From NCBI GenBank assembly GCA_949358305.1, contig OX442322.1:2418001-2482000 (forward strand): DNA of 64,000 nucleotides, read 5' to 3'. Each line of letters opens with the position of its first letter. Position 1 is the stretch's first letter. The DNA is from Strigamia acuminata. Its lineage: Eukaryota; Arthropoda; Chilopoda; Geophilomorpha; Linotaeniidae. Both the position numbers and the translations under genes were made by a program. The notes under the pieces were generated by a model that was given only the letters and a program-made list of their open reading frames with translations, was not told the DNA's origin and did no database searches. Positions 1-64,000 of the stretch are shown here, piece after piece.

Positions 1-775
1 CTACTGAGGGTCTAATGCTTTTCAATAGAGAGATCACACAGAAAAACAGAAAAAGCAGCAGTTCCGGTGTTAACCGGAGTTTATAAGATAGAGATCTTGA
101 AAACAATAGTGTTGTTGTAAGAATGGTTCGATTGGCTCAAGCATTAAATGGGCAATCCATCATTTATGCTTAAGAATCATAAAAAGACAAATGAGGAAGT
201 GGTTTGAGGGCGGGAGGTTAAGTTAGGTTTAGGTTAGCCAGCGCCATCTACTAACAAAATTGGCTACTAAAAGTGCCAAATTTGGTCCGAGGACAAAATA
301 GACAAAATGGTCAAAATGGTGGTCGTTTGGTTATGGGGTTGAGCAGATGGTCGAATTTCATTAAGATCGGTCCAAAAAAATGATTGTGGTCAGGTGTCAT
401 GTCCCAGGCAATAACTCAGATAGATTTCAGGAGCATAAAAAAAATGATGCTTACTCTTCAATTTTTTTTTCACAAATGAAGAGATATTTAATTGCGATAT
501 GTCATAAGGTTCCAAACCGGTGCAAACTAGTTTTAAAGGGAATTTTCTAGAATGCCCGTTTTGCGGTAGATAAGGAGTGACAAATTAGAATTTTTTTTCA
601 GTTGATCAACGACTATGAACCCTGAAGGAGTGGGAAACCTATGCCCAAAATTCTAATTTTTCAAAAAACTTAGAAAAATTGTCAAAGAAGCTCTGACATC
701 ATGCTTAGTGTTTGTTTAATTTTTTTTTCTAAAATTATTTTTTTATTTAAAATGAAATCCATTTAGATTCGCTCT
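1..775. other. Flank upstream of polymerase remnant, no gene seen
   Basis: AT-rich sequence with several A and T runs and no convincing reading frame. A short stretch near 265-320 (AAAAGTGCCAAATTTGG followed by ATGGTCAAAA) resembles a stretch near 4839-4880 inside the inverted-repeat element downstream of the polymerase. This may be chance or a second degraded copy. No promoter or terminal inverted repeat could be recognised. Confidence 0.4.
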
Positions 776-3700
776 GTGCTTAAGATGAATAGATACAAAA
801 GCAAGAAATGCGTTGAGTTTTTAAAAGGAAAAAGAGAAAATGGACATTTATCTAAGGATTTCAAGTTAAACATCAAGTTGGAACAACTCTTGACAAAATG
901 CCGCGAATATGTTGATTTTGTAAACATTGAGTCTCGTCCGTATTACCTTTTCAAAATATCTTTGACAGACAAGTGCATGAGTACAGTGTCGAATTCGACG
1001 AAAAGATTTTTGACATAGAAGACGTGATGAAAGATGCCACTCCAAATATCCGTGCATTGGCAGCAGAAGTTGGAGCTGACATGAATTCGTCCAAAGTGAG
1101 CGTTATGATGCTATTGAGATATCGGAATTCCGTGAAGGCGTCGACTGATCATCATCGTTGGTATCGGGCCGATACGTTCGTAATGCATTCGGACGATGTT
1201 GACCACATTCTGGATTCGGCTGCGAAACAACTGGCCATACAAAATGCCGAATTTGTCAAAACTCACGACTATTTATGTTACCTTTACATAGACAAGATTA
1301 AAATTGGTTTTGCTGCTTTACACCAGAAAGGTGAATGGTACAAAGATGTTCCGTCAATTCCGTTGAGTATGAACAATGATTTGCCGGTCGTCATTCGCAA
1401 TAAGAAAGCGGTTTTGACTTTTAAAATTGAGTTGCAAAAGTCTTTTGTTTGGGTTGTTCTTGCATGTATACATCCTACAGCTAATCATCTCGAACATGTA
1501 CCAAATTACTTGAAGTATGAGAACGAATTGAACATGCAAAGCTTTGAATTTCCGTTGTCTTACAGAAACTTAGAAAAATTCCAAATGCAGAAATCCCGAT
1601 ATCGAAGTGACTATTTATTTTTGGGTCAGCAATCGCGGTGACCGTACACAGAAACAGAAAACATCATGTTGATCTATTCTTCTACGGAAACAATTGCTAC
1701 AGACTTGTGAGGAATCTAAAACGTTTGCTCGGTTATTTTCCATGTCACTACTGCGCCAACCAATTCAAGAGCATCGTGGGCAGAGACAAACACCTGACGA
1801 TATTCCACTCCGTTCCCGAAGAAGAATCATTGTATCAGGAACTGGATGAACATCTGCGCAGTAAAAAGGTTGTCATAAATGTACAGAACTCGGATCAAAA
1901 AAGTTTTTTGTGGTCCATATTGGCTGCCTTATATCCAGCGCCCGATAATGTATGCAGAACGGGTTATTACGAACAGTTTATGGACAAACTCAATCTCGAA
2001 GGACTAGTTTTTCCCGTGGGGCCGAAAGAAGTGTTTACGTTCGAAAGACGAAATGTAAGTTTGAACATTAATGAGTTGCTGCCCACGTCACGGATTGTTC
2101 CGATAAAAATGGCTATTCAGACAAACCGCCTTACCACTATTAACCTACTGAAGAAACAAAATCATTACATGTGGATTAAGGATTTCTCGCGACTCATGAG
2201 GGTCGGCGATGGCCATAAGCGGTATTATTGCATGAACTGTATAAACGGGTTTTCCAGCGCCAAAATGCTCGTTAAACATAAACATTACTGCGGAAAAAAC
2301 ACTCCCTCTGCCACTAAATGTCCCGAAGAAGGAACGACCTGTACGTTCAAGAGTGAAAAAAAAAATATCCTATACCCTACGTTTGCTACGCTGATTTTGA
2401 GGCATTTTTAGTGCCTGAAGTGGAGACCGAACCCACTTTACATTCGGTCACCATTAATTCTCTCGAGCCATGCGGTTATTCGTTTACAGTGGTGTGCACA
2501 GAGAACGAAGCTTATTCCAGAACGTTACAGCTGTATAGAGGTCCAGATGTCATCGACCATTTTTTAAAATCGTTGCGTGCAGAAATTAAAGCCGTGTTTT
2601 TTTAATTTTCCCAATTGGAAACACAATTCGATACCAAAATGATGACTTCGCTTCAATGGAACGCATATAGAAATGCAACAACGTGTTTCTTATGTGGTGG
2701 CGAGTTCTTCAAAAGTGAAGGATGGACTAAAGTCTTGGATCACAACCATTTCAACGAAAAGTTTCGCGGAGCCGCACACGGCAAATGTAACCTCAACTCC
2801 CATTGGCAGAAATCTGTGCCGGTAGTTTTCCATAATGGGAAAAGGTATGATTTTCATTTGATTTTCCCACATTTGACCGTCGCAACAGAAAAAGTGACCG
2901 TCATCGCCGAAAACTCGGAATTATACAAATCGTTCACGTTGAGAATCAATACCAGCGATGATCCAAAAGTGCCCCGTTACGTAACGTTAAAATTCTTGGA
3001 TAGTTTCCAATTTCTCGCGAGCAGTTTATCCAATTTGGCAAAAAATCTAGAGAAGTCGCAGTTTGTTGTATTTCGAAGCGAGTTTAAGGGCAAGGAAATT
3101 TTTTTTTGAGGAAAGGAGTATACCCGTACAGATATATGACCAAATGGTCAAAATTTCTAGAGGATAAACTTCCGCTGATAAAAGAATTTGAGAATATAAC
3201 CGACGACGAATACCAATATGCTCAGTTAATTTGGAAAACGTTCGGGATTAAAAATATGGGCGAATATCACGATTTATATCTGAAAACCGATACTCTCTTG
3301 TTGGCGGATATATTCGAGCAGTGTAGGAAAATGTGTTTGAATCACTACAAGCTAGACCTCTGTCATTACATTACGTTTCCGAGTCTTTCTTGGGACGCAA
3401 CGCTGCTAATCACCGAAGTTAAATTGGAGCTTCTGTCCGATCCAGATATGTACATGTTTGTCGGACAAGGAATAAGAGGCGGTGTTGCCACGATCAGTCA
3501 ACGCTACGCCAAAGCTAATAATCCTCTTCTGGCATCGAGATACAATTGTGAGAAACCAGAGAGTTACATCGTCTATTTGGATGCGAATTCCATGTATTCC
3601 TGGGCAATGAGCAAACCGTTACCCGTTGGCGAGTTTGCCTTCAACAATAATTTAGCCGAATGGACGCAAGAACGGATTTTGAAAACGAGAGAGAACAATA

Positions 3701-4729
3701 CAACAGGATGCATCTTAGAAGTGGATTTGGGAATCCGCAAGAACTGCACTTGTCCCACAATTGTCTGCCTTTGGCTCTGGAAATAAAATGTTCTGCGGAC
3801 GACACTTGCCCCAGATTAATCCCACATTTGCAAGGTCGATGTAATTACATTCTGCATTACAGAGCTCTGCAATTGTATTTGTCCCTGGGCATGACTTTGA
3901 TAAAAATAAAAAGAGTGCTGACGTTTGAGCAAAAACTGTGGCTGGCGAAGTATATCGAACTGAATATTGAGAAACGGAAGTCCGCTACCAGTAATTTTGA
4001 GCAGGAATTAGCGAAACTCGCGAATAATTTGGTGTATGGAAAAACTTTACAGGACGTGAGGAAATATAGACAATTTTATCTGGTGAATAATCAGAACGAC
4101 ATGGATAAACACCTCAACCACGCCAGTTTCAAAAATTTAAAATTTTGAATAGTAGTCTGGTGTTGGTTGAACGCCGAAAGCTGGAATTGACGTTAGATAA
4201 ACCTATTTACAGCGGATTAACTATCCTGGACTTTCATTACAACGTCATGAAAAAAAAATTTGGCGACAAGCTGAGATTGCTGATGACGGATACGGATAGT
4301 TTGATGTACGAAATAGAAGCTCCGTGGGTCTACTCGTTCTTCAGAAAAGAAATACCAAAAGTGATGGATTTGTCTAATTACGATCCTCCCGATGTCAGGA
4401 TGCTTCAAAGACGAGACCGCCGGCGAGCCGATAGAAGAGTTTGTAGGGCTAAGAGCCAAATGTTACGCGTATAACGTGAACGGAAAAACGAGCATGCAAT
4501 GTAAAGGCATAAAGAAGGCCGTCGTGGAACAAGAGCTGGACTTGGAGGCGCACAAGAAGATATTGTTCGGAGAACGGGAGGCCATCAGATTGAAATTTGA
4601 AACGATCAAATCAAAACTGCACAATCTCACAACGGTCGAAGTGGACAAATTGGCATTGTTGGCGAAAGACAAAAAACGAGTGATATTAGACGATTGTATT
4701 CATACTTTGGCCTATGGTTATATAGATTA
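776..4729 (+). pseudogene. Broken protein-primed family B DNA polymerase (virus/Polinton-like)
   Basis: Replicative DNA polymerase of the organellar/viral type B family, which would copy a linear DNA element. Pieces in changing frames follow the family order. There are C2H2-like fingers at about 1758-1815 and 2225-2300, then an ADFE-type exonuclease site near 2390-2405 just after an A run where the frame changes. An endonuclease VII-like insert lies near 2684-2797, YDFH near 2845 and DSFQF near 3000. YHDLYLKTDTLLLADIFE follows at about 3268-3320, palm motif DANSMYSW near 3580, and TDTDSLMYEIE near 4290-4320. Lesions include an in-frame TAA at 2603-2605 and frame changes near 2360, 3100, 3735 and 4390. 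The normal C-terminus is cut by the element starting at 4730. The family is clear from motif order; the element type (Polinton, adintovirus or other) is inferred. Confidence 0.85.
2684..2797 (+). other. Endonuclease VII-like zinc site within polymerase remnant
   Basis: The reading frame shows C-x2-C, then LDHNH, then RGAAHGKCNLN. This matches the recombination endonuclease VII pattern of paired cysteines, a DH-x-H catalytic centre, an RG turn and a final H-x2-C-N. Such a domain is often found inside arthropod and cnidarian polymerases of this family. It would cut branched DNA during element replication or integration. All visible key residues are present although the surrounding gene is broken. 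Confidence 0.7.
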
Positions 4730-5162
4730 CCGTACTGCCCCGTTTAAACGCCCGGGCGTTTAATTCTTTTTTTTAGCCGCCGCCCCCGGCGGCTATTTGA
4801 GGCCCAGCGCTAAAATGAACCGGGCGCTTAACCAAATAAAAAGTGCCAAATTAGTTTTCGGGAAAATAAATGGTCAAAAACAGATTTCGTAGGCGCCAAA
4901 ACGATGATTTCCCAGAAGAAATGAAGCAATTGAACAGTAAGATGTTAATATATTTTACCGACGGGAAATAGTACTGTCATACATAACGTATTCGGCACTT
5001 TCGGTACGTTATCTGATCGTAATTTTACATTTACCCGGCGCCAATTTGAACCCCGGCGTTTATACGGGCCAGGCGCCTATAAACTTTTGTGGCGATGACT
5101 GCCAGGCGCTAAAACGGGGCGGGCGCTTGAATGAACCTGGGCGTTTAAACGGGGCGGTACGG
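4730..5162. mobile_element. Non-coding inverted-repeat element (MITE), TA duplication
   Basis: The two ends are inverted repeats of about 24 bp with one mismatch, beginning CCGTACYGCCCCGTTTAAAC and continuing GCCC. TA flanks both ends (4728-4729 and 5163-5164), as expected of Tc1/mariner-type or other TA-targeting transposons. The 433-bp body has no gene. It is packed with GC-rich short motifs such as GGGCGCTT, GGCGCTAAAA and GGGCGTTTAA in both orientations, in sharp contrast with the AT-rich surroundings. It supplies the stop codon (4761-4763) to the polymerase frame it interrupts. Confidence 0.75.
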
Positions 5163-5602
5163 TATAATTGTTAATAAAACAATTCCAAGTTTAAATATAC
5201 ATAAGCTTTTCGTATTTCTATCTTAGATTTTGCAACTAATCCTTTTACAATGAGCTCATCTCCAGCATCAAGTTGTTCTGGAGGACTGACAACAAATGAC
5301 CAGAATTTGTTATGATTATTGTCAAATTCTGGTATATCACCTATTTTACAAATACTTCTACTTATGCCTTTTATCATACTTATTCAGCTCACGCATACAC
5401 CTTTAGGGTTTATTTCTTCATCATCGTTATCTAAATCGCGCATATCGTGTGAGATAATATCTACATTTGTCAACTGACAATTTCGAAATAATCTAAAACT
5501 ATAATCATGTTTGTAAGAAACAATTAATGTATGAAAAGGATAAAAATACACCTGCTCGCTTTCAGCGGATTTCTTAGCTGTTTCATATTTTATAACATAA
5601 GT

Positions 5603-7350
5603 TGTGACGATTCTACTTTTGGGCTAATTTATTAGTCCTTTTTGAGATAGATAATTCGGTTTATACAAAACGTTGCTAAGTTTAGCAACAACCTAACCGA
5701 GATAAGCTACGGAAGCTTTCACAAACATGAATATGTAATCAAGTAGAAATAACTTACAGTTTTAGTGTGACATGACATATTTATTACTAAATATTAACAA
5801 CAAAATATGGGTTCTTGACGCGTGTAAACGGGCGGCATCAACTGGTTGAGGATCCGGGCGAAGCCAGAGGGATACGGCTGACTTGCGGCATCGTCACAAA
5901 TATCGCTACGGAGACGTATTTGGTCCGCAGCATCGAGTATCTAATAACGCGAAGAGTCCTTCGCATAAGTAGGAATATTCAGCAGAATATTCCATGTTCC
6001 AAATGAATAAAAGTAAAGTAATTAGTGGAATACGACAAATGAATTGTTGTATAAATATTAATTGGGCGGGGACCGTCACGACAATTGAAAGAACGTCGCG
6101 GGAGTTGTTGAGACTCCATCCGCCAGCATGCCTTACGACGACAAGATCTCGTGATCAGGCGCCGAGTATTTAATTGTGTGCTTTAACTCGCTATCGGTGG
6201 TACCAACCACCAGGTAAACATTTCTATGGACTTACCGGTATAAAAAGATATTGCCAATACAGGATTACCAATGCCCGAGTAATTTATTTAACACAGTGTT
6301 GTTCAACTCCTGTTCACGGGTTACTAACCCGGAGGGTACGATGGGGCGGGGACCGTCACGACGGTCGAGAGAACCATCGCGGGAGGATTTGACTCCTCCA
6401 TCCGCCAGCATGCCTTACGATGGCGGGATCCAATGATCGAGCACCGGGTAAAATATTATTTGGCCACTGCCGTTGGATTACCATTATCCAGGTAGTTATT
6501 TATCGCAACATCTTGAAGATATTACTCACGGGCTACCAACCCGGCGTGTTACCTGTGCATTAGGCCTTTACCGACTTTTAACGAGCGGAAGGACCAATCG
6601 TAGAAAGACGGGAACCTGCGTGGGCTGTTTACAACAACCATCCTGCAGCGGACTGTGGCCAGTTAGCTGAGGGACCTACTTTCATTTAGCAAGGTCGTAC
6701 TGTATACGACCGTTATATTAAGCCACCGTACGAAGTCCTACTGTCCCGTAGAACAGCTGGCTAACGTTACGGGGCCATTTCCTGCGGATGCATGTCTATT
6801 ACCGGAGTTAGCCTTCCCGAAATAGCCCTACAACAGCAATAACAAAATAGTAATGAATACTAACTGTGGAGAGCTGAGGTGGCCTGATGTGTCGATAGAG
6901 AATAATGAAATCAAACGATAACAATTCAACTACAGACAATATACAAGTTCAGTTATCAAGCCAAGCACTGGAAGTGAGAAAACTGAAGCTTATATAGTTC
7001 TGTAGAACTACTAGATTGGCGACAGCCAATCAGCGTACGAATCGGTGGATTCGTGGGTCACTAGTCCGGACCTAATATATGACTATGTCCAGATGGGCCC
7101 AGTTGGGGTCCGGAAAGGTCCGATTGGTTCCCTTTGACAGGTAAGTAATGTGGATATTGATTCGATAGAATCAACACCATCAAGTAATTAATACTTAATT
7201 CATATTGAATAAAATAGTTATATTTTATTCACCGTGTTTAAATAATTATTTATCACACTTTTTAGTTTTAACCGAGTTTGAAATACGCGCGTTGGTTAAA
7301 CAGCGCCATCTATGGTGAACATTGATAACTATCGATTTGTAATCATCACA
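5603..7350 (-). mobile_element. Solo LTR of the F-type gypsy family
   Basis: On the minus strand it starts TGTGATGATTAC and ends CGTCACA, and it matches the 5' LTR of element F (43138-44890) along its length, including the two GC-rich sub-repeats and the TATA box region. It is flanked by a perfect 4-bp duplication AAGT (5599-5602 and 7351-7354). No internal retroelement sequence is present, so this is what remains after recombination between two LTRs. Small reading frames inside it are shared LTR sequence and not genes. Confidence 0.92.
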
Positions 7351-7353
7351 AAG

Positions 7354-8190
7354 TTCCTCTAATTTGCTCATTGTCCCGTAAACTCTGCTTGATGTTTTCT
7401 ATTTTTGCACTCATTTCAGCCTTATATGTTTCTAGTTTCGCTTGAACTTGCAAGTCATTCTCTTGGATGCGCTCTACTTCTGGAACCATTTCTAGCATTT
7501 GGCTAATTTGCGCATCATTGTATAAAGTCTGTTTGATGCGATTTATTTCTGCAGCCATTTCAGCCTTATATACTTCTAGCATTGCTTTAATTTGTTCATC
7601 ATCCTCTAAACACTGTTTGATGGATTCTATTTGTGCAGCTATTCCAGCCTTATGTGCTTCTAGCATTGCTTTAATTTGCCCATCATCCTATAAACTCTGT
7701 CTGTTGTGCTCTATTTCTGCAACCATTTCAGCCTTATACGTATGCATCTAGCATTGCTTTAATTTGCTCATCATCCTGTAAACTCTGCTTGATGAGTTCT
7801 ATTTTTGCACTCATTTCAGCCTTATATGCTTCTAGCATTGCCTTAATTTGCTCATCATCCTGTAAACTCTGTTTGATCTGCTCTATTTCCACAGCTGTTT
7901 CGGCTTTTTATGCATCTAGCATTGGTTTAACTTGCTCATCGTTCTGTAAACTCTGTTTGATGCGTTCTATTTCTGCAGCCATTTCAGCCTTATGCGCATC
8001 TATGCTGGCTTTAATCTGCTCATCATCCTGTAAACTCTGTTTGATGTGCTCTATTTTTGAAGTCATTTCAGCCTTTATTTGTCCATCATCCTGTAAACTC
8101 TGTTTGATGTGCTTTATTTCTTCAGCTATTTCTGCCTTATGTGCATCTATGTTCGCTTTAACTCGCTCATTGTGCTGTAAACTCTGTTGA
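7354..8190 (-). repeat. Tandem ~84-bp coding repeats (coiled coil)
   Basis: A block such as GTAAACTCTGTTTGATG recurs about every 84 bp (near 7378, 7526, 7610, 7690, 7779, 7860, 7943, 8029, 8092, 8175), with one shorter unit of about 63 bp. On the minus strand each unit encodes roughly 28 residues of the form KAEM-AAEIERIKQSLQDDEQIK. This predicts a long amphipathic coiled-coil helix. Units differ at several positions, so the array is not very recent. Confidence 0.85.
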
Positions 8191-8536
8191 ATATGGTCGC
8201 CGACTCGAGATTTCATATCATTCATAAGCACAGCAGAACCTGCAGATGCCTGGTCTGGTGTTCCAACATTAAAATCTTTTTTCAGTTGTGCAATATCATT
8301 TCTGTGGCTGAACACCATTCGCCTAATCTGCTCGTGTTCGTCGTGCGTTAAATTACTCCCATCTCGTTTGGCAATTTTTTGCGGGGTCAGTCCAAATCTG
8401 TGCACTGGATTTAACTGGAAGTCGTCTCTCGCTTTATTAACGCTCCCCATTTTTTTAATACGAATAAACACAAATGTCCGCACGTGACTTTGTCAAACGA
8501 TTGATACTGATAAACTTCACAATATTGCACTGTATC

Positions 8537-9316
8537 GAGGTCGCCATAGAGGTAGGCGGCCTTGATATCGATGTGCACGTCGCGCCAACCCTTAAGCACT
8601 ACCAAAGTGCAGAAAAAGACGATTACGAGGACGAAGTTGACAACTGGAGAAAATACTTCAGTAAAGTCAATCCCGGGCCTCTGTTTAAATCCCTGGGCCA
8701 CTAAACGAGCTCGATAACGTCTGATGACTCCAGTATGGTCGCGCTTCATTTTGTATATCCATTTTGTCCCCAAAAGCTGTACGTCTTTAGGCTTGTCAAT
8801 TTCGCGATAGACTTCTCGCTCATCGAAAATATCTATCTCGTCCTTCATGGCCCCTTCCCAATAGGGTTTGTTGATGCCCCCAATCGCCTCCTCGTAGGTG
8901 TCAGGCTCAACTGCGCAAAACCCCGCAAAAAGTAAGGGCTCTTCATCGTCAATGGTTTTGAAGTCGAAAAGTTCCGGGACGTAGGCATAGCCTTCTCCGT
9001 CGCACCACCGTGCAACATCCGTTCGACTTCTCAATTTATCCTCATTGAGTGAGAAATAAACTACATCAACTTTTCCCGCAGTTGCCCCGGCTTTACGGAC
9101 TGACGCAACTCGTCTCCACTTGGTCATGTCCAGCGGCAATAACATTGGGTCTGGGGCTTCTTTGTCTTTTCCCCTTTTGCCCGAGCCGCGACGGGCTTGT
9201 ATCCCCGGAGGAAGTTCGATTTCCTCATCGTCTTCGGGATAAACGTTGAAAAATTCTTCATTATCCCCCTTCGCCCCCAATTTCTTCAACCGGATTATAC
9301 CCATCACGTTCATCAT
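8537..9316 (-). pseudogene. Copia A: reverse transcriptase N-terminal part, truncated
   Basis: The minus frame shows the copia RT opening: LLGTKWIYKMKRD, then RYRARLVAQGFKQRPGIDF, then FSPVVNFVLV and AAYLYGDLD. It stops being copia-like right after GDLD near 8537, before the YVDD catalytic site, where the virus-like segment begins. RNase H and a 3' LTR are absent. The piece is one frame away from the integrase part, with the change near 9261-9316. It would have copied the retrotransposon RNA into DNA in cytoplasmic particles. Confidence 0.85.
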
Positions 9317-10982
9317 CCCCGACCAAATCCTCTGCAGGAGTTTCCACTGCAGGCAGTTGTGCCGCCTGCTTGACCTGTGGTCTCAATTCAGGCCTAAAAG
9401 CGGGCTTTGGGGTTGTGGGTAATGCGGGTTTTGTTTTCGGAGCAGGGGGTTGAGCAGGAGGTTGGGCAGGGGGTGGGACAACAACCACTTCCTGAACCTC
9501 TTCTTCCGTTTCTTCGGCAGGGGCAATGGAATCATCATCGTCATCTTCGGTTTCAGAAGAAGAACCCGCAAAATATCCAGGTTCTTTATGTCCACCTTGT
9601 GGGTGGTGCAATCTTTTGCCCACTTCATACCAAAAAGAATCCTCAAAAATGCATACATGTTTGGACGAAAATACTTGATTCCGTATGGGATCCCAGATCC
9701 TGTAGCCCCTTGTGGATATTGCATAACCAATCAAGGCTCCCGCCCACGCCCTTCCTTGTAATTTGCCTTTGCGGACTTGGGACGGGATGTGGACGAAAGT
9801 TTTCGATCCAATACATTTAATGTGGCGTAGGGACAATTTCTTGTTGAAAAATACTGTATAAGGGGTTTTCCCCTCAATCCCCGCATGTGGAAACCTGTTT
9901 TTTACGTAAACGACTGTTGTCGCCAACTCAGCCCAAAGGGGATAGGGGAAACTGTTCTCAATCATTAGAGCCCTAACACCACTAACAATGGTGCGATTGG
10001 CTCTCTCAGCCACGGAATTCATTTCCGGAGAGTATGCGTTTGTGCGAATGCACTTCAGTCCAATTTTCGACGCATAATCGTCCCAATTCCTGGAAATGAA
10101 CTTCCCGCCATTGTCCGTTTTGATACATTTCACTTTCTTGCCCGTTGTCCGTTCTATTTCCGTCAACCAACGTTTGAAATGGCCCAAAACTTCCCCCTTG
10201 GTCTTCATCGTAATTATCCACATATAACGTAAATAATCATCAACTAGGATGAAGTAAAAATTGGCCCCACCCAAGGATGTTTCCTGTGACGCGCCCCACA
10301 CGTCCATGTGTACGAGGGTCAGAATCTCTTGCGTAGAAATAGCAATAATAGGGGGAAAACTCGCCCTCATGCTCTTCGCACATGCACATGCGTTGCATGT
10401 TGACAAATTTCTGTCTGGGATGCTAATCCCGAAAACATCTTCCAATTTTTCCAAGTGGGAGATGCCCTTAGCATTCAGATGCCCCATCCTCGAGTGCCAT
10501 GTGTCCATGGTCTGTGGCTGTTCTTTGTTTTTCACTGTTACTTTGGTCAAATTCCCATTAACTTTCGCATTCGCATTTGCTTGGGGAGAATTCGCGGGAG
10601 GTATTTGAACCTCATTTTCCGTCTTTGTCAAAGTAATCGCCGTAGGCGCGTTCGTCTTAGCTGTTTCGCTCACTTGCGCAATCAAATTTGGTGCGGATTT
10701 TCCCTTATCCGACTTGCTCGAACTGTTTAGTAAAGCGGACTTATAGTTAAGCATGGTTAGTAACGGTTGTACAAATTTTTCATCCTTTACAGATGACTTG
10801 ATCAAGTCGAGGACAGCAGCTGCATTCTGTTGCGCAGTTAATGCAGCCGTGTTTACATTCTTAGCCTCGATACGGCAGCTGACTTTATACAGCCTATCGC
10901 TTGTTCTAACTGCCGTGATCGATGGCTCCTCGATCTTGTTCATATAAATCGACATTTTCCCATTCTTGACAAATGTGCACAA
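9261..10982 (-). pseudogene. Copia A: GAG-pre-integrase and integrase
   Basis: Contains the copia zinc-binding head (WHSRMGHLNAKGISHLEKL, then CNACACAK) and the integrase core. The three acidic catalytic residues are visible in LVHMDVWGAS, KTDNGGKF and SVAERANRTIV. A proline- and acid-rich linker (EDDDDDSIAPAEETEEEVQE, PPPAQPPAQ) follows, as usual before copia RT. No internal stop over 573 codons, but the frame differs from both neighbouring parts, so the polyprotein is broken on each side. Confidence 0.9.
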
Positions 10983-11779
10983 CCCGCTTCGTCGGTGCGC
11001 CCTAGCGAGATTAGATTCTTGCGGAATTTCGGCGCATAATAAACGTTTTCCAAAGTTATTTTCCTTTGTTTGTTTCCATAAAGTGAGGTAAGAACAATGT
11101 TGCCGACCCCTTCGATCTTCGATTTGCCTTCTCCTTGTAACACACTAAAGTTGGACAAAGGCTTATACTCGGAGAACCAGTTCCGGTTGAAGGAAAAGTG
11201 GTCAGTTGCTCCTGTGTCCACGTACCACTGTGAGTCAAATTGTCCGTGCGACACAAGAGACAACGGTTGTGCAGGGGCCTCGTCCAAAACTGCAGAATAC
11301 AACGTAAGCGGTTCGTCTTCCAACGCGTGTATTTGGGTAAGATTGGCCCTTTGCTGGCTCTTTCCTCGTCCTTTGCCACGACCACCCCCACGTTTCAATT
11401 GGGCAGGTGAGCTGACATTAGAAGTAAATGTCCCTTGTTTCGGCGATGAGGGGCATTCGCGGGCGAAGTGGCCTGTTCCGCCACAAGTAAAACACGTGCC
11501 ACGCTGAAACCCTGCCGAATTCGAAGTTTTCCCTCGAGGTTTCCAGTTGCTTTTGCCAAAAAATGCATTTGCGTTGTCCACTGCACTTGGTACGACGCCA
11601 AACTCGTTGGTTTGCTCATAAAGGCGATTGTATTCGCCAAGCAACCTGTCTTTGACATTTTGGGCTGTGAACTCTGCATCGCCCCAGTGGTATGCAGTTT
11701 TCTTCACAGCTTCATATTGTGGGGGCAAAAGGTCCAAGTATTGAAATGCCAGGAATTCATCGGAGACGTCGATCTTCAC
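10940..11779 (-). pseudogene. Copia A: Gag C-terminal part, zinc knuckle and protease
   Basis: Starts in the middle of the Gag capsid-like region (FLAFQYLDLLPPQYEAVK). It then carries one CCHC zinc knuckle (CFTCGGTGHFAREC), an Arg/Gly-rich stretch, and the aspartic protease site WYVDTGATDHF followed by VYYAPKFRKNLISLGR, typical of copia protease. A frame change separates it from the Gag N-terminus at about 11780-11820 and another from the integrase part at about 10950. Confidence 0.88.
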
Positions 11780-11784
11780 ATCTT

Positions 11785-12201
11785 TTAATTCTGTGACTTT
11801 CGATCCACTCTTCCGGTGAAAACCAACATTTCTTCATTCTCTAGCAGTTTCAAATTGAGAAATTCGCGGTGAAGACGAGCCCGACGTGCTCTCGTTGTCG
11901 GCTGGTAAGCCGCTTTCAACGCCTCCCATACTTTTGCAGCAGTGGGGCAGGCAACGGCTATAACCTGTTGCGGTTCGGCGCAACTCATGCACAACGTAGA
12001 CATGGCTTTGTCTTCCCGGACATTAAATTCTCTTTTTTCTTTTGCCGTCGCTGTGTCCGGCAATTTCGGCTCTGTGCCATTCACGTGGCCCCAGACATCG
12101 TTGTATTTGAGCAGAAGTTGAATCTGCACCGCCCATGTTGCATAGTTCGTGCCGTCGAGCTTCGTGACATCTTTATAGTCATCATGCCTATTAGAAGCCA
12201 T
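11785..12201 (-). pseudogene. Copia A: Gag N-terminal part
   Basis: Begins at ATG 12201 with MASNRHDDYKDVTKLDGTNY, followed by ATWAVQIQLLLKY. This is the classic copia Gag opening (L-x-G-x-N-Y-x-x-W). It continues through AAKVWEALKAAYQP and RARLHREFLNLKL. The family would go on without interruption, but here a frame change near 11820 diverts it into a short foreign tail (GRVDRKSQN). This makes copia A non-functional on its own. Confidence 0.88.
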
Positions 12202-13632
12202 CGCGGAGACACAAAAACGCTATTCCGGTGAAAATTGCGCGGAGAAATCACAATTTCGGAAATTATTCCGCACAAACACTTCACTGAAATTCACAACACT
12301 TGCACAAATGTCACCCCCAAAAGTGAAGGTGAATAATGCAGTACAACCCAGGGAATCTCAATAAGTGAGATTAGATAACCTTTGCTGGCAATTCCCCAAC
12401 TCTTCCGTTCGTGCCTCCTGAGGCCCGCGGGATGGTTGGGTGGCCGTGAATAAGCCCAGCAAAGAATACAGTGCCACGTGCCTGACTGGACGTAGGGTGG
12501 CACCGATTCTAACAAGGGAAAAAAAACAAAAACCTTAAGACTATACAAAGTTTCACGACAAATCAAAAATAAATGCAATTTTAGATGTGAAGTTGGCCAA
12601 TTACGGGATCCTTGCGTCGTAATTGGTACCCACAACGTGTTGAACGTTGTCTTCACGTTGTCTTCGCACGGAATTGGGGCTGACGTGCAAGCCGCGTACA
12701 CACTTCCGTGTAATCGCGGACAAACGATCCGCAATCGTCGCTGCGCACGTCCGCGCCTTCGTACTTGCTTTCCGGGTTGCAGAGTACGGAAATGTGTGTG
12801 CAAATGAATGCAAATAGCAGTTGCCTGTGTGCAAATTTATGCCCACACAGGTCTTCTACGGAAATTTGCGTCGAAAATTCAACGGCGATTCACGGCGATT
12901 TCCGCTTGATTCGTCTTGGAAAAACGTCGTTTCGACGATGCCGGCCTCTCCCACGAAGAAAATAACCAATATGGCAGTGATTCAACGTCGTGTAGACGTG
13001 TATCGGCTTGAATACACGTCTCGGTCGCGTTGTTTTTACTGCCGAATCCAAAATGGCCGCCGAAGAAAATTTGCTTTGTAACGGCGAAAAAATGTGCTTA
13101 TTTCGCACAGAAAAAATTCGAAATCACACTGCTTACGGTTGTAAATGTCCGTTGAGACCTCCGCACACACAATTCCGTCGTTTCAAGCACGTTGGCGAAG
13201 CAAATCCGTCCTCGTCGATCGATTCGCGTTTACGGCAATGTCGGGCGACGTCCGGGCTTCGTCTCGTCTCGGAAAATGTCGGAAAGGTTTCAAAAACTGC
13301 TGGCCTTATCGTGGCACAGCCTCTGCTACCACTTGTGAAGTCATTCCCGGCAATTCTTCAAACGAAAATAAATCCAAAGCTGATTTACACGGTGCGCGAA
13401 ACCGACAAGCGTGCGCCATCTTTAATTCCTGAGAATCGTTAGAGACAGTACACGGTTGGAGGCTATTTGCCCTCCATATCAACATAGGATAAATCCTTGT
13501 TACATTATTAAGGATTTGTCCTTTACATTCAAAAGTAAATAAAACACCGGCATTTATAATCGATAAACAAGCGATAATGATAAAACAAGACTCACTCTTT
13601 CGAGCAGACGATATTGTGGGCGCATGCTATAA
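12202..13632. other. Leader-like and unassigned sequence, no gene
   Basis: About 1.4 kb without a supported gene. The part next to 12201 should be the leader of copia A, but neither a complete LTR nor a primer site could be placed. CG-rich stretches around 12640-13440 look like retroelement leader sequence. A perfect 10-bp inverted repeat with an 8-nt loop lies at 12994-13021 (AGACGTGTAT...ATACACGTCT). A possible polyadenylation motif AATAAA lies near 13538. Confidence 0.4.
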
Positions 13633-13637
13633 AGAAT

Positions 13638-14174
13638 TGTTGGTCTAAAGACCATGTATCATCGATGAATATATTTATTTCTTCCATATTTCACATTATA
13701 TTTAGATATTCAGCGTATATTAGTTGTTATTTGATTGTTTTTCATATTAATGTTAATTTAGCGCTGTCTCATACGTAATTCCGTATGATAGTTGTATTTC
13801 CAAATGATTTATTCTTTTATATAACGATTTGTTCTACCCTAATGCTAATTTCCGGCACCAGAGTGCCACACCTCATGTCTTCTCAATCCAACATGGCGTT
13901 GCACTGGGTTTGTGCACGCATCTCATGTATTTTCAGTGTTATGGACACCTATGTAAGTTTATTTTGCCTATTATTAAACGTTTTATGCTTTTAGTTGTTC
14001 ATTATATTATTTCCCACACGTTCTATAAGTGTGGTTGTTATTTACGGTGTTTTATATCGTTGGGCGCACGTCGCGAACGTATCGCGCACGTCGCCATTTT
14101 CCGAGTTAGGCTTTCTTCTAAAGCACGCTTCCCATCGGTAAATATACCGATTATTTGCGCACTTCTCTGCTGCA
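13638..14174 (+). mobile_element. Solo LTR, copia type, AGAAT duplication
   Basis: Begins TGTTGGTCTAAAGACC and ends CTCTGCTGCA. It is flanked by the perfect 5-bp duplication AGAAT (13633-13637 and 14175-14179). It shares landmarks with the LTRs of elements G and H: CACCAGAGTGCC, a downstream AACATGGCG, and the ending GCGCACTTCTCTGC. The same start sequence appears on the minus strand at 61745. No coding sequence inside. Confidence 0.85.
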
Positions 14175-14219
14175 AGAATAAAGTATTCAACCGCGGTACG
14201 TAACAGGCATTGATAAAAA

Positions 14220-15052
14220 TCGGAATCGGTTGAAAGACAACATCGGGACATTACATTATAGCACGCTTGTTACACATATTCAGAAAGTGTGTAACTAATA
14301 AATCGCGCAACACAGAAACAAATGTTTAGGCACCACAAAATGGGTTTGCAACCCAACAATTCCGTACTTTGTTGGTCATTATCGATACGATTTGTTCTTT
14401 CTTTATAATTAATGTCAGTTATCGGCACCAGTGTGCCTTTTTCAATGTTATTCCGAATCCAAGATGGCGCAACACATTGGTTTTTGCTACTTGGATATTT
14501 TTTACCTAACTCGTAATGTATTTTCGTTTAAAAAAGCATTTTATTTATTTTAAACATTGTGTGTTTGTTTAACTACCTCTTAAGAGTAGTTTGCGGTGCA
14601 TATAAGCTGTTGAGTTGTGATTTAAACTTGTGTAGAATATCTTGTTATGCAGTGGTCTGGAAAAACATTAGTGGTGAAATAAAATGTGCACAGTCATTAC
14701 ATGGTTGAATCAAAACATAAAGTGAGCCTTTAATTCACAGGTCATGTGAGATACAACATTTAGCGCCACCTTGGGGCAAAATATATAAACTATACGTAAA
14801 CAAATATCGTGGCTAAATGTAAACATGAACACCGAATAAATAAAGCATTATCGCTTTATAATACAATACAAATATATATACACTGTAACTGACAACTATA
14901 TATAATATTCTAACATAAGCGACCTTACGTCGTGCACCTTCGTGATTAACGATACGGGTCGTATCGTCGTCAATTTTTGTGTATGTAGCACGACTCTTTC
15001 ATTCACGTTTCCAATTGACTTATCGTCAATATTTGCGCACTCCTCTGCTACA
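14220..15052 (+). mobile_element. 5' LTR of copia element G (interrupted)
   Basis: Identified by its end, GCACTCCTCTGCTACA, followed two bases later by a primer site, and by its match to 57427-57751 (325 bp in both once the inserted solo LTR is removed). The exact start is uncertain: similarity to the LTR at 13638 suggests about 14220, but no clear TG start or duplication was found. It contains the solo LTR at 14608-14915. Confidence 0.7.
14608..14915 (+). mobile_element. Solo LTR inside the G LTR, TAAGC duplication
   Basis: A 308-bp insert starting TGTTGAGTTGTG and ending ATTCTAACA, with the perfect 5-bp duplication TAAGC on both sides (14603-14607 and 14916-14920). The related sequence at 57600-57640 lacks it and reads straight through TATAAGCGACC, which proves the insertion. 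It contains AATAAAG near 14838. A diverged relative lies at 57946-58140. Confidence 0.93.
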
Positions 15053-15054
15053 AT

Positions 15055-15066
15055 TGGTAGCAGAGG
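15055..15066 (+). other. Primer binding site of element G (tRNA-iMet 3' end)
   Basis: TGGTAGCAGAGG begins two bases after the LTR end. It is complementary to the 3' end of eukaryotic initiator methionine tRNA, the commonest primer of Ty1/copia elements. The sequence after the twelfth base departs from a perfect match. Confidence 0.75.
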
Positions 15067-15521
15067 ATGGTTGCCTGCTAACCCGGCCGATTTTTTGTCT
15101 AATTTTCGACGTGAGAGTCGCGAAATTCGCGATTTTCGCGCCGCCATTTATATTTTCAGGTATTTCGTCTGTTTTCTGCCCGAATTTCGTCGTACGAACG
15201 TTCGAGACGTATCACCGACGTTCACAAGCAGCCTGTGCTGTTTATCCAACAAATCAACGATTATGTTTGTCCGAAATTACGCGGGTCTCGCGAATTTCGA
15301 GACAAATTTTCTATTTTTTAGACAATTCGACGATTTTTCGATTCGACAACGTCGAGAAGACGTTCTCCATCGAGAAACCAGATTACCTGGCTACATTGCA
15401 CCCCGGCGTGCATGTAGTATTGTCGATTTGGACGTATTTACAACGATTTTGTCCGAAAAGCCTCGTTAATTCGAGAAATCCAACTAGCGTTTTCCAGCGA
15501 TTTTTCGAGAAAGTTGCTCCG
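15067..15521 (+). other. Leader of element G, first part
   Basis: Untranslated leader rich in CGAATTTCG-like words. It matches, in reverse orientation, the leader of element H at about 59700-60330, which identifies it as the same element group. Copia B was inserted at its CTCCG. The leader continues after B at 21446 (TGCCCTAATTTGCACGAG...) to about 21790, where similarity to the H leader stops. After that the element jumps directly to integrase, so gag and protease are missing. Confidence 0.65.
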
Positions 15522-15840
15522 TGTTAAGATATGGCGTATATTAATAAGCAATTAATATTTACCACATGTATATATGTATATCTTTTCGTATTATCATGTA
15601 ACCCGGTGTTAATGCATGTATTTGGCCAATGCGAGTAATCGCAGTGTTTGTTTACATGCAGTGTTTGTATGCTGCCTACAGGTGGCTCTTATTGCAAAGA
15701 GGTCATGTGACCAATCAATAAAACTCACTTGATATTTTGGTTCTCACCCGTTAACGTGATGTCTTATTCTTTCACCTGATGTGTTTTTCCAATCCACTAC
15801 ATTTGCCACTATTTGCAGAAGTTTGCAACACTATTCAACA
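15522..15840 (+). repeat. 5' LTR of copia B
   Basis: Starts TGTTAAGATATGG and ends CTATTCAACA (TGTT...AACA ends). Contains the polyadenylation motif AATAAA near 15717. Pairs with 21127-21445; the three differences seen are at the positions reading CACATGT/CACAAGT, ACCCGTT/ACCTGTT and AACGTGA/AACATGA. Confidence 0.96.
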
Positions 15841-15841
15841 A

Positions 15842-15852
15842 GGTTATGGGCC
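15842..15852 (+). other. Primer site of copia B (tRNA-iMet anticodon region)
   Basis: GGTTATGGGCC follows the LTR by one base. It is complementary to the anticodon stem-loop region of insect initiator methionine tRNA (the tRNA reads GGCCCATAACC there). The Drosophila copia element is known to prime from this half-tRNA site. The same 11 bases occur in element C at 24916-24926. Confidence 0.85.
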
Positions 15853-16208
15853 ACAAACAACGTGGGAAAAACAGGCAGAGTGAATAGAAACATTTCAAGT
15901 CAACCACAGGTGAAAAAGTGGGCGTTTTTCCTCCAAATCCAAGATGGCGGCGTCCCTGAGGAATCGAATTAACCTGTGCTTATGCCAAGGATCCACGGTT
16001 CTACAAGCGATTATTGGTCATCAAGCGACGCAGGATCATTAATTGGGTTCGGACATTATTGAACACTTAATTAATAAGCTTTTTTTGGCATTTTTCGGAC
16101 GATTTTTCCGAATATCGCGAGGCGCAATACGTAACGTCGACGTGGCGTTAATTTTTGTCGAGAAGGCGATTCAACAAGACGTACGTGAGGACGGCGACGC
16201 TCGTCAAC

Positions 16209-16363
16209 CACACGGGAAGTGTGAACGAGCTGGAAACGAAAAGGAATTGCCAAAAACAAGGGAACATTTAAATAAATGAATTTTTCGAGACGAAAGACGG
16301 AAAAACGAGGAAAAATCAGCGATACGCAGGACGACGATTTTTCTCAACCACACGTGAAGTGTG
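16209..16363 (+). other. Paired leader hairpins of copia B
   Basis: Two identical-stem hairpins, CACAC-GGGAA-GTGTG (16209-16223) and CACAC-GTGAA-GTGTG (16349-16363), lie in the untranslated leader (15853-16627). The first is also present in element C near 30675. The second is broken in C but present in the fragment near 60492. The role is unknown; RNA packaging or dimer formation would be typical for such leader structures. Confidence 0.5.
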
Positions 16364-16627
16364 ATTCAAAGCTGTCAGTACGAAACAAGCAATTAATCTA
16401 CAGCAGGAAGGCATCACATATGAACAATTTATTTCGTTTATTTCGTTATTATTGTTGAATACCATTATTAGTTTAGTGTTGTTAATAGGATACACTAACA
16501 TAGTATTAAGAGCGAACTAACATCGCAACACTGCACCCAGTTGCGATTACCAGTATTTCAAAGTGTTTTTGAGCAAATTTGTGCGTGTTTTTGCTGTGTT
16601 TTTCTGGTGTTGGACACTAAATTCACA

Positions 16628-19600
16628 ATGGACACGGAAAAACTCGACCGGAAGATTACACTTTTGAATAGGACGAACTACGATACGTGGAAACAGCAAA
16701 TCAAAGTGCTGTTGATGCACCACGGATGTTGGGCTTTCACCGATGGAACACAAGAAGCGCTGGCACCGGGAGCGTCTTGGCGAGATCGCTCGGACTTTCA
16801 ACTGCGAAAGGGGCGAGCTTTCAGCCTAATTTACTACGCCATTGAGGAGCAATACCACGAATTGCTCAGCGGGACCGAGGACGCGAAAACAGCGTGGGAT
16901 ACGCTGAAAACTAACTTCGAACCGGTCTCGAGGGCGAGAATAATACGTCTGTTGGACGAATTCTTCAACCTGAAGTACGAACCAACGACGGAGACGATCG
17001 GCGTATTCGCGGCGAAGATACGCAATGCGGCGAAGCGATTAGCCGACGTCAAACACGATTTGGACAATTTGTATCAGGCATTCCAGCTCATCCGATACCT
17101 GCCACAAGAATACCAGTCAATTGTACAGAGTATTTATCGATGGGACGATGAGGATTTCACACTGGAAAAGGTTGAAGCGGAATTGGTCGCCGAGGAGGGC
17201 AGACTCGCGCAACAACGCAGAGATTCGGGCCAAGCGCCAATTACAGACGCTTTCAACATGGGGACAAGCACAAAGAACAATGATAATTCGTCTAAAACCC
17301 AACAACAGCAAGGGAACAGCAGCCAAAACAGCCGAGGCGGACAAAGGGGCGGCAAATCGAATTATCGAGGCGGCAAAAATTCGCGGAATTTCAGAGGAAA
17401 TACGACCGGATCATCACCATGGGGGCCGTGTTTTCGGTGCAATCAACCAGGGCACTGGGCGAGGGATTGCACAGCACAATTACCGTCGAATAACAGCCAG
17501 AACACAAATACAGCGGAAGAATTGGACACAAACATGTTCGATGTCGGTTTTCTCACCGAATTGAGCGAAGAAGAGATGTTACAGTGCAGCGCAGCCAACA
17601 ACTGTTGGATCTACGACACCGGGGCCACTGGACATTTTTGTAAAGATAGGAACCAGTTCTTCAACTTCAAGGAAACCACAGGGACAATAAGCCAAGCGGA
17701 TAAGAAAACTTTGATACAAATTCAGGGCGTCGGGGACGTTTGCGTGATGAGTTTAGTCGGAAACGAGACAATTCCGATTACGCTTAAGAAAGTTTATTAT
17801 GCGCCGGACATGCGAAGAAATTTGTTGTCGGGACCGTGCATCGACGAAGCACGATGCAAAGTCGCCGTTGGCTCGGGACTGGTCAAAATATACGATCCTC
17901 AGTGGAAAAGACAGCTGATGGAAGGTGTGAAGAAGGATCGTTTATACGACATCAAGCTAAGCGACCAGAAGCCAGACTTTGAGAAGTTACGACAAAAAGC
18001 GAATAGCAAAGCGAATGTTGGCGAACAGAAGAAACAAGAGCCAACCAATTTAACAAAGAACACAACAAAGAGCACATCTAATCCTGAGGAAGCAAGACTT
18101 TGGCATGAGCGGCTTGGCCACATCTATTTTCCAAGCGTGCAAGCAATGAGCAAAGGAGGTGCAGTAATTGGATTGCCAATTTTGGATGTGCCAATCACAC
18201 AATGCGACGTTTGCACATTAGCCAAGAAGAAAGCGATTTCTCATAAGTCATTGCCAGGAATTAGATCGACAGAGCCACTCCAATTGCTACACATGGATGT
18301 ATGTGGAGCATTTAGCACACCAACACTCTCGGGAAACATATACTTCTTAACTATCACGGACGACTTCTCTCGTTATTCGACAGTGTACTTAATGAAGAAG
18401 AAGGACGAAGTATTTGACATTTTCCAAAAACACTTGAAACGGATAGAACGATTGCTTGGAAAATCGGTTCTAGCAATTCGTACGGATAACGGTATGGAGT
18501 TCTGCTCAAACAAGTTTGGAGAGTACCTCCAAGAACTAGGAATCGCCCACGAGAGGACTAACGCGTACACTCCTGTCCAAAATGGCGTTTCCGAGAAACT
18601 CAACCAGACATTAGCAAATGGAATGCGAGCGCTTGTGTACGATGCCGGCTTGGAACATCGATTCTGGGGAGAAGCCATCCTGACTTTCAACTATCTCAGG
18701 AACAGGATCGGGAAGCTGAATTCGGACAAGACGCCGATGAAATTATACTACGGACGCAAACCATCACTGAGACATTTGAGAAAATTCGGAAGTTTATGCT
18801 TTGTGCAGAAAAGAATTCGAGATGGAAAAATCGACAACAAGAGTCTGCATGGCATTATGCTCGGGTATTCGAGAATCACGAAAGGATATCGAGTATGGCT
18901 GCCAGAATTTTCCAAAGTAATCGAAACAAGTGACGTCAAATTTGTAGAAAGCAGGCGCGGTGTTGAAGGCGTGCTGGGCTTATCAGAAAAATACACGACA
19001 TACATCGATAATTTGGACGACAATTTGGATATTGACAATGAGCGCCAATATTATTCGGATGAAGATGTCAGGCCGCCACTACCACCGCCAGTACCAGTTA
19101 AGAAGAAGGAAGATCCGCAACTGGAATTGCCCCCAGTTAAATTGAAATTTAGACTGCCAGACGACAAATTGCGTCATAATTTACCAGAAGTGAAGTTGCA
19201 TGGCACTTTGCCACAACCCGGACAAGGACTTTTGAATCCAGTTCCAACTATTCCTGCACTAGTTTGGAAGAAAACGGAGAAAGTCAGACCGACTGGACAG
19301 AGGGATGTCGAGTACACGATCGAGGGCTACGACAAACCTAAGTTACGCTCGATACCCGACGTGAAGCGTTACTGTAGTGACCACAATCTTCGCATACCTG
19401 AGCATTTGTTTGAGGACAAAAGAAAGAAGAAGCCCTCCGAATCGAATACGACGGCGGATAATCTTGACGTGGACTTTGACGATATGAATATCAACTTCCA
19501 AGCCAATCATCTAGAGGTCCACGTACCCGTACGCTATGAGGAAATTGCAACTTTACCCGAAAGGAATGAATGGCGCCAAGCGATGAACGACGAGATTGGC

Positions 19601-21097
19601 ACCATGCATGAGCGCGAGGTTTGGGAACTTGTTCCACCACCGCCCAACACTAAGATAGTGGGTTGTAGGTGGATTTACACGACCAAACAGAACAAAGAGG
19701 GGGAGATTGCAAGTTATAAGGCGAGACTTGTCGCGCAGGGTTTCTCCCAAGTCTACGGCGAATCGTATGAGGAGACATTCTCACCCGTGGTAGACTTTTC
19801 AATCGTGCGCTTCATGTTCACGCTACTCGTCTGTATGCTCAAATGGTCGTACATTCAAGCTGACGTCAAGTGTGCGTATCTTTACGCAAAGTTGCATAAA
19901 ACCGTCTACATGCGACAACCAAAAGGTTTCATCATTGAAGGCAAAGAAAACTATGTCTGCAGACTCCTCCGAGCCATATATGGCTTACACCAATCTGGAA
20001 GAGAATGGGGAATAGAACTGGAGGAGACTTTGTTGAAACTAGGACTTGAACACGTAAATTGGTGCAATTGCGTCTATAAATACGGAGATATTGCGTATCT
20101 AATCGTCTACGTTGACGATATCGTTGTCTTTGGAAAGCAGTACGAAGATGCGATGAAAATACTCAACATGATTGGAACGCAATTTGATTTAGTGATACTC
20201 GGACAAACGAAAAAGTTGCTAGGAGTCGAATTTCATTCGCATCAACAACAATTGGTTCTTCACCAAAGGGCGTATGTGAACAAAGTGTTGTTAAAGTTTA
20301 AAAACCACTTGGAGCATGTGAAGATTCGATCTCAACCGATGACGAAAGCAACTGTTCTCACGAAACGAGATTGTTCAGACACAATTGATGATTTCAAAGC
20401 CATGGAAGGAATTCCATATAGAAGCTTACTTGGATGTTTGGCATTCATCGCGTCGAGGACAAGGCCCGACATGACTTATGCAGTGAACATCCTGAGTCAA
20501 TTCCAATCGAATCCAGGGTGGGATCACTGGATTGCGCTACTGGACTTACTCAGCTATTTGAGAACAACGAGAAATCACGGATTGATGTTGTTCCCGAATG
20601 ACCGGATCGAGGTAATCGGATACAGCGATTCCGATTATGCGAACAACAGAGATGACCGGATCTCCGTTGGAGGAACACTAGTGACTTTGGGTAGCACACC
20701 CATCTACTGGCGCACCTTCAAACAACGGAACGTAACATTGTCAACAATGGAAGCGGAGTACGTAGCCCTTACAGAAACTGTCAAGGACTACATCTGGATT
20801 GTTCGTGTTCTGCACGAGATATCCCCAGAGTTGGCTGGAAGATTCTCTCATTATGTCATGTGCGACAATATATCAACAGTGGACTTTACAAAATCTTGTG
20901 TTGAGAATAGAAAAACAAAGCACATTGACATCCGTTACCATTTCATAAGAGAACTTGTTAAAAGAGATAATCTTCTAATTGTTCATGTAGGCACGAAGTC
21001 CAATTATGCCGATATCTTTACTAAGTCGGTTGATAAGGCTGACTTGGTGAAGTTTTGCGATCGTTTCTTAGTTGACTTAAGCATTTTGCGTGCTTGA
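16628..21097 (+). CDS. Copia B Gag-Pol polyprotein, intact
   Basis: One frame of 1,489 residues encodes all functions needed for copying and integration. The start is taken at ATG 16628 (MDTEKLDRKITLLNRTNYDTW, the normal copia Gag opening); the frame is open further upstream but without ATG. In order: Gag; a CCHC knuckle CFRCNQPGHWARDC (about 17431); protease DTGATGHF (about 17617); integrase zinc head ending CDVCTLAKKK; core acids in LHMDVCGAF, RTDNGMEF and NGVSEKLNQT; RT with CRWIYTTKQ, ARLVAQGFSQ and YVDDIVVF (about 20107); RNase H with YSDSDYANN and STMEAEYVAL. No catalytic residue is missing. As in Drosophila copia, Gag and Pol share one frame. The sequence agrees with function, but expression cannot be judged. 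Confidence 0.96.
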   Translation: MDTEKLDRKITLLNRTNYDTWKQQIKVLLMHHGCWAFTDGTQEALAPGASWRDRSDFQLRKGRAFSLIYYAIEEQYHELLSGTEDAKTAWDTLKTNFEPVSRARIIRLLDEFFNLKYEPTTETIGVFAAKIRNAAKRLADVKHDLDNLYQAFQLIRYLPQEYQSIVQSIYRWDDEDFTLEKVEAELVAEEGRLAQQRRDSGQAPITDAFNMGTSTKNNDNSSKTQQQQGNSSQNSRGGQRGGKSNYRGGKNSRNFRGNTTGSSPWGPCFRCNQPGHWARDCTAQLPSNNSQNTNTAEELDTNMFDVGFLTELSEEEMLQCSAANNCWIYDTGATGHFCKDRNQFFNFKETTGTISQADKKTLIQIQGVGDVCVMSLVGNETIPITLKKVYYAPDMRRNLLSGPCIDEARCKVAVGSGLVKIYDPQWKRQLMEGVKKDRLYDIKLSDQKPDFEKLRQKANSKANVGEQKKQEPTNLTKNTTKSTSNPEEARLWHERLGHIYFPSVQAMSKGGAVIGLPILDVPITQCDVCTLAKKKAISHKSLPGIRSTEPLQLLHMDVCGAFSTPTLSGNIYFLTITDDFSRYSTVYLMKKKDEVFDIFQKHLKRIERLLGKSVLAIRTDNGMEFCSNKFGEYLQELGIAHERTNAYTPVQNGVSEKLNQTLANGMRALVYDAGLEHRFWGEAILTFNYLRNRIGKLNSDKTPMKLYYGRKPSLRHLRKFGSLCFVQKRIRDGKIDNKSLHGIMLGYSRITKGYRVWLPEFSKVIETSDVKFVESRRGVEGVLGLSEKYTTYIDNLDDNLDIDNERQYYSDEDVRPPLPPPVPVKKKEDPQLELPPVKLKFRLPDDKLRHNLPEVKLHGTLPQPGQGLLNPVPTIPALVWKKTEKVRPTGQRDVEYTIEGYDKPKLRSIPDVKRYCSDHNLRIPEHLFEDKRKKKPSESNTTADNLDVDFDDMNINFQANHLEVHVPVRYEEIATLPERNEWRQAMNDEIGTMHEREVWELVPPPPNTKIVGCRWIYTTKQNKEGEIASYKARLVAQGFSQVYGESYEETFSPVVDFSIVRFMFTLLVCMLKWSYIQADVKCAYLYAKLHKTVYMRQPKGFIIEGKENYVCRLLRAIYGLHQSGREWGIELEETLLKLGLEHVNWCNCVYKYGDIAYLIVYVDDIVVFGKQYEDAMKILNMIGTQFDLVILGQTKKLLGVEFHSHQQQLVLHQRAYVNKVLLKFKNHLEHVKIRSQPMTKATVLTKRDCSDTIDDFKAMEGIPYRSLLGCLAFIASRTRPDMTYAVNILSQFQSNPGWDHWIALLDLLSYLRTTRNHGLMLFPNDRIEVIGYSDSDYANNRDDRISVGGTLVTLGSTPIYWRTFKQRNVTLSTMEAEYVALTETVKDYIWIVRVLHEISPELAGRFSHYVMCDNISTVDFTKSCVENRKTKHIDIRYHFIRELVKRDNLLIVHVGTKSNYADIFTKSVDKADLVKFCDRFLVDLSILRA

Positions 21098-21114
21098 TGA
21101 GAAATGAGATAATA

Positions 21115-21126
21115 CGGGGGGCCGAA
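21115..21126 (+). other. Polypurine tract of copia B
   Basis: CGGGGGGCCGAA lies directly before the 3' LTR and after the gag-pol stop. It is the expected plus-strand primer. Element C has the matching run GAGGGGGCCGA at 57415-57425. Confidence 0.75.
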
Positions 21127-21445
21127 TGTTAAGATATGGCGTATATTAATAAGCAATTAATATTTACCACAAGTATATATGTATATCTTTTCGTATTATC
21201 ATGTAACCCGGTGTTAATGCATGTATTTGGCCAATGCGAGTAATCGCAGTGTTTGTTTACATGCAGTGTTTGTATGCTGCCTACAGGTGGCTCTTATTGC
21301 AAAGAGGTCATGTGACCAATCAATAAAACTCACTTGATATTTTGGTTCTCACCTGTTAACATGATGTCTTATTCTTTCACCTGATGTGTTTTTCCAATCC
21401 ACTACATTTGCCACTATTTGCAGAAGTTTGCAACACTATTCAACA
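21127..21445 (+). repeat. 3' LTR of copia B
   Basis: 319 bp, TGTTAAGATATGG to CTATTCAACA, followed directly by the duplication CTCCG and the resumed leader of element G. Same length as the 5' LTR, with three base differences seen by eye. Confidence 0.96.
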
Positions 21446-21885
21446 CTCCGTGCCCTAATTTGCACGAGAATCCCATATTGATTCATCTATTGATTCATCT
21501 ATTTCTCCTTTGTGTCGAAATTACCTTTGTTAATTTTAAGGGGTATTTTGGTGGAATATTTAGTATCCTTGGCGCCCTCCGCTCGAGTCCGAGCACCGCG
21601 TCATTGTATTCTGTAGTAGGGCTAAGCACTGCGCTACTTGACATTCCCGTGACCCTAGGTGGTCGTAAAGGATGTCAGGAGGACACTTACCACAAGTTAT
21701 TAAGCAATTGTAGCATTGCCTCCCAATTTGTGGTTTTCCGCCTCGAAAGTGCTAGTGAAGTGCGTCAGTTCAGTGCTCCGATTCGTGTTTTGCCAGTGCC
21801 ATTTTCGCAGATCCCTTTCCTCCGCTTGGCGATGCTTCTCAGCCTAAAAAGCAAGCTGTCGCTAATGCTGCTTCCGTTAAGGATG

Positions 21886-24608
21886 CCACTGGTTTGTGGC
21901 ACAGTCAGTTAGGACATCTACATACCAATGCTATGAAACTTTTGACGGCAAACGACCAGGTTTACGGAATGCAACTGAGAGAAGTTCAACGAGAGCTGGC
22001 CAGCAATGACTACCGTCTCGCAAAGTCAACGAGGGCATCACATAAGCCGGATCCCAACCCTTGTACTTCCAAGCCATTGGACCTCCTCCACATGGATGTT
22101 TGAGGGCTGGCTCCTATCCCATCGTTTGGAGGAGCGCGTTTCGTCCTCACTATCATAGACGACGCAATCCGTTATTGCTGGATCATCCCATTAGCCCAGA
22201 AGTCGCAAATTTTCGCAACTTTCAAGGACTTTGTCGCGCGAGTTGAACGGATACAGGATGTTCGTGTTAAAGCTATTCGTACAGAACAAGGCGGCGAATT
22301 TATGTCGAACTAGTTTCTCCGCTACCTTCAAGACAAGGGTATCCAAGGACAACAGTCAAATCCGTCATCACCACAGATGAACGGCACAGCCGAGCACATA
22401 AATCGCACGATGGCCGACAACTTTCGTGCAGTCCTATCCGAAACTAAACTACCGGAAGCGCTCTGAGCCGAACTTGCAGTCTCGTTCGCCTACATTAAGA
22501 ACCGAAGTCCTCACTCACAACTGAACAATCAAGTCTCTTATATCCTTTGGCGGCAGAGAGCTTTATCATTACGACACCTACATAAACTGGGATCCAAATG
22601 CTGGGTGCATTTCACTGCGCCAGGCCGCAAGAAGCTGGATCCGCGGGCCTGAGAGGGGTATTTAGTTGGCTACGCCACAGGGACCCGTGGATACAGAATC
22701 TGGAACTCAGTCGACAATAAAGTCTACGAATCTATACATGTCAAAGTCGACGAGCGACAGTCGTATCGCAAATCCATCAAAGCTCCGACTCAACGACCCG
22801 AAGAATCGTTCAACAACCCCGGACAGCAATCGGTTTCATTTAGTGATGAGCTCCAATATCACAATTGGCCGAGAGGATCCGATTCCGCCCACTCTAATCG
22901 CTCTGACAATGATTCCGATGATGACAATGATAATGGAAATCAAACTTCCACATCTGCATCGATGCACACACCGCTCATTTTCTTGCCTCCTCCAACGACA
23001 CCAGAGCAGTTATTATTGGAGTTATGTGCATCGCAATTACCAGGTTCGGCAACTTTGCGACAATCGCAATCATATCCTGCTTTATTTCAAGAGGAAGACG
23101 ATGGAGAGGCAGGCGACACGGACGATAATGTTGGACCGATAGATAACATATCACTGTATCCCGGGACGTCCGAATTTACCGGCACGTCGGCGGAACCAAT
23201 TACCCCGCCAATCACCCCCTTCAACACCTCGTTCATCTGCACCACCGTCACCACAACGCTCACTGACTCACTCACCTCCACGTGATCCACTAAGATTTAT
23301 TACAACGCGTCGCCAACAACGTGCTGACGATCCTACGTCGCACACGTTACAAGTCTTTAACCCGGCTCCCATGTGGCGACTTGTCGGTGGCGACGGCGAG
23401 TGTAGCGAGTGGGTTCGTGAGGAACATGTTAGGAAAGATCAAAAACCGGGATCCATTTTAATTGATGTTTATTATTTTCCAACTCCGAAGATTCGACTCA
23501 GATCTTACAAGGATATTGAAGACTACTGCATGTTGAACAACATCGATTATGAACCCAAACTTTTCTTCTTCGGTAACCTAGGAACATAAATTACCAACTC
23601 TTCCGGGCGTTCGTCATGCGGCTCACTTACGCCGAACTGAACCAGCATCATTCTCTGAAATTCCTAAATTCAACGACGCTCCTAAATGGCGGGAAGCCAT
23701 ACAAGAAAAATTGGACACTTTTAAAGAAAGGGAAATTTACGTCGAAGTCCCGAGACTACCGAAGACCACTATACTCGGCTGTAAATGGATTTTCAAATTG
23801 AAGACCGATGCAGCCGGAACCGTCACCTGATACCGAGCACGCTTAATTGCGCAAGGTTTTCGTCAAACCCTCGGTGTCTATTTTGATGAAGTATTCAGTC
23901 CCGTTGAGAACTTCGTTCTCATTCGTCTATTTTTTTGTTTTCTGGTCGTATTACGTGGATGGAAGAACGCTCACCTCGACGTAAAATGTGCGTACCTGTA
24001 CGGGGAATTAAAGCATAAAGTTTATATGAGGATCCCCGCAGGTGCCACATGTTTCTATCCCGACAATGTGTGGCTACTCATCAAGTCTCTATACGGACTT
24101 CACCAATCCGGAAGACAATGGTTCGACAATGGACGAAACTCTTCGGGCCCTCAAATTTCGAAAGATGCCAGCATGCAATTGTGTCTACGTGTTCGGGAAT
24201 ACAACTGTTATGCTGGTCTACGTGGACGACATCGTATTGTTTTACGCGTCCGACAGCGTTTTCACACAGCTGATTCAACTCATCAGTTCGAAATTCGACA
24301 TCGTAAACCTTGGCCCGATCACCAAACTCTTAGGCGTCGAGTTTATCCGCGATGCAAGCAGTACTTTCATCACTCAACGTGCCTACATCGCAAAAATCGT
24401 TAAGAAGTTTGGAACGTCAACGAATAACCTCGTTAAAGTGCCAGTGATCCCTGGGACCACACTCGTCAGAGGGCCAACCGAAAATCTGGAGGACTTTCTC
24501 TACCGTTCTCTGATTGGATCGTTATTGTTCCTGGCAACGAGAACTCGTCCCCACATCTTATACTCCGTCATCGCTCTAGCACAGTTCAACACGTGCTATA
24601 ATCGAACC
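21886..24608 (+). pseudogene. Element G pol remnant: integrase and reverse transcriptase
   Basis: Degraded copia polyprotein. It begins at GLWHSQLGHLHTNAMKLL (integrase zinc head) and runs through LDLLHMDV, the segment ending RTEQGGEF (the usual DNG is altered to EQGG), and QMNGTAEHINRT. A linker rich in Asp/Asn and Thr/Pro follows, then RT with TILGCKWIFKLK, ARLIAQGFRQ, CAYLYGEL and YVDDIVLF (about 24216). In-frame stops are seen at 22101, 22311, 22464, 22650 and 23828, plus frame changes in the linker and near 24100. It ends at ALAQFNTCYNRT, just inside RNase H, where element C begins. Gag and protease are absent. Clearly non-functional. Confidence 0.9.
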
Positions 24609-24914
24609 TGTTAAAGTATCGTTTATATTATTACTATTTATATGCGTGTATATACTTGTATCGTATTATCGTGTCATTCAATGTCTATGCTTGTATTTGG
24701 CCAGCGTGAGTAATCACGGCGATTGTTTACATACAGTGTTTGTATGCTGCCAACAGGTGGCTCTTTCTGCAACAGGTCATGTTTCCAATGAATAAAGCTC
24801 ACTTGATGTTTTTGTTCTCACCTGTTAACATGATGTGTATTTCTTTCACCTGATGTGTTTTTCCAATCCACTACATTTGCCACTACTTGCAGAAGTTTGC
24901 AACACAAGTCAACA
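24609..24914 (+). repeat. 5' LTR of copia C
   Basis: Starts TGTTAAAGTATCG and ends ACAAGTCAACA. It matches the copia B LTR with many substitutions and small gaps, so B and C are different subfamilies. Contains AATAAAG near 24790. The primer site GGTTATGGGCC (24916-24926) follows, identical to that of B. Confidence 0.92.
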
Positions 24915-24954
24915 AGGTTATGGGCCGCAAACAACGTGGGAAAAACGTGCAGAG

Positions 24955-25219
24955 TGTGAAGTATTGAATATCACATTACACTTGGGATTTAAGTATAATA
25001 TTCTAACTTGTGGCTTGATGAAGCCCAAGCGGAAACGAGGTTACTCGAACGAATTTTGAGTCAAGACTGATTTATTGTGTCTAGAATATGTGTCGTCAAG
25101 TTTGTGTTGCTAGGTTGAAACCTAGCAACTTAAGAATCAAAGTATTGTTTTAATTAGAGTAACAATTGGTATACTAAATAATTGAGATTCAAAATCGAGA
25201 TATCACTGAATACATAACA
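24955..25219 (-). repeat. 3' LTR of gypsy D
   Basis: On the minus strand it starts TGTTATGTATTCAGTG and ends AATACTTCACA; 265 bp. It is preceded on that strand by the purine tract GAGGGGGGAAGGG (25220-25232). Its first 32 bases recur at the other end of the element. Confidence 0.9.
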
Positions 25220-25230
25220 CCCTTCCCCCC

Positions 25231-25985
25231 TCATTTTGGAACATAATCCTTGAGATATTTCGGTTGGTTCTTGAGCCTGTCTGATCTGCGAACGGGCGTG
25301 GCCGCTGGTGGAAGGCGGGCCTGAGCAACAGGAGTCTGAGAGCTTCGTTGGAGCTCAACCAAGCGCTGGGTCAGCACGGCCGGATCGAGCTGATAAGCTG
25401 GTCTAGGAGTCTGGCGATCGGCAACGTGAGCTGATACAGTGGCCGTGCGATATACTGGCTCCATAGATGCTGACGGTTGATTTCCGGTCGTAGGTGGTGA
25501 CCTAATAGCAGATGACGATGATGGCTGCAATGGTAATGGTGATAACAATGGTTGATGAGGCGAATTGAGTGAAGTTGTGTTGGGAGAAGGGTCGAACATA
25601 GCCGGTGAATACATAGGCGCGCTGCCCTCCGACGTATGAGGTGATGTGAACGCGGAGATGATGATGAAGAAGAACCCGAGTCAGTTCCCCGTTCTGCAAG
25701 CAAGTTTGCTCGCGCTGCAAAATCCAAAATTGGATTAAAATGGGGTGATGAAGGTTGAACCAGGGCCGATGCCGCTGGAGGTGTCTGTGGGATAAGGGGC
25801 ACGGCAGCTGCCGGGGCAAGACTGGCCGAAGGGCCTGGTGTTTCCCCCCGAAATTTTCGTAGATGATTCAAATGCCGGACGATTAGATTACCGGCATCTG
25901 TACGAATTTCGTAAACCAGCGTGCCACGCACGGCGACAACCGAGCCCCTGGCCCATTTAGGGGCTTGCGCGAGAAATACGCGATA
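25231..25985 (-). pseudogene. Gypsy D: integrase C-terminal domain and tail beyond a TGA
   Basis: The same frame as the main polyprotein continues after TGA 25986-25988 with KWARGSVVAVRGTLVYEIRT and VRHLNHLRKF. This is the C-terminal DNA-binding (GPY/F-like) part of a Ty3 integrase. A Pro/Ser-rich tail follows, which changes frame near 25620-25680 and ends RRSDRLKNQPKYLKDYVPK at 25231, a basic tail typical of gypsy integrases. Two lesions therefore remove the integrase C-terminus from the main product. Confidence 0.8.
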
Positions 25986-28900
25986 TCAAACTGGTTCACC
26001 TAAACGCAAACGCAAAGCAGAAGGCAGGGCGACGCCAACTGGGTCGGGCTCTCTGGGAAAAACCCAGGTTTGAACCAGTTGGTGCCAAACGTCAGCTATT
26101 TGACGGTTAAAAAGGCGGACGGATGGGGAAATTCCATCGACACCAGAAGGCGTGGCGTGCTGCGTAAGCAAGATGCGGGGAATGACTAGGTCCCATGCTG
26201 TAGATGAAGCTCGTGCTAGCTGCTCCTTGGTCCATCTAACAGCTTTTTCAGCTCGGCCGTTAGACTGTGGGCTGTAAGGAGGTGAAAACAGGTGTGTGAT
26301 GTGATTAGCTCGAGTAAATTCGCCCATCTCGCTGGAGCTGAATTGAGGGCCATTGTCGGTGACCAGGACCCGGGGCAGACCATGCGTGGCAAAAAGACGC
26401 CTAAATACTGTAATGATTGCCGCGGATATAGTAGTCCGCATGGCTGCAACCTCAATCCACGCAGAAAACGCGTCGACAACTACCAAAAACATGGTGCTGT
26501 GGAGAGGTCCGGCCAAGTCTGCATGGATTCGGACCCAGGGGCCGTCGGGAACTGGCCAGGGCACTAAGGGAGCCCGTGGAGACAAGGGGCGCGTTTGCTG
26601 ACAAGGATTACATTGCGCCACAAACTGCTCAATGTCACGGGACATCCCTGGCCACCAGACAAATAGTCTGGCCCGGCGCTTCATTGCGACAATTCCAACA
26701 TGATGGAAATGCAAAGATTGCAGCAAATCCGGGACCAGAGACTGAGGCAATACCACACGATCATGCACCAACAAAAGCCGGTGTGCAGAAGACATCACAC
26801 GCCTGCGCTGCCAGTAAGATGATGGAACAGCTACAGGGCGTAAGGCGGGCCACGATGCAGCTATGTATGCTGCTAAGACCTGAAGGAGGGGGTCGGCTAA
26901 CGTCGCCTGAACCAAGCGATCCCTGGAAATGAATGTAGAATGAGACGTGGACAGGCTTCGAATGTCCGCCGGGTATGCAGCGTCTGACTCAACCCCGAGC
27001 GCATCCGGATCAGAAAGAGGCAAACGGCTCAGGGCATCCGCCTCCCTCAAATGAGTGCCGGGCCTGTGAAATAAGTCATAATGGTAAGTGCTTAACAACA
27101 AGGCCCACCTCAACAGTCTAGGGCTGATGATGTTTGGGATGGGCTTGTTTGGTCCCAGTATCCCGAGGAGGGGTTTGTGGTCGGTATAAATAGAGACAAA
27201 AGTGCCAGCCAAATGGCTATGGAACTTCTTCAAACCGAACACAATGGCCGCTGCCTCCTTGTCCAGCTGAGCATAGTTCTGCTCAGCCGACGACAAGGTA
27301 CGTGAGGCATAGGCAACAGGACCCTCGGAGCCATCACTCATTTTGTGTGCCAACACCGCACCTAAGCCATATGGCGAAGCATCGCAGATTAGCAACAAAG
27401 GCTTCTGTAAATCATAATACGTGAGGACTTCCGGCGACGCTAAGATCTTTTTTAGTTGTTGAAACGCGGCCTGCTGCGTGGGACCCCACACCCACTCCGC
27501 TTCCCTCTGCAGAAGAGCGTAGAGGGGAGCGGATAGGTGCGCCATCCTCGGGACATAGGAAGCATAATATACCACCATGCCAAGAAAGGACTTGAGTGTC
27601 GTGACGGTCGTTGGGGCTGGACAGTCCAAGACTGCCTGCACCTTAGACATTGCAGGAGCTATGCCATGTTGTGTTAATGAATGGCCCAGGTATTGAACAC
27701 TAGTCCTAACCAACTGACACTTGTCACGTGAGACCCTCAAGCCCTTGTTGGCAAGTCGATCGAAAACTAAAACCATGGTGTAAAAATGTGATTCAAGGGT
27801 CGGGGTTGCAATTAATATATCGTCCTGATATACTAAAACACCAGGCAGACCACGAAATATGCCGTCCACGATGCGTTGGAAAATGCCGGAGGAGGGCGCA
27901 GTGCCAAATGGCAAACGTGTAACGGCCATGAGACCCCTATGAGTATTGACCGCCACTAATAAAGATGATCGGGCGGTCAAAGGGATCTGCTGATACGCCT
28001 GCCTCAGGTCCAAGAGCGTGAAGTACATTGAATTGGCCAGTCCGGCAAGGAGGTCGGCAACCAATGGTAGAGGGTAGGGGTCAGGGAGAATGAACCGATT
28101 GACAGTTGCTCTGTAATCTCCACACAACCGCAAACCCCCATTGGCCTTGGTGACAACGACCAATGGGGTGGCCCACTCAGAATATTGGATGGGCCGAAAA
28201 ACCCCCTGGCTAATCAACTGGTCAATAGCCACATCTACCAAAGGTCGCTTTGCATGCGGAATGGGTCGTGGGCAAAAGAACACTGGGCGCGTGCCCGGTT
28301 GAACATGCAAATCAACGGGAGGCCCCGTGTAAGTCCCAATGCCGGGCTGGAAAACAATTGCATAATTCTTATGAATGTACCTCACAATTGACTCGGGAGA
28401 CTGAGGCGGCAGAGGCAAATCCAAGTTGGATGTTTGAAAAATGTTGGCATGATCAAAGTGCGGTGAAGTGCTGAAACTGTGATTCAAAGGCGAGGTTAAA
28501 TGAAGTGAAGTTGACAATGAAACCTCGCCCTCGTTATGAATTAGTGAATTAATGCACAATGCCTCGTCCACGGCATACGCCAAACCCGGGATTAACCCAA
28601 AACGTGCGATAGAGTCGCGTCCCATAATTGGTGGACCAGGGCTCCGAGTGACCACCATGGGCATCCGGTGAGTGGTGGCATGGACGGTGACCGAAACCAA
28701 AACTACACCCAATAACTCAATCAACGTATGAGGGTAGGCAAATAAATTAATGGCGGCAGGGTACCGCCTTACCACCTGACCAGACTGTTGTTTAATGGCG
28801 GTCAAGACATCGGATCCCACGACGGTGTACTCGGAGCCTGTGTCCAACTGAAAATGAACAAACACATGGTTAATATGAGCCTCAACCATGATGGGTGGGA

Positions 28901-30293
28901 GCAGACACTTATCGCTCTTGAGATAGTATAGTGGGTAATCCATACTTAAATTCGATTCATTAACAAACCCTTGATTGGCATTGGCATTATTCATGTGAGA
29001 TGAAGGTGAAAGGTTTAATGGCTGCATATTGGGTTGTTGACCGCCAAGAATGCCAGAGACTGGTGTAGGCACAGCAGCTTGACCACCGGGTGGATGATAA
29101 GAGTCGGGTGGAACGTTGGCTGTCCATTGGTAATCCGACATTGGCTGTGTGGCCACAAAGTTCATCGGAGAGGTCGACTGACGAAAACGAGGAGAGGGTC
29201 GCTGAGAAAAGGTCCCCGCTGGTTGGGGAGAGGATGACCCCGGGCCAAATTGGGTGGCTCGAAGAACATTCTGAGGCGAAGGTTGACCGTTCCTACATAC
29301 AGCGGCGATGTGTCCTGTGCGACCACATGTGCGACAGACAGCAGCCTGGAAAGGGCAGACTGCTCGGGAGTGGGCTTGGCCGCAACCGTTGCACATAAAC
29401 CTTGAACCCGAAGATGAGCCAACGTTAAACCTCTGGAAAGATTGACCAGACTGTCCAAGTCTCCCCGGTGGTCTTGCTACTTGCGCGGTCAGAGTGGAGC
29501 CTGGCATACGAGCGCCGTCCCATGGTCCCCGCTGTTGGGATCTGCCAGCAGATTTGGCAAAAGGCAACCTGGGCTTAGGGGAGAATCGGTTAGAAGATGT
29601 ACCACTCTGCAGCTGGAAAAGAGCCGCTTGGGGGGCTTGGATGGTGGAAATCTGCTGCATGGGCATTACGGTGGAGGACCTATAGATGGCGTTGCCCTGG
29701 GTGGCGGCTTGAAAGCCGATGGCCATAGATGAGGCTTTGTCTAGAGTAAGACTCTCCTTCCCAAGCAACTTCTGCCGCAGTGGTTCAATTCCAACTCCCC
29801 TGATGAGTTGGTCAAGCACAAGTTGCTCTATTTGCTCGGTCGTGGTCGCTCCCGTCCGTTCTGCGAGACCCCGGAGAGCAGCGATGTAGTTGGACATGGT
29901 CTCTTCCGGGGCACGCAGACGTGAGCCCAAGAAATGCCGCTGGACAACCGGGCGAGGTGCGGGGGTGAAGTGCTCCTCAAGTTTCGTAGTGATGTCCACA
30001 AAGGTTTGTTTATTCAACTTCTTGGGGGCAAACAGATTGTGGGCCAGTTGATACATGGCAGGGCCCACGACAGACAAGAGAAACGCACGCTTTTTGTCGG
30101 CTGGAATGGCATTCAGAGTCACCAACTCCTCAAAGTGCTCGAGATATAACGACCAGTCCTCAGCAGTGGAACCCAAAAAGGGGACTGGAGTGCCTAAGAG
30201 CGCAGGTGGAATGGCAGATGCAGGTGGATCGGCCATTGGTGGTAATAAGACTGGAAGAATTAATTCTTTGTTGTCCACTAAATCTGCAAGCAT
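25986..30293 (-). CDS. Gypsy D Gag-Pol polyprotein (ends early at TGA)
   Basis: A 1,435-residue frame from ATG 30293; an in-frame ATG 19 codons later (MADPPASAIP) may be the true start because the normal leader is missing. About residues 1-290 are Gag, then two CCHC-like knuckles (CNGCGQAHSRAVC and CRTCGRTGHIAAVC). Protease has LDTGSEY near 485, RT has the catalytic YQDDILIA near 830, and RNase H opens at LICDASPYGLGAVL. Integrase has a H-x-H...C-x2-C head (CNPCQQ) and core acids in IHADLAGPL, VTDNGPQF and SNGRAEKAVR. It resembles the mag-type Ty3 lineage. A stop at 25986-25988 cuts off the integrase C-terminal domain, so the product is probably defective. Confidence 0.93.
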   Translation of the reverse strand: MLADLVDNKELILPVLLPPMADPPASAIPPALLGTPVPFLGSTAEDWSLYLEHFEELVTLNAIPADKKRAFLLSVVGPAMYQLAHNLFAPKKLNKQTFVDITTKLEEHFTPAPRPVVQRHFLGSRLRAPEETMSNYIAALRGLAERTGATTTEQIEQLVLDQLIRGVGIEPLRQKLLGKESLTLDKASSMAIGFQAATQGNAIYRSSTVMPMQQISTIQAPQAALFQLQSGTSSNRFSPKPRLPFAKSAGRSQQRGPWDGARMPGSTLTAQVARPPGRLGQSGQSFQRFNVGSSSGSRFMCNGCGQAHSRAVCPFQAAVCRTCGRTGHIAAVCRNGQPSPQNVLRATQFGPGSSSPQPAGTFSQRPSPRFRQSTSPMNFVATQPMSDYQWTANVPPDSYHPPGGQAAVPTPVSGILGGQQPNMQPLNLSPSSHMNNANANQGFVNESNLSMDYPLYYLKSDKCLLPPIMVEAHINHVFVHFQLDTGSEYTVVGSDVLTAIKQQSGQVVRRYPAAINLFAYPHTLIELLGVVLVSVTVHATTHRMPMVVTRSPGPPIMGRDSIARFGLIPGLAYAVDEALCINSLIHNEGEVSLSTSLHLTSPLNHSFSTSPHFDHANIFQTSNLDLPLPPQSPESIVRYIHKNYAIVFQPGIGTYTGPPVDLHVQPGTRPVFFCPRPIPHAKRPLVDVAIDQLISQGVFRPIQYSEWATPLVVVTKANGGLRLCGDYRATVNRFILPDPYPLPLVADLLAGLANSMYFTLLDLRQAYQQIPLTARSSLLVAVNTHRGLMAVTRLPFGTAPSSGIFQRIVDGIFRGLPGVLVYQDDILIATPTLESHFYTMVLVFDRLANKGLRVSRDKCQLVRTSVQYLGHSLTQHGIAPAMSKVQAVLDCPAPTTVTTLKSFLGMVVYYASYVPRMAHLSAPLYALLQREAEWVWGPTQQAAFQQLKKILASPEVLTYYDLQKPLLLICDASPYGLGAVLAHKMSDGSEGPVAYASRTLSSAEQNYAQLDKEAAAIVFGLKKFHSHLAGTFVSIYTDHKPLLGILGPNKPIPNIISPRLLRWALLLSTYHYDLFHRPGTHLREADALSRLPLSDPDALGVESDAAYPADIRSLSTSHSTFISRDRLVQATLADPLLQVLAAYIAASWPALRPVAVPSSYWQRRRVMSSAHRLLLVHDRVVLPQSLVPDLLQSLHFHHVGIVAMKRRARLFVWWPGMSRDIEQFVAQCNPCQQTRPLSPRAPLVPWPVPDGPWVRIHADLAGPLHSTMFLVVVDAFSAWIEVAAMRTTISAAIITVFRRLFATHGLPRVLVTDNGPQFSSSEMGEFTRANHITHLFSPPYSPQSNGRAEKAVRWTKEQLARASSTAWDLVIPRILLTQHATPSGVDGISPSVRLFNRQIADVWHQLVQTWVFPREPDPVGVALPSALRLRLGEPV

Positions 30294-30305
30294 ACGTTAT
30301 TGTAT

Positions 30306-30337
30306 TTCAAAATCGAGATATCACTGAATACATAACA
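30306..30337 (-). repeat. 5' LTR stub of gypsy D
   Basis: Only the first 32 bases of the LTR remain (minus strand TGTTATGTATTCAGTGATAT and so on, ending TTTTGAA). They are joined about a dozen bases before the ATG at 30293. The outer end is intact and abuts the duplication CAGAG, so the loss is internal to the element. Confidence 0.85.
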
Positions 30338-30342
30338 CAGAG

Positions 30343-31090
30343 TGACTGAAAAACATTTCAAGTCAATTAGAGGTGAAAAAGAAGGCGTTTTCCTCTAATT
30401 ATTCAAAATGGCGGCGCCCATGATAAAAGTGAGCAGCCTGTGTTTGTGCCAAGGATCCACGGTTTTAGGAGCAACTGTTGACCATCAAACAACGCAGGAT
30501 CACTAATTGGGTTCGGACTTTATTAAACATTTAATGAATAAGTTTTTTTTGGCCTTTTTCGGACGATTTCTCCGAATATCGCGAGGCGTGATACGTTCAG
30601 TCGACGTGTCGCTAATTTTCGTCGAGAAAACGACTCAACGAGAAATACGTGACGACGACGGCGCTCGACGACCACACGGGAAGTGTGAACGAGTTATAAA
30701 CGAAAAGGAATTGCCAAAAACAAGGGGACATTTAATGAATGAACTGTTCGAGACGAAAAGGACGGAAAAACGAGGAAAAATCAACGATACGCGAGAACGA
30801 CAATTTTTCTCAACCACACGTGAAAAAAGATTCGAAGCGGTCAACACAGAACAAGCGGTTAATCTACAGCAGGAAGACATCACACATGAACAATTTATTT
30901 CGTTTATTTCGTTTTTATTTTCGAATATCATTATTAGCTTAGTGTTGTAATAGGATACACTAACATAATACTAAGAGCGAACTAACATCGCAACACTGCA
31001 CCCAGTTGCGATTACCAGTAGTTGAAAGTGTTTTTGAGAGAACTAGTGTGTGTTTGTGGTATTTTTCGGGTCGAGGACATTGAATTCACA
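30343..31090 (+). other. Leader of copia C
   Basis: Matches the copia B leader from about 15885 to 16627, including AAAATGGCGGCG, the ATCGCGAGGCG block and the first CACAC-GGGAA-GTGTG hairpin (near 30675). The second hairpin has lost its right arm (CACACGTGAAAAAAG near 30815). No gene. Confidence 0.8.
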
Positions 31091-34000
31091 ATGGATGCGG
31101 AAAAACCAGAGCGCAAAGTGACACTTTTGAACAGAACGAACTATGACACGTGGAAGCAGCAAATCAAAGTGCTTTTGATGCACCACGGATGCTGGGCATT
31201 CACCAACGGGACACAAGAAGCGCTGGCACCGGGAGCATCTTGGCGGGATCGCTCGAACTTTCAACTGCGAAAGGGGCGAGCTTTCAGCCTAATTTATTAC
31301 GCCATTGAGGAGCAATATCACAAATTGCTCAGCGGGACCGAAGATGCAAAAACAGCGTGGGACACGCTGAAGACAAACTTTGAACCGGTCTCGAGGGCGA
31401 GAATAATACGCCTGCTGGATGAATTCTTTAGCTTAAAATACAATCCAGCAACGGAGACGATTGGCGTATTCGCGGCGAAGATACGCAATGCAGCAAAGCG
31501 ACTAGCCGACGTCAAACACGACTTGGACAATTTGTATCAGGCATTCCAGCTCATCCGATACCTGCCACAAGAATACCAGTCAATTGTGCAGAGTATTTAT
31601 TGATGGGAAGATAAGGATTTCACATTAGAAAAGGTGGAAGCGGAATTGGTCGCCGAAGAGGGCAGACTCGCGCAACAACGCAGAGATTCGGGCCAGGCGC
31701 CAATTATAGACGCGTTCAACATGGGAACAAACACAAAGAACAATGATAATTCGCCTAAATCCCAACAACAGCAAGGAAACAGCGGTCGAAATAGTCGTGG
31801 ATTTCAAGGCGGACAAAATCGTGGCAAATCAAATTATAGAGGCGGTAAAAATTCGAGAAGTTTTCGAGGAAACACGACCGGATCACCAGGACGGGAGCCG
31901 TGTTTTCGGTGCAATCAACCAGGGCACTGGGCGAGGGATTGCACAGCACAATTACCGTCGAATAACAGCCAGAACACGAATACTGTCGAGGAATTGGACA
32001 CTAACATGTTCGATGTCGGTTTTCTCACCGAGTTAAGCAAAGAAGAGATGTTACAGTGCAGCGCAGCCAACTACTGTTGGATCTACGACACCGGGGCCAC
32101 TGGACATTTCTGCAAAGACAGGAATCAATTTTTCAACTTCAAAGAAACCACAGGAACAATAAGTCAAGCGAATAAGAAAACTTTGATTCAAATTCAGGGC
32201 GTCGGGGACGTATGCGTGATGTGTTTGGTTAGATGTGAGACAATTCCAATCACATTGAAGAAAGTTTATTATGCGCCGGACTTGCGAAGGAATTTACTAT
32301 CGGGGCCGTGCATTGACGAAGCACGATGCAAAGTTGCCGTTGGCTCCGGACTGGTCAAGATATACGATCCTCAATGGAAAAGGCAGTTGGTGGAAGGCAT
32401 GAAAAAGGATCGATTGTACTACATCAAACTAAGTGACCAGAAGCCAGATTTTGAGAAATTGAGGCAAAAAGCGAATAACAAGTCGAATATTGGCGAAGAG
32501 AAGAAACAAGAACCAACTAATTCAACAAAGAACACATCCAATCCAGAGGAAGCAAGACTTTGGCATGAGCGGCTGGGCCATATCTATTTTCCGAGCGTGC
32601 AAGCAATGAGCAAAGGAGGTGCAGTAATTGGACTGCCATTTTTGGACGTGCCAATTACACAATGCGATGTTTGCACATTGGCCAAGAAGAAAGCAGTCTC
32701 TCATAAGACATTGCCTGGGATTAGATCAACAGAACCACTCCAATTACTACACATGGATGTATGCGGGGCGTTTAATACGAAAACACTCTCTGGAAATAAA
32801 TATTTCCTAACTATCACGGATGATTTCTCTCGTTATTCAACAGTTTACCTGATGAAGAAGAAAGATGAAGTGTTTGACATTTTTCAAAAGCACGTGAGAC
32901 GAATAGAACGATTACTTGGAAAATCGGTTCTAGCAATCCGCACGGACAACGGAATGGAGTTTTGTTCTAACAAGTTTGTAGAGTACCTCCAAGGACTAGG
33001 AATTGCCCACGAAAGGACTAATGCGTACACTCCTGTCCAAAATGGCGTTTCGGAAAGACTGAACCAGACATTGGCGAATGGGATGCGAGCGCTTGTCTAT
33101 GATGCCGGCTTGGAACATCGATTCTGGGGAGAAGCCATCTTGACTTTTAACTACCTCAGGAATAGGATCGCCAAGCTGAATTCGGACAAGACGCTAATGG
33201 AATTGTACTACGGACGCAAACCATCACTCAGACATTTGAGAAAATTTGGGAGTTTATGCTTTGTGCAGAAAAGAATTCGAGATAGCAAAATCGACAACAA
33301 GAGTTTGCATGGCATTATGCTCGGCTATTCGAGAATCACGAAGGGATATAGAGTATGGCTGCCGGAATTTTCCAAGGTTATTGAAACAAGTGACGTTAAA
33401 TTCGTAGAGAGCAGGCGCAGAGTTGAAGGCGTGCTGGGCTTACCATAAAAGTACACGACTTACATCAATAGTTTGGACGACAATTTGGACAATGATAATG
33501 ATCGCCAATATTATTCAGATGAAGACGTGAGGCTGCCACTACCCCCGCTAGTACCAGTTAAAAAGAAGGAGGATCCACAACTCGAATTACCTCAAGTCAA
33601 ACTGAAGTTTAGATTGCCTGAAGAGAAACTTCAAACCAATTTGCCAAATATTAGACCAGAAGTGAAGTTGCAGGGCACTTTGCCACAACCCGGACAAGTA
33701 CTTTTGAATCTAGTTCCAACTATTCCTGCACTAGTTTGGAAGAAAACGGAGAAGATCAGACCAACTGGACAGAAGGATGTCGAGTACACGATTCAGGGAT
33801 ATGACAAACCCAAGTTACGCTCAATACCGGACGTAAAGCGTTACTGTGCCGACCACAATCTTCATGTTCCTGAGCATCTGTTTGAGGACAAAAAGAAGAA
33901 AAAGCCCTCTGAATCGAATACGACGACAGATAGTTTTGACCTGGACTTTAATGATGTGAATATCAACTTCGAAGCCAATCATCTAGAAGTCCACGTACCC

Positions 34001-34280
34001 GTACGTTATGAGGAAATTGCGACTTTACCCGAAAAGAATGAATGGCGCCAAGCAATGAACGACGAGATTGACACCATGCATGAACGCGAAGTTTGGGAAC
34101 TTGTTCCACCACCACCCAACACTAAGATAGTGGGTTGCAGATGGATTTACACAACCAAACAGAATGAAGAAGGGGAAATCGCACGTTACAAGGCGAGACT
34201 TGTCGCGCAGGGTTTCTCTCAAGTCTACGGCGAATCGTACAAAGAGACTTTTTCACCTGTGGTAGACTTTTCAATCGTAC
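31091..34280 (+). pseudogene. Copia C gag-pol, first part
   Basis: Starts at ATG 31091 and follows the copia B protein closely: Gag, knuckle CFRCNQPGHWARDC, protease DTGATGHF, integrase with RTDNGMEF, the acidic linker, and RT up to FSPVVDFSIV, where element E interrupts. Two nonsense codons are present: TGA at 31601-31603, where B has CGA, and TAA at 33446-33448, where B has GAA. No frameshift. Otherwise similar to B in length and domain order. Confidence 0.93.
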
Positions 34281-34851
34281 TGTTACGTGGATTCTGGCCC
34301 TTTCTGACCGAGGTCCACATGACTGTTATTAAATGAGTGAGGGGAATGAATGAGGCGTTGTTTATAGTTTCAAATTCCAATCTAATCTTTATTAGATCGG
34401 ACAGACAAAGTCTGTTCGACCTTCATTAATAGTGCGCTTTACAAATCGAATAAATCATCATCAATAATCTTTGAATGAAATGGCATTTACATTATATTAA
34501 TTCAATACAATCAAACAAACACTTAACAACTGGGTGATAAATTATCTAAGTTAAATAAATGTCAAAAACCAAGTCGGCAGCCGTACTCGGTATCGAGCGA
34601 CATTAGACTGGTAAAGTAATTTGATGTTTCCTGTAAAGCAACATAAGATTAAGTGAGCTGTCTTAGAGTGGGTCAGTTCATAGGAAATCTCCTATTCTCC
34701 CCTTAATCAAATTGATCGGTCTAACAGATGACAATGACGGTTTCCAATCGCCACGCCATCTGTTGCCGAAATTTAGCAACACTAAACTAATAATAACTCA
34801 AATTGCGTGTTACGAATCGCGCATTAATCGACACAGTTCGTACACGTGACA
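34281..34851 (-). repeat. 3' LTR of gypsy E
   Basis: 571 bp; minus strand TGTCACGTGTACGAAC to CCACGTAACA. The purine-rich AGCAAAAAAGAGAGT next to it (34852-34866) is the likely polypurine tract. The first 50 bases recur at 42422-42471 with one difference. Confidence 0.92.
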
Positions 34852-35233
34852 ACTCTCTTTTTTGCTGTGATTTGGACCCCAAATTACAAATTTTGGTCCA
34901 GACAGGTCTCTTTTATAGTCGGACATTCTTAAGGAATGTTCGGTTGCTTTTTTTTTTTTTTTTTTTTTATAAGTTATCACTCAGTTGTTTTACAATTATT
35001 TCTCAAAATCAAAAGAAAATTTCACAATTTTTATATGTACTCCCTTTTAGTTTAATCTATACAGATCTTTTGTATTTCTATACTTTATTTTACATGTTCT
35101 CTGAAATGAAATGAAAAGTACAAGAATAAATCAAAACAAAATCAAACTTAAATTTCTTCGAAAGGTTCGAATTTTCCGTGCTGGATCTCGTACAGGATTC
35201 GAACTCGCAATTCCGAGCCTTCCGCTAACTTCA

Positions 35234-36592
35234 TCAGGTCTCGGCACTCAACGTATCTACGAGCAAAATGTCCGCAGCAAAATGCCCGCAGCTGTCCCCA
35301 TCGAGCTGGGCTGCTTTTGGTGGTTCCCATGGCTCGTAACTCGGTATTTCGTATCCAGAACCTATTAAATTGAGTTTAATATTACACCACCACGTGAAAT
35401 GATCCACGTGTGGCTTTCCCGACGAGTCGTAGAACCCCACACACGGTGGAGAACGCTCCATATCAAACACATATATGATCCAGTGTTCTTCCGCCGGTAT
35501 GGGGAAGAACCAGATCTTGTGCTGCTTTGTTGGTTGGTCAACTTGGTCACGGAACCATCGCCATGTATTGGGTTTATCCTCGCCTTTCATTAATTTCGCC
35601 ACGGTTGCCACTGGAAACGCATAAACTATTGGATATCGCTTCATCAACATACCCAAATAATAATCAACCACCGTGTCGTGAACCCAAGATATGCGGCCTG
35701 GCATCAATGCTCCTAAAGAGATCATTTCTCTAGGGCCGACCGCGATGTGTGGTCGCACTTCCGACACGTACATTTGCTCATCCGGGTGATGTTGAAAATA
35801 TTCCGGCCATTTCTCCAGGGCTTCCATCGCTTTATCTGCAGGAATCTTGACTTCATAGTCCACTGGTGGTAACGGTAGGTTGATTCGCGGATCATAAAGC
35901 GCTGTTCTTTTCCCTAATTCTTTCGCGCGATCCACTTTATTACGAATCTTCGCTTCTTCCAGAATCAATACCTGCGCCTCCTGCTTATAAGCTTGAAAGA
36001 TCGGTCGTCCTTCCGCGCCCTTCGGTTGAAGAGGAATGACCGCCGCCGCTAGATTTCTCCGTTCAACGTTAATCTCCAGCAAACGACGGAAATTTCTCCT
36101 CACCGCTCGCTGAGACTGCTCTCGAATAATTTTCAAACCCCTTGGTGTTAATTTCTTTTTCTCGATACCTTCAGTTTTACGACGCAAGGTTCTATTTCGC
36201 TTACGTCGGTCCTGACGGTTTTTCTTTTTAATATACTTCGGGTCGTTTGGATCTAGCATCATTGGTGGCTGGCTATGACCTTTCTTACGTCTGTTGGTAA
36301 ATGGGCGCTCGAACTGGACTATGTCTTCCAATTTAATCGTTTTACTGGTACCCGCTGTTGGATTGTTCAGGTCTATACTCCTGTCGTACCAGTTCCACAT
36401 GGCCATCGGGTCGATCTCTACTTCAGCTTGATCAGGCATTACGTCGTTTAAGCCCGTTGACTCTTCAGTTGGTTCAATCGGCTCAACTTCAATTGGTTCG
36501 GTTGGTTCGTATTCTGGTATTTCAAACTCGTCGCTCTCATCTGAGCTCGAATGGATGTCCATCCTGTCGAATTTGCTCGCCATATTTTCCAT
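35234..36592 (-). CDS. Ulp1/SENP-like (C48) cysteine protease of gypsy E
   Basis: A 452-residue frame from ATG 36592 (MENMASKFDR). Family members process or remove ubiquitin-like modifiers such as SUMO. The N-terminal 100 residues are acidic and Pro/Glu-rich, followed by a Lys/Arg-rich block at about 100-190. The C-terminal 155 residues match the C48 fold: ISWVHDTVVDYYLGML near 301 (compare the W-L-x-D-x-V-I-x-x-Y motif), EEHWIIYVFD with catalytic His370, FYDSSG with Asp389, Gln429, and DGDSCGHFAADILL with the nucleophile Cys435. All catalytic positions are filled. It ends about 380 bp before the 3' LTR and follows pol after an 890-bp AT-rich gap, so it may be made from a spliced or separate RNA. 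Family assignment is confident; function in the element is not known. Confidence 0.88.
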   Translation of the reverse strand: MENMASKFDRMDIHSSSDESDEFEIPEYEPTEPIEVEPIEPTEESTGLNDVMPDQAEVEIDPMAMWNWYDRSIDLNNPTAGTSKTIKLEDIVQFERPFTNRRKKGHSQPPMMLDPNDPKYIKKKNRQDRRKRNRTLRRKTEGIEKKKLTPRGLKIIREQSQRAVRRNFRRLLEINVERRNLAAAVIPLQPKGAEGRPIFQAYKQEAQVLILEEAKIRNKVDRAKELGKRTALYDPRINLPLPPVDYEVKIPADKAMEALEKWPEYFQHHPDEQMYVSEVRPHIAVGPREMISLGALMPGRISWVHDTVVDYYLGMLMKRYPIVYAFPVATVAKLMKGEDKPNTWRWFRDQVDQPTKQHKIWFFPIPAEEHWIIYVFDMERSPPCVGFYDSSGKPHVDHFTWWCNIKLNLIGSGYEIPSYEPWEPPKAAQLDGDSCGHFAADILLVDTLSAET

Positions 36593-37512
36593 TTGACGGT
36601 CCTTCGCACTGTCACTAAGCACTGAACGATTCCAACCTACTTATGAAGAAAATAAAACAAAACAAAATAAAATTAAATAATATCAACTATATTATGCCTA
36701 ATAAATAAAATTATTCCTATTGTAGATAAATATTCCATAATAAACTTCAAACTTCTAACAATTCCTAAAAGAATTTCAAATTAATTAAATTTTTCTTTCA
36801 TTTTTCAAGTTTTCTTTAAAAAATCATTAATATTTTCAAAAACAAACATCAACTCATTCCATTTTACTTATTTACAATAAATTACTCTTATCAAAATTCA
36901 ATCAAATTTCCATCGAAAAATATTTACATTCATCAGACTTATTCAATTTTAACAAAATTCGCAATGAATTCACTTATCGCGTCTCGAATCATTCGTGTTG
37001 TTAGAACTAAATTTTCCAAATTTTCTCTTTGAAATTTATTTTTAATTTACTCTGCTATGCTATTAAATTCAGCATTTTATAATTTTAAAACTTTACCTAA
37101 ATTATTAAGCCTAATTAAAATTCAATGCAGATGAACGAAGATCGCGTTGGGTCCTTTCGCGTCCCCGCCATTCGCACTTTCATTACTTCTTATTTATGCT
37201 TTAAAATCATTTTATTTCACACTAATGTGTCATTAAATTTTACTCCTAATTATTTAAAGTTTTAGTTTAAAACATTTTCACCTAATTAAAATTCTAACAT
37301 GAATGAACGAACATGGCGATTAGTTTCACTTTACGAAAATCGCTCAAAAAACGTTTAAAACCTCAAAATTCATCTCTAAAATCACTTAAAATTATCAATA
37401 TCATTCGTACAAACCTTTTGAAACACAATATCATACACAAAATATAAATAAATAGACAAAAATGATTTTGTTTCCGGGTCACACTATGAGTTCGTGTTCA
37501 CCGTAGCAAGAA
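36593..37512. other. AT-rich spacer of gypsy E, no gene
   Basis: Very AT-rich sequence between pol and the protease gene of element E. No reading frame or repeat family recognised. It could hold the splice acceptor or internal promoter for the downstream gene, but nothing decisive is visible. Confidence 0.5.
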
Positions 37513-40500
37513 TCAGTAGTAATGGCGATAATCTTTTCGTTTCTGCGGTCTGAGTTTGCGCGACCGGAAATCGTTTTTTTGTGTATTTGCGCCATCTTGT
37601 GGCGGATTTTTAAGTTGATTTTCATTAGTTCCTATCAAAGGCTGTGGTTCAAATAGCGATTTTAATGAGATTTGTTCTGTATCGTCTATATAACGTTCTC
37701 TTGGTTTGATTTTCATTATTTCGACTGGTTTTTCGATGTTTTCTTCTACAATTTGTCCTTTTCTACTGATTTTCTTTACTTTATCAGCAAATTTCACTTT
37801 CTTTTCTGGTAATTCTTTCAAAACTTCGTCTATTTCTGGTTCAACTCGTTCTTTATACGGTTTTAATCTTTCTACATTCACTATATCACTTTTCTTTCTT
37901 GTTGAATTGATTATTTCATAATCATTCAGTGCAGTTCTTCGCACAATTTCATATGGGCCGGAAAATTGCGGTAAAAGCTTCTCTGACAAGCCAACTTTTC
38001 TGTTGATGGTTTTCAGATACACCAATTCACCTGGTTCAAACTCTTTGTTGACTCTATCTTCATCAAACCTTTTCTTGCTTTTTGCTGATTGCTTTTCAAG
38101 CCTCTCATTTGCAATTTTCCTGGCCGCTCAAATGAATTTCGCTGTTCTCAAAGTAAACTCTTTCTGTGGCAAATCCAAATTTACATCTACTGTCAAATCC
38201 ACATCATATCCTCGTAAAAGATAATGTGGTGTATAACCTGTTGTTTCATGAACTCCCGTGTTATACGAAAACAGAAGAAATGGAAGAAATTCGTCCCAAT
38301 CAGTATGTTCTTCATTAACGTAACTTTGCAACATTTTTGCGAATGTCGCGTTAAATCTCTCAGTTAATCCGTTTGTTCTTGGATGATATCCTGACGTAGT
38401 TTTATGCAAACTTTTAAACATATTTGAGACTTCCTCAACCATTTTATTCCTGTATTCTGTTCCACGGTCACTTAAGATCTCTCTTGGACTGCCTTCTTTC
38501 AGAATTACTTCATAAAGCAATGTTTTTGCTGCTTCTAACGCTGTAGCTGCTGCTGCTGGTCTAGCTATTGCATTTCTCGAAAGATAATCGGTCACAACAA
38601 AAACATGTTTATTTCCAAGACGTGATAATGGAAATGGTCCAAGTGTATCTATTCCAATTCGCTCAAAAGGCTTTGAAACTGTTGACCATGGCTGCATTAG
38701 TCCTTTCGCTGGTGTAGTCATCGTTTTTGCTTTCGCGCAACTTTGGCAGGACAAGACGTAATTTCTAACGTCCCTATAAATTCTTGTCCAAAAGAATCGT
38801 GTTCTTATTCGTTTCCATGTTTTTGCCAAACCTAAATGAGCTCCTAGTAATCCATCATGCATTTCGTATAATACATCTGTCTGAAGTTGTTTTGGAACTA
38901 CTAGTAACAAATCTTCCATGTTCAGGGAACTGTTTAGTTTTTTCTTCCTGAACAACGTTTTGTTTTGAAGAACGAACTGCTTTAGAGGTCGTCTTCTTTT
39001 TCTTGGAAGTTGCTCTTGGTTTTCTAGCGCTGTTATGAGGTCCAGAAGTTTAGGATCCTTCCTCTGCTCAGCAGGGAGGTCCAAATTTTCCAAGAGAAGC
39101 GAAGGCAATTTTTGGATGTCTTCTTCACTTAACTCTTCCTGGATCCTACTCAGGGCATCAGCATCTGTGTGCTTCTTGCCACTTTTATGAAATATTTCAA
39201 AATCATACTCAGCTAGTTGCAGCGCCCACCTGGCCAGCCGTCCATTTGGATTTCGGACTCCTTTCAGCCATTGGAGGGCAGAATGGTCGGTAATAATTTG
39301 GAATTTCTGTCCATATAAGTACGGTCTAAACTTTTCAATAGCAAAAATGATTGCTAACATTTCCCTTTCAGTTGCAGTGTAATTCATTTCTGCTGTGCTC
39401 ATCATACGACTTGCATAAGCGATGGCACGCTCTTGATTGTTGACTTTTTGCTTCAAAATAGCTCCTAATCCATAAGCACTTGCATCGCATGAAATCATGA
39501 AGGGCTGAGTAAAATCTGGATGCACTAACACCGGCACTGTTATTAATGCTGTTCGAAGCGTGTGGAATGCTTTTTCATGGGGAGGTCCCCAATCAAACTT
39601 TTCATCCTTTTTGGTTAAATTCACCAGAGGTTTGGAAATGTCCGCAAAACCTTTAATAAATTTCCGGTAATACGAGCATAATCCAAGAAAACCACGTAGT
39701 TGTTTAACGTTTACAGGAATTGGAAACTTAGCTACTGAATCCAGATTCCTGGGATCCGGTGAAATACCTTCAGCATCAACCACATGTCCGAGGTATCGTA
39801 TGGTGTGTGTCGCAAACGTACATTTACTCAGTTTGACTTTTAAATTCGCTGCTCTTAGCTTTTCGAAAACTGCCTCCAAATCGACGAGGTGCTGGTCAAA
39901 AGTCTTTGAAAACACTATCAAATCGTCAAGATATGTTATACATACTTTTCCCAGGAGATTTCCAAGCACTTTGTTCATCAATTTTTGAAAGGCGGCTGGG
40001 CTGTTACATAATCCCATTCCAAGGACATTAAACTCATAATGTCCGCTAGACGTGGTGAACGCTGTTTTTTCACGATCTTGTTCGTCTATTTCGACTTGGT
40101 GATATCCCTGAATGAGATCCATCATTGAAAAATACTTTGCACCCGCTAGCTGATCTAGGGTGTCATCTATACGCGGTAAGGGATACACCATTTTCTTTGT
40201 CACTGCATTCAAACGTCTCCAATCTACACAAAATCTCCATTTGCCGTCTCTCTTCTTGATGAGTAGTACTGGTGCACTCCATGGGCTCTCGGATTCTCTA
40301 ATGACTCCTTGCTCAAGTAACTTCTTTGTTTCAGCATCCTCGATTTCTTTTTCCTTAATTGATCGTCTATAAGGTTGTAAATGAATTGGAGGAGAATCTC
40401 CAGTATCTATTCGATGCCTAATCGTGTGAGCTCTGCCTAAATCATTGTCAGTCTTCGCAAATCTATCTGAATTTTTCTTCAACAATTGTAGCATCAGCTC

Positions 40501-41318
40501 TTGTTGTGATGGCGTCATATTGTCATTTGCCATAGACGTGCTAAAGTCAAAATGATCATCTCTTTTTTCATCAAGCACGCCCGACTCAATTACATAAAAA
40601 GCTTTTGCAATTGCTGAATTACGTCCTAAATAGATTGTCTTTTTAGTCGGATTTGCAACTCGCAGAACTCCTTCACCTTTTCTGAATTTGGTCAATGTTT
40701 TGCAGCAAATCACTCCAAATCGATCTACTACTCCACTAAGTGGTTCAATAAATAATTCATCATCTACTTTCTTTGCAATTTTTATTGGTACTATACATTC
40801 ATGTAAAGCTGGTATAGTAATAGGTTTCAAAACTCGAGCTATGTAATTTTGATCGGTATGATTTTTAGACATTGGGAAAATTTCTTGTTGTTCATCTTTT
40901 GGGCCTACAAAGATCTTCTGGTGGTCGTAATCAAGTTTACACCTCGCAGATGTCAGAAAGCTATGTCCAAGCAGTAAATGGTGGCCAAATCCGTTGACGA
41001 TCAGCACTTCAATGGTGTGTTGCTGTTGTCCAACGTCAATAGTGATCTTGGTTTTTCCTTCTGGGATTATTATTGAACCATCTACAACCCTAAGTCGAAT
41101 GTATGGACATGGTTGATATTTGAGCTGCAATGTTCTTACCAAATCTTCATTAATAATATTACGATAACCTCCAGAATCCAAGACACCTGTTATCTCCATA
41201 CCATTCACCACTACCGGAATTTGCAAAAGTTCATCTGTGGCGTTCAACTCAATAATTTCTAATTTCCTTTTTCTTCTTCTCTTCTTTTTGTTATTTCGTC
41301 TTTGTGGCCATTCTAGTT
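37513..41318 (-). pseudogene. Gypsy E Pol: protease, RT, RNase H, integrase (one TGA)
   Basis: Lies in the -1 frame relative to gag and is reached through the heptamer at 41316-41322; the first residues after the shift are strongly basic. Protease has GVLDSGGYRN (DSG active site). RT has VCITYLDDLIVFSK, RNase H has ISCDASAYGLGAIL and later TATEREMLAI. Integrase has a zinc head ending SCQSCAKAK and core acids in IGIDTLGPF, LSDRGTEY and TNGLTERFNA. An in-frame TGA at 38128-38130 interrupts between the core and the C-terminal GPY/F part (PQFSGPYEIVRR). The frame then continues to 37513, ending with a basic tail. The only visible lesion is that TGA. Confidence 0.9.
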
Positions 41319-41322
41319 TCCC
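41313..41322 (-). promoter_or_regulatory. -1 ribosomal frameshift site of gypsy E (G_GGA_AAC TAG)
   Basis: On the minus strand the end of gag reads TCG GGA AAC TAG. The heptamer G_GGA_AAC (41322-41316) has the X_XXY_YYZ form used for -1 frameshifting by retroviruses, and pol is exactly in the -1 frame. No strong downstream hairpin was found by eye. Confidence 0.75.
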
Positions 41323-42421
41323 GATGCATTAGGTGGTCCACCACGTGGGGCTCCTCGATTTCCTCGGCCTCGGTAATTTTCAATAAAATTTTTACCTTTA
41401 TAGTTTGGATTTTTAGGATGACCTTGGTTATTTGGATTTCCCTGTTGTCTTTGACCTTGTGGTGGGTTCCTTTGCTGTTGTGGCGGATTCCATTGCTGTT
41501 GTGGATATTGTTGTTGGAATCCTTGACCTGAATTATTCCACTGATCATTCCAATTACCTCTGATTTGACCTCTATTGTTCCATCCTCTACCTTGGTTCCA
41601 ATTATTGTTATTATTCCACCATCCTCGTTGTTGTCCAGGTCGTCCTCTAAAGTTACCTCTATTGTAGAACTGACCCTGGTTTGGATGTGGCGTATACCAT
41701 TGATTTTGGTAGAAGACTGGCGTAACCTCTGCATATTGGACATCCCCAAACTGCTGCTGTTGTCTTAGCACTTTGACCTCTGCTAACAACTCGTCTTTTG
41801 TTTTATTGACGTCGCTTGGTTCTACCGAGCAACTCGGTGTCACCTTGCTAGGTGTATCAACAGCTTTTTGCAGTAGGGTTAATAAAACTTCTGCAGGGTC
41901 CTCATTGAATGCATGAGCTTCCAATAACCCAAGTTGAGATGTTAGTTGATCCAACGTCTTTGGAAAGTTGACTACTAATTTATCTCTAGTCGCCTTTTTA
42001 AGTGTCTGAAACACATGAAATATCTTTTGCTCTTTAGTGAATGATGGTCTTGCAAAAGAACATTCTTTTAGTATCTTCTGCATGTGTTCCAAAGCTGTTC
42101 CATCCTTGTGCTGCATTGCTTGTAACTTCGACAGTATTGTTGTTATTTGTCGTCTAAACTTAGTCTTCAACGCATCTTTCCATTGTGTCCATGTTCTAGT
42201 CGGATACAGTGGAAGTTGATCTAAATACCATGAGGATGCGGAAGATTTCAGCACAATTGACAGATGTTTAATACGTTCAGTATCATCGGTGATCGTATCT
42301 TCATATCCGATCAACCATGTGTCAATATTTCCTGTAGCCGGATCAAAATCAACTGGATTTCTTCTATTGACCACTAAGTTTTGTAACACTGTCTGTATTG
42401 CTACCAGTTCTGATGATGGCG
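41313..42421 (-). pseudogene. Gypsy E Gag, 5' truncated
   Basis: The frame has no ATG; it runs open into the LTR stub, so the start was lost with the leader. Ty3-type Gag capsid region: ATGNIDTWLIGYED, SSASSWYLDQLP, and WTQWKDALKTKFRRQ. The C-terminal 130 residues are rich in Asn, Gln, Gly and Arg (for example GWWNNNNNWNQGRGW and RGRGNRGAPRGG). No CCHC knuckle is visible, so RNA binding would rest on the RG-rich tail. It ends GNAAC-equivalent codons then TAG, where the last bases form the slippery heptamer G_GGA_AAC. Confidence 0.87.
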
Positions 42422-42471
42422 ATTGCGTGTTACGAATCGCGCATTAATCGACACGGTTCGTACACGTGACA
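42422..42471 (-). repeat. 5' LTR stub of gypsy E
   Basis: The first 50 bases of the LTR (minus strand TGTCACGTGTACGAACCGTG onward to ACACGCAAT). They are fused directly to gag coding sequence and abut the duplication GTAC. U3 remainder, R, U5, primer site and leader are missing. Confidence 0.87.
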
Positions 42472-43137
42472 GTACGCTTCATGTTCACGCTACTCGTTTG
42501 TATGCTGAAGTGGTCGTACATTCAGGCCGACGTCAAGTGTGCGTATCTTTACGCAAAATTGCATAAAACCGTCTACATGCGTCAGCCAAAAGGTTTCATT
42601 TCTGAAGGCAAGGAGAACTATGTCTGCAGGCTCCTCCGAGCTATATTTGGCTTACACCAATCTGGAAGAGAATGGAGAATAGAACTGGAGGAGACTTTAT
42701 TGAAACTAGGACTTGAACACGTGAATTGGTGCAATTGTGTCTATAAATACGGAGATATTGCGTATCTAATCGTCTTTGTAAACGATATTGTTGTCTTTGG
42801 GAAGCAGTACGAAGACGCGATGAAAGTACTCAACATGATTGGAACGCTATTTGATTTAGTGATTCTTGGACAAACGCAGAAATTATTGGGAGTCGAGTTG
42901 GTTCTTCACCAAAGATCATACGTGAACAATGTATTGTTAAAGCTTAAGAACCACTTAGACCATGTGAAAATTTGATCTCAACCAATGACGAAAGCAACTA
43001 TTCTCACAAAACAAGATTGTCCGAACGCGATCGATGAATTCAAAGCTTTGGAAGGAATTCCCTATCGAAGTTTACTTGGATGTTTGGCATTCATCGCGTC
43101 TAGAACAAGGCCCGACATGACTTATGCGGTAAACATC
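42472..43137 (+). pseudogene. Copia C gag-pol, second part (RT)
   Basis: Resumes at RFMFTLLVCMLKWSYIQADVK, exactly where the first part stopped, and runs to RPDMTYAVNI. The catalytic site YVDD of copia B is here FVND, which would abolish RT activity. A TGA lies at 42973-42975, where B has CGA. A short in-frame loss occurs near GVELVLHQR. It ends at the F insertion (CATC duplication). Confidence 0.92.
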
Positions 43138-44890
43138 TGTGATGATTACAAATCCGTATTTATCAATGTTCACAATAGATGGCGCTGTTTACCAAACGCG
43201 CGTAATTCAAATTCGATAAAAGTTAAAAGTTATGATAATTCATTTCTTAGGAGACGTGAATAAAATATACAATATTTTATTTAGCACTAACAAGTATTAT
43301 CTACTTGAAATATTGATTCTACCGAATCAATAACCGTTTACTTACCTGTCGAAGGGAACCAATTGGACTCTTCCTGCCCCCAACTGGGCCCATCTGGACA
43401 TAGTCATATATTAGGTCCGGACTAGTGACCCACGAATCCGCCGATTCGTACGCTGATTGGCTGTCGCCAATCTAGTAGTTCTACAGAACTATATAAGCTT
43501 CAGTTTCTCACCCACTCACCCCCCTGGCTTGATAACTGAACTCGTATACTGTCTGTAGTTGAATTGCTGTTATCGTTTGATTTCACTTTCTCTATCGACA
43601 CATCAGGCCACCTCAGCTCTCCACAATTAGTATTCATTACTATATTGTTATTGTTGTTGTAGGGCATTTTCGGGAAGACCAACCCGGTAATAGACATGCA
43701 TTCGCATGAAATGGTCCCGTAACGTTAGCTTGCTGTTCTACGGGACAGTTAGATTTCGTACGGTGGCTTAATATAACGGTCGTATACAGTACGACCTTGC
43801 TAAATGAAAGTAGGTCCCTCAGCTAACTGGCCTCAGTCCGCTGCAGGATGGCTGTTGTAAACAGCCCGCGCAGGTTCCCGTCTTTTCTCGATTGGTCCTT
43901 CCGCACGTTAAAAGTCGGTAAAGGCCTAATGCACAGGTAACACGCCGGGTTGGTAGCCCGTGAGTAATATCTAAAGATGTTGCGATAAAACAACTACCTG
44001 GATAATGGTAATCCAATGGCAGTGGCCAATTAATATTTTACCCGGTGCTCGATCTACTGATCCCGTCATCGTAAGGCATGCTGGCGGATGGAGGAGTCAA
44101 ATCCTCCCGCGATGGTTCTCCCGACCGTCGTGATGGTCCCCGCCCCATCGTACCCTCCGGGTTAGTAACCCGTGAACGATATATAAAATATATCATGTTA
44201 AACAAATTACTCGGGCATTGGTAATCTTGTATTAGCAATATCTTCTAAACCCGGTAAGTCCATAGAAATGTTTACCTGGTGGTTGGTACCACCGACAGCG
44301 AATTAAAAGCGTACAATTAAATACTCGGCGCCTGATCACGAGATCTTGTCGACGTAAGGCATGCTGGCGGATGGAGTCTCAACAACTCCCGCGACGTTCT
44401 CTCAATTGTCGTGACGGTCCCAGCCCAATTAATATTTATATAACAATTCATTTGTTATATTCCATTAATCACTTTACATTTATTCATTTGGAACATGGAA
44501 TATTCTGCCGAATATTCCTATTTATGCGAAGGACTCTTCGCATCATTAGATACTCGAGCTGCGGACCAAATACGTCTCCGTAGCGTTATTTGTGACGATG
44601 CCGCAAGTCAGCCGTATCCCTTTGGCTTCGCCCGGATCCTCAACCAGTTGATGCCGCCCGTTTACACGCGTCAAGAACCCAATTATGTTATCGTTAATAT
44701 TTAGTAATAAATATGTTATGTCACACTAATATTGTAAGTTATTTCTACTCAGTCATGGATTCATATTTTACACAGACTTCCGTAAGCTTATCTCGGTTAG
44801 GTTGTTGCTACTCCTAGCAACGTCTTGTTTAAACCGATTATTTATCTATCTTAAATGGCTATTAAATCAGCCAAAAGTAGAATCGTCACA
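43138..44890 (+). repeat. 5' LTR of gypsy F
   Basis: TGTGATGATTACAAATCC to AGAATCGTCACA. Holds two diverged sub-repeats about 284 bp apart (around 44071-44150 and 44355-44435), each starting GTAAGGCATGCTGGCGGATG. Small reading frames in it recur in every LTR copy and are not genes. Other copies are at 5603-7350, 55831-56786 and 63561-64000. Confidence 0.95.
43453..43497 (+). promoter_or_regulatory. Likely promoter in the F 5' LTR
   Basis: Two CCAAT boxes face each other in GATTGGCTGTCGCCAATC, and a TATA box ACTATATAAGC follows about 20 bases later. The same arrangement is kept in the solo LTR at 5603-7350 (minus, near 6990-7040) and in the copy near 63860-63900, which supports function. The 3' LTR of F has lost it by deletion. 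Confidence 0.65.
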
Positions 44891-44892
44891 AG

Positions 44893-44910
44893 TGGAGGTT
44901 CTACCGAGAT
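44893..44910 (+). other. Primer binding site of F (tRNA-Gln)
   Basis: TGGAGGTTCTACCGAGAT starts two bases after the LTR. It is complementary to the 3' end of animal tRNA-Gln (…CTCGGTGGAACCT plus CCA) with one mismatch. Confidence 0.8.
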
Positions 44911-46022
44911 AGGCTGCCTAAATTTAAAATAAATTTTGAAGTTTTGTGTACCTATGATGAATTCGAGTAGTATAATTTTGCAGTAAAATTTTTTGTGTGT
45001 AAAATAAATTACGAACGAAATTTATATTTGTGTTTAATATATGTTATTCTGTTTTAGAACTTCTCGCAAGAAAATAAGTGTAATTCACTTTATTCCGATT
45101 TTCCGTTGGAGAAATTATGTGTTTTAACTAAACTAATAATTTCTACCGCGTGGTCAGGCCTAAAGGCCCAACCCCGAGAATAGGAGTCTTGCCCAAACTT
45201 GTTGAAGTTGGTTCCGCCCGGGTAACGTCATTTTGTCGTCGACAATCTGACAAAACCACGCGGTCGGGCCTAATTTTGAAAAGTTGACTTTTGATGGAAT
45301 TCTTAAAGAATTCTATCAATTTAACAGTTGTTTTAATTTTAGAATATTCTTTTACATGTATTTTGCTTGAGACTTCAAGTTAAACTTAAATTTATTTGCC
45401 TAAATAAATGAGAAAGAAAAAGACATTTTCTTTTTTTTTTAGAATTAAAAGTTATATTTTATTTCAAAATCGGTTTACCTTATTTTTACAGACTTGATCT
45501 ACATTAAAATGTTGGTTAAAGTACATGATTTCAAGACCTTGGAATCGAATTTTACGAATGGAATACCATTCGAATTTTAGCGAAGAAGAATTTTTACTGT
45601 TGTGTTGCCTAGCAACCCGTGTTGTGCAGAGAAGCCGTCGATTCAAACGACTCGACGCATCTATTGAAATTGCGAGTTTTAAAACCTTAAAATTCCATAA
45701 AGGTGATCATTCATTTATTAATAAATGCGGTGATATTTTAAAATACTTTGAAAAGTATCCATTTTGTTTGGTGACTACGTCATAACACTGGAATCTGACA
45801 AGATTACGGTTCCAAGAACTTGGTGATTTCCACCAATCTCGAATGAGATTGGACTCTCGCGAGACTAGCGTTGATACTTGACCAATCAGAGAGGTGTATC
45901 GAAGTATCCATACTTCCTTTCGAACTAGTGTGACCACTGCTTCGTTTGCGACCCTCCTGAACGTTTGCAACCTCATCGTTATCTCTCAGACTTAGGAAAT
46001 TTTCTTAGTTTTAAGTTTAGTT
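44911..46022 (+). other. Leader of gypsy F
   Basis: Untranslated region of 1.1 kb. It contains the inverted pair CCGCGTGGT (45148-45156) and ACCACGCGG (45255-45263), both followed by a GGCCTAA-like word. A motif TAGCAACCCG…AGAGAAGCCG with a hairpin (45610-45657) recurs in the 3' untranslated region. No gene. Confidence 0.6.
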
Positions 46023-48308
46023 ATGACTAATAACCAGCATCACATGAACACCCGCGGTAAGGAAAGAACTTGTTTGACCGATGGAATGAATCTATCCGGG
46101 TTTGTACCTGTTCCTAATGGAACTGAAGAAGTGGGAAACCACGCGGTCCATAATGGCGTTTCAAATGAAACAGCCGGACCATCTGGAGAAAACAGGGCTC
46201 CACGTGAACCTGCTCCGCCTGGAGAAGAGGAATGCATTCCTGAAGGTTCTCATTTAGGCCGAGGCGGCCTACTATTTTGCCAGGATCACGGTTTGAACCC
46301 AAATCAATTTAGATCTTTGACCGAAGTGTTAGATTTTGTGCACGCGCCTCGTGCTACGTTGAAGCAACCCCATTCCTCAGCTAGCCAAAGATTAAATAAT
46401 TTTAGTCCCACTCCTTCGACGCCTATTTCTAGATATAGAAATAAAACTGCGCAACAACCTCCTAGACAAACTCAACCGAATTTGACACCAGGAGATTTTA
46501 ATCGTGCTTTCCAACAACGATTACGAGCGAATAACTTCGCTTGCAACCAACAAAGGGGATTTACTAATCCCGGAAATTTTGAGAATACGTTCAACAGAGC
46601 GAATATGGGTCCGCCGAATATGGCCAACCCCACTCCAAGTTTTACCAATGGATCAACTAGCTGTCCGAATCTCGCTGGAAATTTGAACCCAAATTTAAAT
46701 GCGACAAGAGGTCCAAACTACCGTTTTGACCCAAATTCTAGATTTGCGAACAATTCTAGTCCAGCACCTAACTTGCAAAAGGGTCACTCAGTTCCTCCGA
46801 ACTCGAGTAACCCAAATAATCCGAACAATTTAAACAATCCTTCTACTGGAACTCAAGGAAATTCCAATAATTATTTGAATCAGGGTACACCAAGTAATTC
46901 GAACTACCGTCCGAATTTTGGTGGCCCAGGAAACTCGAACAATCGTCCGAATTTTGGTAATCAAGAAAGTTCGAACAACCGTCCGAATTTTGACAATCAG
47001 GATAATTCTAATAATCATTCGAGTTACGGGAACCAAGGAAATTCGAATAACCATTCGAACTTTGGTAACCACAGTAGGGCAAATCAAGGAGGGTCGAATA
47101 ATTTCAACCCCAATAATGGTGGCTCAAGTCAAAATAACTCGGGTCACTCAAACAATGGCGGATCGTCAAATGACAATTCGCGCCCCCCCAGTAGCTTTGG
47201 AATGACGGCTGATGACCTCGCGTCCATTGCCACGACCATGCACAAGTTGATGCAGGCAGGAAAAAGTTCCGCCACTGTCCCTCAAACTAACTGTTTGAAG
47301 CCCCCAGATATTCCCGTATTCTCCGGAAAAGCAGAAGAAAGCGAACGCTTTCTCACCATTGTAAAAAATGTCGCTTTTCTGCGAAACATGTCACTCGATG
47401 ACATGCTTGTTAAAGGCGTAGCCGGTTATCTAACCGAGCAGGCGCATGGTTGGTTCCATGAGAGGAGAGAAGATTTCATATCTTGGAATATATTTGAACA
47501 GGCGTTCAAAGAACGGTTTGTGGCCACTCGACAAGAGCGGACGAATCAATTAACGAAATTGAGACAACTAGAAACAGAAAGTCTTTACGACTTTATGCAC
47601 AAATATTACCAGTTATGGATATTACAAGACAACCTCGACGCGAAAGGGGCTGGAAGTCTTTTTATCGGGAGTGTAACTCCTGCTAACGATTTGCTTTTGC
47701 ATACGCAAGGCCTAGCGGACTTACCTCTCACAGAGATTTATAACGTTATAACAAAAAATAAAGGCTTGTACAGTCCTACAGCTAATGGAGCAAGGGAAAA
47801 TATTTCCAATCCAGTTGTTTTCCCACCTCGGAAAACTGACACTCGTCCTCAGCCGAAGACAAATGCTAAATCTTTAACCTTGGATTCACAAGAACAACTT
47901 AATATTTGTGATGAAGAGTTACCTGAGGAGTGCGAGGCCGTTTATTTAATAAATGGAGTAGTAGATCAGACCAGACGTGGTGAAATAGTCTGTTATAACT
48001 GCAAACAGCCCGGACATGTGCGTCGGGAATGTACAAATCCAAAACCACGTACAAATTTCAACTCTGAAGAGTTGCAAAAACGAAGTACCCCGGATTCCCC
48101 GACTGTGGATCCTACTTCTAAACGTCCTAATAATAGGTGGATAACTCAAGAAGTGTTGGATGCAACACTGGATGCTAAACTTGATGCGAAACTTAATACT
48201 TTTGAAAATAAGTTACAAACTTCGCTGACCAACTCGTTGGCAGAAATGGTCAAGACTTTGATCAAACCTGAATCTGCCGATTCAAGTGCGACTAGTTCAA
48301 AAAACTAG
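46023..48308 (+). CDS. Gypsy F Gag
   Basis: 761 residues from ATG 46023. The N-terminal half is a long low-complexity region with repeated Asn/Gly/Ser/Pro units (for example GNSNNRPNFGNQESSNNRPN). The capsid-like part is central to C-terminal: FSGKAEESERFLTIVKN, AHGWFHERREDF, and FEQAFKERFVATRQERTNQL. One CCHC knuckle CYNCKQPGHVRREC follows, then a helical tail (DATLDAKLDAKLNTFENKL). It would form the particle shell and bind element RNA. The last sense codons are AAA AAC before TAG, the frameshift heptamer. Intact. Confidence 0.93.
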   Translation: MTNNQHHMNTRGKERTCLTDGMNLSGFVPVPNGTEEVGNHAVHNGVSNETAGPSGENRAPREPAPPGEEECIPEGSHLGRGGLLFCQDHGLNPNQFRSLTEVLDFVHAPRATLKQPHSSASQRLNNFSPTPSTPISRYRNKTAQQPPRQTQPNLTPGDFNRAFQQRLRANNFACNQQRGFTNPGNFENTFNRANMGPPNMANPTPSFTNGSTSCPNLAGNLNPNLNATRGPNYRFDPNSRFANNSSPAPNLQKGHSVPPNSSNPNNPNNLNNPSTGTQGNSNNYLNQGTPSNSNYRPNFGGPGNSNNRPNFGNQESSNNRPNFDNQDNSNNHSSYGNQGNSNNHSNFGNHSRANQGGSNNFNPNNGGSSQNNSGHSNNGGSSNDNSRPPSSFGMTADDLASIATTMHKLMQAGKSSATVPQTNCLKPPDIPVFSGKAEESERFLTIVKNVAFLRNMSLDDMLVKGVAGYLTEQAHGWFHERREDFISWNIFEQAFKERFVATRQERTNQLTKLRQLETESLYDFMHKYYQLWILQDNLDAKGAGSLFIGSVTPANDLLLHTQGLADLPLTEIYNVITKNKGLYSPTANGARENISNPVVFPPRKTDTRPQPKTNAKSLTLDSQEQLNICDEELPEECEAVYLINGVVDQTRRGEIVCYNCKQPGHVRRECTNPKPRTNFNSEELQKRSTPDSPTVDPTSKRPNNRWITQEVLDATLDAKLDAKLNTFENKLQTSLTNSLAEMVKTLIKPESADSSATSSKN

Positions 48309-48339
48309 ATCCGGGGGACGAAGGTTTATTCCATCCCCC
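48299..48339 (+). promoter_or_regulatory. -1 ribosomal frameshift signal of gypsy F
   Basis: Heptamer A_AAA_AAC (48299-48305) touches the gag stop TAG (48306-48308). Seven bases on, GGGGGA (48313-48318) can pair with TCCCCC (48334-48339), and GG with CC around a TTTATT loop. The protease frame is exactly -1 and open from the heptamer to ATG 48374 and beyond. This is the retroviral gag-pro arrangement. Confidence 0.88.
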
Positions 48340-49261
48340 AGAAGTAGCTAATGCTACATCGGAGACTTTATTTATGGATGTAGACACTGCTTGTCTAGAC
48401 ATAGCCACTAGTCATAGTGGCGGAGTGGATGAAAATCTGCAAAAAATGACAGAACAATTAAAGAATCTGACATTGTTTCCACACAAGTGCTACACGAAGA
48501 AATTCTGTAGACTTCGCCGACTCAACAGAGTCATAGGTGGTAATAATTTGCACAATATTACTTTAGGTAATAATAAAGATGATCCTCGAATGAAGATCAC
48601 AATTGGTGGACTCACCTACAACGCGCTCATGGATACAGGAGCATCTCAATGTTACATTGGGGAGCAACTTTTGTCTGAAACCCAGGCTCTGCCGGAATTC
48701 TTACAAGAGGCTCCCCGAAACATGATGGTTAACGCTGTAGGCGTAGCACACAAGCCTGTCGGACGAATAACTTTGTGCGTGCAATGGGCTGATGAATTTA
48801 CACCAATGAATTTCATCGTTTTAGCAAAACGAGTTTGTGGCTTGATACTTGGTCACAATTTCATGCGCAGACAGAAAATTAGTCCGCATCCACATTTACA
48901 AGAATTCTCTTGTGCAGATAAACCCAATTGGTCCGCCCCTTATGAGTCGGAAGAAGCCAATTTGGCTCTTGCCCCGTTAAATCGAATTACTTTCGATTAT
49001 TTAGGACTGTCGTCCACTCTCAACTCAATTGAGTTAACAGACACTCCTGTGTTGACTTGGGATGAAAAATTAGTTGAGGAGAGCGACTGCACTCCAGAAC
49101 AACGACTAGCACTTCGCGAAGTGGTTAACTCAATACCGAATGTATTTCGTGATCAAGTTGGGTGCACTAACGTGACCCAGCATCGTATTAAGTTCAAAGA
49201 AGGGCATTCATTGCCCAAAATGCAGTATAGAATGTATAACCCGGCCAGAGAGCCATTATGA
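48305..49261 (+). CDS. Gypsy F protease region
   Basis: Reached by -1 frameshift from gag; the ATG at 48374 is probably internal. The aspartic protease site is ITIGGLTYNALMDTGASQCY (DTGA) and ILGHNFMRR marks the end of the domain. It continues to the beginning of RT (SLPKMQYRMYNPAREPL) and stops at TGA 49259-49261, which overlaps the ATG of the next frame as ATGA. Because the RT fold starts before this stop, the frame break probably reflects a one-base loss or another recoding step. Confidence 0.85.
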   Translation, partial: LDPGDEGLFHPPEVANATSETLFMDVDTACLDIATSHSGGVDENLQKMTEQLKNLTLFPHKCYTKKFCRLRRLNRVIGGNNLHNITLGNNKDDPRMKITIGGLTYNALMDTGASQCYIGEQLLSETQALPEFLQEAPRNMMVNAVGVAHKPVGRITLCVQWADEFTPMNFIVLAKRVCGLILGHNFMRRQKISPHPHLQEFSCADKPNWSAPYESEEANLALAPLNRITFDYLGLSSTLNSIELTDTPVLTWDEKLVEESDCTPEQRLALREVVNSIPNVFRDQVGCTNVTQHRIKFKEGHSLPKMQYRMYNPAREPL

Positions 49262-52200
49262 CCAAGCTAGCTGCAGAATTGGAACAGGATGGACTCATTG
49301 AAAAGGCCAAAGGGCCTTTTATAAGTCATCCAGTTATCGTTGCGAAGCCTGACGGCTCGTATAGGATGTGCATTGACTACCGGTGGCTGAATGCCATCAC
49401 CGAAGTCGAAGTAATACAAATGCCTAGCATTGACCTTTTATTACATAATACTGGTCCGGCAAAGTATTTTACGTCCATTGACCTTGTCAAAGGTTACTAT
49501 CAAGTCGAAATGTGTGAGGAAGATCGTCCAAAGACGGCCTTTTATACACCAAATGGTCCATATCAATTTGTGCGAATGCCATTTGGCCTTTGCAATGCGC
49601 CTTGTACTTTCCAGCGACTGATGGAAGGCATTTTAGGCTCAGCTTTGCAAGACTACGCGTTAGTTTATTTGGATGATGTAATTGTGTATTCAGATAATTG
49701 GGATGATCATCTCAAACATGTTCGAGACGTTTTAGAAAGGCTTAACCAAGCCAACATGACAATAAATAAAGCAAAATCTCGTTTTGGCCGCACAGAATTA
49801 AAATTCTTGGGTCATTGGATCAAACCCGAAGGTCTCTTCGGTGATCCCGATAAAATATCGGCAATCATGAAGTTTCCCACCCCCACGTGTGCTAAAGACA
49901 TTCAGCGCTTTCACGGCATGACCAACTTCTTCAGGAAGTTCGTTCCAAATCACGGAACTATTGCCGCGCCATATACACGTATGATGAATGAGAAAACTCC
50001 ATTTGAATGGGGAGATGAGCAGACAGAAGCTTTTAATAAAATTAAAGAGCTACTTTGTGGCGACAATTGTCTACACAAACCAGACATGACTCTGCCATTT
50101 GTCGTCATGACTGACGCTTCACATGAAGGCTTAGGAGCTGTCCTCTGCCAAGACGTCGATATATTCGACAAAAAGAAACAGAAAAACATTTCTGTACCCA
50201 GACCTGTGGCTTACGCAAGCAGAGTTTTACGTGGAGCCGAGAAGCGTTATACAACGCCAGAACTCGAATGTCTCGCAGTCGTGTGGGCTATTGATCGATT
50301 TAAACCATATCTCGAATATGGTACGTTTACTTTGGAATCAGATGCTGAAGCACTGAAATGGTTGATGCGAACGCCTGAACCATCTGGGAAATTTGGCCGA
50401 TGGGCCTTAAGAATCCAATGTGGAAATTTTAAAATTGTTTTTCGAAAAGGTGCTGCTAATCAAGTTGCAGACGCACTTTCTAGAGCCCCACTGACAGAGG
50501 AAGACATTCCTCTTCGAGATCATGTGGAACCTGTTGAAATTAAACAATACTGGCCTGAGTGGGACGGAAATCCTTCTGTTTCATTAAATCGTGCCCCAGA
50601 GAAACGAGAATATTTGGCTAGTGTGCGTGTCCATTTTTCAGAAAATTCTAAAGAATGTTCTGAAGAAAGGGAGGGGGAGGAAGTACAAGAAACCTTGTAC
50701 AGTGCGTTGACTGAAGTACTTAAAGAAGTCCCTCCTACAAGGAGAGAAATAATAGATGCTCAGTTGCTAGATACTGAATGCAAACGCATTCGAGAATATT
50801 TATTAAATGACAAGGTTGTTGGGATACCACAATCTGAAATAAAAGAATGGAAAAACAAAGTCAAAAACTATTGTTTAGACAAAAAAGAAGTTGATGGTGA
50901 TCAAATGATCATCTATTTTAACCCTTCGTTCGAAGAGGAATTAAACGATTCGGGAAATGGCTTTAAAGCCGTTGTACCCAGTGCACTCGTAAAACGAGTA
51001 CTCTTCGCTTGTCATGGCCACCCCCTAAGCGGTCACGCTGGGATGAGTAAGACGCTCGAAAAAACGCGTTTAATATATTTCTGGCCTGGTATGAGTAGAA
51101 GTGTCAGGAACTACGTCAAAAGCTGCACGCACTGTGCCCAGTACAAGCCTATTCAACAGAAAAGGCACGCAGCTCCTTACACACCGCACAACATGACCAA
51201 TCCTTGGGAATGTATTAACATGGACTTGATGGGCCCAAAACCCGCGGGAAGGTCCCAAAACCAGTATATATTTGTCATTATTGACAATTGTACCAAGTTC
51301 GTTGAAATTAAGGCTTTGACAAAAGCCACGAGCGCTAACTGCGTTCAAGAATTAAGATCTGTTACAAACAGATGGGGACACCCCAAAAAGATTGTGAGCG
51401 ATAACGGAAAACAATTTGTTTCCGATATTTACAATGAATATTGCGAAATGTATAACATTCGCCCGGCTCACACGAGCACGTACCATGCCCAGGCGAACCC
51501 GACAGAGCGAGCCAATAGGGACATCAAGACCATGCTGGCTCTGTACACAGATGTGCACACGCAATGGCCGCGTTATTTAGACGAATTTGCGTTTGCAATG
51601 CAAAATAATGTGTCATCGGCAACGGGATCAAGCCCGATGCTGCTTAACACGGGAAGGATCGTAACATTACCTTTCGACCCAAGGATTGTTAAACATGCCA
51701 ATCCATTTGACAAAGAAAACCCAGAAAAATATGTCAAAGTACTATTAGATATATTACGTAGATCGCATCAAGAGATGCATCGCAGAATTCAATTGAATTT
51801 TGAACGACATCGAAAAATACACGAACAAAAGTTCGTAATTACGGAGTTCGAAGTTGGAGATTTAGTTTGGAAACAGACTCACATTCTCTCGTGCGCAGAT
51901 AAAAATATCTCCGCTGGATTTGCCGAGAAGAGAGATGGACCGTGGGAAATTACTAAAGTACTTCCTGGCGGAGCGTATAAATTACGCAAATTAGCTGACG
52001 GTTCGATTGAAAAATCAGTAAATATTAAAGCGTTGTATCCCTATACTCCGTCGTACCCGATTGAGACTTGGAAAATAGGACAAAAGTCCGCCTCTTACTC
52101 GCCTCAAGAAAATCCTAAATGGATGGACGAAAGTAATCAACTTCCGGATGCTGAAGAAATGGAATTAATTCCTGAAACTTCCTCAGAAATTCCAATGGAA

Positions 52201-52503
52201 TTGTCCGACTCAACTCCAGTGCAGATTGACAAATCTGCACCCACAAAGTCTAAATATAGACATAAACAACGCTTAACTGCTATGGAAAGGAAAGCGGCGT
52301 TGAAAAGAGGCGAAGTTCCAAAGAAACCGCCTCGAAAACCCCGCAAACCCCAACCGATAGTTCCGCGAACTAGCACTCGTCCACAACGAGAACGAAAACC
52401 AAATCCTAAATATGCAGATGAAAATTTCGTGCGAAACATCACTGCAGTATTTAAAAAACCATATCAACAACGAGGAAAAGCCTCAAAGTTCTGTTGGAAT
52501 TGA
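49258..52503 (+). CDS. Gypsy F RT, RNase H and integrase
   Basis: 1,081 residues. RT: DGSYRMCIDYRWLN, FTSIDLVKGYYQV, and the active site YALVYLDDVIVYS. RNase H: VVMTDASHEGLGAVL, then TTPELECLAV and LESDAEALKWL. Integrase: zinc head ending SCTHCAQYK; core acids in INMDLMGPKP, VSDNGKQF and ANPTERANRD; C-terminal part GDLVWKQTH, then RDGPWEITKVL. It ends with a strongly basic tail (RKPRKPQPIV, RPQRERKPNPKY). All catalytic residues are present. Its start overlaps the protease frame by ATGA. Confidence 0.94.
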   Translation: MTKLAAELEQDGLIEKAKGPFISHPVIVAKPDGSYRMCIDYRWLNAITEVEVIQMPSIDLLLHNTGPAKYFTSIDLVKGYYQVEMCEEDRPKTAFYTPNGPYQFVRMPFGLCNAPCTFQRLMEGILGSALQDYALVYLDDVIVYSDNWDDHLKHVRDVLERLNQANMTINKAKSRFGRTELKFLGHWIKPEGLFGDPDKISAIMKFPTPTCAKDIQRFHGMTNFFRKFVPNHGTIAAPYTRMMNEKTPFEWGDEQTEAFNKIKELLCGDNCLHKPDMTLPFVVMTDASHEGLGAVLCQDVDIFDKKKQKNISVPRPVAYASRVLRGAEKRYTTPELECLAVVWAIDRFKPYLEYGTFTLESDAEALKWLMRTPEPSGKFGRWALRIQCGNFKIVFRKGAANQVADALSRAPLTEEDIPLRDHVEPVEIKQYWPEWDGNPSVSLNRAPEKREYLASVRVHFSENSKECSEEREGEEVQETLYSALTEVLKEVPPTRREIIDAQLLDTECKRIREYLLNDKVVGIPQSEIKEWKNKVKNYCLDKKEVDGDQMIIYFNPSFEEELNDSGNGFKAVVPSALVKRVLFACHGHPLSGHAGMSKTLEKTRLIYFWPGMSRSVRNYVKSCTHCAQYKPIQQKRHAAPYTPHNMTNPWECINMDLMGPKPAGRSQNQYIFVIIDNCTKFVEIKALTKATSANCVQELRSVTNRWGHPKKIVSDNGKQFVSDIYNEYCEMYNIRPAHTSTYHAQANPTERANRDIKTMLALYTDVHTQWPRYLDEFAFAMQNNVSSATGSSPMLLNTGRIVTLPFDPRIVKHANPFDKENPEKYVKVLLDILRRSHQEMHRRIQLNFERHRKIHEQKFVITEFEVGDLVWKQTHILSCADKNISAGFAEKRDGPWEITKVLPGGAYKLRKLADGSIEKSVNIKALYPYTPSYPIETWKIGQKSASYSPQENPKWMDESNQLPDAEEMELIPETSSEIPMELSDSTPVQIDKSAPTKSKYRHKQRLTAMERKAALKRGEVPKKPPRKPRKPQPIVPRTSTRPQRERKPNPKYADENFVRNITAVFKKPYQQRGKASKFCWN

Positions 52504-53554
52504 TAAGTTTTATTCAAAACTCGGAGACTGTAATTATTTACATGTCTGACAGGTGTAGTGATTTATAATCTCAACACCGGGGGACAAGATATTACGATAT
52601 TTATCAAAATTTATATTAAAAAATATGAATTTGTTGCGATGAATTAAATATTCGATAGAATATTTTAGTTTTGGTCGTATTTATATGTATTTTAACCAAA
52701 ATACAGAGAATTACTTTGAAAAAGTGATAATCTCGCGTAATTACGAAGGTACGAGACTTACGAGGTGTGATTAAACCTCGAACCCGACAATTAATAGGGA
52801 ATAAAATTCCCAGGGTTCAATGCACACAAACACTTCGTTAAACACACGGATACTAGTGACTTCGTCCCTTCGACCCGTCTTCACTTTTCAACTCAGAAAT
52901 TCAACGCTAATTCATTTAGCCGACTTCAAGCAAAGAAAACTAGCTTCAACAGTAAGTAGTTTTCGAAATTGTTCTTTGACCAAAGAATTACAAAAAAATT
53001 GTTCGCAACAATTGAAAAATATCGGCGTCTCGATAGAAAGTTAGAAGTTCACGCGTTATTATAAGCGTGAATAGGCATTAAATCACTCTGGAAGTTTAGC
53101 TATTCAGTCGAATAGTTTAGTTTAGATTTTGATAATGAATTATTAAAATTTCAGTATGTAGGCACTAATTATTTAAATCAAGTCGCGGTCGAGGCTTGTA
53201 TAAATTATTTAGCGGTGAATTTTCAATTTGAAACATTCGGTGTATTAAGTGTTAATTTAATTAATACAAAGGTTCATTCTGATATTCGAAGATTGGATGG
53301 AATAGTTTATAAAACTAAGAGAATTTTTCTTTTGAAAAAATCAACAAGTTCGATGAAAATCGTTGTCAGACGAGTCCATTCTCATGTCATAAACATAAGG
53401 GGAATGTGACTCATTAATGTCACGTGTTAAGGGTTATAAATAACTCGAGTTGTGTGTTTCGTTGCGAACAATACATTTTAATTCTTTGGACTCAAGGAAT
53501 GATTATTTCAAAGTGGAATTATTTTTAATAAATTAATTTATTTTGATTAATCAG
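52504..53554. other. Spacer between pol and the extra gene of F
   Basis: About 1 kb, AT-rich, without a convincing gene. It ends with TTTATTTTGATTAATCAG directly before ATG 53555, which looks like a splice acceptor (T-rich tract then CAG). If used, the downstream gene would be expressed from a spliced RNA, as retroviral env is. Confidence 0.5.
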
Positions 53555-54646
53555 ATGGGAGGTGGTAAACACTGTTCAAAACGGAGTCATCGACGTCACC
53601 GTCATGAAAGCTCGAGCTCTTCGACTTCGTCTAGTGACGAACAACGTCGTTCGGCAGAACGTGCATACATGAGGGCCCAACCGATACCGACGGCGCCCGC
53701 CTCGATGTACGCCCTGACGCCGCTGCAACTCGCAACACTTAATTGGCTGAGCGTCCATCCGGACGGACTTCCGCTTGATTTGAATTCAATGATGCAGGCC
53801 CCGTCCACATCTGCGCAGCCAACCGTTTATGAGTCGGCGCAATTGGCACCGCTGGCCCAGGTGGCATATCCGCCCGCGAACACTATCAACGTCCCGTTGG
53901 CCCCGCATTCACCAGAATTTCGGCCGCCAACTGCAAGCGTGGCGCCCACCGTCGCCAACACGTCGAATGCGGCTGCACCGACTGTGGCGGGACAATCAGC
54001 GTCTGTTGTGCGTCTTCCTGCCGGTGCTGAGTCTTCGGCATCCGAGTACGGCTGGAATGAACCGCCACCGGGCGCTCTACGTTTTTCGGAGCCTGTTTCT
54101 CGCAACCGCGAGTACCGAGCGGCCAATAAGGCAAGAAAGAAGGACGAGAAGGCCCGCCTGCGCAAAGAACAGTGCGAGCGTGACATGGCAGCCGGAATAC
54201 CTCACGATAACATCGTGACCGACCAGGCCACGGAGACGATCTGCCCATTTTGCGTCGGCTGTGGGTGGTGCTGCGGTGCATCCGCAAGTTCCTCATTGAT
54301 GCGTTGTCTAAATTGCCGTGGAAGGAAAACGCGACCGCGTTTGGAGCCGTGGAGGAAGGAGGTTCAGCCCCACGTAGTGAAAGGCATTAAGCCTAACGAG
54401 AAACGATGTTGGGCTCACTGCCCAAAGTGTCGATTGTTTTTAAACAGCCGCGGCGAGGCTGTGTACATCGACCCGCGTTTCCTCACCTGGACCCGCGCTG
54501 AAGCCAACGCCGGCGTAAGAGTCGAACTCCTTCGACAATCGCCGCCGCCATCCGAGGACTCCGAAGTTTCTACTGAAACTGTCCAAGCCGCCGAAAGCGT
54601 CGGAAGCGAGGTGCAAGAGGAAATCGTTCGACCAAGAGCGATGTAG
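53555..54646 (+). CDS. Unknown Cys-rich protein of gypsy F
   Basis: No family recognised. From ATG 53555 (MGGGKHCSKRSHRRHRH) 363 residues: a basic, Ser-rich head (SSSSSTSSSDEQRR), a Pro/Ala-rich middle, a charged helix (RKKDEKARLRKEQCERD), and a cysteine cluster CPFCVGCGWCCG plus CLNCRG and later CWAHCPKCR. Nine or ten cysteines in C-x2-C pairs suggest zinc binding. An acidic tail follows. No signal peptide or membrane segment, so it is not an envelope protein. It is much more GC-rich than its surroundings, which suggests it is under different constraint or was captured. It ends at TAG 54644-54646, with the frame open beyond. Confidence 0.7.
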   Translation: MGGGKHCSKRSHRRHRHESSSSSTSSSDEQRRSAERAYMRAQPIPTAPASMYALTPLQLATLNWLSVHPDGLPLDLNSMMQAPSTSAQPTVYESAQLAPLAQVAYPPANTINVPLAPHSPEFRPPTASVAPTVANTSNAAAPTVAGQSASVVRLPAGAESSASEYGWNEPPPGALRFSEPVSRNREYRAANKARKKDEKARLRKEQCERDMAAGIPHDNIVTDQATETICPFCVGCGWCCGASASSSLMRCLNCRGRKTRPRLEPWRKEVQPHVVKGIKPNEKRCWAHCPKCRLFLNSRGEAVYIDPRFLTWTRAEANAGVRVELLRQSPPPSEDSEVSTETVQAAESVGSEVQEEIVRPRAM

Positions 54647-55072
54647 CGTGGACGAGGTTGTCTGACGCTCGACCGAGCGAAGGAAATTGCCAAGGTTCAA
54701 CGAACCAACATCTTGGCACGAGGGCAAGCTCGCAAGCTCCAGCAAGCCGTAGAAGCGTCGTCCAAACCCGTGGAGGATCCTCCAGCGGTCGTAACCGACG
54801 TGTCGAGCGCTCCTATCGCGCCTAAGTCTGAAACTTCGGACGAGGCACAGTTCGAAGACGCCGAGGAGATGATTTCCGTCATTGATTTCGTGGCCGAGCT
54901 TCTCGAGGATCTGCTGTTTCCGCCTCCGAGTCCGGATGAAATTGAAGCGCCAGAGGAAGCTGTGTTTTCCGCCGTCTCAACTGAGGCAACTGAAGAGTCC
55001 GATTTCCTGACTTCTGCCGAAGTCGAGAAAAAGGATGAGAAAGATTCGACTGACGTCGAAAAGAAGGAATAG
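54647..55072 (+). CDS. In-frame acidic extension after TAG of the Cys-rich gene
   Basis: The frame of the preceding gene continues for 141 codons after one TAG: RGRGCLTLDRAKEIAKVQRT, then a helix-prone stretch and a strongly acidic segment (ETSDEAQFEDAEEMI, LPEDL-like LLEDLLFPPPSPDE). It ends in a Lys/Glu repeat (EKKDEKDSTDVEKKE). It has the same base composition as the part before the TAG. It may be a readthrough extension, a second gene, or the rest of one gene broken by a point mutation. Confidence 0.55.
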   Translation, partial: RGRGCLTLDRAKEIAKVQRTNILARGQARKLQQAVEASSKPVEDPPAVVTDVSSAPIAPKSETSDEAQFEDAEEMISVIDFVAELLEDLLFPPPSPDEIEAPEEAVFSAVSTEATEESDFLTSAEVEKKDEKDSTDVEKKE

Positions 55073-55819
55073 AAGGAACAAATTAACATTCGTTATTTTT
55101 CCGAGTGGATATTTTTTGACTAAAAAATACTCCAAGTGTTCTGTCGTGTTATTCGAAGTTATTTAAGAAATATTCTCATGAGTGTTGTGTTTGTTTGGTT
55201 TCAAGATCTTGAACTAATTATTTAAATATTCATAAGAATATAGTTTGATTTAAAATTGGATTCAATTTAATTTGTGTTGTTTTCGAATTCAATTTGGATG
55301 TTTATTTGAATTAATCATATTAATATATGTTTTGTTTGATTCATGCGCAAATTTCATAATTAGTTGTGGAAATTGTGTTTACTTTTGTTGTTCACTTTGA
55401 TTAAAGTTTGAAAGACTTCCAGTCGAAGTCATTGATTTTTATAACGAACGTAATAAAAAATCAGTAGGTTTAGATTTTCCGATAAATAAAATTTTGCATA
55501 AATTTATTTTATTTGATCATCTGGATAATTAATAAGCTATGAAGAAGTTTATTTGACGGAGAAAATAAAATTTCCATCGAAATTAATTTTCTCGAACATG
55601 TATCCATGTTCGGTCGAGTCCATTTCCGTCGCTTAGCAACCCGGAGATGCGCTGTGTAGAGAAGCCGATTAGTCTAATCGGGTAACGGAGTTTCTGAAAG
55701 AAATAACGTGATTAAGTTTAATAAAATACTTACCAAATGGATTAATTCGATAGAATTAGGTGAACATTTCTTATACATTAAGAATGACAATTAAAAAGTT
55801 GGTAAACTCTATGATTGTC
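55073..55819 (+). other. 3' untranslated region of gypsy F
   Basis: AT-rich, no gene. Contains TAGCAACCCGG…AGAGAAGCCGATTAG (55634-55682), where CCGATTAG and CTAATCGG form a near-perfect palindrome. The same motif context occurs in the leader at 45610-45657. Confidence 0.6.
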
Positions 55820-55830
55820 ACCGGGGGAAG
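55820..55830 (+). other. Polypurine tract of gypsy F
   Basis: CCGGGGGAAG immediately before the 3' LTR start TGTGATG; the expected plus-strand primer. Confidence 0.75.
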
Positions 55831-56786
55831 TGTGATGATTACAAATCCGTATTTATCAATGTTCACAATAGATGGCGCTGTTTACCAAACGCGCGTAATT
55901 CAAATTCGATAAAAGTTAAAAGTTATGATAATTCATTACTATATTGTTATTGTTGTTGTAGGGCATTTTCGGGAAGACCAACCCGGTAATAGGCATGCTG
56001 GCGGATGGAGGAGTCAAATCCTCCCGCGATGGTTCTCCCGACCGTCGTGACGGTCCCCGCCCCATCGTACCCTCCGGGTTAGTAACCCGTGAACGATATA
56101 TAAAATATATCATGTTAAACAAATTACTCGGGCATTGGTAATCCTGTATTAGCAATATCTTCTAAACCCGGTAAGTCCATAGAAATGTTTACCTGGTGGT
56201 TGGTACCACCGACAGCGAATTAAAAGCGTACAATTAAATACTCGGCGCCTGATCACGAGATCTTGTCGTCGTAAGGCATGCTGGCGGATGGAGTCTCAAC
56301 AACTCCTGCGACGTTCTCTCAATTGTCGTGACGGTCCCCGCCCAATTAATATTTATATAACAATTCATTTGTTATATTCCATTAATCACTTTACATTTAT
56401 TCATTTGGAACATGGAATATTCTGCCGAATATTCCTATTTATGCGAAGGACTCTTCGCATCATTAGATACTCGAGCTGCGGACCAAATACGTCTCCGTAG
56501 CGTTATTTGTGACGATGCCGCAAGTCAGCCGTATCCCTTTGGCTTCGCCCGGATCCTCAACCAGTTGATGCCGCCCGTTTACACGCGTCAAGAACCCAAT
56601 TATGTTATCGTTAATATTTAGTAATAAATATGTTATGTCACACTAATATTGTAAGTTATTTCTACTCAGTCATGGATTCATATTTTACACAGACTTCCGT
56701 AAGCTTATCTCGGTTAGGTTGTTGCTACTCCTAGCAACGTCTTGTTTAAACCGATTATTTATCTATCTTAAAGTAGAATCGTCACA
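55831..56786 (+). repeat. 3' LTR of gypsy F with internal deletions
   Basis: 956 bp against 1,753 bp in the 5' LTR. Three deletions account for the 797-bp difference: about 394 bp between two TTCATT words, 382 bp between two CATGC words, and 21 bp near the end. The outer ends are intact and abut the duplication CATC. The promoter region is lost. Confidence 0.93.
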
Positions 56787-56790
56787 CATC

Positions 56791-57396
56791 TTAAGTCAAT
56801 TTCAATCGAATCCAGGATGGGATCACTGGATTTCGTTCCAGGACCTACTCAGCTACCTGAGAACGACAAGAAGTCATGGACTAATGTTGTTCCCCAATAA
56901 TCGGATCGAGGTAATTGGATAGAGCGATTCCGATTATGCGAACAATAGAGATGACAGAATCTCCATTGGAGGAACGTTAGTAACCCTGGGCAGCACGCCA
57001 ATTTACTGGAGAACATTCAAACAACGGAATGTGACATTGTCTACGATGGAGGCAGAATACGTAGCCCTGACAGAGACTGTTAAGGACTACATTTGGATTG
57101 TTCGTGTTTTGCACGAGGTTTCTCCTGAATTGGCAGATAGATTCTCTCATTACGTCATGTGCGATAACATTTCAACAGTGGATTTCACAAAGTCTTGTGT
57201 TGAAAATCGGAAGACCAAGCACATCGACATCCGCTACCACTTCATAAGGGAGCTAGTCAAGAGAGATAATCTCCAAATTATTCACGTGGGCACGAAATCC
57301 AATTATGCGGACATTTTTACAAAGTCAGTCGATAAAACTGACTTAGTGAAATTTTGCGATCGTTTCTTAATCGATTTGAGCATTCTGCGTGCTTGA
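56791..57396 (+). pseudogene. Copia C gag-pol, third part (RNase H)
   Basis: Resumes at LSQFQSNPGWDHW and runs to the normal end (LSILRA). Contains RNase H landmarks STMEAEYVALTE, CDNISTVDF and the C-terminal NYADIFTKSVDK. A TAG at 56920-56922 replaces the TAC of copia B just before SDSDYANN. The polypurine tract follows at 57415-57425. Confidence 0.93.
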
Positions 57397-57425
57397 TGCG
57401 AAGCAAGATAATACGAGGGGGCCGA

Positions 57426-57751
57426 TTCAGTTATCGGCACCAGAGTGCCTTTTTCAATGTTATTCCGAATCCAAGATGGCGCGAAACGTTGGTTTTTGCT
57501 ACTTGGATATTTTTCACCTAACTCGTAATGTATTTTCGTTTTATAAAGCATTTTATTTATTTTAAACATTGTGTGTTTGTTTAACTACTTCTTAAGAGTA
57601 GTTTGCGGTGCATATAAGCGACCTTATGTCGCGCACCTTCGTGATTAACGATACGGGTTGTATTGTCGTCAATGTTCGTGTGCGTAGCACGACTCCTTCA
57701 TTCATGTTTCCAATCGACTTATCGTTGATATTTGCGCGCTCTTCTGCTACA
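57426..57751 (+). repeat. Remnant of the 3' LTR of element G
   Basis: From TCAGTTATCGGCACCAG to CTTCTGCTACA it matches 14415-15052 with the solo LTR removed, with the same length of 325 bp. Its start is missing: copia C's purine tract runs straight into it. So one deletion removed the C 3' LTR, the G RNase H and the G LTR start. Confidence 0.8.
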
Positions 57752-57756
57752 GTCCC

Positions 57757-57945
57757 ATGTCGCGGATGAACTCGACGCCTAACAACTTCGTAATCGGACC
57801 GAAATTAACGATTTGAAATTTTGAACTTGTAAGACGGATCAGCTGGTCTAGTACGCTGTCAGATGCGTAAAATAAAACAATGTCGTCCACATAGACCAAC
57901 ATCAGGGCGGTTTTTCCAAATATGTAAACGCAGTTGCATGCAAGC
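57757..57945 (-). pseudogene. Copia RT fragment (element H)
   Basis: About 63 codons on the minus strand: CNCVYIFGKTALMLVYVDDI with the catalytic YVDD, then VLFYASDSV, FGPITKLLGVEFIRD. It is close to the element G protein at 24170-24360. Bounded by the G LTR on one side and an LTR-like piece on the other. Confidence 0.85.
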
Positions 57946-58140
57946 TGTTGAATACTGCTAGAAATTAATGTAAACTGTCAGATTCAGCAGTGGTGTGGAA
58001 AAACCTAATAGTGAAATAAAGCACACATGATCTTCACAAGTGTGAAGCAAAACATAGAGTGACATTTTATTATAAAGTCATGTGACTCCAAAACATACAG
58101 TGCCACCTTTAGGCAAAATATACAAACAAATTGCAAGTAA
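57946..58140 (+). repeat. LTR-like piece related to the 14608 solo LTR
   Basis: Starts TGTTGAATACTGC and shares blocks such as GCAGTGGT, GGAAAAAC, GTGAAATAAA, GTGCCACCTT and GGCAAAATATA with 14608-14915. Its right end cannot be fixed and no duplication was found, so it is probably truncated. Confidence 0.6.
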
Positions 58141-59290
58141 TGCTGCAGCCATTTGCGCAGCTTATTCCAAATAGAAACAAACGAATGTCCGATGGATATA
58201 CATTGAGTTCACCATTGAATATGTGAATGTGATGTTTCACTTTGTCAATCTTGGAAACGGAAATTAAATTTGCTTTGAAGTTCAGTGCGTAGAGAACATT
58301 CGTCAGATTAATGGTGGAATCTGCATCGTCAACCGATGGAAGGAGTCGAACAGTTCCTCTTCCGGTGACTTGCGACTTTCCTTGTCCCAATTCGATGTCA
58401 AAAAGGACGATGTTTGAGAAATCAGTGAACCAAGCGCGTACGTGAGATACGTGGTCGGTGGCGCCGCAGTCAACAATCCACTCATTTGATTGCATGAAGT
58501 GGGCAACTGGGCGCTCAACGACTTGCGGTGCACTGTAGAAATATGTCCCCTCTCGCTGTGGACGTGAACTTCCTCGAGGTCGAGTATCGTCGGATTTCGC
58601 AGCGACGTTCTTATTGCGCCTTTGTCGACTCTGACTTCGAGATGGGCGTTGTTGCAATGAGGCCGCAGGCTGATTACGATTGTCACGTCGCGAGAGTGGA
58701 CACCGGTTCGCGTAGTGTCCCATCTGGTCGCAATTGAAACACTTGATGGTCGATAAATCACGAGTACCAGATTTATTCCGTTGACGGAACTGTCCTTTTG
58801 CAGAAGTGTGAGCCGTCGGTGGAGTTGTCTCGAGTAGTCCTATCGATTTTAGACGTAAGTGTTCGGATATCAATTGCTCAGCGACTTTAGTTGGCGTAAA
58901 GTCCGCATCTGCCCAATGATAAATCGCAAATGTGGCCTGCGAGTATTCGGGTGGCAAACATTTTAGATACTGATATGCGTGGTGAATGTCGGTAACCATT
59001 TCCTTTACATCCTTTAATTGCCGTACATAATGGTCCAAGCGGGCAATAAAATCAGGCATATTTTCGTTGGGCTCGAGGCGCAAACTCAGGAACTCCCAGC
59101 GCATAGCCGCTTGACGGGCCCTGGAACTTGGCGCATATATTTTAGCTAGAGTATCCCACGCCTCTTTTGGCGTATTGCAGATGTCGAGAACCGAACGTTT
59201 GGCCTCACTTACATGAATGTAAATGTGACCAAGTGCCTTATCCTTTTTGGTCATAAATCTGTCCTTCTTCTTGTCGGTCAATGTTGCCAA
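58109..59290 (-). pseudogene. Copia element H Gag and protease
   Basis: The minus frame has copia Gag (EAWDTLAKIYAPSSRARQA, RWEFLSLRLEPNENM, HAYQYLKCLPPEYSQ), a CCHC knuckle CFNCDQMGHYANRC, and protease DCGATDHVSH, where the usual DTGA is DCGA. It goes on to VLYALNFKANLISVSKID. The first 80 or so Gag residues are replaced by leader sequence, and integrase does not follow. The last codons merge with the LTR-like piece and are not recognisable. Confidence 0.85.
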
Positions 59291-60340
59291 GTGTTCGGTT
59301 TCCTTATCCTCGGTGACGTGTCTTCATAGGCCTTCGAATTTGAGCAACATCCGCATTGACCTTTGCCATTGTTCGTAATTCCCGACTCCTGGGAAGGGAA
59401 TTAAACCACTCGACAAGCCGGCCGCTTTTTGCATCGTAGCGCGAAGAATGAAACACGACGCGTAGAACACAAAAGCTCAGGGACTGGTACTGAAGACACT
59501 GTCGAATCACACGAGGAATGGACTGGATTCGGGGCACAAAACTGACGCACTTCACTAGCACTTTCGAGGCGGAAACCAACAAATTGGGAGCCGATTCTAA
59601 GATCAGCTGATAACCTGAAACAAGTTTTCTCTTAGCATCCTTTGTGACCACCTGGGGTCGCGGAAATGCTAGGTGGCGCAGGGCTCAGTCTTGTCTCAGA
59701 ATACAAACACAGCTTCAACGGAATGTCCAAAGGGCTGTGCCGATTCTAAAAATGTCCCCCAAAAGCCTTAATAATATCTTAAGATTAACAATTTTAAATG
59801 CGACAAAAGGAGAAATAGGTGAATCAAATTGCAATCTTGTGCAAATGAAGGCACGGGGCAGCTTTCTTGAAAAGCTACTAGAAAACGCAATTTTGAACTG
59901 AAATCGAGGCTCTTCGCAAATAAATTCGAAAAATCGGCGTAACAACAAAAATCGACAATACTGCATGCACGCCGGGGTGCAATGCAGCGAGATGAACTCG
60001 TTTCTCAATGGCGGACGTTGTTCCGACATCGTCGAATTGTGAAATCATCGAAATACGGTGAAAAACCTACAAAACCATAAAATTTGTCTCGAAATTCGCG
60101 AAACCCGCGCAATTTCGGACAAAATTAGACAAAATAATGATAGAGTAGACAGTCCTGGCTGTCTAAAACGTTGATGACACGTCTCTGGAGTCGCACGGAA
60201 CGTGCACGTCACGGAAAACGAGCCGAAACTCGTGGGAAAACTAAAAATAGAAATTCCGGCGCAAAATCGCGAATTTTGCAAATTTCACGTCGAAAAATAA
60301 ACAGAATGGAACGTAATTAGCAACTATCCTCTGCTAGATA
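59291..60340 (-). other. Leader of element H and decayed primer site
   Basis: On the minus strand it matches the element G leader, on both sides of the copia B insertion point (15067-15521, 21446-21790). At 60328-60339 the sequence CTAGCAGAGG corresponds to the G primer site TGGTAGCAGAGG with changes. No gene. Confidence 0.65.
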
Positions 60341-60349
60341 TTAAACCCA

Positions 60350-60790
60350 TTAATTATTCGTTTTTTCGTTTCCGAATTTTGGTTTTTGGACGTTTTTCCG
60401 TGCTACGAGGCGAAGCACGTATCGGCGACGTGTTGGGGTTTACGAATTGTAAACGTTTCTTCGAGTGTGAAACAAGGACATTTATTCTCGCCAACCACAC
60501 GTGAAGTGTGAACGAGAAAGGAGAAACCCGACGCAAAAACGACGGAAAACGAGCGGATTCTTGTGACGAGAAGCCATCTGAATCGAATACAACAGCAGAC
60601 TATTCAGACGCAGATATAGACGAATTCTTCAGTTTAAAATATGACCCGGCAACGGAAACAATTGGGATTTTTGCAGCAAAGATACGAAACGCCGCAAAGA
60701 AATTGGCCGATGTGAAACACAAGTTGGAGGACTTATATCAAGCTTTCCAGGTGATTCGGTATTTACCTCAACAATACCAATCAATCACGA
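60350..60790 (+). pseudogene. Chimeric copia B-like fragment
   Basis: Starts with leader-like sequence including CACAC-GTGAA-GTGTG (near 60492). Then comes KPSESNTTADYSDADID, which in copia B lies in the linker before RT. It is fused in frame to EFFSLKYDPATETIGIFAAK, which in B lies in Gag, 2.5 kb upstream. It ends at LPQQYQSI. The order is inverted relative to the element, so it arose by template switching or rearrangement and is not a gene. Confidence 0.75.
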
Positions 60791-60835
60791 ACGCAAACGA
60801 TACGTGTATCGTCTCGAGAAGCGCGCACGAAGTAA

Positions 60836-61354
60836 GGAGCCATCCATAAAGAACGCCACAGTCTTAGGGGGAGGGAGAAGTAAGCCAATCTCATGACAAA
60901 TTGTGAGATAGGGGGAGGGGGGGTTCTTAGAAATGTTACGTCACAAGCAAAGATCTTTCAGGCACAACTTGAAGACATGTGGGTGGTTGCAGAATGTTCC
61001 TGTTGAAGACAGTAGCGTTGATAATGGTCCACCAAGTAATATAATTAATTTAGACACATGTCTGCAAAATATTTGGGAAAATTGTTAGATTCTGTATTTG
61101 TGGATAAATAAATGTCTAGTTATATTTTTAATCATGCATATTTTTTTACATAATTTTCATTGTTCCGTAAACTTTGCTTGCTTGCACACATGTACATGTG
61201 CAAACCACAAAGACCTAATGATAATAAACCGTGACTGTGACATAGGGGGTAAGGGGGGGGGGATGAAGCTTAGCGTGACAGTAGTGTGACATGGGGGGAG
61301 GGGGGTGGTCTAAAAAAAGCTGATTTTAGCGTGACGTTCTTTATGGATGGCCCC
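60836..61354. mobile_element. G-rich inverted-repeat element (MITE)
   Basis: Ends are inverted: GGAGCCATCCATAAAGAACG on the left and, on the opposite strand, GGGGCCATCCATAAAGAACG on the right, with similarity continuing a few bases (TCAC/CCAC). The 519-bp body is non-coding and has several GGGGGAGGGGGG-like runs preceded by GTGACAT or GTGAGAT. No target duplication could be confirmed. The transposase family is not assigned. Confidence 0.75.
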
Positions 61355-61745
61355 GTTTATCAGCGCAGAAAACAACACTCTAAGTGCTTTAAAGTAAAAG
61401 CAATGCTTAAAATAAAAAAATACACTTTAATAAATGATAATACATTACATATTCCGGTGTGAAAGCAGCTAAGCCACACAAAGCCATGTGTGGCGCCATG
61501 TTGGATTGAAAAGATGAGTGACACTGCACTCTGGTGTCAATCATACACATTACAAAGTTAATCAAAAGAACAAATCATCTAAGATACATGAAAATAGTAT
61601 GAAATTACATACGAGACAACGTAAATTATAAATAAATACCGAATATCACAAGTAACTAGCCAATATCGAAATAATAACTAAAGATACGTAATATAGAATG
61701 ACTAAGCATTTGATATTGATAAAAAAGGCGGTCTTTAGACCAACA
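61355..61745 (-). repeat. 5' LTR piece of element H
   Basis: On the minus strand it starts TGTTGGTCTAAAGACC as at 13638, and shares GACACCAGAGTGC and CAATCCAACATGGCG. It is interrupted by the MITE at 60836-61354; short LTR-like sequence (TTCGTGATTG) lies on the far side near 60790. Confidence 0.7.
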
Positions 61746-61929
61746 GGTTTAGGGAATATGGCATTGTAATTTGCATTTCCCGAAACGACTGATTTCAGGT
61801 CGATAATCCGGAAGTGACGTTTCCTTTCGCTCCTCAGCCTGAACAGCTGGACGAAAGCGGTGCAGATATCGACAAGTGGGCAAGGGTCACGCTGTAACAC
61901 GGCGTTGATGTTGTCGAACTGTCGCTATC

Positions 61930-62938
61930 ATCCAACCAATTAGATCTGTTGGAACCCTGCAAAATTGAAAATATGCGGAAAGTGAGAATGACTCGTGGGC
62001 TCGACGAGTTTAGCCACACCTTCAGCGAGATAGGAGGCTGTCATCCGACGATGGAACTTCTGATCTCCACGGGTGATGCGCCGCCCTTCTCGTGCAATAT
62101 CAAACCAACATGCCCTGCTGAAGCAAAGGCTCTCCGCCGTTTGGTGCAAAGCGCGCTGAAAAAGGGCGAAATAGAAAAAAGCGTCAGTGATTATAGGAGC
62201 CAGTTGGTTATAAGTATTAGCTGATGGAACCTTTGACGCTTGTATTGATTTTAGACAGCTCAATTCGATCACGGAGAGAGACAGGTATCAAGTCTTGTCA
62301 ATCCCCATGATCTTGGCCTGTTTAGAGGGGAGTGTGTTCTTCTCTACCTTGGATCTGGCAATGGGTTGCTTTCAATTAAAAATTGCACAAATGGACAGGC
62401 CTAAGACAACGTTTTACACACCTCAAGCGACTGATGAAAAAGGTACTCGGCGAGTTGAAGTTTAAGTGGGCGTTGCCCTACCTGGACTCGATCGTCGTGT
62501 TCAGCAAAACGTTTGAAGAACATCTTACGCACCTGTCCGACGTGCTAAGCAGGCTGAGCAAACATAGCTTGACCGTTAGCTCGTCTGGTTTATGTGTGTT
62601 GTCCACTTCTTGGGACTTTCTTGGCTATTCCATGACTCCTGCTGGTTTCGACCGAACGATCGCCGAGTTCAGGCGATTGTGGACTACCCGGGACCGGCGA
62701 ATGTCGCCCAGCTGCGACGTTTCCTCGGCATGTTTGGAGGAGACACACCGCCGATCGAGGGACTGGAACATCTGACGAACCCACTGGATGACCTACTCGG
62801 TGTGGGTGCGGAATAGAATTGGTCCAACGAGTGTCAGGAAGTATTTGAATTTTTTAAGTATCATCTTTCGCATGGGATCATGCTGCCTATGCCTGATTTC
62901 AACAGCCTGTGCATTGTTACTTATTTGCGGTGTGAAGG
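61930..62938 (+). pseudogene. Gypsy-type reverse transcriptase fossil
   Basis: Broken pieces of a Ty3-like RT in several frames: AKALRRLVQSALKKGEIEKS, then DACIDFRQLNSI, FFSTLDLAMGCFQLK, PKTTFYTPQ, LKRLMKKVLGEL, and FLGYSMTPAGF. LRRFLGMFGG and MLPMPDF follow further on. The catalytic site reads YLDSIVVFS instead of YLDD. Several stops and frame changes, and part of the palm is missing near 62420. It is cut at 62938 by LTR-like sequence. Confidence 0.85.
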
Positions 62939-63560
62939 TGTGACGATTTACAATGGCTATAAATGCCTATTTTCTTACAAAGAAGCGCTGTTGCACCATT
63001 ATCATGATATTTTTCGAAGATATTCTGTGTAAAACTGATATGATTCCTAAATAAAGCTATTTATAAGGTTTCAATAAGAAATATGTTGGATTAATAAGTA
63101 TTAAATAACATTGCTACCTGATATCAAGATATCATGACCAAATCACGAAGATTCGTCTGCTAAAACCGCAATTGTCAATGCGCAATGTTGCCACTAGATG
63201 GCGCGATCGCGATTTAGCAGTAAATATGAATATGAATAAAGATTGTGTAAATAAATATAAACCTATATTTATTAGAGTAAAACGAAGCTTTGTGAACATT
63301 AATATAAAGATATATTAATGTCTATTGATGGTTAAATATAATTTAACATCCGTGTTTAGCAGAAAAGGACATTTAGCGATCAATCGATCGTTCCTTCGAT
63401 TTGATTGGTGGAATCCATTTCCGGTCCTGGGTATCCAGTTCCGGTCATACCAAGTAATTTGCATAATCCGAATTGTGCTCCTCCGTATCCACTTCCGGTG
63501 ATACGGGATTGGCGGGATTCCTGGAACCCATGTTCCAATTGGATAAGCGGTCAAATCCCT
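62939..63560 (+). repeat. Possible diverged LTR start
   Basis: TGTGACGATTTACAATGG begins exactly where the gypsy RT fossil stops, and resembles the start of the F LTR. Later it has CACTAGATGGCGCGATCGCG, compare the AGATGGCGCTG of F. No matching end or duplication was found. No gene. Confidence 0.35.
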
Positions 63561-64000
63561 TGTGACGGTTATAAAACCGTATTATCCAATGTTCACACTA
63601 GGTGGCGCTGTTTATCTAACGCGCGCAGTTTAAACTCGATAAAGTTACGAGTTATATTAAAGAATTAATATAAACGTTGCAAATAAAATATACAGTATTT
63701 TATTAGACTCAACTAAGTATTATTTACTTGAGATATTGATTCTATCGAATCAATATCCTGTTGTACTTACCTTTTGAAGAGAACCAATCGGACTCTTCTG
63801 GACCCAGTTCAATATTAGGTCCGGACTAGTGATCCACGAATCCAGGGATTCTGACGTCTGATTGGCTGTCGCTAATCTGATTGTTCTCTCGAACTATATA
63901 AGCTCTGGTTTTCACCAGCGCAACCCCCCCCCCTTGGCTTGATTCTGAATATGTTTATATTGTTTGTATTGATAAGTTGTTATCGTTGGATCTCACTTTC
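63561..64000 (+). repeat. F-type LTR, cut by the window end
   Basis: Starts TGTGACGGTTATAAAACCG and follows the F 5' LTR through GGTGGCGCTG, the ATTGATTCTAYCGAATCAAT palindrome, GGTCCGGACTAGTGA, the paired CCAAT region and TATATAAGC, with many differences. There is no purine tract before it, so it is a 5' or solo LTR of an element continuing beyond the window. Confidence 0.85.

Follow-up and report, generated by a model that had tools for sequence, protein, structure and literature searches.

A predicted C48-like protease gene between pol and the 3' LTR of Ty3/gypsy retrotransposons in Strigamia acuminata

In both flies and yeast, SUMO has a part in silencing transposons. The env-bearing gypsy elements (errantiviruses) carry an ORF after pol, which is expressed by splicing. 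In yeast, Ty1 RNA rises when Ulp1 is untethered from the nuclear pore, and likewise on loss of Ubc9 or of Siz1 and Siz2 (PMC8585004). Domains of the Ulp1/C48 type occur in several DNA transposons, namely the MULE/Vandal KIU elements, Ginger1 and oomycete Cryptons (PMC13317346, PMC2836005, PMC3212892). The Ulp1-bearing KIU Vandals escape silencing; the Ulp1 domain's own role in this is not established (PMC13317346). The LTR retrotransposons of bdelloid rotifers have an enzymatic ORF3 encoding a GDSL or DEDDy enzyme, with ORF types common to several families (PMC5408684); the terms 'ulp', 'sumo' and 'c48' are absent from the main text of that paper.

Here we describe element E, a Ty3/gypsy retrotransposon whose third ORF is predicted to encode a C48-like protease. 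Like the Ulp1-bearing DNA transposons, E is a mobile element carrying a C48-type domain. In Ginger1 this domain is fused to the transposase, whereas in E, an LTR retrotransposon, it has an ORF to itself; E has LTRs and a reverse transcriptase, in contrast to the terminal inverted repeats and reverse-transcriptase-free transposase of Ginger1. Like the bdelloid LTR elements, E has a non-envelope enzyme ORF after pol, although the enzymes differ. Unlike errantiviruses, it has a predicted protease in place of the glycoprotein. C48 domains in DNA transposons and enzyme-coding third ORFs in rotifer LTR elements were already known; searches of the open-licence PMC literature turned up no C48-like ORF3 under selection in Ty3/gypsy elements.

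Element E and its third ORF

The window, by which we mean the whole 64-kb stretch analysed (C13:2418001-2482000), contains E nested within a copia element (Table 1). The copia flanks (30338-34278 and 42472-43137) are uninterrupted in a copia paralogue at 15876-20491, which represents the empty site, and the ends of E are bordered by a 4-bp target duplication, GTAC, where the paralogue reads GTGC. E has the TG..CA LTR ends, the 4-5 bp target duplication and the polypurine tract of LTR elements, and the domain order PR-RT-RH-IN of Ty3/gypsy, with Pfam matches in pol to RVT_1 (1.2e-37), RT_RNaseH (3.7e-39), Integrase_H2C2 (5.1e-21) and gag-asp_proteas (3e-8). Its main damage is an internal deletion, which left 50 bp of the 5' LTR and took the remainder together with the leader and, probably, the start of gag. 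The tRNA primer-binding site is also gone from this copy. From the deletion onwards the gag frame is open, including across the junction, and pol contains a single in-frame stop at codon 1040 of 1245. An AT-rich spacer (25% GC) follows pol and precedes ORF3. Rfam and tRNA scans of the whole 64-kb window gave no matches.

Table 1. Coordinates of element E and its parts within the window
Feature	Position	Strand	Basis
Element E (Ty3/gypsy), bounded by TGT...ACA, inside a copia element	34282..42471	-	copia flanks and target duplication
5' LTR remnant, 50 bp	42422..42471	-	98% identity over 50 bp to start of 3' LTR
gag	41313..42389	-	Ty3_capsid E 8.3e-6, 25.8 bits, under cut-off of 29.1
pol (aspartic protease, RT, RNase H, integrase)	38128..41247	-	Pfam; in-frame stop at end
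pol C-terminal part (integrase C-terminal domain), past the stop, same frame	37513..38025	-	Integrase_p58_C 1.6e-7; frame offset 0
Pyrimidine-rich tract + AG, acceptor-like, just 5' of ORF3	36623..36680	-	sequence read
ORF3, 452 codons in window copy	35234..36592	-	ATG 36592, stop ends 35234; between pol and 3' LTR
C48-like catalytic domain (W303, H370, D389, Q429, C435)	35237..35764	-	PDB, profile and alignment matches
C-terminal end of C48-like domain, in another frame	35151..35246	-	near-identical residues close ORF3 in L002-L011
Polypurine tract preceding 3' LTR	34852..34864	-	sequence read
3' LTR, 570 bp	34282..34851	-	E-like LTR match near ORF3 in 25 of 30 loci

The preliminary description of this DNA had reported a 452-residue frame on the gag-pol strand between pol and the 3' LTR, with a W-h-x-D-x-V motif and the C48 residues H370, D389, Q429 and C435, and all of this was confirmed; the motif reads W-V-H-D-T-V, with its Trp at W303. 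It had also seen a hint of constraint in an active site that is intact while its neighbours have decayed, and of this the catalytic residues were confirmed. The window ORF3 is a damaged copy: its frame breaks directly past the catalytic Cys-Gly and reaches a stop 17 codons beyond the Cys, whereas the sister copies L002-L011 continue in one unbroken frame to ...GKFEPFEEI (490-496 codons from stop to stop, against 468 in the window copy). L002, which lies 70 kb from E, is 99.6% identical to it over 3284 bp of the 3' part. Decay of the neighbours is not much more advanced, with one in-frame stop in pol and a gag frame that is open past the deletion, and the argument for constraint from this copy fails; the evidence for constraint comes from other copies. 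Taken alone, the out-of-frame tail has no PDB or Pfam match, and its score against a C48 profile is weak (5.9 bits, reached by 7 of 5000 shuffles and tied by 1 of 4663 background pieces). That the tail belongs to the C48-like domain was settled by the sister copies, which read through it.

Relationship to Ulp1/SENP proteases

Comparison with known proteins indicates that ORF3 encodes a divergent C48-like (Ulp1/SENP-type) cysteine protease. The protein has an acidic N-terminus and a basic middle (18 K+R in residues 121-160), followed by the C48-like catalytic domain. When the whole protein was compared with PDB using phmmer, SENP2 matched at 2.5e-4 and 13 of the 16 matches at E<=10 were SENP/Ulp1 proteins, the other three being ribosomal eS6 on the basic stretch. 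With the C-terminal 176 aa as query, all 13 matches were SENP/Ulp1 (best 4.3e-5), and the reversed domain, as a control, drew one unrelated match at E 0.9. A C48 profile built with the query left out scored 32.5 bits on ORF3, compared with 4.2 for the best of 500 shuffles and 6.7 for the best of the other stop-free stretches in the window. A profile of the ORF3 family matched SENP1 in PDB at 1.8e-10, with an alignment that reaches the end of the SENP1 chain.

The C48 assignment thus held in the PDB and profile comparisons but not in Pfam, where Peptidase_C48 (PF02902) gave no match to the window copy at E 1 or E 10. Seven of nine ORF3 family members match PF02902 at E<=1 (best 9e-4; L033 and L043 do not), and three members, with bit scores of 14.2, 14.4 and 15.3, fall under the curated cut-off of 20.7 bits. 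It is because this cut-off is not reached that we use the name 'C48-like'. ORF3 shares with the Ulp1/SENP proteases (family C48, clan CE) the W-h-x-D motif, the catalytic H, D and C in order with the oxyanion Q, the Gln-to-Cys spacing, and a family profile that matches SENP1 across the domain. It differs from them in being element-borne, in having its own N-terminal part of ~280 residues, in its low identity to C48 relatives (20-30%), and in reading Q-L-D-x-D-S-C-G-P in place of N-G-x-D-C-G. The N and D of the latter motif are invariant in 99 C48 relatives, and with both altered before the Cys the specificity of ORF3 may differ from SUMO.

Protein-database searches with the window ORF3 returned no relatives at E<=0.001 among 4554 candidates and none at E<=10 among 74, viral contigs gave no relatives, and a domain tree of E with the 99 C48 relatives put E on a saturated branch and did not pick out a donor. 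Single-sequence structure prediction was of no use (pLDDT 39). In fold searches with a model whose alignment used SENP relatives, and which is therefore partly circular, SENPs ranked above viral clan CE proteases, and the hits also included Den1, XopD and bacterial deubiquitylases that share the fold.

The env position of ORF3 and the acceptor-like tract before it might recall an envelope gene, with the likeness to C48 arising by chance. Errantivirus Env has a transmembrane segment, and ORF3 has no transmembrane-like stretch (highest 19-residue hydropathy 1.03); together with the profile match across the catalytic domain, this refutes the envelope reading, to which we give almost no credence.

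Copies of ORF3 across the genome

The species' own assembly (237.5 Mb, 157 contigs) has 54 matches to PF00379, a domain typical of arthropod cuticle proteins, in keeping with an arthropod host. A search of it with ORF3 returned at least 95 matches, of which the fuller ones fall at ~93-100%, 59-64%, 55-57%, 47%, 36-39% and 33-36% identity to the ORF3 of E. Thirty-six of the 44 loci examined, the window copy counted, have one uninterrupted frame of 400 codons or more, and the other eight are broken or partial. ORF3 keeps its place and its linkage to pol and LTR, and almost all open copies examined preserve the catalytic residues, with D, Q and C present in 36/36 and H in 32/36, while in the W-h-x-D motif W is kept in 36/36 and D in 24/36. 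Among 30 loci with 1.5-kb flanks, the end of pol lies upstream of ORF3 in 22 and an E-like LTR match lies nearby in 25. Collinear copies exist beyond the window, since all of the best 11 ORF3 places (window copy included) have a same-strand pol match within 5 kb upstream. The stretches upstream of five more divergent ORF3 copies were also read: three of them (L050, L051 and L052), from three divergent families, hold an open pol frame 70-74% identical to that of E, and the other two (L053 and L054) show no pol match in 5.2-5.3 kb. A T-rich tract with AG precedes the ORF3 start in all five families inspected, and this acceptor-like tract suggests that ORF3 may be produced from a spliced subgenomic mRNA.

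L024 (893-3361) reads LTR - partial ORF3 - LTR, with no pol-end match, and is an internally deleted copy that has retained ORF3. L033 (272-1594 (-), C3:31483517) stands alone at about 47% identity to E among the matches listed; its 441 codons are open with H-D-Q-C kept, there is no pol match in 5.2 kb upstream, and it is possibly a domesticated gene.

ORF3 is under purifying selection. Estimated by NG86, with bootstrap intervals for single pairs, dN/dS lies far under 1 (0.06-0.16) in each of the three families that allowed a calculation: the E family gave 0.084 over 45 pairs, the 61% family 0.158 over 28 and the 39% family 0.058 over 6, compared with 0.062 for pol (one pair). No ratio is given for pairs whose dS is past the NG86 range, including the pooled 33-36% family, and the pair L001/L002 (0.71) was left out since the shifted tail of the window copy inflates dN. 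Single pairs gave 0.036 (0.012-0.073) for L002/L003, 0.132 (0.089-0.189) for L016/L017, 0.046 (0.024-0.070) for L034/L036 and 0.091 (0.024-0.194) for L043/L044; the N-part of L017/L024 gave 0.339. For L039/L040 (0.317) and L041/L042 (0.368) there are few changes and the intervals extend over 1. With collinear copies and low dN/dS, the preliminary description is supported in assigning a C48-like protease gene to a Ty3/gypsy element, and was mistaken in taking the window copy as intact.

These results bear on whether ORF3 is a functionless passenger, derived from a host SENP gene that a single copy of the element picked up. Its third-position GC of 0.48-0.51, against 0.28-0.33 in gag-pol, and a 21-base A-run downstream would fit such an origin. 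The passenger reading is nevertheless refuted by at least 95 matches in several families with dN/dS far below 1, and the 20-30% identity and saturated branch also count against it; we regard it as very improbable. An origin as a retrocopy was likewise rejected, as no target duplication adjoins the A-run.

Four open copies lack the catalytic His and form two small groups, with Ser in L026/L027 and Arg in L031/L032. Their dN/dS values are 1.15 (0.57-2.53) and 0.78 (0.26-3.29), respectively, and no pol or LTR match was found within the 1.5-kb flanks of L026/L027 or in the stretches read around L031, including 5.3 kb upstream. Element-linked copies thus hold the triad under constraint, and orphan copies seem to drift. 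The two groups, their frames still open, could also be cited for a different reading, in which ORF3 targets a different ubiquitin-like tag, namely Nedd8 or ubiquitin, or keeps the fold mainly for binding. The changed N and D before the Cys and the appearance of Den1, XopD and bacterial deubiquitylases in the fold search lean the same way. However, the nearest sequences are SENP1/2 and Ulp1, D, Q and C are retained without exception, and among the His-less copies L026/L027 and L031 have no pol or LTR match in the stretches read, so that we consider this reading unlikely.

Exchange, loss and a possible role in trans

The divergence of ORF3 is decoupled from that of pol. Between the L002/L049 and L025/L048 elements, pol differs by a dN of 0.024 and a dS of 0.389, whereas in ORF3 dN is ~0.27-0.31 and synonymous sites are saturated; beyond ORF3, the sequence running up to the LTR and into it is 82-90% identical. 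Because a higher rate of protein change would not in itself bring synonymous sites to saturation, we infer that ORF3 has been replaced by recombination between element families, as an exchangeable cassette.

ORF3 has also been deleted repeatedly. Among the matches listed, the 5 kb downstream of pol include an ORF3 match in 13 of 44 close copies and none in 31, pairing being scored against all 95 listed ORF3 places. Downstream of seven ORF3-less pol copies, L045 and L046 share the same deletion junction and L061 and L062 show two further distinct ones with LTR sequence retained; in L047, L063 and L064 the stretch leaves the element too early to place a junction. L045 and L046 differ by about 13-15% in sequence despite their shared junction, and an ORF3-less lineage therefore seems to have amplified. 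The ORF3-less copies imply that ORF3 is not needed in cis.

This last point weighs against the idea that the protease is directed at proteins of the element itself, stripping SUMO from Gag or integrase or maturing them in the particle. Clan CE proteases carry out such maturation in some DNA viruses, viral members appeared in the fold searches, if below the SENPs, and ORF3 is still linked to gag-pol in several families. Yet pol already encodes an aspartic protease, a lineage seems to have amplified without ORF3, and the basic segment would suggest the nucleus or nucleic acid as the site of action. We judge action on the element's own products improbable.

The account that we favour, with a confidence about evenly balanced between belief and doubt, is that ORF3 is a long-resident accessory gene of this Ty3/gypsy lineage in the env position, encoding a deSUMOylase-like anti-silencing factor that acts in trans. 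ORF3 would be made from a spliced subgenomic RNA, and its product would enter the nucleus through the basic segment and act on host repressors of the element by removing SUMO or some similar modifier, thereby weakening SUMO-dependent silencing. The preliminary description had supposed that the element may remove SUMO from host factors, or from its own Gag or integrase, to evade silencing. Action in trans would explain both the existing ORF3-less copies and at least one ORF3-less lineage that has seemingly spread beside carriers. More tentatively, and with doubt outweighing belief, gypsy elements here may share and exchange an anti-silencing deSUMOylase-like cassette that serves ORF3-less copies in trans and diverges under pressure from SUMO-dependent silencing, an animal counterpart, in a retrotransposon, of the plant KIU Vandals. 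If true, a retrotransposon equipped with a deSUMOylase-like enzyme of its own would let the contest between retroelements and SUMO-dependent silencing be tested directly, and the carriers, repeatedly deleted copies and His-less orphans form a natural comparison set.

Several other elements in the window and genome were noted in passing. A second gypsy element in the window (pol at 49258-52503 (+), 38% identical to E pol over 413 aa) also has an extra ORF after pol, at 53543-54646 (+), in a layout as in E. This ORF is CxxC-rich, has no match in Pfam, PDB or NCBIfam, and has a GC3 of 0.58 against 0.38 in its pol. A copia pol fragment at 8411-9316 (-) bears a methyl-CpG-binding domain (PF01429, 5.6e-8) just 5' of the RT, which was absent at E<=1 from the two other window copia ORFs scanned, and a DNA polymerase B fragment (PF03175, 7.8e-11) at 3106-3786 (+) is perhaps a Polinton-like remnant. 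Elsewhere, two 1828-codon open frames with a C48 domain and no other assignment lie at C1:22252003 and C1:33635212, part of one having been read (L060 1-4077 (+)). Six further places carry a 1075-codon open frame with equal C48 score, and the one examined (L059 2839-6063 (-)) matches MULE transposase, Peptidase_C48 and PHD.
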